This document shows positions 1 through 64,000 of a stretch of DNA of 64,000 nt, piece by piece; position 1 is the first letter of the stretch; each line of letters starts with the position of its first letter. The stretch comes from Isoetes taiwanensis. Its lineage: Eukaryota; Streptophyta; Lycopodiopsida; Isoetales; Isoetaceae. The stretch is from assembly GCA_021234155.1 (NCBI GenBank), contig JAJEKV010000080.1, forward strand, positions 2,899,867-2,963,866. Direction: 5' to 3'. A program made the translations under genes and the position numbers. The notes beneath the pieces are model-generated. The model did not search any database. It was not told the origin of the DNA and saw nothing but the letters and a program-made list of their open reading frames with translations.

Positions 1-300
1 TTCATGACTCCGGCGTCGTGGACGGTCGCCGGCATCAAAAAGACAAATGGGGGGAAGCAACAGAGACACCATGTCTCTAACTAGGTACACACTACCGAGA
101 CCCATCACAAATTTATCACTCTTGTGCTGCCATCCCCGCAAATGAAGGGATTTATATCCTTCACCGGGTCCGCACGATGCAAGATGTGACCAGCTCTTGG
201 GTATGAAGACCGTAGGGGTGTCTGGCATCAAGGCTTTCCCCTCCGGCCGAGAGGTGAACTTCCTGTCCGCATGTTTGACAATACCTAAAAGCGGGCATGC
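1..300. other. Left edge, nothing recognised
   Basis: No coding frame, RNA gene or repeat could be supported here. It probably belongs to the decayed transposase copy that becomes recognisable further right, but nothing in it proves that. Confidence 0.4.
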
Positions 301-319
301 TTTTGAGGTGGAATAATGA

Positions 320-2815
320 TCTAGTTAGGGTTTGTGGGGTGAAGGTGTCGGAAATTTTAAGTGCAGCCGCTGGAACAAAGATGATACCCTACGCCGAGCC
401 GTGGCAGCTCGGAGATTCAAGCATCCGCAGTACGAGAAGCGTAAATACACCTTCCATTCTCGTCGGCCAAAGAAAGCATCAAAGCCTCCAAAGTTAGATC
501 GGCTAACAAAAATGAAGCCATCTTGAGGTATAGGAAGACCATGTGTTGCAAACAGAGATGTTGTGAGAAATTCAGTAGGGATCAAGCTATAAACATGCGA
601 AAGGATTTCTTCGCCATGAAATCGAGTGACAGGACCACTTTTGTGTATGACATGTTAGGCAACAATATGAAGGGTAGAAGGGTTCATCGACTAGTCTTGC
701 AAGGCATCAGTGTCTGCGAGAGAGCTTGGTATCTAGGTCTTGGGATTTCAAAGTCGGGGTATCTGAAGTGGAAGGCAGAATTCCGCTCCGGTGCTCGAAA
801 GGCCGAGCATGGCAATTCAGGCACTATGAAAGCACGTGCGGCCACCTTGGCCTCAGAGGCTGTTTTTTCCATGTTTGTGAAGGAAAATTGTGAGTCCTTA
901 CCTCACCGTAGCAGGAGGAATGATGATGGGATTCGAGAAAACGTGAGGAAGTTGCCTGCTATGTTTACGAAGACATGCATTCTCGAAGAGGTCAACGCTG
1001 AAGTGATGGCACTCACAAGCAAGAAGGTATCTCCGACAGGATTTCATAGGACGTGGAGGCGAGGCTTCAAGGACGCCGGATTGCTAAGAAGAATGCATTC
1101 TCCAAGTGTGACACTTATGGGGTTATCCGCACGGTTGCCAAGACCAAGGATGAGGCCGAGAGGAGAATATTGCATGATCGAGAAGGGCACATAGACTAGA
1201 GCAGCAATCATGTCGCACCCAAAGATCGGGTCATGGAGATCCTATCCCAATGTGCATCCTCGAGACTTTGTATGTATCATTCACGCACAAAATGGATCAG
1301 CAAAGACTATGATTCCAAAGTTGTTCGATTCCTCGCGAAGTCCCTTTGAGACTAGATAAGCTAAAGACTTCATTGACAGTGCACTTACCCACGCCATGGG
1401 AGAGGGTGCTATGGAAATTTTGCTTTGATCCGTGGGTCGACGACTCCAACTTCCATGTAGGTTCTTTGAATAGTATTTTGAAAAGGTTGAGCTGCCTAAT
1501 GAGTTTGCAGGAGGCCATCTTGCAATCGCCTGATCCATCAGTCCCAGATTGGGCCGTGGCCTTTACGTGACAACCACCGCGCTTAGCGCCCAAGTTGTCG
1601 CCCCGAAGAGCATCCCCGCTGCCATCCCTCAACCTGAGGGACCCTCATTGAAGCGTCTCCCCTCGCAAATTGTCAAGGTAACTAGACAATGCATCCGGAC
1701 AAAACAAGAATAGGTATGTATTCTCATATCTTTCATACCTTGTATATCCGGGTGTTTTCGAGGAGATTGAGTTAGGGTTTTATGATGCCTGGCCATACAC
1801 ATGATGATATAGATGCTATGTTTGGTAATTTTTCATCTACCTTCAATCTCAACACGCCAGTGCCATATGTTGTTGATAAGGTTCCAGATTGGAAAGGTTT
1901 CATAGAAGGGTATATCCCTGATGGGGAAGATAGATTGACAGTCACACCGAGCCTCGACCTTTATGTTTGCTATGAATGGTGACTGGCCCGCTATGTACCA
2001 TAAGGCTCGTCCCGACGCTAAGGGATTGGCTACCTCACCGGTGGAATAAGAATGTGGAAAGAATGAGAGGATGGAAAACCCCTAATGCCATCCGGAACCA
2101 AGATGCTAGCACCTAAGAGCTCTGTGAAAGACATTGGTCAGCTCCAAACAAGATCCATAAGCATATCCTCCATTGGGTCGCATGCTCGACGAACAAGAAG
2201 GGCACACCGAGACGGCCAAATATACAAAGCATACAATTTACTACGCGACAATTGAATATTGGATGGGACTCTTGGAGCATCCGAGTAACATCACCAACGT
2301 GGAAGGTCCTTACGAGGACTTTTGGCCGCCAGACTAGGCAAGATAGACTTGACGCATTCGATGTGGTGGGCGTGGTGGAGCCAATTGCAACCATCACTCC
2401 CGCTTATGTTGGTCCATTGAAGGATAAGCCCGCATCGCAATTCAATCCTTTCAAGGATTTGAAGAAGGGCATGTTTGTATTGGCGCCACGATGATGTCTT
2501 GTGCCCAACATGGCTAGGGTATGCTACGTGAGAAAACCCCAAATGGATGATAAGAAAGACAACTTCTCGAGACTATCCGTGTCACTTGGTGGGAGCCTGT
2601 CCCCTGTTAGGGAACCGTGTGTTCCCGTACCAACTATGTCAATTGTTGGAAGAAGAGATGGAGGCCGACCACTGCTAGTGACCACATTGAGATAGAGAGT
2701 ATTGACTACGCTTGGAGTTCTTCAAATAAGAAGAAGCTACCAAACACTGTCAAGATTCCCACACTTGTTGCAGAAGCATATGCGACACTTGCCGGGGATG
2801 TATGTTAGTGTTATC
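320..2815 (+). pseudogene. Decayed DUF7869-type transposase-like gene
   Basis: Several frame-broken blocks on the + strand read in family order. At 540-660 a Cys-rich start (CCKQRCC) is followed by a helical stretch, then blocks to 1195. Around 1091-1190 another frame carries a KCDTYG motif, so a frameshift separates the two. Near 1290 a MDQ motif with an AKT-like continuation appears in shifted frames. At 1785-1830 is GHTHDDIDAMFG, the strongest family mark. Blocks to about 2700 may be the C-terminus. I recognise the order MDQ, (lost block), GHTHDDID from a family of large eukaryotic transposase-like proteins called DUF7869 in Pfam, as I recall it. The motifs fit an RNase H-like DDE nuclease, but that is inference. 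Many stops and frameshifts mean no functional product. A relative lies at 34-36 kb on the other strand. Confidence 0.6.
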
Positions 2816-4800
2816 GAAGCGTCTCTTTTATAAAAAGTCCACAATTCAAGGTATTGTCCATATTTAATGAAACTGTGCTTTGACATGTAAGTTCAGAAAT
2901 TATGCTCCAACAAACTTAAATGTATTAGCTGAATACCTAAAAAAGAGTGGAAACTTTTGTGCTCACTATCCATATTAGGGTTCAATACAAAACTATAGTC
3001 TCTCGTTCTAGATTTGACAATACAGTTTTCTTTTTTTTCCTCCTTTTGGAGGGCTATAATATAAAACTTGGGTGCAGGCAGCTTCCAAATCAATATCTTA
3101 ACGTGCTGCCTCAACATCTTACAATCATTATACACCTTGAACAATATATTTCAACATGGCAATAAATCTATTTCAGCACTATAAGAATCCAATTATAGAC
3201 CGTAAATAATTTACATGAGAAGCACGTTGCAGATGTAACTTTGAGCAATTCAGTTCCCTATAAGAGTTCCTAAGCAATAATGCATGAAGTTTGAGCTCCA
3301 AACAAAATAATGCATGAAGTTTGAGCTCCAAACAAAATCCGGATCTTGAAAGAATCTTGAAGAACCAAAGCAAGCAACATTGAAAATTGGGTTTCATGGA
3401 ATAAAATAACGGCTAAGGTTAGCCAAATGGCTATTTTGTAGCAATTTTTCCAAGAAAAATGGCTAAAGTAAATGGAAAAAAGGCCCAAAAAAAAAAGAAA
3501 ATTTTAGCCCAATTTTTTTGCCGCCCAAGTGAGTTTTTAAGTTGAATAGCCAAACCTTTACCTCCAGACATATCCATCAGGACATCGATTAGCTAAACCT
3601 AAGACAGAGTGGGCTTGGAAAAATGGATAGATTAGCCCGAAAGTCAACATCAATGTATGTACTAACTTTAAGAAATTTCAAATAGGGTTTATATTTTTCT
3701 TTTTTTTTTCCCACTTTCTTTCTTGTTCCAAGTATAAAGTTGAAGAATTAGAGGAAAAGGAACAATGTAGTTCTTTTTTTTTTTTAGGTTTTTGAACATG
3801 TTCATGTATTTACAATAAGTTCAATGTCTTTGCCAAAATGCTTGGATTTTTTTAAATTGCTATAGCGTGATGGCTAATATTTACCTTTCCATTTTGTGAA
3901 AGTTTAGCCAAAAGCAAGAAACTGTGATGGAGAAAAACTATTTAGTTTAGCCAAGTGTTAGAAATTTCTAGCCCCAATTTGAAGGTAGTTTAGCTAAACC
4001 TATTTTGGCTACACTAAAATATGGGAGTAGTAATTTATTCCATGTTGGGTTTTGCGTTCAATCTATGTTAAAGAACCTTGAAGAACCAAAGCAACATTTG
4101 AGTTTTGGAACATTGAGAGAAAAGGTTGTTGGAAAACTGAAATGCTAACGCAACCTTAATAACATTGCAGGTTCCTAAATTATGCCCATCAACGCTGGGC
4201 GTCAGTATGACTAAAATCCAGCGGATCCATTTGATCCATTGGGCCATTGCCGGATCCTAAGCGGCTTCTACCAATTTGAGCGGCTGGGCAGAATGAGCGA
4301 AAGCGAGGGAAAATGAAAGCGCCAACAGCCGGATGATCCACATTCGTGCTTTTTTTTTTTATAGCTATCTATCTATCTATCTATCTTTTCAAAATAAAAA
4401 TATTATCTATTTTCTAAAATACATGTTGGCATCAAGTTGTTCCTATACATAACAAATGTAAGATGTGTGGCATTCTTCCATCACAAATTCGTCATGATTG
4501 TACTCTAGTGTCTTGGTAGTTTGCTCTCATTTTTACGATTCTCCATATACCGGATGAGACACGAACTAGATGTTGAGAGAGCCAATAGCACCTGATGGCA
4601 ATCGGAGTGCTGGCGACCGTATGTAATTATCTTAGTGCCGTCTGTTGTTTGTTTGTCCCGATTGGGAACCTTATACATGGGTATTCCTTGCTTTTTTTCT
4701 GACATTTGCATCTTTCCTATTATCTTTCCAATAAAGAATAAAATACTCCCAACAATGTCCCCGAGATTGCCCCTTGAAGAAAGCTTGTCTATTCAATGCA
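2816..4800. other. Non-coding stretch with small repeats
   Basis: AT-rich DNA with no supported gene. It holds a 31-bp unit repeated twice in tandem (about 3279-3342, core ATGCATGAAGTTTGAGCTCC), homopolymer T runs, a TATC tetranucleotide run near 4362-4385, and a possible MITE at 3395-4044 described in the findings. Confidence 0.5.
3395..4044. mobile_element. Possible MITE
   Basis: CATGGAATAAA at 3395-3405 is matched by its exact reverse complement at 4034-4044. Inside, AGCC/GGCT-rich motifs (GGCTAAGGTTAGCC on the left, TTAGCTAAACC and TTTTGGCTA on the right) recur in opposite orientations. The size and AT-richness suit a miniature inverted-repeat element. The inverted repeat is short and I see no clear target-site duplication, so this is weak. 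Confidence 0.25.
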
Positions 4801-4824
4801 CCCATGGTTGTTTTTACTCAAGAC

Positions 4825-5150
4825 TATTAGCCATGAAGGAAGGGGAGTATAGAGAGCAAGGATCTATCAGCGAAGGGCGATGTTTACAACTTTGGATATG
4901 TGTTGTTTGAGCTTGCCACTGGGAAAAGAAATTATATTAAGTTGATTAACTGGGTAAGGACTTTAGTTCGTGATAAACACAGCCGCAAGGCACTAGATGG
5001 CTTTTAAGTGAAGAGTCTACTGAGGAAATGCTTGAAATGTTGCGAATTGCATATTTATGTACTGCTGAGCACCCTTCGAAACGACTTACAATGCAACGGG
5101 TTGTTGGTTTGTTGAAATACTTGAAGAAAAACCAATCAACTTGCTAGGGC
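4825..5150 (+). pseudogene. Receptor-like kinase C-terminal fragment
   Basis: In one frame from about 4865 the + strand reads KGDVYNFGYVLFELATGKK, the plant receptor-kinase subdomain IX region (usually SDVYSFGVVLLELLTGK). Further on, in another frame, it reads [21 protein letters not shown] and then a MQRVV-like stretch, the usual subdomain XI end of LRR receptor kinases. Frameshifts and stops break the frame several times and no N-terminal kinase lobe or LRR region is seen next to it, so this is a decayed fragment. A poly-T run that probably marks a LINE insertion follows at 5218. Confidence 0.7.
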
Positions 5151-5217
5151 CATATTTATTACTGTATTCCCTTGAGTTTTTTCTTAAGTATGAAAATATA
5201 TGGATGTTGGGATTCTC

Positions 5218-5590
5218 TTTTTTTTTTTTTTTTTGATTGAAGGCTATATATATTTAAGTATTAGTTGAATATACAAAAAAACTTTTTTCAAGGGAAGTAT
5301 AACCCTGGCGAGAATTCAAGACTGCACTGATTATAAAGTAACAGAGATCAAAAAGTTCAAGAAGTTTGTAGACATATCATGAGTTAGTGAATTGATTTGA
5401 GATTCAGGTTGCTGCATTTCCTTGCCCTCCCTTTGAGAGTAGTGTGGAAAGTATAGTAGATGCACAAGCAGGTATCCGCCTTAGCCATATTATATCTTCC
5501 TTTGGCGTCTTTGGCCTTGCAAATCAGCTTCCTTCTGACATTCAAATTCTGGTCGCAACAGCAACCACAGGTACACAGGGTATCTCCATG
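5218..5590 (-). mobile_element. 3' end of LINE-1 copy, left of the CACTA insertion
   Basis: A 17-base T run at 5218-5234 is a poly(A) tail if read on the minus strand. From 5590 down to 5384 the minus strand is open for 69 codons. That frame is the same as the open minus-strand frame on the far side of the CACTA element (26962-27090) once one ATG target copy is dropped. I therefore read this as the 3' part of the LINE described at 26965-29494, cut off by the CACTA insertion. TTGGGATT at 5207-5214 recurs at 29495-29502 and may be the LINE's own target-site duplication. Confidence 0.5.
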
Positions 5591-6030
5591 CACTACAAAA
5601 ACGTTGAGCCTTTTCGACGTCTATATCGACCTTTGAACGTCGATGCAACGCCGATCATCGACGCTCAAAGGTCGACGGTAAACCTCTATATCGACCGACG
5701 ATCGCCGATCGTCGACCAAAACCGCCGAAATATGTGTCGAAAATAGCGGGCGCGATGGTCGCATTTATGGATGATCGATCATCGACGACCGGACGTGGCG
5801 ATGCCACGGGTGATGCCATCACTGCCGCCCAGTCGTTATCGCCCAATCAACGCCGATGATCGACGCTCACCGGCGTGCCATGGTGGCGTGGCGCGCAACA
5901 CCGGAGGTTCGGCAGGCGGCGGCGGCGTGACGCCAGACGCCGATGATCGACGCTCATGCGAAGGACGGCAAAAACCCATCGCTACCATGCCGTGGCGTGC
6001 CATGGTGGACGCCGATCATCGACGTCTCTA
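5591..6030. repeat. Left CACTA subterminal palindrome array
   Basis: About eight copies of a GATCATCGACG / CGTCGATGATC motif, complete or partial, lie within 440 bp of the left end (for example near 5651, 5775, 5858, 5940 and 6008). The centre base is variable (CGATGATCG, CGATCATCG). In CACTA elements such subterminal repeats bind the element's own regulator and help pair the ends. The unit here is itself palindromic, so each site can bind a symmetric dimer. Confidence 0.8.
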
Positions 6031-6090
6031 AATATTAAAAAAAAATTAAAAAAATTAAAAAAATTAAAAAAATTAAAAAAATTAAAAAAT
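6024..6090. repeat. Short A/T tandem repeat
   Basis: Seven or so units of ATTAAAAAA directly follow the left subterminal array. Simple-sequence expansion, no further meaning seen. Confidence 0.8.
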
Positions 6091-9000
6091 TTAATGGGTG
6101 CAATTTAAGACTAAAGACTTCGAATTTTATTTATCAAATAAAATATTTGGAGAAATCTAAATTAATCAATTAAAATCTAATTAAAAACAACTAAAATCTA
6201 AATTAATCAATTAAAATCTAAATTAATCAATTAAAGATCGCTTTTAAAATAGACTTAGGTATCGAGGCGCATTAATTTAATCAAAATATAAAAAGTAGTG
6301 AGAAAATATACTTTCAAAATCATATTCAACAAAAGTTAATGTATCATTGAACTACAAAATACTTAAAGTCTATTCACCACATTTGGAGTTGGAGAATAGC
6401 GAGACATAACATAAAAAATCGAAGAGTTCAAGTTTGCGCCACCGTGATGACCTCTCGCCTTCCCTCGTCGTCCCCGCCATGAAAACATATCACGGCTTAA
6501 AGCTAAATACTTGCAAAGAATTATGTAGTGAATAATACATACATCACCCTTTTCACCAAGAGCGATTCGATGGTCGCCGCATTGCCCAAATGATTAGCCC
6601 TTTCACATCATCTCTAGTCACCGGCCGCTTAAGGATTGTTTGGCACAAGTCGTTAAAATTACTATAACCACCAGATCCAAATATGTTGGTAGCATAGCGC
6701 CGGATTCTCAAGTCGTACCTTCTTTGCCAAAGCCGGGCCGAGTTGTCGCTTACTCCTCTCACCGACAATATGTTGGCCTTGCAAGATCGCAACACAACAC
6801 AAGTCCTTAGTCCCTTTATATAAATCTAGATATACGCCTACGACTTGTGCTAAGCATTAGAGATGTACTACTTAATGACGCTTCGCTCATCCAATGGGGT
6901 CGAAGCCGCTTCTTCTATCTGGACATTTTCCATATCAAGATGTTTTATCACCGTTTTTTTCGGTCGGTCGGTTCCGCATAACGAAATCAAACATGAGTAC
7001 CATATTGATCAATGATTAAGAACAAGGGAAGGTAATACCTCATGGCTTTAACATGTTGACCAGCTCGCCATCACGCCTTCTTGACATCTCTCCTGCTTTG
7101 AGCTCGTGATATTCCTCCTCTAGCCTATTCCTTAGTTCTATTTTCTCCTGATCAAATGAGTCATCCCTCCAAGTACCCTTTGTGGACGTTGGTAACAATG
7201 TTGTTCGTGAGGGCATTCAAATCTCCTATGAAATTCCTCTCCATCTTTAGTAGTGCCCAAATGAAACTTGTGTTCGCTTCACTCAACAAAGAAAATCGAC
7301 TTCAAAGTTAATACATATGAATAGGTGTTAGTGAACCATAAATTACGTGAATTGAAGATGAACTCACTCATATAAGAAGTGGTGTGCACGCCTGCTGGGG
7401 TCCGTAAGCCTCTCTAGCTGCTGAAGAGGAAAGCCTGGGACCTTATTTTGCCGCCGACGCCATTACCGACGCCCTTCGGGAGGTTCCCCGAGGCTCACCG
7501 ATATTCGCCAAGTGTAGGCAAACCTATGTCGAAATGGAACACCCCTCGCCTCTAGTTGCGACCAGTGGCCCTTTGCACCGCGGGCGAATTCTTCAGCGAC
7601 AACGCCGCTGATCGCCGAACCGGACCGGCTTCTGGTGGTGGTGTTTCTTTCTTCCCGGCCGAGACTATAATGCGATATGACGGAGATCCATACCGAGATC
7701 GTGGATCCTCGTCCCCCGAGATGAGCCCTCGCCTCTTATTCTTCTTGGTGCGGTTATGTTTGGGGTTGGTACCCAAACAGGCCCCAAATATAAGGGTGCA
7801 AACCAAGCACACGAAGAAAAGAACAATGGTGGATATGCACCCCACATTTAGAAAAATATTTATTAGAATATATTAGAAATAAACTACTAACCTAAATGTT
7901 AACCTAGCTAATAATGCATACCAAATCCAAGAAAATGGTTTAGGTGGCGGTGGTGGACTACGTCCAACCAAGTACTTCCCCAAACGCGGGCTAACGCAGG
8001 TTTGTTGTCGCCAAGAATGTTGTCAATCCACCAAAGTAACAAATGGGTTGGCAACCCATAGTAGGTCACGCCACTAAAGCTCATAATTGCCGACATGCAC
8101 AAGTACCCCTAAGTTATTAATATTGAGTGTGTTGAATGACATATTAAGAAATTAAGAAACCTTAATTACATAGAAATTTCATTGCACATTTAACAAGCTT
8201 TGTTTTATTATATTGACGTAATAAAAGTTTGACGATATTAACATGGCTCGACTTACAAATGTCTTTAAATATTTACTAGTTACACAACGCTCTAGACAAG
8301 GTATACAATGTCTAATTCATTCTTTAAGTGCTTGCAAACAACAACTTTGACATCTCCAAGACATCCATGCACTTCATATGTCGCCTTTGTCTCACAACCA
8401 TGGTAGAAGATATTCCAACACTTCAGAAAGGCTTCAACAACTTCAAGCTTTGCATCGTTGTGTGAACATGTAATTAGCGTGATGAGCCATCATTCTTGTT
8501 TTTGCTCCTCCAACTTGTCAAGACGCCTGTTGGTACATATGTGTTGGATTGATGTATTGGCCATTGTCGACATTGTTAAACCACTCCATTCGTCGTGATA
8601 GCTTGCACAAAATCAAGGAGCATGTCATAGATGTATCCCAATGCATAGACATCTTGAATTTCGCCCCCAAACACGATCATCATCCTTCGATTTCTCAAAG
8701 ACACTTTTCTCGTACCAAGGATATTTCGCTTGTCCATCCGAAAGTCGATGATATTGGCTCTTCAACACGGACGACGTTCTTTGCAATAATAATGTAATGC
8801 GCCCTCCCAATCACCAATTGCCACCCAAACATTTGTGTACTTGTCGTCAAAATGTAATTTGACTCTTTTGCAATTGAGCTTTATGTGAGTAAATGGCCCT
8901 TGTGGATCTCAAATGACACCTTCGCTAGGGCAAGAGCTATCTCTGAAACATACCGATATACAACTCTCATTCGAGCCCTAACTTCAAATGGATATGTGTT

Positions 9001-10900
9001 TGGGAGGCCTTTTTTTGTCGTGTGGGCTATTGGCGCTTGACCATCTCCTATAACGTGAAAGGTCATGAGGTAAATAGTCAAACAAGTGTGCAAGTGTTTC
9101 TCCATTCATAAATGGTAGAATCACCATTGGCCCTATTGTACCCCCAAAATAGAGCTAGCAACTTCATAAGCAAGTCCAATGGGTGTAGCCGGTCAGATGA
9201 TCTGGACTCTTGAAGCGTATATATTTTGGGCCTTCTCATATGACATGCTCCTATCTCCCCTTTATAAACCCATCCAAAGATAGAACTTCATCATCTTGGA
9301 AGTGTTGTGTTCCAATGATCTTGATTTGATATGTGTTATGAGTTGATCTCTCTTCAATCAAAGATCAGGCTCTACGGCCTCTATGGGTATGGGTTCAACG
9401 AAGATTGATGTCTTCATGTGATTTTCCAAAGAAAAGTGGGGCATGCTAGGCCCTCGCTCCCACTAGAGCTTCCCCTTGATGCAAAGCGTTTCTTATTATC
9501 TCCAACCGACGTGCATTGAGATCCTTAATGACATTCTTGTGATGATCCGTGACGCTTTTTTTGGAGGAATTCCAACTAGGCTACCCATTCCTCGACCACG
9601 AGCCTTTGCATTGGGACTTTGAAGTCGACCAATGGTTCAAACATGTCTCCAGTTCGACCATAGGGTTTCCAAGCATTGACTTTACATGTGTGTTCGGAAG
9701 AGATGTCAACATTTCCTTTCGGCCCGGCCATTTTGATGCTAACTCATTTTGACACTTCCTTTGGACATGCCTTACAAAATGGTCGAGACGTTGACCAGCT
9801 TTGCGTCTCCTCCGGGACTTTCGTTACATATCTCATTTATGAGCACACGCCTAATCTCACTAAGCATTTGTGTCTTCACATTTGGGGCCATACCTACAAA
9901 CCAAATTAAACTAATTTTATCGGCAATGCATAAAAAAAAATACAAAGAAAAAAGGATTCTCGGATTAACCTAAATACATTAGCAAATAAATTTACAAAGA
10001 GTAGTAGGTGAGCTTGGACCCGAAGCACTTAGTCCCTCCACTCAAGGTGGAGTCGACCATGCCCCTTGCCCAAGTCTCCCCAAGTTTTTTAAACCTAAAC
10101 AAAGCATTAAACTTAAACGTATTAAAAATAAATTCTTACCCGAATAAGTACAAGGTGTTCGCTGTCGCTCAAAAAAGCAACGCATTTTGTTAGGAGTTAT
10201 GCATGCAAAACAAGACATCCAATGGTTAGAAAAATATTAAACTAAGTAAGAAACAAAACATTGCAAGGTCGCTCATCGACCTTGCATTAAAAAAAAAAAA
10301 ACAAAAACAAAGGAAGTCGTCCTTCATCGAATTTTAAGAAAATAATAGAGGAAGAATCGAAGAGGAAAACGAATGGTGAAAAAGAATTCGAAGAAGAAGA
10401 ATGGAGGAGGAGGAGGAAGAAGAAGAAAAAGTGGAGGAGGATGATGAAGATGAAATAGAAGAAGAAGAAGAAATAGAGGAAGAGATGATGAGAGAAAGGG
10501 ATGTAAGAATTCGGAAAAGAATATAGAAGAGGGAGAGATTTGGAAGAAGGAAGAAGAAGCAAGAATTTGGAAGAACAAAGAAGCAAGAATAAAAAAAGGC
10601 ATGGCAAATATGAGGATAGAAACATTGGAAGGGATCAAAATGGAAAGGGGATGGAAGAATCAACTAAAAGAGGCCAAGATTGATGAGAATGGGAAGAACA
10701 AACAACAAGAATATAAATCCCTAAAACTTGGAAAAAAACAAGCATGGATTCAAAAAAAGAGATGGTTGATCCAAGCACATACCTTCTGGAGCTTCAAGAC
10801 CGATGGGCGCAAAAAATCGCCGGAATAAATGCTCCTCCAAGTTTCTTGCTTGCTCGAAATAGGTCACAGGTTTTCCGCCCTGTTCCGGAAATATTACAGA
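6091..10900. other. CACTA interior, unrecognised remnants
   Basis: No intact gene. Minus-strand stretches at 6553-6795 (80 codons), 7908-8102, 8625-8810 and 8881-9105 have ordinary amino-acid composition and may be exons or decayed pieces of an element-encoded protein. I cannot match any of them to CACTA TNP2 or to another family. 10003-10080 carries a diverged single copy of the repeat found four times at 25.9-26.3 kb. 10330-10660 is a strongly purine-rich strand (GAA/GGA runs) whose complementary frames give only Phe/Leu/Ser-rich shadows. Confidence 0.4.
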
Positions 10901-10904
10901 GCAA

Positions 10905-11005
10905 CGTCGATAATCGACGTCGCGACGTCGATAATCGACGTTCAGTATAAACGTCGATGATCGACGGATATACCGACAAAACGGTCAATATCGACGTTGG
11001 CCAAA
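10905..11005. repeat. Internal copies of the CACTA subterminal palindrome
   Basis: Three CGTCGATNATCGACG palindromes in about 65 bp (near 10907, 10926 and 10953) followed by an A run. This looks like an element end but lies far inside. It starts a segment of about 1.3 kb that is repeated at 22087-23372. Confidence 0.75.
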
Positions 11006-12240
11006 AAAAAAAAAAAGTTAATTGTACCTACAAAGGTTTGAATTGAAGCAAAAACCCTGACATCCAAAACCCTAGCCGCTTCAAATTTCTTGGTTGAGGC
11101 AACAAGAGCTTGGCCGCTTCAAATCTAGTTCTAGCAAGCATCCCAGGCGTCTTTGGAGCGATCTAAGGTTACATTTTGTATTTCCTTTCTCTGCAATCAC
11201 TCCTTGTTCATTATCGTTCTTCGCCCCTTATTTGTAGCTCTTTCTAATGTGAGGATGCAGGATGCCTCGCCCTACTATACGAATAACGCCATTGGAAAGA
11301 CGTTTCAGAGTATGGTTGATCGTGTGCCAGCCGCGTCACGAAATCCTCCAGGAACTATGCAGTTGCGAAGATGAAGCATTAGAGGAAATAGAATACCAGC
11401 TAGAGCTGTTGAAGAAGAAGAGAGATGAATACAATAGCTTGCCCGATAATACCGACCGCCAAGATTTGGAGATAAGTTGGCAAATTATGTGCGTGAGCTG
11501 AATTTCTTTGAAGGCATTATTGGATGTGCCGGCGACGACATTGAGTGTGAGGTCGTTCCTCTTCCACCTTTTGAGGCAACCTCACGATCTCGACATTTTT
11601 GCGTGATATTTGTACTCTAATCATAGTATTTGAGCCACATTGGATAAGTATTTGAGAATATTTGAGTATTTTGTTCAAGTTTTGGATCTTTATAATCGCT
11701 TATCTTTTGTTCTAGCATTTCTTATACTTATATTCTCTCTCATATTGTTAGATAGGCTCGGTCTTGGATTGAAGTGGAATAGCAAAGATCTCCTCTTGCA
11801 TATGATTAAGCGATTCATCTACATAGCATTGCAAAATCTCAAGATCCTATGCTCAAATTGAAATGTGCAATCTCACGTACATATCGGCGAATTGGTTGCG
11901 CTCGATGGGGTCCGGCTCTTTGGGGTAGGGTTAGGAGCTCGAATTTAACTCATGGCTTAGATAATGCTTTAGATAGTTGATGACAATCAAAACCAAAGAG
12001 TAGAGAAAGAAAAGGATGGAGCGCATTCTTGCCTAGATGATGACAAAGTAAACCAAGTATGTCAAGTATTGAACATGGAGATAAGGGTGGAACGCCAAAA
12101 TATTATTCCATTGCTGCATGGCTTAGATAAAGACAACATAAATGGTGTATATCCTAGTTCCTTTCTTTGAGAAATTGACCGTGACATGGTCACTAAGCGT
12201 GCCGCATTACACAGGCGCCACGCAGAATTAGAATCTCTGG
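10950..12240. repeat. 1.3-kb segment, copy 1 of a large duplication
   Basis: This stretch matches 22087-23372 almost base for base in long blocks, with small indels. Both copies start at a subterminal-type palindrome, run through the same A tract and the same short coding-like stretch (minus the same breaks), and both lead directly into a 1.1-kb unit that starts GATTTTAGGGTCCG. So a larger block, palindrome plus units, was duplicated in tandem inside the CACTA element. Confidence 0.85.
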
Positions 12241-13233
12241 GATTTTAGGGTCCGTGCTCAAGGCCGGCCAACACCCCCACTCCACGCCAAGTCACGGCGC
12301 AAGGTCCCACCGAATCGACAAGGAGAGGGCCTCCAAAACGAAACCCCTGGGCTGCGTGGTTCTAGAAGGGTTTGCGTTTTGGGGCCGAGACTTGGTTTGT
12401 TGCACTTGGGACCTGGCGAGAAGCCGCAGCCGGAATACGGAGCAAGGGGAACGACGAGCAGAGTTTGGGCCTGTCCTCCTCCGATGTGGCAAGTAGAAGT
12501 CGGGGGCTTTTGCAAAGGGCAAGACATTCATAAATTTGTACTTAATGCATTGTACGAAAATAAATTCTGATTTTTGCCAGCTGGATTCCTAATCCATCTC
12601 CAAAGACACAGCCCAATTTTCAAATTTTCTGAGAAGGTCTAGGTCAAAGGGTTAGCATTAGAACGGCTCGGGGCAGCCCGCTGCGTAGGCAACCGAGCCG
12701 CACCCTTCCCAAGTCAAACGAGGCCGATCTTGCAGGATCCTCACAAGAGGGGGGAGAGTCCGACCCCAAGAGGCGGGATCCAAAAAAGTTCCCGAGGCAG
12801 CCCTTCCTGGCAGCGCCCCCGGGTCGCACGCTAACGACCACCCTCCCGAGCCCTTCCCCTATCCGACCGCTTGGATCCTCCGCTCGGGGGCCTCTTTCGA
12901 AGGCCCAAAAGATTCCGTGATCGGGTCCCGGGAGAACTTGTCAAACCGGGCCTTGCCCCGAGGGTTGGCCTTTGTAGAAACCGCAGTTGTCTTGTCGCTC
13001 GCACTGTGGAGGCTCTGAATGGCAAATCGACCGCCAAATCGTCCGAATGGCCAAATTACCCTAGGGAGCAAGTTACAAGGTTGGTTTTGCAAAAGAAAGA
13101 ACACTCATGCCCTCCACGACAAGATATCTCAGCATCCACATCCTAGGCCAATTGCCTACGAGTGTGATGGAAGTGAGCTACTTTGGCGCTTCTTGGAGGT
13201 CGGGTGGTCTTTTGGCCATGGAACTTGGTCCCA

Positions 13234-13548
13234 GGGATAGGTTCAATACGCTGTACGTTTTATACGGAATACGTATGAATTGTATGATACAACACATTTT
13301 TGCCGATAAAACGTAAAAATACCAAGAAAAAAAATTCTGGCTGGAAGATTTTCGCAGACGCTGAAACCTTCTAATTACAGACGCTGAAGTTTTTTCGCGT
13401 CTGTAACAGTTAAAAATCAGCGTCGCAAAAAATATATATATATTTTTTTGAAATTCAAATTTTCGTCTGAACCTTCCGTTTCAGACGTCTTAAAGTTTTT
13501 TCACAGACGCATAAAACGAAGGTTTTTCGCAGACGCCAACCGTAACCA

Positions 13549-13633
<85 letters not shown>

Positions 13634-13944
13634 TATATATATTTTTAATTAAAATTTACAGACGCTGGAAACCTTTCGTTTTGCGACGCTGAAAGTTTTT
13701 CACAGACGCTAAATTGTTGGGTTTCAGACGTAACCCCCGAAAAAAAAAAAAAAAATCGCTGTGACGCTGTTTTTATCGCTTTCACAGACGCCTGGAAAAT
13801 TTCACAGACGCCATCGGTAGTTTTCGCCAGACGCCAAATTTTTCCCACGGCTACGAGGGTTTTATATCGTTAACGATTTTTATTAAAAAATACGTATTTT
13901 TGACTTTATACCGAATTTTAATTTTGTACGATAGAACCTATCCC
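13234..13944. mobile_element. 711-bp TIR element inserted in a satellite unit
   Basis: Begins GGGATAGGTTC and ends GAACCTATCCC, an 11-bp perfect inverted repeat. Comparison with intact sister units gives the empty site (CTTGGTCCCCGTGG). TGGTCCC occurs on both sides (13226-13232 and 13948-13954), an imperfectly placed 7-8 bp target duplication as in hAT-like elements. Inside, CAGACGCTGA-type motifs repeat in both orientations around a long AT dinucleotide run. No coding capacity. Confidence 0.7.
13550..13642. repeat. AT dinucleotide microsatellite
   Basis: Nearly pure alternating AT, self-complementary, in the centre of the 711-bp TIR element. Likely to form a cruciform or hairpin and to vary in length. 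Confidence 0.95.
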
Positions 13945-16900
13945 CGCTGGTCCCCGTGGCAATGTCGACGTTTCGAGTCCATTGGCGAGCCAAATCAGCG
14001 ATTCTCGAGAGGGAGGTCGCCCGTCCCGGCCCCGTGGCCTTGGGGAGAGGAAAATTCGGCAAGCAGCCCGGGGATTTTAGGGTCCGTGGCTCTGGTGTCA
14101 ACACCCCCAAATCCACGCCAAGTCACTTACAAGGTCCCTACCCGGGATGACGGAGAGGGCCTCCCACCACAATGGGTTGCGAGGTTCTAGAAGGGTTTTG
14201 CGTTTTGGGGCCGACTTGGTCTCGGTGAACTTGGGACTGGCCGAGAAGCTGCAAATGAGAATAATCTGAGTAAGGGAACCGACGGGCTTGAGTTTGGGCC
14301 TGTCCTCCTCCCGATGTGGCAAGTAGAAGTCGGGGGTGCTTTTTGCGGTGGGTAAGACATTCATAAATTCGCAATTAATGCATTGTACGAAAATAAATTC
14401 TGATTTTTTGCCACCGGATTCCTAATCTATCTCCAAAGACACACCCCCCATTTTCAAATTTTCTGAGAGAAGGTCTAGGTCAAAGGGTTAGCATTAGAAC
14501 GGTCGGGCAGCCCGCTTCGGGGGCAACCGCACCCTTCCCCAAGTCAAATGAGGCCCGGACCTTGCAGGATCCCTCACAAGAGGGGAGAGTCCGGACCCCA
14601 AGAGGCGGGATCCAAAAAGTTCCCGAGGCAGCCCCTTCTGGCCCCCCGGCTCGCAGACGCTTAATGACCACCCTCCCCGAGCCCTGCCCCTATCCCAACC
14701 GCTGGATCCTCCGCCTGAGGCCCCTCTTCGGGAAGGCCCAAAAGATTCCGCACGGCCCCAGAGAACTTGTCAAACCAAGGGCGCCCCGAGGTCGGCCTTG
14801 TAGAAACCGGCAGTGTCTTGTCGCTCGGGCACCGGGAGGCTCGAATGGCAAATCGACCGCCAAATCATCCGGAATGGCAAAATTACCCTAGGGGAGCAAG
14901 TTACAAGGTCGGTTTTGCAAAAGAAAGAAACACTTATGCCCTCCACGGCCGATCCCGCATCCACATCCCACCGCCAATTGACTACGAGTGTGATGGAAGT
15001 GAGCTACTTTGGCGCTTCTTGAGGTCGGGTGGTCTTCCGCCATGGAACTTGGTCCCTGTGGCAATGTCGACGTTTCGAGTCCATTGGCAGAGCCAAATCG
15101 CTGACTCGAGGGGAGGTCGCCTGGCCCCCGCCCCCGGGGCCTTGGGGAGAGGAAATTCGGGGCAAGCGACTTCGGGATTTTAGGGTCCGTGCTGCGGTGT
15201 CAACACCCCCACTCCCGCGTCAAGTCACGGCCAGCAAGGTCCCGCCTGACCGACGGAGAGGGCCTCCCGCACTGTGGGTTGCCGGTTCTAGAAGGGTTTG
15301 CGTTTTGGGGCCGAGACTTGGTCCAGTGAACTTGGGACCTGGCCAAGAAGCCGCACTTGAATACGGAGCAAGGGGGAACCGGCGGAGCAGAAGTTTGGGC
15401 CCTGTCCTCCCTCCTGATGTGGCAAGTAGAAGTCGGGCTTTGCTGGCAAGACATTCATAAATTCGCAATTAATGCATTGTACGAAAATAAATTCTGATTT
15501 TTGCCAGTTGATTCCTAATCTATCTCCAAAGACACACCCAATTTTGAAATTTTTTAGGAGAAAGGTCTAGGTCAAAGGGTTAGCATTAGAAGCGGTCGGG
15601 GCAGCAGCAGGCAATCGGGGCCGGTGGCACCCTCCCAAGTCAAACGAGGCCAGACCTTGCGGATTCCTCACAAGAGGGGAGAGTCCGGACCCCAAGAGGC
15701 GGGATCCAAAAAGTTCCCCAGGCAGACCCTTCCCCGGCAAAGCCCTCCCGCGACGCTAATGACCACCCTCCGAGCGGTTCCCCTATCCAACCGTTGGATC
15801 CTCCGCTCAGGGGCCCTCTTGAAGGCCCAAAAGATTCCAGATCGGGTCCAGAGAACTTGTCAAAACCGCTGGGCGCCCCGAGGTCGGCCTTTGTAGAAAC
15901 CGCACTGCCTTGTCGTTCGGCAACGCGGGAGGCTACTGAATGGCAAATCGACCCTAAATCATCCTGAATGGCTAAATTACCCTAGGAGCAAGTTACAAGG
16001 TCGGTTTTGCAAAAGAAAGAAACACTCATGCCCTCCACGACAAGATCCCGCATCCACATCCTAGGCCAATTGACTACGAGTGTGGTGATGGAAGTGAGCT
16101 ACTTTGGCGCTTCTTGGAGGTCGGTGGTCTTATGGCCACGGAACTTGGTCCCCGTGGCAATGTCGACGCTTCAGTCCATTGGCCGAGAGCCAAATCGCTG
16201 ACCGGGAGAGGGAGGTTGCCCGTCCGGCCCCGTGGCCTTGGGGAGAGGAAATTCGGGCAAGCGGCTTCCGGGATTTTAGGGTCCGTGCTCGGCGTCAACA
16301 CCCCCACTCCCGCGTCAAGTCACGCGCAAGGTCCCGCCTCGACAAGGAGAGGGCCTCCAAAACGTAAAACCCCGTGGGTTGCGTGTTCTAGAAGGGTTTG
16401 CGTTTTGGGGGCGGTGACTTGGTCTGTTGCACTTGGGACCTGGCGAAGCTGCAACCCCGAGAATACGAGCAAGGGGAACTGGCCGGAGCGGAGTTTGAGC
16501 CTGTCTCCTCCCGATGTGGCAAGTAGAAGTCGGGGGCGGCTTTGCGCGGCAAGACATTCATAAATTAAAATTAATGCATTGTACAAAAATAAATTCTGAT
16601 TTTTTTTGCCACCGGATTCCTAATCCATCTCCAAACACAGCCCAATTTTTCAGCCTTTTCGGAGAAGGTCTAGGTCAAAGGGTTAGCATTAGAACGGTGG
16701 GCACCCGCTGGGGCAACCGAAATGGCACCCTTCCCAAGTCAAACGAGGCCAGGACCTTGCAGGGGATCCCTCACAAGAGGGGAGAGTCCGACCCCAAGAG
16801 GGCGGGATCCAAAAACGTCCCGGGCAGCCCTTTCAGCGCCTCCCGGTCGACGCTAATGACCACCCTCCCGAGCCCGTTCCCCATCCCACCGCTGATCCTC

Positions 16901-17128
16901 CTCGCTCGAGGGCCCCTCTTCGGAAGGCCCAAAAGATTCCGGGATCGGTCCGGAGAACTTGTCAAACCGCTGGGCCCCCCGGTCGGCCTTTGTAGAAACC
17001 GCAGTCTTGTCGCTCGGCACCGGGAGGTTCCGAATGGCAAATCGACCACCGCCAAATCGTCCGGAATGGCGAAATTACCCTAGGGAGCAAGTTACAAGGT
17101 CAGTTTTGCAAAAGAAAGAAACACTCAT

Positions 17129-17513
17129 TGTTGAAATATGGGGTTCTTGGCATGCACCTTGCTGCAGCAGACCATGGCTGCCGGATGCAACAAGGCTGCC
17201 ACAAATGCTCAAGAATGACAAAACAAAGGGGGAGGAAACTCCAAGAACACAAACAGGGCACAAATGCCAAGAAATGAACAAAGTGGATCATATTGCCAAA
17301 ATGAGGCGCTCCAAAACGTGAGCTGAAACCCTCACAAAATGAGGCGCTCCAAAACGTGAGCTAAAACCTTAACAATGAGGGGAAATGCTCTCTCTATATA
17401 GTGAGCAAACCCTAACCCTATATGATGACAACATGTGGCCATGTGCCACTAACATCTATGATGACATGTGGCCTATGCCACTAACGTCTATGACTTAGCC
17501 CAAGGGGCTAACA
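17129..17513. repeat. Left LTR (385 bp)
   Basis: Starts TGTTGAAATATGG and ends GGGGCTAACA, the canonical TG...CA. It matches 20215-20598 along its whole length with few differences. The 5-bp direct repeat CTCAT lies immediately outside (17124-17128). Confidence 0.93.
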
Positions 17514-20214
17514 CTCCCCCCCACCAAACCTCACTATATGCAAACCTTTATAATATTAGGTTTGACATGTTTACAAAAACGGAGGGGAAGTAACAAAAAT
17601 ATTTGCCAAAAAGTCTTCTTCAAGGTGTTGGTGACGAATTAGATCAAAAAGAATGTTGATGCCGTGTAGATCACATAGGGGCAATAAATAATGATGGCCA
17701 TCCCTTATATCATGGGGAAGGCAATTGTAACCAATAGTGGCAAAAATACAACTTAAAATAATGATAGAGGGTCTTCAAAAATGTAAGCACCAAATATCAA
17801 CCACGGGCGTGGACAAGCGTGTAAGGATGGCCCGTGGGTGGCGTGAAAAAAACTTGCAAGGGTTCAAAGCGTGGCCCTTAAGTGTTGCTAAAAGTATTTC
17901 AAAGTGTGAACTGTGGGCGTGGGCCCATGCGGCAAGAGGGGCCCTTGGTTGGGCGTGACCAAAAAAAAAGCCAAAGTGTAGCTCGTGGGTGGGGTGGAAA
18001 AAAGTTCGCGGGGAGTTACCGTGGGCCAAATGTGTCAAGTGTTAGAGTATGCACATAACAAAAAATAGTGGGGCGTGGGTTTAACAAGGCCCGTGGTTGG
18101 TTGTGACAAACATGCGTGTGTTAGCAGGCGTGGGTAAAATGACTAAGCGTGGCGCATAAGCGTGCTCCACACCGTGCGTGAGTGGCTATGGGCAAATGAT
18201 TTTCAAGCGTGGCGGGCCGTGGGTAAGATTTCAAGTACCTACGCGTGGCCGTGGGTAAGAGTGGAAAAATTGCAAAGTGGTCCAGTGCGAGGATGGCCCG
18301 TGGGTTGAGTAGGGAAAATAAGTGTTGACCAAATAAGTTGTTCTAGCCGTTGCGGGTGGTTGGGCGGATGAAAGTGTTGCGGGGGGGGCGTTGCATGAAC
18401 TCCTGGAGAAAGTGTATGCCCTAAAATGTAAGTGTATCACGGGCCATAGAGCTGGGCCCAAATCTTAGCCGTGAACAAAAATTGCCCTAAAAATCTTTTA
18501 CTGCTTTTTTATTTTGTCGGGTATGTTTGCAACAAGAACAAAAAAAAATGGGTCTCTACGGTTTGTAACTTCGATTTTGTTGATGTACCGCTTGAATCTG
18601 GAGAGGCGGCGGATTGGTGTCAAAATGGCCTGCGTCTTGAAATAGCCGAAGTTCGATTGTTTTTGGTTTGAATCTTGGCATCCGGTTACGAATAGCCGGA
18701 TTTGCTTGAAAAACATAGTGGGTTGCTTTGGAGTCCGCAGAATGGCGGCGACCGAGCTATTGGGCGGGTTTTTTGCTTGGAAGACGAGTTTGGATGGTAG
18801 ATATTTGCATGATTCTCGCACAAGGGCAACTGATTTGCCGAGCAACCACGCTTAGTTGCTATATTCTTGGATTCGCTTGCAAATGGTGGCGGATTTGTTT
18901 AATGTAGACCTGAACCGGTGGTTGGATTTGAAGGCGTCCTACCGCTAGTGGGATGTTTGTGCTTCTTGCTTCAACGGTGAAAAACAACATCGATTCTTGA
19001 AAATACTAGATCTGAGACATCGAACTCGAGGCATACCCATGTTAATCTTTGTGCTTGTTTCTTTTGTGCGGATGCCGGTGTTTGTTGTTGCAGATGAGTC
19101 GACTTGAAGATTTGTTTGCAGATGTTGCAGACCAGCCAAACTGAGGCGTCAAATGTCTGCTGAGAGATCTTTGCTTGCTTGAAAAATAAACTGCTGCTGT
19201 TTTCTTTTGTTGTGTGCTTGAACAGAGGAAAGGGGGCTAGCCCAAGGTCTTTGCCCTCCTAAAAACTTAATACTAAATGTTGTGTTGATTTGATTGTTGT
19301 AAAGCTTTTTGCAGATAGATTCGACCAGAGTCTTCAGGATGTGCTTGACAGATCGATTGGAGTTGTTGCTGCAGCCTCTATAGGCTTGAACAGAGGAATG
19401 GGGCTAGCCCAAGTCTCGCCCCTCTTGAAAATTTGAACAAGAACTTCGCACAGACCGAAATGAGATTGTTGTGCGCATGTGTTGATAATTTGTTGTTGCG
19501 AGATCTTTGAATCTTTGAATCTTGAATCAAGCTTTCTTGAAGATGATTGTTGAAGAGTGTTGAAAAAATTTGTAACAAGAGTAACAAGAGCCTTCTGTTT
19601 GGCACGCTTCAAACAGGGCTGATTGTATGATAACCCATAGTTTCTTGCAGATGACAGAAGACAAAGAAAACAGAGGATATTTTTGGAAATTTTAAACAAA
19701 AACAAAGAAAACGTCCAAATCGAGGGACGAAAAAAGCTTTCGTGAGGCAAAGAAAAAGCATGATATTTTTGGCGGTTTTTTCAAAGAAAACGCCCCTCGC
19801 ACACAGAAAATGGGACGAAAAAAGCTTGTGAGAAACCGATTTTTCTGAAAAATTTTTCAAGAATGAAGTCTTTACCACCACTCCAAAATGCCGTAACGCA
19901 TTAATCGTGCTTGCTGCAATTGAAGAACGAGTTTTGAAAAACAGCTTTTGAACAAGATTGATTGGATCACCGGCTTATCATCACCGGGTTTGATTTGAAA
20001 GACAAAGGGCCTCGCACAATTCGGCTGGTTGGGCAAATGAACGGAAGGCCTCCGGACAATTCAGCCCGGGTTGGGCAAAGGGAAAAGAGTTTAGAGTAGT
20101 GTACACAAAGTTTTCAAAGATCAAGAACCATGAGAGCAAAGAAGACAACGGGATAAACAAAGAAGGATCAAGAAATTCTTGAGTTTAACCCTAACCGAGC
20201 ATCGACGGCCCCGG

Positions 20215-20598
20215 TGTTGAAATATGGGGTTCTTGGCATGCACCTTGTTTGCTGCGGCAGACCATGGTCACGGATGCAACAAGGCTGCCACAAATGCTCA
20301 AGAATGACAAAACAAAGGGGAGGAAACTCCAAGAACACAAACAGGGCACAAATGCCAAGAAATGAACAAAGTGGATCATATTGCCAAAATGAGGCGCTCC
20401 AAAACGTGAGCTGAAACCCTCACAAAATGAGGCGCTCCAAAACGTGAGCTAAAACCTTAACAATGAGGGAAATGCTCTCTATATAGTGAGCAAACCCTAA
20501 CCCTATATGATGACAACATGTGGCCATGTGCCACTAACATCTATGATGACATGTGGCCTATGCCACTAACGTCTATGACTTAGCCCAAGGGGCTAACA
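20215..20598. repeat. Right LTR (384 bp)
   Basis: Partner of 17129-17513. The main difference is a small change near the start (CTTGCTGCAGCAG against CTTGTTTGCTGCGGCAG). Followed by the target duplication CTCAT. Confidence 0.93.
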
Positions 20599-22082
20599 CT
20601 CATGCCCTCCACGACAGTATCCCGCATCCACATCCTAGGCCAATTGACTACGAGTGTGATGGAAGTGAGCTACTTTGGCGCTTCTTGGAGGTCGGGTGGT
20701 CTTCCTGCCACGGAACTTGGTCCCCGGGCAATGTCGACGTTTCGAGTCCATTGGCGAGCCAAATCGCGATTCCGAGAGAGGGAGGTCGCTCGTCCGGCCC
20801 CTGTGGCCTTGGGGAGAGGAAATCCCGGGCAAGCAGCTTCGGGATTTTAGGGTCCGTGCTCAAGGCCAACACCCCCACTCCACGCCAAGTCACGCGCAAA
20901 GGTCCCACCCGAATCTGACAAGGAGAGGGCCTCCAAAATGTAAACCCTGTGGGTTGCCAGGTTCTAGAAGGGTTTGCGTTTTGGGGGCCGAGACTTGGTC
21001 TGTTGCACTTGGGACCTGGCCGAGAAGCCGGCAAAGAAATACGGAGCAAAGGGGAACTGACGGAGCGGAGTTTGGGCCTGTCCTCCCGATGTGGCAAGTA
21101 GAAGTCGGGGTGCTTTTGCAATGCCAAGACATTCATAAATTCGCAATTAATGCATTGTACGAAAATAAATTCTGATTTTTTTGCGGCAAGATTCCTAATC
21201 CATCTCCAAAGACATAGCCCAATTTTGAAATTTTCGGAGAAGGTCTAGGTCAAAGGGTTAGCATTAGAACGGTCGGGGAGCCCGCTGGCAGGCAACCGAG
21301 AGTGGCACCCTTCCCCAAGTCAAACGAGGTCAGGACCTTGCAGGGGATCCCTCACAAGAGGGGAGAGTCCCAGGACCCAAGAGGCGGGGATCCAAAAAAA
21401 GTTCGAGGCAGCCCTTCCCCGGCCAAAGCCCTCCCGGTGACGCTAATGACCACCCTCCCGGGCCTGGTTCCCCTATCCCACCGTTGGATCCTTCGTTCGA
21501 GGGGCCCCTTCGAAGGCCCAAAAAGATTCCAGATCGGTCCGGAGAACTTGTCAAACCGCGTGGCGCCCCGAGGTCGGCCTTGTAGAAACCGGGCAGATGT
21601 CTTGTCGCCGGGCACCGGGGAGGCTCCGGAATGGCAAATCGACCCTCGCCAAATCGTCCTAATGGCGAAATTACCCTAGGGAGCAAGTTACAAGGTCGGT
21701 TTTGCAAAAGAAAGAAACACTCATGCCCTCCACGACAAGATCCCGCATCCACATCCTAGGCCAATTGACTACGAGTGTGATGGAAGTGAGCTACTTTACG
21801 CTTCTTGGAGGTCGGGTGGTCTTCGCCACGGAACTTGGTCCCTGTGGCAATGTCGATGTTTTGAGTCCATTGGCGAGCCAAATCACAATTCCTCAGAGAG
21901 GGGAGATCGCCCGTCCCCGGCCCCTGTGGCCTTGGGGAGAGGAAATCTCGGGCAAGCGCTTCGGGATTTTAGGGTCCGAAGCTCATACAACACCCCCCAC
22001 TCCACGCCAAGTCATAGCGGGCCGCAGCCGAGAATACGGAGCAAGGGGAACCGACGGAGGCCGGAGTTTGGGCTCGACGACA

Positions 22083-22140
22083 TTTTAACGTCGATGATCG
22101 ACGGATATACCCACAAACTGGTCAATATCGACGCTGGCCA
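22083..22140. repeat. Second internal subterminal-type palindrome
   Basis: AACGTCGATGATCGACGG followed by the same spacer, AATATCGACG half and A run as at 10950-11005. It marks the start of the second copy of the large duplication. Confidence 0.75.
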
Positions 22141-23372
22141 AAAAAAAAAGTTAATTGTACCTACAAAGGTTCAATTGAAGCAAAACCCCGACATCCAAAA
22201 CCCTAGCCGCTTCAAATATTCTTAGTTGAGGCAACAAGAGCTTGGCCGCTTCACATCTAGTTCTAGCAAGCATCCCAGCGCCTTTGGAGCGCGATCTAAG
22301 GTTACATTTTGTATTTCCTTTCTCTGCAATCACTCCTTGTTCATTATCGTTCTTCGCCCTTATTTGTAGCTCTTTCTAATGTGAGGATGCAGATGCCTCG
22401 CCCTACTATATGAATAACGCCATTGGAAAGACGTTTGAGTATGGTTGATCGTGTGCCGCCAGCCGGGCTGCGAAATCCTCCGGGAACTATCAGCAGCGCG
22501 AAGATGAAGCATTAGAGGAAATAGAAGACCAGCTAGAGCTGTTGAAGAAGAAGAGAGATGAATACAATAGCTTGCCCGATAATACCGCACCGGTATTTGG
22601 AGAGAAGTTGGCAAATTATGTCGCGGAGCTGAATTTCATTGAAGGCATTATTGGATGTGTTGACGACATTGAGTGTGAGGTCGTTCCTCTTCCACCTTTG
22701 AGGCAACCTCACGATCTCGATATTTTTAGCGTGATATTTGTACTCTAATCATAGTATTTGAGCGACATTGGATAAGTATTTGAGAATATTTGAGTATTTT
22801 GTTCAAGTTTTGGATCTTTATAGTCAGTTATCTTTTGTTCTAGCATTTCTTATACTTATATTCTCATATTCAATCTAAGGATGTTATTGTTAGATAGGCT
22901 CTGGTCTTGGATTGAAGTGGAATAGCAAAGATCTCCTCTTGCATATGATTTTGCACTCATCTACATAGCATTGCAAAATCAAGATCCTATGCTCAAATTG
23001 AATGTGCAATCTCACGGACATATCGACGAATTGGTTGCGTTCGATGGGGTCCGTCTCTTGGGGTAGGGTTAGGAGCTCGAATTTAACTCATGGCTTAGAT
23101 AATGCTGAGATAGTTGATGACAATCAAAACCAAAGAGTAGAGAAAGAAAAGGATGGAGCGATTCTTGCCTAGATGATGACCAAAAGCCAAGTATGTCAAG
23201 TATTGAAGATGGAGATAAGGGTGGAACGCCAAAATATTATTCTCGCTGCATGGCTTAGATAAAGACAACATAAATGGTGTATATCCTAGTTCCTTTCTTT
23301 GAGAAATTGACCGTGACATGGTCACTAAGCAGTCGCATTGCACGGGGACGCCACGAGAATTAGAATGTCCGG
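22087..23372. repeat. 1.3-kb segment, copy 2 of the large duplication
   Basis: Copy of 10950-12240. The two share long exact blocks (for example the GCATTAGAGGAAATAGAA region and the AATCTCACG region) with scattered 1-12 base indels. It replaces the rest of the satellite unit that was truncated at about 22080 and runs into a new unit at 23373. Confidence 0.85.
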
Positions 23373-25470
23373 GATTTTAGGGTCCGTGCTCTGCGGCGTC
23401 CAACACCCCCACTCCACGCTAAGTCACGCGCTAAGGTCCCGCCTCGAATCGACAAGGAGAGGGCCTCCAAAACGTAAACCCCGGTGGGGTTGCCGTGTTC
23501 TAGAAGGGTTTGGCGCTTTGGGGGGCGAGACTTGGTTTGTTGCACTTGGGACTCCGCGCAGAAGCCGCAATGTGAATACGGAGCAAGGGGAACTGACGGA
23601 GCGTAGTTTGGGCCTGTCCTCCTCCATGTGGCAAGTAGAAGTCGGGGGCTTTTAAAGTGGCAAGACATTCATAAATTTGCAATTAATGCATTGTGCGAAA
23701 ATAAATTCTGATTTTTGCCAGCGGATTCCTAATCCATCTCCGGCCTACAAACCAATTTTCGAAATTTTTAGAAGGTCTAGGTCAAAGGGTTAGCATTAGA
23801 GCGGTCGGGGCAGCCTGCTGCGGGGGCAGCGGCACCCTTCCCCAAGTCAAGCGAGGCCCAGGACCTTGCGGGGATCCCTCACAAGAGGGAGAGTCCGGAC
23901 CCCAAGAGGCGGGATCAAAAAAGTTCCCGAGGTAGCCCTTCTGGCGGCTCCCCCGGGCCGCACGCTAATGACCACCCTCGGGCCGGTTCCCCTATCCGGC
24001 CAGTTGGATCCTCTGTTCAGGGGGCCCCTATTCGGGAAGGCCCAAAAGATTCCAGATCGGTCCGGAGAACTTGTCAAACCATGGCGCCCCGAGGTCCGCC
24101 TTGTAGAAACCGCAGTGTCTTGTCGTTCGAGGCACCGGGAGGCTCGGAATGGCAAATCGACCACGCCAAATCGTCCTGAATGGCCGAAATTACCCTAGGG
24201 AGCAAGTTACAAGGTCGGTTTTGCAAAAGAAAGAAAAACACTCATGCCCTCCACGACAAGGTATCCCGCATCCACATCCTAGGCCAATTGACTACGAGTG
24301 TGATGGAAGTGAGCTACTTTGGCGCTTTTAGAGGTCGGTGGTCTTCTGGCCACGGAACTTGGTCCCCGTGGCAATGTCGACGTTTCCGAGTCCATTGGCC
24401 CGAGCCAAATCTCGATTCCGAGAGGGGAGGTCGCCCGTCCCGGCCCCTGGGGCCTTGGGAAGAGGAAATTTGGGGCAAGCAGCCCGGGGATTTTAGGGTC
24501 CGGTGCTCGGCGTCAACACCCCTACTCCACGCCAAGTCACGCGGCGCAAAGGTCCTTCCCGACCGACAAGGAGAGGGCCTCCAAAACGTAAACCCCGTGG
24601 GTTGCCCGTGTTCTAGAAGGGTTTTGCGTTTTGGGGGCGAGACTTGGTCTGTTGCAATTTGGGACCTGGCCAGAAGCTGCAGCCGGAAATGCGGAGCAAG
24701 GGGCCCTGGCGGAGTGGAGTTTGGGCCTGTCCTCCTCCCGATGTGGCAAGTAGAAGTCGGGGGTGCTTTTGCAAAGGCAAGACATTCATAAATTCGCAAT
24801 TAATGCATTGTACGAAAATAAATTCTGATTTTTTGCCAGTGGATTCCTAATCCATCTCCAAAGACACAGCCCAATTTTTCAAATTTTCTGAGAAGGTCTA
24901 GGTCAAAGGGTTAGCATTAGAATCGGTCGGGGCAGCCCGCTGGAGCAACCGAAATGGCACCCTTCCCCAAGTCAAACGAGGCCAGGACCTTGCGGGGATC
25001 CCTCACAAGAGGGGAGAGTCCTGACCCCAAGAGGGGATCAAAAAGTTCCCAGGCAGCCCTTCCCGGCAACGCCCCGGGGTTGCGCTAATGACCACCCTCC
25101 CGGAGCCCGGTTCCCCTATCCGACCGTTGGATCCTCCGTTCAGGGGGCCCTCTTCGGGAAGGCCCAAAAGATTCCAGATCGGGTCCGAGAACTTGTCAAA
25201 CCAGCTGGGCGCCCGAGGGCCTTCCTTTGTAGAAAACCGCGTAGTGTCTTGTCGTTCGCACCGGGAGGCTCGGAATGGCAAATCGACCACTGCCAAATCA
25301 TCCGAATGGCGAAATTACCCTAGGGAGCAAGTTACAAGGTCGGTTTTGCAAAAGAAAGAAACACTCATGCCCTCCACGACAGTATCCCGCATCCACATCC
25401 TACTGCCAATTGACTACGAGTGTGATGGAAGTGAGCTACTTTGGCGCTTCTTGGAGGTCGGGTGGTCTTC
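23373..25470. repeat. Two more ~1.1-kb satellite-like units
   Basis: Units start at 23373 and 24489. The second breaks off near 25470, just after the CTTCTTGGAGGTCGGG landmark. Same landmarks and same indel-rich differences as the larger array. Confidence 0.88.
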
Positions 25471-25889
25471 GACCATTCACCGTATTTATCAACGTGATCG
25501 ATGATAGTCTTTCTCATCCGTTTTATTTGTCCTTTGCACATCGCGCAATTGCAATAAAGCCGCTCTGTCAAGTACAAACCGAAAAAAGTTTATTAGGATA
25601 CAAAGTTGGCAATCATTGAAAACATGTTTCTAGTACATACGTCAAGGCATTCATTTCATCGTGCATGCCACTAAGGCTATGGGGAAGACTCGGACCACCG
25701 GGTCTAAGTGGACTATTTGTGGCAATTGTTGGAGTAACATCTTTCTTGCCGATCGCCATTTAACAATCTTAAGGCTTTTGTTGCATTTTACGTTCATGGT
25801 CGGCCTCACGCTTGTCCATGTTGTTTACTACAAGCAAAAAATGTTAATAAAACTAATTTAATGTATTAATGTGACTTTAGATCTATTTG

Positions 25890-26310
25890 ATTGAGGGCCC
25901 CCTCAACTTCGATACATCTAGTCCTCTCCATTCAAGATGGAGCCAGCCGATCCTTGATCACGCAACCCTAAACCCATATTGTAATGTTTAGCAACCACTA
26001 ATTGTGGGGCTGAACCCGATACACACCTAGTCCTCTCCATTCGAGATGGAGCCGGCCGATACCTTGATCATGCTACCCTTCATACAATTTGTAATATTTA
26101 TAGACAATATGATTGAGGTAGGCCTGAACCCGATACACGTAGTCCTCTCCATTCGAGATGGAGCCGACCAGTACCTTGATCAAGTTACCCCACACTTTTT
26201 GAAAATTTATAGACAATATGATTGAGGTAGGCCTGAACCCAATACTATAGTCCTCTCCATTCGGGATGGAGCTGACCAGTATCTGGATCAACCTACCCCA
26301 CACTTTTGTA
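25890..26310. repeat. Tandem repeat, four ~112-bp units
   Basis: Each unit contains AGTCCTCTCCATTC, then GATGGAGC, then ACCTTGATCA and, between units, ACAATATGATTGAGGTAGGCC. The AGTCCTCTCCATTC core starts near 25918, 26030, 26142 and 26251. A diverged lone copy lies at 10003-10080. No function visible. Confidence 0.85.
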
Positions 26311-26499
26311 AAACATTTTTTAAAGAACTTTTTGCTTTAATCAATATCTATGAGGAATTAATGGTATGAACATGATAAACTTAGTGTTAATGCAAGATTT
26401 TACCTTATGAAGAGAGAAAACGCATTACGCCAAGAACTCTCAAGAGGTCGACTACAACAACAATGAAATGAAGATAAATACCCTCTCGGGTTCCCGCCA

Positions 26500-26955
26500 A
26501 AAACATCGTCGATCATCGACGTTTATCGTCGATCATCGACGTTTAACACCACGTAGGCATGCCTAACGGGCGACCACGTCGGCCTCGGCCAGACCACGCA
26601 TTCAACGTCATCTCGACACAACGTCGATCATCGACGTTCCACGCCATTGCCTGCACCACGCTAGCCAGGACCACGTAGGCATCGGCCAGGCCACGCATGC
26701 CATGTCATCATCGACACAACGTCGATGATCGACGTTCTATGCCATGCGCACAGCCACGCGGCCGTCGGGCGACCAGGTAGGCATGCCACGAGGCCAAAGG
26801 CGACACGTCACTCCAACTGAGCGTCGATAATCGACGTTCAATGGTCCGCCGGTCGACGTTTGATCGGCAATAGGCGATCGACGTTGACCGTCGATTGTCG
26901 ACCCGTTTAGGTCGATAATCGACGGACAAATGTCGATTATCGACGTTGATCCCTT
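26500..26955. repeat. Right CACTA subterminal palindrome array
   Basis: CGTCGATNATCGACG palindromes and halves near 26507, 26526, 26622, 26718, 26821, 26890, 26911 and 26935, mixed with GC-rich words (CCACGTAGGCAT, GGCCAGGCCACGCATGCC). Mirrors the left array and ends 6 bp before the right terminus. Confidence 0.82.
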
Positions 26956-27128
26956 GTAGTGATGCGCGGAAGTGTCGGCAGCTCCAAAGAATTTGACCCA
27001 CTCCCTGTTATTGTCAGCTCTGTTTTTCTTCCACTTGAGCCTCCTAGTCATGAGGAATAGAGTATCTGCAATACCACTGGGATCACCCATTAATACTTAA
27101 TATCCAATTCATGTCATACAATACCTGC

Positions 27129-28134
27129 TTATGATTCCTTCGGAGGGATGATTTCATGATTAAAAATGAAAGCATTCCTTCCTTTCCAGATCCTCCAAAG
27201 GAGGATGTAAATTCTCCAGTCAGTTGGGTTATTGGGCATAAAGAAATCCCTCTGGCTCAGGACTACCAGGTTCTGACCAAGGATGTCTGAGGCTAATTCC
27301 AATATCCATTCTGACCACAGGCATAGTCTATAGAGATGATCCTCGATCTTCTTTATCGGTAAGACACCTGTCACATATATCCGAATTAGCCATAGATAAT
27401 CGATACCTCTTACAATTGGTTGCCAGGCCCTTGTGCCAGAGCTGTCACATGAAGGCCTTGATTTTTGGATTGATCGGGCTGCTCCACATGAAGTCTAGAT
27501 TTTTTATGGCCGTACCCGGGGAGACTCCCCATTTTAGGTGAATGGTGATCTCTGTTTGACTCATCAAGAATCTATAGGCTAGCCTGACCTTGTATCCTGT
27601 TTTATCATTGTAATTCCATGAGTCTGAGGGGTGAGACCATCTACCCTGCACAACAGTGTTAATAATAGCATCATAAAGCAATTTAGTTTGATGATCTTCC
27701 TCGGCAAGGATGGAATTCTGGAATGGGATAATGCCATTATCATCAAAGAGATCACTGATCAGATTAATCCCCTTTTGCTTCCATAATTTGGCCTGCTCTT
27801 GGAAATGGCAAGCAAGGCATATGCTGGGATTATCAAGAATTAAGGCTGTGTTCCAGAAGATGGATTGCTCCACAGAAAGTCCTTTTTCCCAGGTATACAT
27901 CTGCCTAACCTCAAGCCACGCTTTGATCCATTTCTTGATTAAGCCCGGAATAGTAGCAGGAACTGGGAAGTAAATAGAGTAGGGCAGTTCCATCTTGAGG
28001 ATCCTCCATCCATACGGGTGACACTTGTTGATGTAGTGCCTAATCAAGATCGAGATTGGATGCTTTATTTTGTCATAGCAAGCTCTGTAAAAGTATTTCG
28101 CAGCTAATGCCAAGCCCTGTTTTCTGATATTCAT
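27129..28134 (-). pseudogene. LINE ORF2 C-terminal region
   Basis: 27445-28134 is open for 229 codons, beginning in a stretch typical of plant L1 ORF2 after the RT (GLALAAKYFYRACYD...) and ending at a zf-RVT like region (KWGVSPGTAIKNLDFMWSS, then INPKIKAFM just before a frame change). 27129-27374 continues with CLWSEWILELASD and ILWRIWKGRN, the end of the zf-RVT domain. At least one frameshift separates them and another separates the block from the RT. The product is not functional as it stands. Confidence 0.8.
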
Positions 28135-28442
28135 GGTGCCTAGACCACCTTCCTTTTTGGGCTTGCAGCATTTCTCCGTGGAAACAGGGTGCCAGCACCT
28201 TCTGTTTTGACCACAAGAGATAAACCTGCCAATAATGCTTTGAAGCTTGTTAGTAACTTTTTTGGGAGCTAAAATGACCGAAGATTGATAAACCTACGAA
28301 GAGGAGATCACAAAGTTGGCAACTATGGCCCTTTCATTTTTAGAAAGATACCTGGAGTTCAGGGAATCAACCTTTTTGTAGAATTTCTCAATAATGTCAT
28401 TCCATAAATCGGAGGCATTACTTCTAATGGCAAAAGGGATTC

Positions 28443-29477
28443 CTACAATTTTAGATTTAGTACATGGGGTGTAATACTTACAGCCAAAGAGGCCAGCTGC
28501 TTGTGTACCTTTGTCAATCTCCCTAGATTGAATGGCAGACTTAAAAGGATTAATTCTGCACCCCGAGGCTTGACAAAGTCCTGAAGGATATACTGAGTGT
28601 TGATGATGGAGTTGTGATCCATTGAGGTCAGAATAAAAGTGTCGTCAGCGAAGTGTCCATTTAGAATTTGGTCCACACAAAGGTTATCCGAAGTCAAGTC
28701 CCTTAATGAATTATTGTTCTTGGCAGCTTCCAGTCTGCTATGCAAAGCCTCCATAACAATTAAAAAGAGAAAGGGTGCAAGAGGACAACCTTGTTTGACC
28801 CCTCTTTGAATTGAGAAGAAGGGGCTGCACTCACCATTAATGAGGACTGCAGTTCTAGAATTACCAAGAATAGCTTTGAACATACCGATGCTTTCTTCGT
28901 TGAAGCCCAATGCCCTGCAACTCTTGAAGAGAAAATTCCAACTAACCGTGTCGAAGGCTTTTGTGATGTCCAATTTGAGAATGGCTATATCTTGCTTGGA
29001 TTCTTTAGCCCAGTGGATTCCTAAAATTGCAGTAACCACATTATCAAGGATAAACCTGTCTTTGAGATACGCTGATTGAGTGCTGCTAATAGCAGAGTCC
29101 AAAACTTTCTTGAGTCTGGCAGCAAGAGCACCTGCAATTATCTTATAGATGACATTAGTAAGCGAGATAGGTCTATAATCAGCAAAGGAGATGGGAGAAT
29201 CAATTTTCGGGATAAGGGTGATAAGGCTCGTATTGATTCTGGCATCCAAGCGCTTACAGATCCTGAATTCGTTGGCAAGCTTGGTAACACCTTCACTTAA
29301 GATTGGCCATGCCTTTTTGAAGAATTTAGCAGGCAGGCCGTCTGGTCCCGGGGTCTTTCCATTATCCATGCCTGAGATTACATCCTTAAGCTCATCCTCG
29401 GTAAAGGGGGAAGAAATCATGTCATTCTGATGTTGACGAATTTGAGAGCCAACATCTTTTGTACATGGACATTGCAA
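28443..29477 (-). pseudogene. LINE reverse transcriptase domain
   Basis: A 344-codon open stretch. In order it shows GKTPGPDGLPAKFF (RT start), LITLIPK and DYRPISLTNVIYKI, LKLDITKAFDTVSW (first catalytic Asp), FSIQRGVKQGCPLAPFLF, and GHFADDTFILTS (FADD catalytic box, near 28645). These are the standard RT motifs of L1-clade LINEs. The catalytic residues are present, but the frame shifts after the thumb-side segment (about 28560), so the stretch is a piece of a larger broken ORF2. No endonuclease precedes it. Confidence 0.9.
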
Positions 29478-29878
29478 TGTGCCAGAAATATTGTTTGGGA
29501 TTGGAGGTTACTGTGGCAAATGCATTATATGTTGATCTATGCACTCCAAGTGAATGAAAATTGTGTGTCTCTACAAAAAGTTTGACGACGGACTTTGAGC
29601 ACTAGCATGTAGAATGCGTTCCAACTTCGCACAAGGTTTCAAACTAATAAGTGAGTGAGTGAAGAGAAATGTTCGCGGCGGCCTTGGCCGCAGCGATAAA
29701 TTTCTTGTAGTATTATAGGGTAGCATGTTTGCCAGCTTGCCTAATTTAGGGTACACGATTTCGTGCAATTCTAGGTTGTCCACATGGACATCCACATCAC
29801 CAAATTCTATGGCTTCCCAATCTCATTCAGTAGACCCCTTGTTCACAAGTTTAGTTGTTTAGTGATGCAAAATGGGAA

Positions 29879-29879
<1 letters not shown>

Positions 29880-29971
<92 letters not shown>
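29880..29971. repeat. GAT trinucleotide microsatellite (~30 units)
   Basis: Pure GAT/ATG/TGA repeat. Frames through it read as poly-Asp or poly-Met and are not genes. Confidence 0.97.
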
Positions 29972-29972
<1 letters not shown>

Positions 29973-32340
29973 GTGATGGTGAAGAGGATGATTACTTAGG
30001 AGAAAGTTGTGAGTATTCTGCTCCCCATTGGTCAACTTTATCGACGTGATTTTTAGAGGTACTTAAGCCTGTGCACAACCATATAAAGGACTGGGAACTA
30101 TGACAATTTGGAATAATAAGAATCCGATTCTTAATATCTACTATGCCTTGAACTTGTACTGCCAAAAAAATCTCTAATAAGATCAGATGGAGCAAATATT
30201 CGGTTGTGCATTTCACGGGAATTGACTGAATCTTAGTCCAGTTCAAGGCTTTTAGGATAGAATATACCTCATTAACAAGGAAAAGCATTGCCATGATTGA
30301 TAATCCGTGGCCTCTAGAGATGTTGAATTGCAAGTAGGACTGCATGTATTTGCTGGCACCACAGTTGTTAAACGGCTGCTACATTTGCATTGTGGTTATC
30401 ACAGAAATGTTACATTGATTGGTAAGAAACGTATGTAAATTATACAAACGACATAGAAGATGGACACTAAAAAGGATGTTTGCTTCACCAATATGTCCCT
30501 TAGCCTAGATAATCAGTCTAGTATTTTCTATAATAGTACTTTTCGAGAAATGCACATACTACTTTGAAATTGCAATTATCTTGGCATGATATTAGATATA
30601 AAGCATTTGTAGAGTCAATATTTCTAATTGTTTCTTATTTCATCATCATAGATATGCATCAGTATATTGTTATTATAATGATATTTAGAAGATCGAGTAA
30701 AAAAAACATGTTCAAGCAAGGAAATTCTTTTGCTACCTATATAAATGGTACATGTTCTTAAAAGACGGCCATGCATTGTTTGGTAAATGCATAATATGTA
30801 ATGTTCTATCTGTAATCTATTCATGTTGTACCTTTATTTACGTTCTTTGTTTCTAGATAATATACGCTTGTAGAAACTCTACTCCAGCATAAACCAGTAA
30901 CCATCAAATCCCAAGAATACAAGTTTCTGTAGGATCTTTACCTTTCCACATTTTAAATCCATCTCAACATTTTTTTAAATATAGTTTTGTAAAAAGGGTG
31001 CTATTTGATACTCATTATTGCTAGTTTACAAGAATAAAAAATTGCTAGTTTACAAGGAATAAAGTTCCGTATGAGACATAGTAGCCTTCATTAGAACACT
31101 CTGGACTATCTGTATAGCTTAGGTACTACCAAAGAAATAAGCTGTGGTTAATGCTTGTGGCTGTAGTTCTATCGACAACGTATCATTTCGGGATGTAGCT
31201 TTATGGAATCAACTTGCATTGGATTTATGGACAACTCCTTTTATCAACTAAATTGTTACCTTCATATCTTTTCTCTTGCTCCTTATATTTGGTTTCTACA
31301 TTTCTTTCTTTATTTCAGGGTTTGATGAAAAAGTCTTGAACATCTTCTAAGTTTCCAGGTTTACAATATATGTCAAGAATGGCACTTCATAAATAAGTAT
31401 CAGACTCGCATCTAACTTTTGAAATTTGAGCATGAGCTAATTTACCATGTCCATGGAATGAAATGTTTGTTGAGACACTCAATATAATGATAAATGTAAC
31501 TGTGTTGGATTCTATGCCTTCTTGCTCCATGGCAGTACAATGGCAAAATGGAAATTCACTTTATCCATCCTGAGAACATGTTGCAATTAAAGAATTCCAG
31601 GTCACAACATTTCAAAGAGGCAACATATCAAATACATAAGAAAAAACTTCTATCTCTCCAAGGCATCCAAAATTTAACTGCCATAATTAACCACTAAGGA
31701 ACCACTATAGATGTGGCTATTTATGCAAAAAATAAGAATCATAATGAAAACCACACATTATAGTGGTTTATTAAAATTGCTAATGGTTTCTAGCATGGTT
31801 TTCTTGTTAGTTTATTGATACAACATGGGTTATTAAGTTTGTAATGGTTTATAGTATGGTTTGTCAATGCTAGATAATGAATATCCACATTGGTTTTCTT
31901 TTGCAGTATGGTTTATTTCAATTGGTGTAGTCTACAAGATGGGTTTTGATGCCAATTTAAATACCTAGTGGTTATTCAAGTTGGTTTTCTATTGCAGAAT
32001 TGTCTATTAAAAGTCAACCACATTGGTTTTCTTGTGTGGTATGGTTTATCAAAATCAACGTAGTCTTCAAGGCGGTTTTCATTACCAATATAATTATCTA
32101 GTAGTTATTCACGTTGGTTTTCTATTGTACAACTGTTTATTAAAAATTGATTATGATTCGTAGCATGTGGTTTCTGTATCAATTTAGTTTGAATGGTGTT
32201 TATTCATAATTCCCAACCAAAGGGGTGGTTATTCATAGTCGTCAGTCATAAAGCAATAATGTAAATTCGATTTATTACTTAGATATATGCAACAAAATTT
32301 TATATTTTGAGGAATTATCAGTATATCTTCTACATGCATT

Positions 32341-32561
32341 TAAGACAAGCCCTATATAATTATTGATCAGTGTTGCCTTGGTTTGAATACATTTGACAAT
32401 CATGATCTTAATAGTAGATCATGAAGCTTACGTAAGTTCCAAATAATTAAGACAAGCCCTCTATAATTATTGCTCAGTGTTGCCATGGTTTGAATACATT
32501 TGACAATCATGATCTTAATAGTAGATCATGAAGCTTACGTAAGTTCAAAATAATTAAGACA
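32341..32561. repeat. 112-bp tandem duplication
   Basis: Two adjacent copies beginning TTAAGACAAGCCCT and ending AAGCTTACGTAAGTTC, differing at only a few positions (CTATATAA against CTCTATAA, GATCAG against GCTCAG). Each contains the inverted pair ATCATGATC / GATCATGAAG. Confidence 0.92.
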
Positions 32562-33989
32562 TTTTGGGTGCCCAATGTTCTAAAACAATATATTCCGAAA
32601 TTGTTCTCTTGAATGTATGCGCACAAGACGCACCAAAAAGCTGATGTTAATCATGTTAATCCAATATTAAAACAATACCTTTTACGTTTCTATTTCATCC
32701 AAGGAGCTAGGTGATTGCGTAGTTAACTAGAGAATCAATAGATATTAGCCCTAAAGTAGCCATGACATGGTGCCATGACATGATACCATGACATGCAAAG
32801 AATGATTATGAGGGAACCCTGGTGCTAAGATGGGCATAAGGCCTTCTACATTTAGCAAACAAAATGAGCACATGACAATGATTTACTTTACATGAAGAAT
32901 TGTCAGTAACAAATGAAGATAAGAAAAACCTTCTAGGAAGCTCTAACACATCCAATGAACCTCTTCATGTCTGTATGATAAGGAATGATATGGTAGTTAA
33001 ATCAATGAATTAAATGCGCGTTGGCATCAGTTTTCTAATAAGTGTGAACAAGGGTATAAAATGTAACTTTTGTGTGTTAAATATAGCCCTTGATGGACTC
33101 CCAAAGTAGAATTAAATGAAGGCAAGTGCCCGAACATAAAAGTGATGGTCTCCTTTTTCATTTGAACTTTGTTGTGCTCCTCTTTCTTTTTGCAATATAT
33201 GTTTGCACTTGTCTAGAAATAGATACAACTTCAAAAGTTTGCTGCAAAAGAGCAAAGTTTGAGCATTGAACCGTAGGTCTCATCTTATTAGGTCATTTTA
33301 GTTAGTTTGAAACATTTGTGCATGTGGCATATGGATCAAAATGCACCCTAGGGATTTAGAGTGGCAATCCAATTCACCAATTTAGATAAGACTAGAGTAT
33401 ACAACCCCATAGTGTTGACTCCATTGCTTCTAGAAACAATATGTTATCTGTTGAAACATCCCCCACCATTAAAAAGACACCATTTGTTTTTTTGGGTCCA
33501 AGAATAAAAATTTTGCCAGACAACAAAGTTGAAAATGAAACTCACTTATTTGCTGCAAACGCACTTCAAAAGGAATCTTTGAAAGATTCCCTAAAATTCC
33601 CTTAAAAAGTCCATTTTTAAGATTTTTTTGTGACGGGTGTGACAATTTAAGTAATTTAGGTACCATTTTTGAGGGGTTGATTGAACATAACTTTCATGCA
33701 AAATTTTTAAATAGCAATTTTCATCCTTCTAAACTAGAACAAAAAATAATTACTTTTATAAAGTGTAGCAAAAAAGGGGCAATAAAAAAAATAGCAAGGG
33801 TAGTAGAGTGACAAAGAAGTGATATATTCATGGTTGTGAAAATTGTACAAAATTATGAACAAAATTGTCAAAAATATAGGACATTTTGACAAACACTCAT
33901 CACACACTTTACGTTCTTTATGTTCGAGTCATCGGACAAACTTACATTTTGCAAACAAGATCGGGATGCATCTCATCCTCCGACTCATT

Positions 33990-36160
33990 TAATCCCTGAT
34001 CACTTGAGCCTTCATCCTCAGCTTCACTCTCAAAGGCCCGGATGTACTCGAACGATCTTCTTCCTCACTATCTACAAGTGAGTCTTCATCATCATCTTTT
34101 TTTGCCATCTTTCTAGGTTGTTTGTCTAATCCACATGTCGACCTTATTAAAGTTTGAGTGACCATCACGTAACTTATTAGCGGCGGTCGAACAAAGTCAT
34201 ATGCAAGAACCTTTACTTGACTAGATCTATGGCAGCCGGTGCTTGCTTTGGACTTAGCTCTCTTTCCCACTCTGTTTTACCATCTCCAAAGTATAACTCC
34301 CACCGAAAAGCATTGGCGATTCGTTCTCATTCGGTGCACTTTTAATTGAGTGGGAATTCCATCCTCTCTTGTTACCTCCGTACTTTAGCTAGCCAGAATG
34401 GCTTCCCAGTTCATCATTATCGGTTTGGGGCAGCTATGAGCATTCCTTTCTGAATCTCACGAGACTGAACCGCCGCACACTTTCGAGCAACTTGTTGTCT
34501 TTGTGCGTCACGGGGCGGTGTACATGACTCATCATCTTCATCCGAAGCTAGCCAATATCTCTACATGTTCCTCTTGATTCTCAACTTGCACGAGGGAGAG
34601 TTTGCCTAGATGGCCAGTTGAATATAACCGGTCTTCGACCTTGTAATGAAGCTTGCAAAATGTCACGTTGTTAGAAAAAAAAAGGCCACCATAAAGCATC
34701 TGCCTCCCCAAAGTGGTTAGAGCACGATGAATACTTGTCTCAATAAAATCCAATGATTTGTTTGAGTCAAATGCTCTTCCCTCTTTTTTTACTCTTTGTG
34801 ATTTCTTTCAAGCTTTTAGAGGCATTTGCTCTGCGCAGAGAGCATGGAACTAGTATTGGGGATGGTGCGAATGAATTGAATACTTTGCTGGCTGCCACTG
34901 CAAGGATGTGGCATATTTCTTTCCTTGTGAAATGGCCTTGCCATCTACAAGTGAAATTTTGATCTGATGCTGAAATGTAATGTTTCTCAAGAGCTCAATA
35001 GCACAATGACCCAGTTGATCTCTCCGAAAAATCCATTCCTTGAAATCATAAGTTTCTTCTAATAACTCGATGTCTGGACGAGGATTGTAGGAATCTTGGA
35101 TTACCTCAATCATTCTTTGGTAGGTCGAGAGCTTTTTTGAGCAAGACGTTTAGAGAACCTCTTGAACATCCCACGTCAATTTGATCGTGACAAGCGGGGA
35201 AACCAATCTTCACCTTCTTGAAGATTTGTTTCTCAACTAGCATAACCTGATGTTTAACAAGGCCTGATTCTTATTATCTCTTGTCGTGTTGTCTAGCTGA
35301 AGATATAGAACCGGTGGTATATGTTCTAGATTGGAAAGAAGCTTAGTCAAGATTGTGATAGTGAGATTTGGATCAGCATGAATGTTTGGATAGTTCAAAA
35401 ATGCCTTGCAAGATAGTTTTCCATTAAATACCATAGCACCAACAACATGCAGGTGTATGAAATCTTCTTCAGCAGCATCCTTAGGCACATTGACAAAATG
35501 TGGTAGGGTGGTCTTCTTCTGGTCCATTCCATCAATAACAACCGATATGTAGTTGAGTGGTTGCTCCAGTGCTTTCTTCCTATGTTTTGTCAATTTTCTC
35601 CTTTCTAAAGATTGTTGTTCTCTGTGCTTGTTCAGTTTCTCTTTCAATGCATCTGAAATGAAAACATGTTTAGGAAAGAACCTACTTTTAAGTAGAACTA
35701 GGCAAGAACACGTCCTGGAAGCTTACTTTTAGTGTGAAGTGTCCTTGCATTTTGTCTCTGAGCTTTTAATTCAGAGCATGTAGCACAAACAGACATCCGG
35801 TGCTTCTAGGAATGGACACGCCGGTGAAAAACTCTTTTTTCCAGAGCACAGTGAAGTAAGAGTAGCAAACATGGCGTTCTCCAGCCTCAACACACATGTC
35901 CTTATAATTATCGTAGACTTCACGTTTAGCGGAAGTTGTCACTCAAGTGGTACATGGGGCTGTTAGGGAGTTTCGCGAAGACTCCTTAAAGAAACCTTCC
36001 ATCCAGGAAACACATTGAAGGGCATGAATTCGGATATACCTCCCGAATGGCGAGAGTCATTAATGCCCGGATTCTTGTCAAGCCTTTTCTTCAGGTCAAG
36101 TCGTCTGTTGCCTAAAGCATGAAACAATTTGAAGGCCGTTTGATTTATGTGTGTGGCCAC
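33990..36160 (-). pseudogene. DUF7869-type transposase-like gene, decayed
   Basis: Read on the minus strand from 36160. About 35790-35940 carries KREVYDNYKDMCVEAGERHVCYSYF in pieces and then a CATC zinc-type motif after a frameshift. After a good acceptor (TTTCAG) at about 35655 comes the clearest exon, 35237-35650, with VVIDGMDQKKTTLPHF and VLYLQLDNTTRDNKNQ, two of the family's conserved acidic blocks. The expected third block (GHTHDDID) is damaged near 35180: only HDQID and then MFKRFSKRL in shifted frames remain. 34850-35113 holds a probable C-terminal stretch (LLRNITFQHQIKISLVDGKA). 33989-34270 is acidic. Several indels disable it. It faces away from the methyltransferase gene. Confidence 0.65.
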
Positions 36161-37075
36161 CAGCCGTAAAGTAAACCTTTCACCATAATCGGCCTAATAT
36201 TGAAGGCTAAGTAGCCCCTTTGGTCTAGCGAGTCATTGAATCAGAACTATCACGAATCAACCTCAATTCCTTTAGTCCAATCTTAAGCAAACAACGTCGA
36301 GAACAACGATTAGCTTTGTATGTGTTGCCCTCAAGTGAGCCTCGGCCATGAGTTTCTTTCTTCTAACGGTTGTACATGCTTTCTTGTGTAAGTTACGGCT
36401 TTAAGATTCTTACTTGCGGGGGCTTTGAATTCAACATGGAGTCTTGTGGCTTTGGTAGGTCCTCGTCCCGAGATCAACATGAGGTGTTTCTTCGCCACGA
36501 GAGATCAACATGAGGTGTACTTAGACGCCCGAGGTTTGGTGTGGGCAAGTCCCGGGGGGAGGTGCTTTCCTGTCTCCGGGAAAAAGTAATCGAGGTTGGT
36601 GGCGTAGTTGACCAGCTCTGGCGTGTCGTAGAACACGGGGAGTTGTGTCTCACCGACTGCCCCCACTTGTTGTAGTACCATTTAGCGAAATGGATGGAGT
36701 TGGCGTGATTAAGCCTCCAGGGATTTAGCCTCACGATGGACTATAGGGGCGATGCTAAAATGAAGTGGGGTAGGTAGTCCGACCTCTCTAGCCTTGTGGT
36801 GGAGTAAAACGCGCGTGGGTGGGGCAAACGGCGTTTAGGAGCTGGGTGTGGTGGAGTAAATTGAACTGGTGGGTGGAAGCCCAGGTGGTCGTCTTTGGAG
36901 AAAACTCAACAGAGCTGGGGGTTTGAATATCGGAGGCGAAATTTTCGAGGCTACTTCCAGTGTCGAGTTGAGGAGGTGTGAATGTCATTGCAGGAGGAAG
37001 CCCTCGCGAACGAGGATTGGAGGCTCTGCAATTCTTTTTCTCGAGCGATACCGAGAAAGTTAGCGTCCATTACTC
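36161..37075. other. Region between the transposase remnant and the methyltransferase gene
   Basis: A minus-strand frame at about 36474-36734 and its neighbours could hold a 5' exon of the transposase gene (a frame reading QLPVFYDTPELVNYATNLDYF is open near 36560-36650), but I cannot place it in the family. No + strand gene. It probably includes the promoter of the minus-strand gene. Confidence 0.35.
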
Positions 37076-37247
37076 GTATAAATTTATAATGACGTAAGAG
37101 CGTGACGGTAAAAGTTTACCGCGGGGATGGTATAAATTTATACTGAGAAGGCAAACTTGAAGCGGAATTGTATAAATTTATACGAGAGATGGTATAAATT
37201 TATACCGGAGGAGGGCAACATAGAAAAGAAAACGTATAAATTTATCA
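37076..37247. repeat. First cluster of GTATAAATTTATAC palindromes (5 copies)
   Basis: Core copies start at 37076, 37130, 37170, 37192 and 37234. The first and last are imperfect on one side. A shorter relative, GTAAAAGTTTAC, lies at 37108. They sit upstream of the TATA-like sequence near 37400. Confidence 0.9.
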
Positions 37248-37399
37248 CGAAAACTCACGTAGACAGTTGTATTGAAAACTTTATGGAGAAGCGCTATCTG
37301 AAAGCGACACTTAGCGAGAGGTACTTAAGCCCGCGTGCGGCCACTTTATTTTTTCTATATCTGGCGGCTACTGTTGTCGAAGGCGCTCGCGGTCTGGCT

Positions 37400-37462
37400 T
37401 ATATACCCCTTATTTGCTCTCTAGAACGTCTATCTGGCGAGTCCATCTTGCCATGGCCCGCG
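37400..37462 (+). promoter_or_regulatory. Possible core promoter and first splice donor
   Basis: TATATA at 37400-37405 is followed 48 bp later by GCCATGGCC (ATG at 37453) in a good context, and then by CGC|GTAAGT, a consensus splice donor at 37462. A first exon could end here and splice to the acceptor TTTTTCCAG at 38118-38126. In the ATG frame that junction meets a stop at once. In the frame one base off (WP + GC) it joins cleanly to the downstream frame. So the donor and acceptor look real, but the start codon is unresolved. Confidence 0.4.
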
Positions 37463-37533
37463 TAAGTCTCCCTAACCGCAATCTTGTTTTTAGTTTCTCT
37501 TTGTTTTAATGTGTTAGAGTGTAAAAAGCATCG

Positions 37534-37896
37534 GTATAAATTTATACGAAATGGTTCTCGAGGCGGTATAAATTTATACCGTTCAAGAATTCCGATCGGT
37601 ATAAATTTATACCCGCCCGACAGAAATTCTGGAGCGGTATAAATTTATACCGCTTTCGAGCAGGCAAGGTATAAATTTATATAGTTTCTGTATTATAAAT
37701 TTATCCGTTCTTGCGAACACGATCGGTATAAATTTATACACATAAGTGTTACGGGCGGTATAAATTTATACCGCTTCGTCTTCGAACGGTATAAAATTAT
37801 ACCGCTCCAGAACCATTTCGGTATAAATTTATACCGACTGTGTTCTGCAACGGTATAAATTTATACCGCTCGTGCTCGAGCGGTATAAATTTATAT
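37534..37896. repeat. Main array of 12 phased GTATAAATTTATAC palindromes
   Basis: Core copies start at 37534, 37566, 37599, 37637, 37669, 37693 (degenerate), 37726, 37758, 37789, 37821, 37853 and 37883. Spacings are 32, 33, 38, 32, 24, 33, 32, 31, 32, 32 and 30 bp. Most are extended to CGGTATAAATTTATACCG. The DNA between copies is different each time, so this is not a simple tandem repeat: the site and the spacing are conserved but the spacer is not. Thirty-two bp is about three turns of B-DNA, so all sites face the same side. Each core also holds a TATA-box word on both strands and a bend-prone AAATTT. The array probably lies in the first intron or the 5' region of the methyltransferase gene. 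Confidence 0.95.
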
Positions 37897-38058
37897 CGTT
37901 CCAGAACCATTTCGGAATCTTGGTGTCTAGTGCTTAGAGAATGGTCCCGAACCTTAATATTTTAGTAATATTGTTGTGTTTTAAGCTTAAATGACACAAA
38001 TATAGTGTTAATTTAGTGTGGATTTTATGCCCTTTCAGCCTCTTTTTTTACGGTTTTT

Positions 38059-41000
38059 TTGTTTCAAAAAGTCGAAAAAGGTTCTGTTTCTTGTATAAAA
38101 ATGGTTTTTTTTTACGCTTTTTCCAGCCCTAAGATCAAGTTTGTACACAGAGGCCAATCATCAAAGGCTACACCACCAGAGCCACAGACTTATGAACTAA
38201 AGGAACAGATTTGGTACGTCCACAGGGGCGCAAGAGTGAGCAAACCCACTGAGGCGTACCTTTACTTGTGCCATCAATCAGGGAAGGGCAAGTACAAGTC
38301 TGATGATTATTACCCTGCTGGCGAAATTATAAGCCTTGTTACTACAGAGAACGATGATGAAATTTTGATGAAGTGCAATCATGACAAGGGGGAGGTCTAC
38401 TATGTTCTGAATAGTGGAATGCTTAGAATAAGCATGTGCAAGCCCAAAGACGTGTATGATTACATTGCGGACAATTACAAGAACGGCTTTGTAAGTTATT
38501 CTTAGTTGCTTTCCGTATAAATTTATACCGTCATTCTCTTAACTTAACCCTGCATTACAGGACATAGTAGAAATTTTGATGTCAATAGTGCTGTGTGAAG
38601 AAAAAGTGTTGGTCAAGGGTCTATGGTACCCCCGTACTATTGAAGAGGAAGATAAGGACGAGGAAGTAGTAGAAGAAGAGGAAGAGGAGGAACCAGTCGT
38701 CACAAAGGGAAAGGGTAGGAAGCATTCCATGGTAGTAGACACACAGCCTCCTACCAAGAAAAAGTCTAGAACCACAAAGTCCTTGACTATAGAGGAGTCA
38801 GCAGAAGCTCTTCAGAAGGCTCCTGGAGCAGATATCGTTGTGAAGCCCGCAGATAAGTCAAGTGCTATTCTTAAGCGGGTTAATGAAACCAAACTGCTCA
38901 AGCAGACCATTTCGTTGACACTAAGCACTATTAAGAGGCCACCAAAAAATGAAGATGGGGTCAGAGTGCTTCAGGTCCGAAAGTTGTACGCGGCACATGT
39001 GGCTATCCTTAAGCAAAGAATGAGAAGGAATCCTCATGCCCATGTGTCGCCACTAGTTGTGATGGTAGACAGAAGTATTATGTTCTTGGAGGCAGACATA
39101 GTTATAAAGCAAGAAAAGAACTTTCAAAAGAAGAAAGCCGTAATGAAGTCTGGAGGAGCGTGGAAGCACATATCTATGTGGGGGTGACAGACGAAGAGGC
39201 AAAAGTCATTGCCGTGAGTCACAATCTCGACAATGACTTCAGACTAAAGATGAGCCTAATAGACAAGATTCGCTTCATGCACCGAGAGTACGTGGATTTC
39301 AAACAAGTGCATGGAGACGACTTCAAAAAACAAAAGAACAAGCTTCAAGAGCTTCGAGAAGCCTGTGTGACAGAGTGCTGCCTCAGTTATGATTCGGATA
39401 AGAAACCCATTATGGCTGTCAAACAATACGATAACTACTTTCAGCTCGCTTTCAGAGATGGTCAAGTAAGTAAAAGCTTCAACTCAATCTTTTGTAGTAT
39501 GTTTAGCGTGGTTAGAAGTGTGTAATAGCCTGGTGACGGTATAAATTTATACCGCGACCGGGAATATAATACCGCGACCGGGCTCGGTATAAATTTATAC
39601 CGCGACCGGGAACGGTATAAATTTATACCGCGACCGGGCAAGGTATAAATTTATACCATGCTTAGTCGCCGTGCCCATCCTCTTACGCCATTCAACACTA
39701 AACTTCGTTTGACCATTTACAGGTGTGGGATCTTCAAGAGAGAATTTTTTGTATGTTCGAAGATGGTGAGCTTAAAGAACAAGCTAGCAACGCAGGAAAG
39801 AAACCAAAGAAAGGTGGTGAATCAAAACAAAAAAATATGAGCACTGTACCCTGGACGCAGTTACAGGGTCTCAAAAGCAAAAAAATATTTGTTCGCCTGT
39901 TGGAAAAAGTAGTTGCCAAAGAATTCACATTAGACGAGATGGCCAAGGAAGCTAAGACGTAAGCTTCACTTGCTATGCCATGTTTTTTTCTACATTTTTT
40001 GTCTTACAATATTTTTCCCTTTGCAGTCAGAAAGACATTGTCACTTGCCAGGCCGAGTTAATGAAGCAGCTAAACCTAGAGGACTGGGAAGAGTGCAAGC
40101 TTTTGTACCCAAGTTGCACCACAGATAGTATCATCAGAGAGCACGCTGTTAACTTCAGTGGCTGGGTAAGTTTTGCAAAAAATATGTTATGTGTTTGTGC
40201 CTTTGTCTCATATTATTCTTACAGAACAAGAAGAAGGGGCTACCAACTGGATTTTTAAACCTCGTTCGTAGGGCCAAGGAGGAGAGGCATAGGCTTAAGG
40301 CAATTGAACAGGGTAAAGAGGTCGCCACTTGCAGGTTTAACACTACTTATGAGAGATTTACTACATTTGGTCAGGATGTCCAGTACAGGGTTGTTCAGGG
40401 TGATTGTACAAGGCTGGGGACTCTTTTAGACAAGCAAAATTTTACATTATGCATTGCAGATATTCCTTATGGATTCAAAATAAAGGATAGCGCTTTTGAC
40501 GAGGAGGCTTTCACTCACGTGCAAGTCCGGTCTTTCTTGGATGGCCTAAAAGAAGTCACGACATCTGAAAACTGGAGGGTCATCATTTTTCATTCCGACC
40601 TGCAGACGATGTCGGTGCTTAAACCTATGGGAGCGGTCTGTAACGCCGGCTTCGAAAACTGCGTTTGGTAAGCTTTACATTTAACGCTATGTTTTTACGG
40701 TAACTTCACGGTACAAATTTATACCACATCTGTCTTAAGGTTTAAAGTTTAAAGGCTGGAACAACCGTGGTATAAATTTATACAGCAAGGCAATGTCTGT
40801 ATAAATTTATACGGCTTGCCGCCGTGGTATAAATTTATACAGCAAGGCAACCGTGGTATAAGTTTATACCGCCACACTACTGGGGTAACTTATTTTCCTT
40901 GTTTTCTTTCTACTAATTTTTAATTGCTGTATTGCTTGGCAGGCTTAAAACAAACGTCAAGGGTCATGGTGGTGGTCCGCGCTTAGTGAGTTGTTTCGAG

Positions 41001-41630
41001 AATTTTCATATAGGTTTTTACAGCGCGGACACCAAAAAAACCATGATTCATTTCAACACGCAGAATGAGAAGACTCCTCCCTGCAATGCATTTCAGTTTC
41101 CAGCTGTTCTGCAGAAATTAAGAGACCCACAGCGACAAGGCGCTGTGGTGTCCCATTATCAGAAGCCACAGCGGCTTATTAATAATTTGATACAGTGGTT
41201 TTCTCGCCCTGGAGACTGGATCTTAGATGCCTTCTCTGGATCAGGCACCACAGCAGTTTGCGCCCTTAAGCAGGGGTGCAATGTCGTCTCCATCGACATA
41301 GACCCAGATAAAGTAAGTTTCATCAGGACTAGGATAAGCTCTTGTGAATCCTTTCCTGATGAAAACGAGGAACTGGGAGCAAAGAATGGTGCCAGCGATG
41401 TTAAGGGCACTTACACAGAAATACAGCCTCCACTTACCGGAAGAAAAGATGAGGAGGTGGAGTTTGTCGACTTGGAGCCTGTGGTGCCCGAGCCCGAGAA
41501 ACCGCCTGTGCCGGTAGGTTTGGAATCAGAAGGAGGCGTCTCTGCTGTTGTAAGCTCGCAAGAGCCAGATCCTAAGGGGTACGAGAGTCCTGTGGACTGG
41601 GAAGAGCCACCTCCCCCACCTTTCGTATAA
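38059..41630 (+). CDS. ParB-like domain / DNA N6-adenine or N4-cytosine methyltransferase
   Basis: Six exons: (38059 or 38127)-38490, 38561-39465, 39723-39958, 40027-40165, 40225-40667, 40943-41630. All introns are GT-AG. Exons 3-6 total 1506 nt with phases that fit. Predicted product is about 948 residues. Exon 1 encodes an unrecognised domain (QIWYVHRGARVSKP...). Exon 2 starts with an acidic run and a basic nuclear-localisation-like PPTKKKSR, then a ParB-type fold: LYAAHVAILKQRM, NPHAHVSPLVV, and DGRQKYYVLGGRHSYKA (39061-39111), whose GGRH corresponds to the ParB/sulfiredoxin signature. FTLDEMAKEAKTQKDI (exons 3-4) could be a helix-turn-helix. Exon 5 has motif IV as DIPYGF (40459-40476). 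Exon 6 has motif X (HYQKPQRLINNLI) and motif I, DAFSGSGTT (41226-41252), then VVSIDID. The order IV-X-I is that of bacterial beta-class N-methyltransferases (PF01555 type). The tail is acidic and Pro-rich. One base is missing in exon 2 (about 39000-39060), which breaks the frame. Start uncertain. Target base unknown. Confidence 0.85.
38515..38528. repeat. Palindrome copy in intron 1
   Basis: A complete GTATAAATTTATAC in the 70-bp intron 38491-38560, which is otherwise too short to hold anything else. Confidence 0.95.
39539..39656. repeat. Palindrome cluster in intron 2 (4 copies)
   Basis: Cores start at 39539, 39587, 39615 and 39643, with a degenerate one near 39565. Here the spacer is also repeated (CGCGACCGGG), so this cluster has grown as a 28-bp tandem unit. 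It differs from the upstream array, where spacers are unrelated. Confidence 0.95.
40711..40869. repeat. Palindrome cluster in intron 5 (5 copies)
   Basis: Cores start at 40711 (GTACAAATTTATAC), 40770, 40799, 40827 and 40856 (GTATAAGTTTATAC), mostly 28-29 bp apart. Spacers alternate AGCAAGGCAA and GGCTTGCCGC. The two short introns 3 and 4 have none. Confidence 0.95.
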
Positions 41631-41638
41631 ATTTATAC
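41625..41638. repeat. Palindrome copy that supplies the stop codon
   Basis: The last codons read TTC GTA TAA, and the TAA is bases 4-6 of a full GTATAAATTTATAC. It is the last copy in the window. Confidence 0.95.
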
Positions 41639-42111
41639 AGACAGAGTTCTTAACTACTTCCATTGTAAACTATGTGCTAAGTATTATTATAATTTATTTT
41701 GATGAAGATTTTTAAACTGAAAGCTTTGTCTCTTTAACAATGCTTAATTGAAAGAACTCTTTCTTGCTCCATGATTTCACACTCTTTGTCTTTCCAATGT
41801 TTGACTTTTTTAGTACTTCTATTAAGCTTGCAAAAAGACAATCTATATTTCCTTCTGTTTTTAACAATAAATACTTACTGAGTTATCAAAATTAATGTCT
41901 CCCTCCTCAAAACAAGCATTTTTTTTCCCTCTTTTAAAAATGAAAAGGCTTCAAAAATGTTGCTTTTTTTGGGGTATCCCGAATGCTAATTGCTCAACAA
42001 TCTATTTTGCTCCCTATTTTGTGTGTTTTTTTTAAGTTTTCAATTTTTATAAAGGAATCTTTCAAACGCACTTCTTAAATAAGTGCGTTTCATTTTAAAC
42101 CTTGTTAGACC

Positions 42112-43200
42112 AATTTTGTAATTGGCATGCATATTTGTTCTTGGCATAATATACTATTTCAATGGTATGCTTGGTTTGGAATATTGGTTGCATGTTCTCT
42201 AATGTATATTATTGTGGTGCGGCAACATCGTTAGACTAGGTATTGCCTTGGCTTTACTGCCTTTGAATTTCCTTATGGGTAGTGGGACATCAAGTTAATT
42301 TGTAAGGCAATATAATTGCCTTAGTTTTGCCATGCCAATATATTAATGGTTTAACTCCATTCAAAATAAAAGACGAGCACCTTGAATATCGTGGGATTCC
42401 ATTATCGATTATAAGCTGCAGATGTGTTGCGCATCTAGAGGCCTTAGAGCAAATCTTGAACTCCCTGATCTGCTTCAGGCAGATCCATCTAACCACCAAG
42501 ATAGTGCGACGTGGCTTTGGCATGGGAACAAGAGGTCATGTTTTGTTAAAGACAGAAGGCCAAAAGGCTGAACATGGATGCCTCTCCATAATGGACGGTG
42601 AGCCCTCACCCTGATGCTGCCTCGAACGATACTCGAACCCTCCCTCTCTCTTCTTCATTCCCAGCTTACTTTCTTCTTTTGCATTAAATCCCTTAACTAT
42701 TAAGACAAGGACCTTTAATAAAAAGAAATGATATAGGGGGCTTTCTTAAGTACATGCTAGGAGGGCTCATACCACCACCTTGACATTTAATAACAAACAA
42801 TATAACCTCCAGGATCGAAACCAATAATACAAGAAGTTTATCTTGGCAGCCAAGGTCGTTGCGAACATTCATTTGGTTCTAGACCTATGAGGTTAGACCC
42901 CCCCAGTAACATCTAACATTTGATACTGCGATTCAACACAAATAAAACTCATAGCTTGATGTTAAATTTTCATTACCGGTAACTTAGTCAATCTGTGGAA
43001 TATAATTTATTGTAGAAGAACTACTTGTTGTAGCATATATGCAAAATGTGTACAAGGAAACCTCTAAAAGTTGTCATGAGCAAAGCAAGGAGCATCCTTA
43101 CATGTTTTCATAGCAGGCTGCAGATTTAGGGCACCAACAGGTCGGTTAACGGATTTCATAGCAGACTCTCCCCATTGGGGGGAGAAGGAAAACTTTTGGA
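42112..43200. other. Intergenic region
   Basis: No supported gene. A frame at 42327-42614 of ordinary composition has no recognisable motif. The 5' edge of the second LINE probably lies near 43.0-43.2 kb. Confidence 0.45.
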
Positions 43201-43214
43201 ACATCAAGCAAAGG

Positions 43215-43912
43215 AGAAACCCAGGATGATTTCGATTTGCTTCATAATCAGATGAAGAAGCTGATGCAGGAAATAACTGAGACAAAAAGCCTGGTGCTGG
43301 ATCTGGTGGAACAAAAGAAAACTCCAGGAGGCAAATCGTCAGTTGCAAGCACAAAACCAAACCCTAGAAATAGCAAGAGCATATGATGCCACAAAAATGA
43401 TTCGTCTCAAAGCTAAATTGGATCAGAATTCTAATGCTAAGCAACCCCAGGATTTTATTACTCAGATTGAATCTAAGGTTTCTGATCTTCTCCGACAAGA
43501 GTAGGACAGAGTTTTAAAGCTGGAAGATAGACAACAGAGAGCAGCTAATATCAAAATATCGGGCATTGAAGAAGTAGCAGGAGAAATTTTATCTGATACT
43601 GTCAATGATATTTTCAAGAATAAGATCTTTCTTCATGAACCTGGGATCCAATCCTGCTCCAGGGTTGGCAGGAAAATCGAGGGAAGACAGAGACTTGTTA
43701 TTGTTAAATTCCATAGTCTGGAATTGTGCAACCGTGCAATGCAACACAAAGGGAACCTCAAGGGACACAACATCTGGCTAAATGAGGATCTAACTCTCCA
43801 ACAGCAAAAAGATAGAAAAATGTTACTAAATGAAGTCAAGAAGCATAAGGCTGATGGAAAAAATGCATATATTCTTGGAAACAAAGTTATTATCAAAGAA
43901 AGCAGAGCATAG
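43215..43912 (+). pseudogene. LINE ORF1 (coiled-coil, nucleic-acid binding)
   Basis: A heptad-rich segment near 43225-43400 (LLHNQMKKLMQEITETKSLVL, then QLQAQNQTLE after a frameshift) is followed by ITQIESKVSDLL and, past a TAG at about 43502, by VLKLEDRQQRAANIKISG. The end reads RVGRKIEGRQRLVIVKF, then LKGHNIWLNEDLT. This order, coiled coil and then an RRM-like segment with NIKISGI, is that of L1/Tx1-type ORF1 proteins (the Transposase_22 group). At least one frameshift and one stop break it. It ends 1 codon before the ORF2 frame begins. Confidence 0.75.
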
Positions 43913-43913
43913 A

Positions 43914-46900
43914 AAGCCTGGACCCTCAGACTCTTGGTGTGGAACATCCATGGTGCAAGCGAATTCAAATTCTTGTCCAGTATGGATCTATTCAAGCAAC
44001 ACGATGTCTTGATCTTTCTTGAAACATGGGAATATGACATGAAACCACTAGTTGAGATCCGAGACTTCACAAAAATTGCTGCCCTGCACAATAAGAAAGG
44101 AGCATGTCATAGAGGTTGGGGAGGTTTGGCCTGCTATGTTCGCTCCTCCTACACATATGCAATGAAAATTGAACACACCTGCCCCTATAAACAATACTTG
44201 TGGCTGCGCATTAGCAGACAAAAGCCTCTTTATATTGCTTGCGTTTATTTTGCCCCATTAGATCTTGAACCTGCAAAAATGTATGATCAGCCAGATTTGG
44301 ACTCTCATGTCCCTTTCTTGCATCTTACCAGAGACATTCTTAACTACCAATCTAAGGGATCATTTTACGTGGCAGGAGATTTCAATGCAAGATTAGGAAC
44401 GAGGCATGCTCCTTTATTTCCTGATGATAGCAATGAAATCTGGTTGAAATTCAGAGCAACCTTGGAAGTGGACATCCAATGATCACATTAGCAATGCTAT
44501 GGGAAATCATGTATTGCAGCTATGTGGGGCATTAAAGTGGATTGTTTTCAATGGCATACAGACTTTTCCAGATTCACATAATTACATATGTTTTCAGCCA
44601 AATGGCAGCTCTGTTGTCGATCTCCTGTTAGGTAATCCCAATTGTACAATGCCCCGTGACTTTCATATACTTGAAAAGCAGCTAGTTTCGGACCATGAAC
44701 CTCTCAGTCTGGCTTTTAAAGCAGATAAGTCTCAAACTCCAAAACAGATTTTGAAGCCTCAATGCATCAAACTCAATTACAAAATTGCAGGCAAATATGC
44801 GGATACTTTAACCAGCAGGCTAGAGCAGATAAAGTGGCCAGCTGATGCATTTGATTATAACCAGGTTTTGGTTGGAAGCATATTGGCAGTAGCAATTGAA
44901 GTCTTTGGGAATACTAAGCATAGAGTAAACCGGCAGAACCAAAAATGGTTTGACAAGGAATGCATGCTTGCTAAGCAAGCATTAAGTATGGCTATTGACA
45001 ATAAGAAAGCCAGCAAAACTTATAAGGCGCTTTTGAGACACAAGAGAATAGAATGCGAGCGCATACATGAAGCAAAATTAACTAGCAGGATACTTGACGA
45101 ACCAAAGGCCTTTTGGAACATAACTAAAAGCCCTCTTCCATGTTTTGATTTTACAGCAGAAGAGATGATTTCCTGGCTCAAAGAGCTCTACATGATTCCT
45201 GCTCAGAAAACAATGTTCCAAAAGCTCCCCATAACTGAATCTATTTTTCTCCCTTGGATGTACAGGAAACACTGGCCCGCATGAAAAATGGCAAGTCTAT
45301 GATAATCTAGGTAAGGTGGCAAAATTATGTAAATGGGGAGGTGACTCACTCATATTTTCAACCTAGTGCTCATACATGGCAGCCTTCCTGATGCATGGTA
45401 TGTTAGCAGAGCTGTCCCAGTATATAAATGTAGCGACATACATGACTTACGCAATTACAGAACAATTCTAGTTGGAAATGTTATGGCTACAACTTTTGCT
45501 TCCTTGATTGAGCGAAAATTAGTGGATTGGGCTACAAATGCGGATGCTATAGCAGCATGCCAAGCTGGTTTCAGGGCTAGTTACTCAACTCTAGTCATTT
45601 AGTGACACTCAGAGTCTCATAGAAAATGCTAAGGGCCGAGGGAACCAATTATATCTTGCATTCATAGATCTTACGAAGGCATTGAGGCAAACTTCATGAC
45701 AGATTGGAGGCAATTGGGATCCCTCAAGCTCTCCAAGAGGCAGTTGCTTGCTTGTACCAAAAGGTATTGGTGGAATTCTCATTTCCCCTATGCTCTGATA
45801 CACAGATCCACAGTACTGTCGGGGTCAAATAGGGCTGCCCCTACTCGCCTGCTCTCTTTGGGTTGTTTATCGATGAAGTCGAAGCTTGGCTTAATGACAT
45901 AAGTGGAGTTGGTGCTGATTTATGTGACCATGTCATAAAGTTGCTACTCTCTGCAGACGATATCGTACTCATCTTCAAAACTCAATTAGGATTGCAATCA
46001 CACCTCCTCGATGATTTTTGCAAGCATAAAGGTATGTCTGTTAACCATTCCAAATCGAAAATCATGGTGATTGGTTCGCGCTCTCATGCTGATTTTTCAA
46101 TTGGAGGGGTTACTCTAGACGCGGTCAATCAGTATAAATACTTAGGGATTGAAATTTTCTCTAACTATAAATAGTCAGCTGCAGCATCAAAGAGAGCATT
46201 AGGAGGGCTAAGAGCTTTGTTTGGCATGCTCCAGGTATGTGAAAAAAATAACCTAGAAAGCTGGCACTTACATAAGTTGCTTTTTGGTGTTCTAGTTAAA
46301 CCTATCATGCTTTATGGATGCCCATCTTGGGCTTCTGGGCTGGCTGGATGGGTCAAGCTAGAGAAAATACAGAAGAGATTCCTCCTTGAAGAATTGGGAG
46401 CAAAAGCCCAAACACCGTACATTATGCTTTTAGCTGAAGCGGGACTAGTCCCTATTGAAATTGATGCTCTATGTCAGACACTGCATTACTTAGATAGAAC
46501 CTTGCATCTTGATTCTAAACGCCTTCCTGCCCAGGCGCTTAGGCACTCCCAATGAAAAATGAATGGATGGTATTCTGCAGTGATCAAATGGGCAAATACC
46601 TGGGATATACTGCGTCATAGTTGGCCTCATAAATGGGATGAGCTGCAAGCATTTGTATCAGCAAAAGCAGTTGCTAAGCTTTAGGGGGGACTGCGAGAAT
46701 AGTGTGAAGGCGACTTTCTAGAAGAGCGAAATTAATAGCCTTGATAACTGCTGTGAGCAGTCATATCTAGGAGCAGATCTAAGCTTGAATTTAAGAAAAA
46801 CCATCTCCAGAACACGACCCTCTTCCCATTACCTTGCTATAGAAAGTGGCAGATGGCAAGGATTAGCGCGAAATGATCGACTATGTCCTTGCTGCTTGGC

Positions 46901-47057
46901 AGAATCGCAAATTGAGGATGAGGCCCATGCTCTGCTTTTTTTTCCGTCATATGAGCATATTCGTGAAGCTTTCGATATTAGCGCTGATAATCTTCGAGAC
47001 TTGTTCGGCATGCATCCGACCAAGTTGGGACCTGAGGGTCCCCAAAAAATGGCATGA
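43914..47057 (+). pseudogene. LINE ORF2 (endonuclease + reverse transcriptase)
   Basis: Endonuclease: LLVWNIHGASEF at the start, VLIFLETWE, and VAGDFNARLG near 44370 (the catalytic GDFN), then SVVDLLLGN and VSDHEPLSL (catalytic Asp-His, near 44690) in the next frame. Reverse transcriptase: LRNYRTILV (45450), CQAGFRASYS (45560), LLSADDIVLIF (45945, ADD box; the usual Y/F is Ser here) and YKYLGIEI. C-terminus: GLARNDRLCPCCL with EDEAHALLFFPSY (46860-46950), a CCHC-like zf-RVT end. Frame breaks near 44483, 45285, 45603, 46175 and 46556 disable it. Confidence 0.85.
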
Positions 47058-47503
47058 TTAATTGATTGATTGGCTGACTGATTGATTGATTGTGCTTAAA
47101 GTCAACGATGGGAACTAAAATTTGTTTTCTTAATGCTCTCAATTTCAAACTTTGTAATTGACCAATTGCCAGAATGATATGTTATGTCCTTTATAATGTC
47201 AAAGCAACAAAGAAAGTTTGTTTCTGAGCTCTTGTTCATAATATATTGACTGTTTGGAGTCATATACACCTTCAACATTCAATTTTGTGTGGCTCGTATA
47301 CCAAAAGGAAAAAAGTGGGATTTATACCTCCACCTTCAAAAAATGATAATAAAATTGGGTCCCTAATAATTAAAAAAAAAAAAGAAAGAAAGAAAAAATC
47401 ATTGTGGAAACCTAACCCCAGAATGTGGCGAAACGGCTCTTGAATCCAATTGTGTGTAACAGCAGATTAATCGTGTGGACAAATTTTCTCAAATTTTATT
47501 TGT

Positions 47504-50500
47504 AAGTCGTATTTAATTAAAGTGGGACTCATTCCATTCCCACTTTTTTTTTTCTGACTCAAGTATTTTACACAAAAGGAGCACCTCGACCAAAAACCGC
47601 CCTTAATTCAATTTTTCTTTCTTCGTGCATCCAAGCTTTCTCCCAGTTTTCTTGGATAGCGAGTCGAGTCCCTGTTTTGGGGCTTATTTGTCATTCAAAA
47701 TAAGAGTTTTTCGCGTGAGGGTGAATTCCTTTACCAAGACATTTTGGCTCTATTTTCTGAGGTGGGTAGACAAGAGATCACAAATTCCAACAAAAAATAA
47801 GCAAATTGTTTACTTAATCACCAAAAATTACTAGTTTTGAGATACTTTATATTTATAAATGGGCTCATTACAATATATATTACAGTGGGTGAAGCGACCA
47901 TAGTGGTCGTATTATCACAATGATTACACCCTCTTCACACATGAACCACCTAGTGCAAACGACGCGTGGAGCCCCCAGCCCAAGTCACGGAGCAACTTAC
48001 GTATTTATAGAAATTTGTATGAGGAGTTCCTTCATAGACCACGTGCTTGTATGTCCAATTGACGTCACCACCCTCTTCTCGGCATCTTTCTTCAATAAAC
48101 TGGTCTTTTCATTGCTCCCAAGCATGTACTATCCGTCAAGATAAGGACCGCAAAAAGACAAAATCAAGTTAGTCAAGTGATGCTACAGAAAAAAAAATTA
48201 AAATAATACACGCCTTAGGGCCATTTTTGAAAATAGTCGAGAGAGCCTTCGACTCGCGAAATGAGAAAGGTATTTCAAAGCCAAAAAAACGCAGTTTTCA
48301 ATAGTTTCTTTTCACTCGCGAGTCGAAAAGGCAACTCAAAGCGAAAACACAAGTTTTAGGGTCGAAGGACTTTCTCGACTCGCGAAGTCGCAGAAAGGCA
48401 GCTCAAAGCTTAAAAACGCAGTTTTGGGTTAAGGTTCTTTCTCGACTCGCGAAATGAAAGGAAGCTCAAAAGCCAAAAACGCAGGTTTTAGAAAGGCCTT
48501 TCTCGACTCGCGAAGTCGAAAAAGGCAGCTCAAAGCTTAAAACCTAGGTTTGAGGGCCTTTCACTACGCGAGTCGAAAAGGCAGCTCAGAGTGAAAATGC
48601 GCCTAAGGCCCTCCAAAAATAAAAAAAGGTGTTTTAAGCTCCTCAAGATGAAAAATACATGTCTAAGGCCATTTACAGTGAAAAACACAACAGGCCATTT
48701 TGTGGCGAACCTACTTGCCTACAAAAATAGTTTTCTACCTCCAATATCATAGAGTGCAAATCATTATTAGTTACATCATATCCTATGTATTTTCTAAGTG
48801 CACACCATACCTGTGCATTTTCTATGTATACATAGACCAAAAATAGGACCCCCCCCCCCTCCGGGCCTTTTCCCCTTTTAGTATGTCAACGTTTTCTAAT
48901 AAATACAATATCCTATCCTATATATTGTATAATAAATACAGTATGTATTTTCTAAATGCCAAAACACCATAGTTCTAAAACATAGAAAATACAGTTCTAA
49001 AACACCATAGTTTATTATTTTTTCTCATCTTAGTTTATTGTTTTAACACACTATAGTTTATTGTTTTATCTTATGTATTTTTTCCAATGGACACCATATA
49101 TTTTCTACGAAAAAATAGACCATCCCCATGTATTTCTACGAAAAAATACACCTTATGCTATGTATTTTCTAGGTATACGTATAGAAAATAAATGGACCCT
49201 CTCCTATTTTCGAACGGGGCATTTTTTTTATATTAATGTTTACCCTTTTTAATATATTAATGTTTACCCCGCCTTTTTTTCCCGCCTATACTTAAAATTT
49301 AAAATTTAATTGTTTCTTATACCCCGCCCTTTTTTCCCCCCAATATTTGAATTTTGAAATTTGGTACACACCTTTGTGCCGCACATCCTGTTGTACCACT
49401 TGGAAAGCACTTGGAAAGGAGAAACCACTCTGGTTTCCGGCAGATCTGTAACCACGAATCCGTCGAAAGGGGATGACAGAGCTTCTTAAAGGCTTTGGCG
49501 GAGCTTTTTTAAAGGTATGGCCCTCATTCCGTCTCCATCTCCAAATCTAAACCTGATAAATAAAATCCGTCTCCGCAAAGGAGGTCGCCACCATGACCCG
49601 CCAAAATATCATTTACTTATGTGGCTCTTCAGGAGAGTTATTTTCTGGATGAGAAGCAAGATCTGAAGAAGAAGAGTTAGAAAAAGAAGCAGAAGCTGAA
49701 AAAGAAGGGCCGGAAAGGGGGTATGCCTGGTTTGGAGGCTATGGCGCATAGCTTTGTGGCTATGGCCGCGGTTCCACAGAAATGATCATCTGGATGCAAA
49801 AATAGACTGCATGAAACTGACAGTGATATGGCGGCCGGTCAGGGCTTCAAGAACAGGGCTATGGCGATTGCTTTAAGAAATGAAAATGATCTGATGCAAC
49901 AACCGACTTTGAAGGCCTCCAGCAGATTTAGAAACCGATCTAAAGGCCGATGATGAAAGGCCGATCAATGTTCTTGACCCCTTCTCTGCAAATACCTGCA
50001 TTATGTGAATCCGGCCTTTCCCTTCACACACTCTCTGTTCCCTTGGCATGAATCCGGCCTTTTTAAAACAATATCTCGTTTCCGAAGCTGAATCCAGAGG
50101 TCAAGAATCAGTTATCTAAGATTACAGGTCAAGAATCGCATGCACCAGTAAATACTCACAGAGTAAGAAGGAAAGCCAAAAGGGGAAGCATAGGTAACCC
50201 CTTAAATCGATGGAGGAAAATCCACATCGCTTCTTCCAGGTATTTTCTCTCTTTTCTGCACAAATTCTTGCCAATCTGCTAGTTCTTGCTCGTTTCTTGG
50301 ATGAAATCCGGTCTGATATGGCACGCCAACCTTCGCTTTTTGCGCCTATTGCTTTCTTCTGGTTGCTTTGCTTTCCTGACGTTGCTGGACGATTTGTCTG
50401 TAATGTTCATTACAGATGCTCAGATCGAATAGCTTTTCAAGATAATGAGCTTCATTTCTTCACGCTCTCAGAAATTTGAAAAATCAAACCGGCGGTTATT

Positions 50501-51667
50501 ATTCGCCGAGATGGGGACGTTGTTGATATTGAAGGAGTCGCCGGGCATACCACGAGATCGTCTGACGATCGAGAAGCGGCCGGCCGCCTAAGAAATGAAT
50601 GGGGATTTATACGGGGAAAATGGGAAAACTAGTGAATGGGGAGGTCGAGGTCCTTGCAATCGAGGCCAGTTTGTCTCAAAGAGCGGAGAATCAAGAGCGT
50701 TTCAATTCTCGACTCACTAGTCGAGAAAAAAAAACGGTTTTGTATAGTTAAGAAATGGCGGGAGGGGGCTGTTCCACGGTGTAAGAAAAATGACAAGCAA
50801 GCGAGTCAATATGAAGCTATCGAGAACGAGGAAAAAAGACAAGATCGCTTTCAGGTGGAAACCCAAATGCACCATCGCCAAGTTTGAGTCAGTATTTTGA
50901 AGCGGTGGGAGGAAATAAAGGTTTGGAAGCTTGGAGAGATCCGGCAGAAAAAAGAGAGTCACACAAAAGAAAACTCAGTAATGAGAGATTTGTAATGAAG
51001 AATATTTTAAGAGGTGAATCTGGATTTTTCCATGTGTAGGGTGATGCTTTGCTCATCCAAATTCGCAGAACGAGGCGAGGGCCAAAAGTAGAGTCAAGAC
51101 ACGAGAAAGCTTTGGGGCCGCGCCTCAAAATTTTGCTCCTCAGTATATTAAATTAATTAAATTAATTTTATATTTAATTAAATTAATTATTAATTATATT
51201 TTAATATTATCTTTTTCTTAATCTCGATGTATTCCCCTTTAGTTATTTTGGTTTTAAGCCTCTCCTTCCCCTTCACCTCTTCCCCAACTCTTCCCACTTG
51301 CCCTCTTTCTCACCCCCTTCCAGAACTTCCTCCCCTTGCCCCCCTCTTTTCACCCCCCCTTCTCACCCCCCTTTCCAAACTCACCTCGCCTTGCCCCCTC
51401 TTCTCATTTGCTTTCGAGACTCACTTCCTCTTGCACCCTCCTCTCACCTCCCCTTGCCCCCTCTTCTCAACCCCCCTTTTGAACTTCCTCCCTCCCCCCT
51501 TCTTCTAACTTATCCCCTTCCATTACTTCTCTCAACTTCTCCCCCAACTTCTCCCCTTCCCCTTCCCCTCCCCCCATCTAACAATGATTCAATGTAAAAA
51601 AATTTGTCCCATTTTCAGTCTGAGTCCCAAAATTCGAGATTTGTCCCACTTTAATTAAATACGACTT
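47504..51667. mobile_element. 4.2-kb element with 25-bp perfect TIRs
   Basis: The 25 bases at 47504-47528 (AAGTCGTATTTAATTAAAGT and on to GGGAC) are the exact reverse complement of 51643-51667. TTGT lies immediately outside both (47500-47503 and 51668-51671), a possible 4-bp duplication. Next to both ends are further GTCCCA/TGGGAC words. The inside has no transposase I recognise. It holds a repeat array (48236-48605), T/C-rich DNA at 51.23-51.58 kb and a short coding-like start at 50210 (MEENPHRFFQ, then a GT donor) that may be a captured host exon. Probably a non-autonomous DNA transposon. Confidence 0.65.
48236..48605. repeat. Imperfect tandem repeat, ~60-bp units
   Basis: About six units built on CTCGACTCGCGAAGTCGAAAA, AAGGCAGCTCAAAGC and AAAACGCAGTTTT. 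The unit contains an inverted word (TCGACTCGCGA / TCGCGAGTCGA), so some units alternate in orientation. Confidence 0.85.
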
Positions 51668-54450
51668 TTGTGGCATTCGCTAGTGGGCTGTGCAGCTATG
51701 GCGCTCCTTACTGGCGCCTATGCTCATGCCTTTTTCCGCTCTTGCATGCTAGCCAGGTCTGCATGCCTACGGCCATTGGATACCAGAGAAGCATAACTTA
51801 TCTCTGAAGCGAAGTTTTTTCTGCAAATCCTGTGAAGCTTCTTTTGCAAACCCGGTGATGTTTCTTTTCTTACGCTATAGAATCTGTATTCCTCAGCTCC
51901 ATGAAGTTTGTGCTCTGCAAATGGTATTTTTAGCTGCCAAAGTTCTAGGTTCTAGCTATGGAATAGGCTGGCGATGGCAGATAATCTCCATTTGAGCTTC
52001 TGCATTCTTTTCCTCTTCGGACCTTTCTGCCTTAAGACTCTGTGGGACTTCAAGCAAGTGCTGGGCGATCCTCAATATGAGTGTACATTCCTTGGGCAAT
52101 ACGATCGGTTGCACAACAGTGGCCCTTCTATCTGGAGTGCTTGAAGTATCATGTGAAGATTCTCTAATGGATGAGGAGCTTTCAAGTTGGTACCACCACT
52201 TCCCGTCACCTGCTGAGTATTCTTTTCCATTCAGCGTGGACTCAACTTAGGACTTAGCGTAAGACTTCTTCCTGTTTTTTAGGAGTGGTTGCCTTGTCGG
52301 AAGATGCTAGTCTATGCTTTTCCTTTTTCCTTTTCCTTTTCCTTTTCCTTTTCCTTTTCCTTTTCCTTTTCCTTTTCCTTTTCCTTTTCCTTTCGTTTCC
52401 TTTTCCTTTTCCTTTTCCTTTTCCTTTTCCTTTTCCTTTTCCTTTTCCTTTTCCTTTTCCTTTTCCTTCTCAACTTCTTCTTCTTTCTCCTCCTTTCCCT
52501 CTTACCTAATTTTCCCCCTCCTTCCCAGCTTTGTCCTTCTTAGATTTCTTCACCTTCTTGCTATCTTTCTTGTTGGCCTTCCCCTCTTTTTCTTTCACAT
52601 GATCTTTATGATCTCACTTCTTAGCCTTAAGATTCTCGGTTGCTTTTGCTCCCTCCACTTTGTGATCTCCCTTCTCTTCCATATCAGAAGAAGATTGGGG
52701 ACCAGCTGCAACTGCGTTTTTGACTTGTCTTGCATTCTTCTTAGTAATTGTTTCAAGCTACTTCGTGTCCACGATGCTGGAAGGTTTCTGGGAGACCAAT
52801 GCCTTCACAACAAATGAAGGAGAATTTGTACCCCCTCAAAATTTCATCAGGGCCCTTAATCTCTGCTTCCTTAAAGTTATTATAGGAGGGAAGCACCCAT
52901 CCCTGCTTGTTGGTAGACCCATGTACATTAGCAATACTAGCAGACATAAGTGTTAGTCATTGAAATTCTAGTCCACATAGTATATGTATATCTTTAGTTC
53001 ATTCATGTCCTCCACAACCACACGGAGCCAGTTATTGCGGCCGTTCTTCAGAACTTTCTTCATGTTGACATTTTTTGGTCTAAATGTTGTATATTTTGTT
53101 TGTCCAAGATTGCTTTACATGGTCATGTCTTTGAGGTTATATATTTTAGTCTCCAGAAGTTCCAGTGTCAAGTCTGGTATGCTTGAAATTCCAGTCCAAT
53201 CCTGCTCTAATTATCTTGACAAGCGATATATGGAGGGACACATTAGACAGAAAGTCAATTTTATTCCAGGTCTTGGGAGAAATTATTCTCGTTAGATTAG
53301 CTTAGCTTACCTCATCTTTATGAATGGCTTTTTGCCAAATTACTTGCTTCAAATTGTGGCCTTGTGAAGGATGCTTATATATCAGATAAATTAATTATGT
53401 TGCATTTCATTTTGGTATTTTAAACCATGTGCTTTGGTTCTTGCCACAAATGTTCGACTACTAAAATGCAGCATTCGAAATTTGAATGAAGAGCGTTTAA
53501 TAAAGGTTTCCTCTTCCATTTAATTGGTGGTGCAAACAGCTATTCATATAAAATGGCATATAATAGCTATTCATAAAAATGGCATATAATTTCTGTAAAA
53601 CACTTACAATAGACTACCTAGAACATTATACCAATATAACACCATGTTGTTGTTAGTTCCATTTTTTGTACTAACAAGTTTAAGATCTTGCAACTCTTTG
53701 ATAGCAATTATGATCTTACATTCATTGGAAGGTTCGCATGGCAAAACCATTAAGCCTGCATAATAAAAATATTGTGCTCTACACTTATTTGATGGCAACT
53801 ACGGTTACACTTTAATTGCAAGATTTTACACGTGTGCACCCCATGTATACATTGAGAATTTGCGACAACATTAGATTGTCACAAACACCTGCCTATATAT
53901 TACAATCTACAATAATTTACAATACAATCTACAACATGACAACTTATAATAAGAGAATTATTCTATAGCTTGAGCAACTTACCATTTGACAACTCTTCAA
54001 CTTCAAGACCAAATTTAGCAACCTTGCATAATACACCATTTATTGCAAAATTCATTATTCAACTCTATATATTTAATAAACAAACAATAAACACAGTAAC
54101 TACCAAATCAGGACACCCACTAACCCTACTCATATACTCTATTTTCATATGCTAAAACCTGGCTATTCTCTCGCCCTCTCTTGCGGCTGGCCCCAACGAC
54201 ACGTGACTTGTACATATATATGTGTGATATCTTCCAGGCTTCTTTATCTTGTTAAGGGTATTATGTCTGTCAAGGTGAGAGTTAGACACATTGATATATG
54301 TAGATGCTGGGAGTTGTCCTGGACAACGAAGAGGTAGAGAACACCATTTTGGGATTGGCATGTAGAGATGCAACTACAATCATATTTAAAGGCAGCGTGC
54401 AAGCATCTGCTTCATAGTACGGGCATAGCACAAGCAATTATGAATAATTA
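51668..54450. other. Non-coding region with a hexanucleotide repeat
   Basis: No supported gene. Frames through 52285-52820 only read the CCTTTT repeat and its flank. The rest is AT-rich. Confidence 0.5.
52315..52468. repeat. CCTTTT hexanucleotide microsatellite
   Basis: About 25 units of CCTTTT, with one interruption (TTTCGTTTCC near 52390). Confidence 0.97.
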
Positions 54451-54453
54451 TGA

Positions 54454-55308
54454 ATTCTAGAATGGGGCTCCCATGAAAACGACAAAAACCTCTCGATTCG
54501 ACAAGGGGCTTGGACAAACATAAAGTTGAGAATTCGCTTCCAAAAAACCCACGAATGGAGAAGTCGAAGCTGTTGCTGCTTGCCAACCTGTACCTGCACA
54601 TCACCAACACTAGAACAAATGTGACAAAATAAACCTCCCAAAGTGGAAGGGCTGATCACGCGTGCCACGCGACAACAAAACAAAAACCTCTTCAAATAGA
54701 GGGGCTGGTCATGCGTGCCAGGCGACAAATACATTAAACAATTAAGGGGGAGAGGGTGGGTTTCAAAGAATAGAGAATAAGGTACTGCTGAGAGAGAAGA
54801 GGAAATGCCGATGAGACGTTGATGAAGAACCTCGCCTAATATAGCGATCTCCCAACCAGAGAAGGCATGCAATGCATGCGTGCAAGACATGCATTCTCGC
54901 CCCCTCTAGTATCTCGATCCGAGGGCTCGAATCGATGCAATTCTAGAATGGGGCTCGCATGAAAACGACAAAAACTTCCCGAATAGAAGAGAACTTCCTT
55001 ATCAAAACGGGATCAAGGACGAAGGTCAAAAGATTACGGCTAAAGAAGAGGCAAGGCCGAGAAAGGACATGCCAAAAGAAATGCCAAATTGGTCAATCGA
55101 AGCAGGGAGAAGCCCCTCCCCTGCATGGTTTCAAAGAATAGAGAATAAGGTACTGCTGAAAGAGAAGAGGAAGCGCCGATGAAATGTTGATGAAGAACCT
55201 CGCCTAATATAGCGATCTCCCAACCAGAGAAGGCATGCAATGCATGCATGCAAGACATGCATGCTTGCCCCCTCTAGAATCTCGATCCGAGGGCTCGGAT
55301 CGATGCAA
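54454..55308. repeat. Local direct duplication (copies 54454-54939 and 54940-55308)
   Basis: Both copies begin TTCTAGAATGGGGCTC and GCATGAAAACGAC (CCCATG in the first) and share a 180-bp block with GAATAGAGAATAAGGTACTG, CCTCGCCTAATATAGCGATC and ATGCAATGCATGC. The second copy is shorter in the middle. No gene supported: the frames reading through are not conserved between copies. Confidence 0.85.
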
Positions 55309-58036
55309 TAGTGGTATGCGGACATGCCATATGTGATGTGCCTTGATAAGCTATGTGATGGCAATGGTAGAACACACTAATAGAATATCTTTTCAGTAAA
55401 GGCCACTTTGGAGAGTTAAATACTCTCTGTCTTGAGGTAATTTAATACAAATGGGTAAACTCTAGGTTGTATCAGCAAAACAATCATCAGGAAATAAAGG
55501 GAATAAATGCAATTCCACCCCTTAAGGGCAAAACTCACCACCCAATAGGATTTATCTCCAAGAAAGACTGGATTTTGCAATAGGAGCTTAAGGGAAAACA
55601 ATCTAGGCACCAGAGAATTTTCAATCTAGCAAATCACAAATTTAAGGAAAAATTGGTGTTAAGAATAGACTTAGACAAGAATTTGGATAACCACAAAGGA
55701 TTGAAGGTTTCTCCAAACAAACAATTCACCACTCAAGTTATACTAGAATTTTAGAAGGAGTTGGCTAGGAATTGGGAAATCGATCTTTGGGGTCGGGGCC
55801 AGATCGCAGGTTCTGATTCGGCAGCTATTAGTGGTCATAAAGTTAATGTTGAGGTCGAGTTGTTGGTCTAACAGGTACAGATGTCATTGCACAACTATCA
55901 GTTAGCTCTCGTTGTTTATCCATGTAGGTAGCCTATGTCTTCAATATATAGCAAAGGTTGTTGCCTTTTATCTCCTTTGAATCCCTTATTTTTAGAATAA
56001 AAGCCATTGTCTACTTAAAAGTTCCTTCCTATTCTAAAGGACTTAACTCACAATAATCTTTAAATCATTAGATAATTCAACCACTCGAGATCCACTTTAG
56101 CAAATAATTTGGATTTGGAAAAGGCTAGGATGAAGGGCGAATCAATTAAGATGATTAGAGGTTTCACTCTAGCAACTGCAATTACAGAGGATATGGCTTA
56201 AGACATGACTCAAATTGTTGGATCATGATCTCAAATTGTTTGCTCTATTGAATAGAAAACAAGTTACGTACATTATAAGATCTTTTTGCAACCTCACCAT
56301 TACCAATTGCCTTTAGTTATTGCACTCCAAAATACTCTTGAACTCTCATCATACAATAATATAAAGCTAGCATTAACTATTATAAAGCGATTATTAACCA
56401 TTATTAACATTAAAATAAATGCCACATGTTCACGCTTCTTATAGCAATAGACATAGAAACTCTAGCTATAAAACCATTATGCATACACTATAGTAAAGTA
56501 TTAGCATCTTAGTTGTATATTTTGAATCATAGGGTATGGTTGCCTCCTATCGCGCATGCACCCTTTACCGCCCACCCCCCTCCCTTGTAACATATTTTGC
56601 AGACCGTTAAAAGATAAAAAATCAATGGACAAGATTTGTTTGCACTATAACAGGGCCTAACTACCACTATTTATGGGTTCAAGTGCGCGATGGGTGGGTC
56701 CAGAATAAAAGTGTTATAATTTCTCTTTCCCATCTCTGTTTGGGACATGGACACGTGCATGTGAAAGCTATTTTGAAGGGCTTTTTGGGGATGTAAAAAT
56801 TTTCCACGTTTGTTTCTTAAATCTCCTTGAAACGCTTTGAAGAAGAGGATGGAGACCCCCTGCGCGATAGATGGAGACCCCTCCCACGAAGGGGGCCATC
56901 AGACCCCTAATGTTACGCCTACTCTAACTTTTTGCAGGTATGTCGGAATCTGACGGTTTTGGGTTCATCTGAAACGCAAACAGATTAGGAATCCAAAAAA
57001 TCCATTTTTAAACAATTCTGAGTTTGGCCGTGTCTCCATTTTTATGATCTGCTCTTAAGTGCGCGAGATATGGAGACCATACCCTATAGTGTATAACACA
57101 TATATTAACAAATTAAACACTTATATTAAATCTCCCCGAACATAACTGGGTAGTTTGTGCATTTATTTTACCCCTATCCTTGTGTCTTCCTCCTTGAAAT
57201 CTTCATGAAATCCCTAGAATGTAAAAGAATATTGGGAATCTTCATCAATTGGCTTTGGCTACTAGATAAATTTGAGAATGACTTTGGCTTTGATCATGGC
57301 TTGTAGTACGTTTAACTGGAAGTTGACTCCAATTTTTTGAGTTGACATTGCGCTCTAGGGACACCTTGACTTGCAATGAAGACTTTATCTTTTGCCTTTA
57401 ACTTCAAATGCACCTTAACTACTAGAAGAACCTACACCCAAGAGAATCTAAGAATATATTGAGCGAATATAGGGAACCTTTATGCAATCTCAAGGAACCT
57501 AAGGGAAACTTTAAAGAAGGTAAGGGAATTTCATAGCATCCTACCTAACCCATTCCCCAAGGCTGCCTTACACCTAGTTGTTTTAGGTGTTAGATGTGTA
57601 TTGCTTGTTGAGCATTATCCAATTATCTAGCATTATCTAATTTCTATGACATTTTAGAACATTCTTAAAAACTAAAGGTCTAGATTTTGCCACATGGCAA
57701 CTTCTAGCACTCATTTGTTGAGAACATCCAAGGGTCTAAATGGTGCCACGTGGCAAGATTCTAGCCCTCAAGCATTGGATATGTGACACGATTTCCTTAA
57801 AATTTCAAATGATTTCTATTACATTCAAGCAATTTTTAATTTTATATTAAAAGTTGGTAGGAAGTTTGAGACAAACTATGGAAAATGCTATATGAATATA
57901 GCCAACATATGTATCATTTTGAAGAGCACGAGAATGATCCAATTTATTTATTGAAGAAAAAATTCATATGAACCTTGTCGTTTGCATGATTATGCAATTG
58001 ACAAAGTTGTTAATTGATAAAACATCCTTTAACTTC
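55309..58036. other. Intergenic region downstream of the beta-helix gene
   Basis: No supported gene. Contains the 553-bp MITE at 56532-57084. The 3' untranslated region of the minus-strand gene probably reaches into 57.9-58.0 kb. Confidence 0.5.
56532..57084. mobile_element. 553-bp MITE with TA duplication
   Basis: The left end GGGTATGGTTGCCTCC...CGCGCA and the right end TGCGCGAGATATGGAGACCATACCC form an imperfect inverted repeat of about 27 bp whose outer 9 bases match exactly. TA flanks both ends (56530-56531 and 57085-57086). ATGGAGACC words recur inside. A TA duplication points to the Tc1/mariner (Stowaway-like) group. Confidence 0.7.
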
Positions 58037-61000
58037 TCAAAGACAAAGAGTAGGCTTTCCAACTCCAGTGCATTGTTTCACAATACTATCTCTAGTCATC
58101 ATACCAAATAATGCTTGAGACAACACTCTTTGGATTTTCTTTGATAAAGATGTCGAATTCTGCAAATAAGACATCAAGATGATTTAGAGAAGGTATTATT
58201 TCTAAGAATGAAATAGAAGAAGGCTTAAGTAATATAAGAAGGCTAACCTCAAAGGATGAAAATCGACAATCTGGAGCAAGTATACTACTAGAAACATAGT
58301 CCATTTGAGAGCCTTGTATGTAATAATGAGATGCATCAATTCTACTCTTGCCTTTTGCTTCTTCAATCCTTTTGTAGGTTTCTGAGGTTTCTTGATATGT
58401 TTGTCCTATAAGAGCTTTGAGCCTTAGTTTCCAATCCAAAAATTAAATGTAGAAAAATGAGATGAGTTTGAAATTACCAAGAACCCCATGAACATGAGAG
58501 GTGACCTTGAGCTCATTAACCTTGAAGTTCAACTGCAAATAGAAAGAAAAAAGTTAAAAGACCTTTAGATTTTAGATAAAGAAAGAGAGTAATGGGGAAG
58601 AGAAACACACATAATTCAAACCGGATCCAAGCTTTCCAAAACAAGCTGGCATTATCATGACATTCAAATCAATTTCATTAGGTGCTTGAATTTGTGCAGA
58701 CACAAGAAAATGTGAGATAGATAGTCCACTCTCAAGTATAAGAGTCCTTCCTTTAGGCAACTCCTCCTATACGAAAGAGAAAAGAACTTAGTGCAACTTC
58801 AAAAGAATGAAAAACTAAACACTAGAAAGAAGGCAAAAACTTACATCATTCACAAAGATCTTCCATTGATCTTCAAGCTTGATAGCATCTTCATTAGCAT
58901 GAGCTTCTAAGAGGATCTTATCTTGTTTATAGAGCATCCCCATGGTGGAAACAAACTGGCAAGTGAAGAAGAAACCCAATGATGAATGTTGGAACAAAAC
59001 TAGACTTAAGAAGACTACAGAATTGAGAGGAAAAGAAGATTACTTACAGTGTTACGACGATATAGACCCTTGAAGAACTCCATGTTGATGTGGAGATGGA
59101 GATCAGAGACGACGCAATAATCGGTACCAGGTTGGCCATGGAAATCAAAGCGCTCACCATGACGGCCAACGAAGTGAGGGTCACCAGAGATGCTACCATT
59201 ATCGTGTCTACGACCATGGTGAGGGGGAGGGGGGGCACCACGGTGACGACTTTGGCCCGAACTTCGACTTCGACTGCGACCATGGTGACGGGGAGGGGGA
59301 GGCGGGGCGGCAGGGGCCTCTTCAATACTACCATTCAGGCTCGGAGGAGGCGGTGCGTGCTTTTTCGGTCCTTTCGGAACCGGCCACGGTAAACCAGATT
59401 GCGGCGACGGTAAACCAGATTCTGGCGCCGGAGAAACTGCCGGTTGGGAGGCCGGAGTTAGGGTTAGGGTTGGCGATGGCGCCGGAGTTAGGGTTCGGTC
59501 TGGCGCTGGCGATGGCGCAGGAGTTTCGGCAGTTGGCGATGGCGAGCTTGACGATGGCGTTGGAGGTGATGAAACAGGGATTTGGGATGTCGGCGGTTCA
59601 GAAACAGGCGTTTGGGATGGCGACAAAGGGGCAGAAATTGGTGTTTTGGAGTTCGGCGATGGCGATGGAGGCGAAGAAACGGGTGTTTGGGAGCTTGGCG
59701 ATGGCGCCGGAGCAAGTGCAGTAGTGCCAGGTGCTTGAGAAGGTGAAGAAACAGGGTTTTTGGAAGGGGTTGGAGAAGATTCAGCCGGTGGTTTTGCAGC
59801 GGCAGGTGTTGGAGCCGAGCTTGGTGAAGAAGTTGGTGCTTCAATTGGAGCTTCGGTTCCGTTGATCGGAAAGGTATGGCAGTTTGTGGGTTCCCAGTTG
59901 CACAGCGGTGCCGGCTCTTCTGGGCATGAAACTGCCATTTAACAGTAGAATCGAATTAGCAGATGAATCAGAATTTTGCAACGGAATTGGATTAGAGCAA
60001 TAGAATTGGATTAGAATTCAGCAACAGATTTGCATCAGAATTCACCACACACTTCGATCCATCAACAGAATTGACTTCCATTAAGCAGGTACATTTGAAG
60101 GTTGTTTACCTTGGTTTGTTCTTGCAGATACATTGTGCACTTCTGAACAAGACACAGTGCAAGTACCCTGGCATTGAATTCCCTTGTCTTCCCCCTGTTT
60201 CAGTTTCAAATCAATCTCACAAAGAAAAAAGGGAGAAAGAAGGATTTCTTTGCAGCATTAAAAATCCTTACTTCTTGAAGATCATGGAAATCGCAATAGG
60301 TGAAATCGCCTGAAGAATATGGTCTCACGTTGATCGAAGAACCATTCTGTTAAAAATTCATGCATACAGAGAGTGATCAGTTTTTAAACAAGATGATGAA
60401 ATGCAAGAATAAAACCTAATCTACATACCACAGATCTACTGCCGGAATAAAACAGAACTTTATAAGCATGGAATCGGGCTCCTTTGGTTCCAGGAAGGCC
60501 AGATGCTGTAGCTATATCTCCTCCAACACCCTGTAAAATTGAAAATATATATCAGTATTTGACATATGAACAATTAGAATGACCTTAATTCTTACCATGG
60601 CAGTGTTGTTAGCAAATTCGCTGCTTCTAAATACTGCAGCCCCTCCTGATGCATCATAGTCAAGAAAAATAGCTCCTCCATCGTTCTAGAATCAAATTCA
60701 TATTCGTTAGAACAGAAATGGATTAATTTTGAGGAAGAAAAACTTACAGCAGCAGAATTGTTGCTGAAAGTACAAGTTCTGCAGTCAAATCTGGCTCCTT
60801 CTTCCTTGGCACAGGCTTTGTTTGTATCATCTACAAAAATGGATCCACCATAATCTGCAAAGTTCTGAATGAATTCTGCACTAACGATTGTGGCACAACT
60901 GCTTTGGCCGCACAAAGCCGGGCCATCTGTTTTGGAAAATTCTTCGCTTGCGCCCATATAAATAGCACCTCCTTTAGTGGCCTGCAGCATTAAAATTTTT

Positions 61001-62269
61001 GAATTAGACATATTCGTTTGAATCAAGAGAAATGCTTTCAATTAAAATGAAGAATGCAAAGCCTTAGATTCTGACAGATTACCTTGTTTCCGTTGAATAC
61101 TCCGTTGTGAATGAAAGCTGCGCCTCCGCTTTTGACACTCAGAGCTCCTCCACGACCCTATAATTTGGATTCTGTAGTTAGAATTGCATGAAATCTAAGA
61201 ATTTGAAATTGTAAACCTTACATGGGCTTTATTGTTTGTAAATTCGACCCCAGTTGCAACAAATTTGCCTCCAGTTATGGAGTTGTTTAATCCGGCACCT
61301 GTAACCAGTATGGCGCCTCCTTCCTTGCTTGTTCCGGCAGTAAGGTCCACTTCTCTTAGCAGCAAAAACCCGTTTAATCCAATGACAAAAATCCTAGACT
61401 TTCCTTTTGCGTCTATTTTGCACCGATCTACGTTTCCGCAAGTGCCCATTATTATTACATGGCTTGTTATGACCGGAAGGGGAGCAACATCTGCGGAAAA
61501 GATTTAAGAACTGAGCATCAGATTATAAAGGATGACTTTTGATCCAGCAAAAAGAAAAACAGACGAAGAACATGAAAAAGAAAAGACAGAGTATCAGATT
61601 TTTTCAGATATAAGAGTTGCGCATTAATTCTTTGGTACCTGAAATGTCTATGTCGTTTAGAATGTAGATCATGGCGCTTTGATTGTTGAGGGCTTTAAGA
61701 AGACAGTCTGATTCAGAACATAGTGTCACAGTTTCTCTCCCAATTGGCTCTGGAAATTCTGGCACATATCCGTATTGCAAAGAAGGCATGCATTCTGATC
61801 CGGGAAACGAGTTATTACACTGGATCGGAGGAGGCATATTGGCCTTCATTTCTGATCCTGCACAAAGATGAACACGAACCCAATATTAATTCATCGAATT
61901 TCTCTGTTCCACCAAATAAAAAAGAATTCAATTCTTGAACAGATTGTTCCGACATGTCTCAGAGTAATATTTATAGGCAAAATGCAGAAGCTAGAAGCTG
62001 TTCCGACCTGCTCGGAAGGTGCTGGCGATAATCTGATTTGCTTCCCGACGAATTTCGCTTAACGAAGGCCAATTGTTCTCCACTGGCAATTCATGTTTTT
62101 GATGCTGCGCTGAAAACCCATGTCCCAAAACCGCTGCAGCACAAGATCAAGCACAGAATTATAATTTCCGAACGGCAAGGATCGAATCGAATGAATCAGC
62201 TAAGAAATTTGAATTGCATAGCTCACCCAGAAAAACTAGAGCCAAAGTATAGCATTGCATGCTCGCCAT
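58037..62269 (-). CDS. Secreted beta-helix / Pro-rich / root-cap domain protein
   Basis: Fifteen exons on the minus strand: 62269-62227, 61857-61639, 61490-61222, 61157-61083, 60981-60748, 60685-60596, 60530-60429, 60346-60272, 60194-60110, 59931-59048, 58955-58845, 58766-58611, 58532-58478, 58405-58248, 58159-58037. All have GT-AG borders, the phases agree throughout and the sum is 2679 nt, 892 residues plus stop. Exon 1 is a signal peptide (MASMQCYTLALVFL). Exons 3-7 encode right-handed beta-helix coils, each with a GGAI/GGAL turn and often an NN.A motif (GGAILVTGAG, GGALSVKSGG, GGAIYMGA, GGSIFVDD, GGAIFLDY). Exon 9 is Cys-rich (CQGTCTVSC). Exon 10 has a Pro/Ser-rich, extensin-like linker and then GDPHFVGRHGERFDFHG, the root-cap/LEA-like domain signature, which continues through GVLGQTY (exons 13-14). 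It is likely a cell-wall or matrix protein; the biochemical role is unknown. Confidence 0.88.
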
Positions 62270-63686
62270 GGCCGGACTTGAGAAGGTAAAACAGAGCAGC
62301 AGGGCGCTGCTTTCTTCGTTAATAAATTTGATATGAAGGTAGAGAGGATTAAGAGAGGAGGGAAACCATCGCAACAAGAAGGTTTAAGGATTTTGCGAAG
62401 CAAGATCTGTTTGAAAAAATCCCAACTTAACAGCATTTGGTGGCATTCGAAAATTCCTTCTTGCCTGAATGCGGTGATATCGTCTCCGTTGAACAGCCAC
62501 ATTTCTTATTTCGCAACATAAGGCCTCTTACATACCATTGGTTATATTATCTTAAATTTAAGAATTTATATCAACAATTATATACTACAAGAAAGTTATC
62601 GCGGCCGCCATTTCTCTTTATCAACTTGGTGTCAATTTTAAACTAGAACAATATAAAGGACATCTCAAAATAAAAAATTTAAATTCAAATTATAATTTTT
62701 GTGTCATTGCTTCTTAAAAAAAAAAAAAATTATTTGCACCGAGATAATTACAAAGTCTCTCTTGCTTCAAATTGCATTGCAGTTTCCCTCTTGCCTCAAA
62801 TTGCATTGCTCTAAGGTGCTCTGTTAGTGTAATTTTAAGATTGATTGTTATATACTGCCACTTAGACACAATAAAAATGATATTTTGAAAATAATTATGC
62901 ACTTTGCATTCTTTCAAATTTGCAAACTATTAAGTCATTTGCAACATGCAGCAAGACAAAGCCACGGATGATGGCTTCAACCAATGGGACCTTTTCGAGA
63001 TAAACTTTAGCAGCTTTAAGTCATGCTTCAACAATATGCAACAAAATCAAAAGGCCTACCCATAAGATTGTTCAACGCAGTTGAGTAGCGCTGTGCTTAG
63101 AATGAGCAGTTGAGTAGCATGTGCTTAGAAAGAAGCTCTGACATACTTTTCTTTTCTATTTTCTAATCAACTGATAATCCACATGCGTCTCATTTCCTAA
63201 TTAGATTCAAAATTTCCTATGGCTCTCGTGTTCCTTACCTGGGAGCGAAGAGGTCTGTGAACCAAACATAACGAAGCTCTAAATCGCAGTAGCAGATAAA
63301 AAGAGGAGAGCTTTTCGGTCCTGATGTTTTGTGAAACATAAAATTTGGACCCCCTGCTATGGCCTTTTTCATCCAGCTTAAGCAAAGTAATGACCTTAAA
63401 CAAAGTAATAAAAAATCAATGGGACTTTGCAATAATGTTATAGCCCGCAAAATAAATTGGTGCTAGCTTGTTAAAAGACTGAATTCTCAATGATCGCATG
63501 ATGATGCTGCATAAATTCAGTTAAAAGATGGTATAAAAAAACATTATTCAAAAAACATTGTTAAAAGATGGTATAAAAAAACATTATTCAAAAAACATTA
63601 AGGTAACTTTGTTTTCAGCCAGTACATCCAGGGGTTAATACGCATCGTCTAGTGATGACATGTGCAATTTGCCATTGCACTACTGC
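62270..63686. other. Promoter-side intergenic region
   Basis: No supported gene. It should hold the promoter of the minus-strand beta-helix gene (about 62.3-62.6 kb). A 34-bp unit (GTTAAAAGATGGTATAAAAAAACATTATTCAAAA) is repeated twice near 63521-63595. Confidence 0.5.
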
Positions 63687-64000
63687 TTACATGGCGCCAA
63701 TGAAGCGGCCACATAAACCAGGGTTTCCCTCAAAGCTAGAAGCATCAAGACCTCGATTTGCTAATGCCATTGGAATTTGACCTGATAACTTGTTGTTGGA
63801 TAAATTAAGAAAATATAAATGCATATCTGCAAGACCAGGAGGAATGCCACCACTCAGTAAATTGCTTTGCAGATAAAATGCTCCAAGCTTGGCATTCTTA
63901 AACTCCGGCGGAATTTTACCACTGATATTGTTGAAAGATAAGTCCAATATTGGCCATGATGAAGATCTACCAATGTTAAAATCCTGCATTTGTAGCGTAG
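63687..64000 (-). CDS. Leucine-rich repeat receptor, partial at right edge
   Basis: The frame is open to the window end and reads LDLSFNNISGKIPPEFKN, then YLQSNLLSGGIPPGLADM, then LNLSNNKLSGQIPMALAN and FEGNPGLCG. This is the usual end of a plant LRR receptor ectodomain: three LxxLxLxxNxLSGxIP repeats and the NPGLCG cap. The frame stops soon after (RFIGAM), but GTAAGC at that point could be a splice donor, so a transmembrane/kinase part might follow in further exons. I could not find one down to 62.3 kb, so a receptor-like protein or a truncated copy is also possible. Most of the gene lies outside the window. Confidence 0.8.
   Translation of the reverse strand, partial: TLQMQDFNIGRSSSWPILDLSFNNISGKIPPEFKNAKLGAFYLQSNLLSGGIPPGLADMHLYFLNLSNNKLSGQIPMALANRGLDASSFEGNPGLCGRFIGAM

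Follow-up and report, generated by a model that had tools for sequence, protein, structure and literature searches.

VANDALs are Mutator-like transposons, and Mutator elements generate a 9-bp target duplication; the VANC protein is not known to be a methyltransferase. In Spm/En, the element-encoded TnpA has been linked to promoter demethylation. VANC and VANDAL constitute an anti-silencing system of Arabidopsis, and the parts of the published accounts used here describe the VANC motif, YAGTATTAY, as asymmetric and arrayed in one orientation (PMC5735166, PMC10398659). In bdelloid rotifers, N4CMT is described, in the portion of its report drawn on here, as a host gene with a chromodomain which serves silencing (PMC8885841). 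DIRS1-like retrotransposons carry a methyltransferase domain without assigned function, and no mention of site arrays was found for them in the part of the account used (PMC3266345). The locus reported here resembles them in being a eukaryotic mobile element that bears a methyltransferase domain; according to that same part, however, DIRS1-like elements are retroelements with a tyrosine recombinase and a reverse transcriptase (PMC3266345).

Palindromic sites in the window

The whole stretch of DNA analysed (the window) is 64 kb long. Within it the palindrome GTATAAATTTATAC occurs in 28 copies when up to two mismatches are allowed, every one of them between 37076 and 41638, and the same search found none in the rest of the window. 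Both the number of copies, a few of them with one or two changes, and their absence elsewhere in the 64 kb had been claimed by the initial annotation and were borne out (20 exact copies, 6 with one change and 2 with two). Dinucleotide shuffles gave a mean of 0.36 copies, and 28 were reached in 0 of 100. The longer form CGGTATAAATTTATACCG, an extension likewise claimed at the outset, holds at 8 sites (stretch 32901-42800). The site search gave the following clusters (no strand assigned):

37076..37247, 5 palindromic sites upstream of the methyltransferase gene
37534..37896, main array of 12 sites, in steps of 24-38 bp, mostly 30-33
38515..38528, 1 site in the intron following exon 2
39539..39656, 4 sites in the intron following exon 3, in steps of 48, 28 and 28
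40711..40869, 5 sites in the intron following exon 6
41625..41638, 1 site across the stop codon

Under the gene model given below, the main array of 12 falls in intron 1, with 5 sites ahead of the gene; introns 2, 3 and 6 contain 1, 4 and 5 sites respectively, and the last site overlaps the stop codon. These clusters are the same as those first noticed (5/12/1/4/5/1), with intron numbers that differ because the model puts a further exon, possible but uncertain, ahead of the main array. It can be seen that 27 of the 28 sites lie outside coding sequence (P ~1e-11, or ~2e-10 without exon 1).

The methyltransferase gene

The exons of the gene, all on the plus strand, are:

37283..37461, +, possible exon 1, uncertain since other copies do not keep its frame; a GTAAG donor follows
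38127..38490, +, exon 2, fast-evolving N-terminal domain with no recognised fold (from splice sites and conservation)
38561..39465, +, exon 3, ParB-like domain, then helical tail
39723..39958, +, exon 4
40027..40165, +, exon 5
40225..40667, +, exon 6, methyltransferase, motif ADIPYG
40943..41630, +, exon 7, methyltransferase, SAM motif DAFSGSGTT (N6_N4_Mtase PF01555, 5.1e-15)

Judged by its domain and by the order of its motifs, motif IV (exon 6) preceding motif I (exon 7), the predicted protein fits a beta-class amino DNA methyltransferase (N6_N4_Mtase). A match to the CcrM model was also obtained (1.9e-13), far below that model's cut-off. The motif AD[IL]PYGF was present in 40 of the 43 loci whose match spans the position, three lineage C copies included, and the SAM motif in the form DAFSG[ST]GTT in 39 of 44 loci. 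The textbook form of motif IV is DPPY; because D[IL]PY stands here instead, catalysis is not certain. The stop codon of exon 7 itself falls within a palindrome.

The ParB-like label proposed at first is weakly supported. Profile PHROG_1033 matched at 4.4e-6 in lineage B, 0.0025 in lineage A and 0.019 in lineage C (the three lineages are defined below), which are weak matches, while Pfam matches of lineages A and B included no ParB family. No ParB was found in a profile search of PDB sequences, and the best match of the region in lineage C was a PHROG without assigned function. AlphaFold models were poor (pLDDT 45 for exon 3 and 52 for exon 2), and for these poor models Foldseek found nothing in the PDB at E <=0.001. 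A chromodomain was not found in the protein pieces scanned.

The window copy is itself damaged: its exon 3 measures 905 nt versus 949-951 in L044-L046, and the reading frame of this exon is split into two pieces. All 11 copies read at length, that of the window included, have at least one broken or missing exon. Exon 7 on its own is open in many copies.

The transposon carrying the gene

Homology with other copies starts at 33522 and mostly stops at 42106, and these limits coincide with inverted ends:

33522..42106, no strand, whole lineage A transposon, 8,585 bp (from the limits of homology and the inverted ends)
33522..33551, +, left terminal inverted repeat (TIR), starting AACAAAGTT, 2 mismatches to the search consensus
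42077..42106, -, right TIR, AACAAGGTTTAAAATGAAACGCACTTATTT, 0 mismatches
33518..33521, no strand, left target-site duplication AGAC (4 bp)
42107..42110, no strand, right target-site duplication AGAC (4 bp)
35237..35722, -, DUF7869 transposase-like gene, an open fragment in the window copy (PF25273, 1.4e-17)

TIRs of ~30 bp with a 4-bp target duplication were found in all five two-ended elements examined, the duplications being AGAC in the window, TTAA in L044, TTTT in L045, AAAT in L003/L006 (one element) and TTGA in L011. The methyltransferase gene is cargo of a TIR transposon. On the opposite strand sits the DUF7869 gene, which in copy L044 matches at 6.2e-54 over a 338-aa frame and which we infer to be the transposase. 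Pfam assigns no function to DUF7869. Neither a tyrosine recombinase nor a reverse transcriptase was among the scanned proteins of the element. In the window element the sites are confined to the methyltransferase half, 3.5-8.1 kb from the left end, and the search found no site in the transposase half.

A multicopy family

In the genome, eukaryotic to judge by its introns and its size of 1.66 Gb, GTATAAATTTATAC has 12,556 exact copies, versus 17 for the reversed control, and 8 of the 8 site-bearing places read by position belong to this element family. The palindrome is the signature of a large multicopy TIR transposon family. The statement that the sites are confined to the methyltransferase gene holds within the window and fails genome-wide. 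As for whether the palindrome would mark only paralogues of the gene, it marks the element family, in which two short elements (2.2 and 3.4 kb) retain the TIRs at each end but have no methyltransferase gene; their arrays start or lie within 0.56-1.0 kb of the left end, and both elements were discovered via the palindrome itself. The family includes copies up to 98% identical, and the number of exact A sites differs between elements.

Protein searches scored 150 of 3,003-3,345 candidates, so that further lineages may exist. Relatives outside this genome were not found in the viral contigs scanned. Phage records yielded distant beta-class methyltransferases, 22-27% identical, one of which lies under a feature annotated as a ParB-like partition nuclease (both among the best 20 of 194 records), and no convincing match to the ParB-like exon.

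Site sequence and enzyme lineage

The strongest result is that the sequence of the site follows the methyltransferase lineage in the three lineages examined. Lineage A has GTATAAATTTATAC at 33 distinct places (36 loci, three of which repeat a place), with 3-20 exact sites each and none of B or C type in the stretch counted. Most A loci consist of a 3.4-kb piece rather than a complete element, and since the 30 loci L014-L043 are those that match the window exon best, this set leans to close copies. Lineage B has GTATGAATTCATAC at five places with 2-5 sites each. Two of these (L054 and L055) were chosen by the B site alone; both contain B-type methyltransferase remnants with stops, which score higher against B than against A (132 vs 89 and 191 vs 142 bits). 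Lineage C has GTATTCYRGAATAC, of which the genome holds 6,792 copies, at three places with 2-12 sites each, all of C type. Crossing between lineages was near zero, with a single A site in one of the five B places. These counts run from a point 4.8 kb before exon 7 up to the element's right end, within the reach of the locus; four C sites of L043 (positions 533-723) lie outside its element, whose end is at 741, and were left out.

All three sites share symmetry (in C except for two central bases) and GTAT/ATAC flanks, and A, B and C alike have sites ahead of exon 2 as well as in introns between the methyltransferase exons. Within the arrays, the sites of A mostly repeat every 28-33 bp and those of the C copy L052 every 41-42 bp. 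Half-and-half A/B sites were seen in two B copies, and one each in the A copies L007 and L049. As three lineages amount to two site switches, the match between enzyme and site could reflect shared descent, not enforced co-evolution. Exon 2 was considered as the setter of site specificity, a proposal weakened by L007, whose exon 2 is ~63% identical and which still has A sites.

Conservation of the sites and selection on the enzyme

An alignment of 37 rows (34 distinct, L044-L046 repeating L015, L016 and L018; one of the 34 is from lineage B), omitting copies without a near-complete exon 7 segment, gave a majority fraction of 0.964 in site columns versus 0.871 in spacers of the same intron; for A/T columns alone the values were 0.973 and 0.858. 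The conservation of the lowest site was equalled in 2 of 350 non-site 14-bp noncoding windows, and the lone site at the stop codon is likewise conserved. In six divergent A copies the sites are 80-96% identical versus 48-54% in other noncoding DNA, although the alignment may favour sites in diverged DNA.

The enzyme is apparently under purifying selection, as dN/dS was 0.07-0.19 in four comparisons (codons with gaps or stops skipped); dS was saturated in four of nine comparisons and above 1 in three others. The value of 0.29 for L007 is unreliable because its dN conflicts with a protein identity of 92%.

Discussion

Starting from the observed element with its two genes, its multicopy nature, the conserved sites and the agreement of site with lineage, we lean slightly to the reading that the palindromes are recognition sites of the methyltransferase carried by the transposon, which would mark or open these arrays, probably against host silencing. 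The broken state of all 11 copies read at length weighs slightly against it. A dimer of the ParB-like/beta-class amino-methyltransferase would bind, in cis and in trans, the GTAT-N6-ATAC arrays that its family has in promoter and introns and, for lineage A, the site at the stop codon as well. Once bound, it would methylate adenine or cytosine there, or spread outward. In the manner of VANC for VANDAL elements, the genes of the family would then stay expressed and its copies mobile despite host silencing, and short elements that keep ends and array would be served in trans. The site tracks the enzyme lineage and is conserved where neighbouring DNA is not, as would suit a cis target of the protein that the gene encodes; the early suggestion of such a target was sound as to a symmetric site tied to a methyltransferase, but this is not a property of one gene. 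More tentatively, and somewhat short of an even chance, the transposon may carry a bacterial-type epigenetic writer of its own and, via a lineage-private GTAT-N6-ATAC code spread over promoter and introns, put a DNA mark foreign to the host on its own copies and on dependent elements and so escape silencing, with lineages changing enzyme and code together.

Spm TnpA binds subterminal repeats, and the arrays might similarly be binding sites of the transposase, the methyltransferase lineage matching them merely through co-travel on the same element. The two short elements, which retain TIRs and arrays near the left end, agree with this. We nevertheless consider it unlikely, as the sites of the window element fall within the methyltransferase half, among its introns and across the stop codon, with none in the transposase half, and the sites of A, B and C lie between methyltransferase exons. 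It seems somewhat less probable still that the protein binds the arrays only to control its own gene, as an autoregulatory operator. Such a role would suit symmetric, operator-like sites, of which five lie ahead of the gene and twelve more precede its exon 2, but others occur in late introns and across the stop codon, and arrays are present in two elements without the gene. A purely local operator or a single-locus parS, both put forward initially, is too narrow for a multicopy transposon family, because the sites are family-wide and include those gene-less elements.

It is improbable that the enzyme methylates the sites in self-restraint, silencing or limiting its own copies instead of helping them resist silencing. 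The bdelloid enzyme N4CMT, of N6_N4 type, marks transposons and is linked to silencing in the part of the report used here (PMC8885841), and all 11 long copies are broken. Against this, dN/dS is low in a large family with near-identical copies, and a gene silencing its own carrier should be lost. Slightly less probable still is neutral minisatellite expansion, in which tandem duplication and homogenisation proceed without recognition by a protein; this would account for the regular steps and for the variable copy number of the arrays but not for a palindrome better kept than its spacer, present in several introns with differing spacers and conserved even as the single stop-codon site.

If binding by the methyltransferase is confirmed, sequence-specific recognition of its own copies by a transposon would have arisen independently a second time. 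The possible mark (6mA or 4mC) would be directly readable by long-read sequencing. Whether transposons of eukaryotes evade silencing by writing DNA marks foreign to the host would become open to test, and lineages A, B and C provide a natural swap experiment on change of a DNA-recognition code.

With bacterial and phage ParB-methyltransferases and ParB-parS the locus shares a weak ParB-like profile match and a beta-class methyltransferase in one gene, and palindromic sites. Yet parS is unlike arrays that reach 20 exact sites within and near introns, the phage methyltransferases listed above are only distantly similar to this enzyme, and the element is a multicopy chromosomal transposon, unlike ParB/parS replicons. 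Spm/En TnpA is comparable as an element-encoded protein acting on short repeated sites; the sites of the window element, however, are internal, and its protein has a methyltransferase domain. N4CMT is likewise a bacterial-type N6_N4 methyltransferase in a eukaryote and acts on transposons, whereas the present enzyme is carried by the transposon, has lineage-specific palindromic arrays and lacks a chromodomain in the scanned pieces (as far as the part of the N4CMT report used here goes; PMC8885841). The best reading is a parallel to Arabidopsis VANC/VANDAL in which both enzyme and transposon are unrelated. The element here is of DUF7869 type with 4-bp duplications, so not Mutator-type, its protein has a bacterial-type methyltransferase domain, and its sites are palindromic. 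As in VANDAL/VANC, lineage-matched, family-specific motif arrays are found in noncoding regions. To judge from the parts of the VANC/VANDAL accounts used here, the two systems have in common an encoded protein tied to short motif arrays in the noncoding DNA of its own family, a motif that differs between related families, and intron and upstream arrays that gain and lose copies.

The sites lie within a two-gene transposon

The 14-bp palindrome GTATAAATTTATAC was matched 28 times at two mismatches or fewer in the whole window (20 of these exactly), all within 37076-41638, against 0.36 matches in shuffled sequence. The match search and the shuffles thus bear out the count and the span given in the initial annotation. 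The sites fall into six clusters; 27 of the 28 are noncoding (P about 1e-11), and the last one includes the stop codon of the methyltransferase gene. Spacing is mostly in steps of 28-33 bp.

When the window was compared with other copies in the genome, homology was found to begin at 33522 and, in most copies, to end at 42106. Inverted repeats are present at these two points (AACAAAGTTGAAAATGAAACTCAC... and AACAAGGTTTAAAATGAAACGCAC...), and AGAC flanks the element on each side. Duplications of 4 bp were observed in all five two-ended elements (the window, L044, L045, L003/L006 and L011; L numbers denote other loci of the same genome that hold copies or pieces of the family). The element carries two genes on opposite strands:

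33522-42106: TIR transposon, 8,585 bp
Minus strand, within the element: DUF7869 gene (match 6.2e-54 in copy L044; 1.4e-17 in the window, where the gene is broken)
Plus strand, within the element: methyltransferase gene, six supported exons plus a possible first exon, which is counted as exon 1; C-terminal N6_N4_Mtase domain (5.1e-15)

Exon 3 of the methyltransferase gene is 905 nt long in the window as against 949-951 nt in three close copies, and the window frame is broken. Among the 11 copies read through at length (the window, L007, L044-L046, L048-L053), none had an unbroken methyltransferase gene: at least one exon was broken or missing in all 11. Exon 7 by itself is an open frame in many copies.

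Other features were noted in the window:

14000-25500: GC-rich stretch (0.51-0.57 across several kilobases) with repeated similar frames, probably another repeat family
27129-28293, minus strand: more frames after the reverse transcriptase fragment
28443-29507, minus strand: fragment of a reverse transcriptase (RVT_1, 1.4e-28) from an element of non-LTR type
43505-46555, plus strand: frames past the transposon's right end, apparently a second non-LTR-type element; one has an endonuclease-like match below the cut-off (Exo_endo_phos, 0.0016)
60592-61041, minus strand: Chlamydia PMP repeats matched weakly (PF02415, 1.5e-4)

Abundance of the sites in the genome

In the 1.658 Gb examined (1110 contigs), exact sites of the window's lineage, A, numbered 12,556 versus 17 for the reversed control, and 17,250 versus 973 when one mismatch was allowed; with the control subtracted, the two counts imply a divergence of about 2% per site position. 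In a search with the methyltransferase exon, many matches were more than 95% identical (150 scored of 3,085 candidates). Eight site-bearing places, the first listed (L005-L007, L009-L013), were read by position, and all carry element parts, whether one of the ends, an exon of the methyltransferase or the second gene. Two short elements, of 2.2 and 3.4 kb, retain the left and right ends together with 7-8 arrayed sites, and have a methyltransferase exon remnant at most; having been found via the site, they show the existence of such elements, not how frequent they are. The proposed confinement of the sites to the methyltransferase gene therefore holds within the window but fails genome-wide, given the number of exact copies and the two elements without the gene. 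The palindrome marks this element family in every place read, but not methyltransferase paralogues only.

Site type follows methyltransferase lineage

Two further methyltransferase lineages, B and C, were compared with A. In lineage B, exon 7 is about 68% identical to that of A, and the site, GTATGAATTCATAC, differs from the A site by two symmetrically placed changes; the genome has 64 exact copies of it (control 11). Upstream sites of this lineage include hybrids, half A and half B. Two hybrid sites (GTATGAATTTATAC and GTATAAATTCATAC forms) lie in the upstream region of each of the B copies L050 and L051, and one hybrid was also seen in each of L007 and L049, which are A copies; they could have arisen by mixing of half-sites or simply by mutation.

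Lineage C is abundant, and its exon 7 is about 57% identical to that of A. No A or B sites were found within the C copies read, whose own site, GTATTCYRGAATAC, occurs in introns and ahead of exon 2 (6,792 copies genome-wide, control 24). In L052 these sites are arrayed at 41-42-bp steps, a step of about four DNA turns. Two C copies cease to match precisely at the right end of this lineage, AACAAGGTTGCAAATTAAACGGGA, a sequence related to the A right end. C sites also adjoin lineage A elements (L043, 533-723; L007/L008, C4), which suggests nested or adjacent insertion of both families.

Across every locus matched by exon 7 (A, 33 places; B, 5; C, 3), site types were fully separate, the one exception being a single A site in a B copy. 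Both of two B places picked by the B site alone had a degenerate methyltransferase whose nearest lineage among the three was B.

Sites and enzyme are conserved

The last-intron sites and the stop-codon site, six in all, had a mean majority fraction of 0.964, compared with 0.871 for spacers and 0.830 for 3' noncoding DNA (37 rows, 34 distinct copies). With A/T columns only, the sites gave 0.973 versus 0.858, and only 2 of 350 non-site windows reached the conservation of the lowest site. In six divergent A copies, site identity was 80-96% versus 48-54% for the remaining noncoding DNA, a difference that the aligner may favour; an alignment-free count gave 3 to 20 exact sites per copy. The enzyme dN/dS was 0.07-0.19 in four comparisons and 0.29 in an unreliable fifth (L007); in four others dS was saturated. 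Purifying selection thus appears to act on the enzyme.

The methyltransferase has its motifs in the beta order, with catalytic motif AD[IL]PYG in exon 6 and SAM motif DAFSGSGTT in exon 7. In tallies that include four repeated places, motif IV read ADIPYGF in 37 of the 43 loci spanning it, ADLPYGF in 3 (C copies), ADIPCGF in 1, ADTPYGF in 1 and neither in 1; motif I was DAFSG[ST]GTT in 39 of 44 loci, differed by one residue in 2 and was unread in 3. Exon 3 weakly resembles phage ParB-like partition proteins over the same stretch in A, B and C, and its predicted strand/helix order seems compatible with them, from a model too poor to count. The fastest-evolving exon is exon 2 (28% A-B and 21% A-C identity, versus 68% and 57% for exon 7).

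A possible mechanism and known systems

The symmetric site accompanies the transposon-borne enzyme lineage and changes with it; site and enzyme are both conserved. An enzyme dimer may recognise the palindrome, a conserved part of the protein reading the shared GTAT/ATAC ends and a variable part the six central bases. Arrays so bound or modified would sustain the activity of the element's genes, and gene-less relatives would benefit in trans. Enzyme and arrays might instead act in transposition or in autoregulation. We favour anti-silencing for two reasons: a carried gene that selection maintains in a large family of closely similar copies should be of benefit to the family, and in its anatomy the element is a close match to VANC/VANDAL.

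According to excerpts of the reports concerned, the bacterial-type methyltransferase tied to transposons in bdelloids is a host gene (PMC8885841), and DIRS1 elements have an unexplained methyltransferase domain (PMC3266345). Among the open-access papers listed, mostly judged by their entries and the openings of their abstracts, there was no description of a transposon combining a ParB-like methyltransferase with matched palindromic arrays. The VANC/VANDAL system, as far as the available sections describe it, has arrays in introns and upstream, with a family-specific motif whose copies are gained and lost (PMC5735166, PMC10398659). The Isoetes element resembles it in each of these respects; it would work alike without being a member, since it differs in the length of its duplications and in each of its genes.
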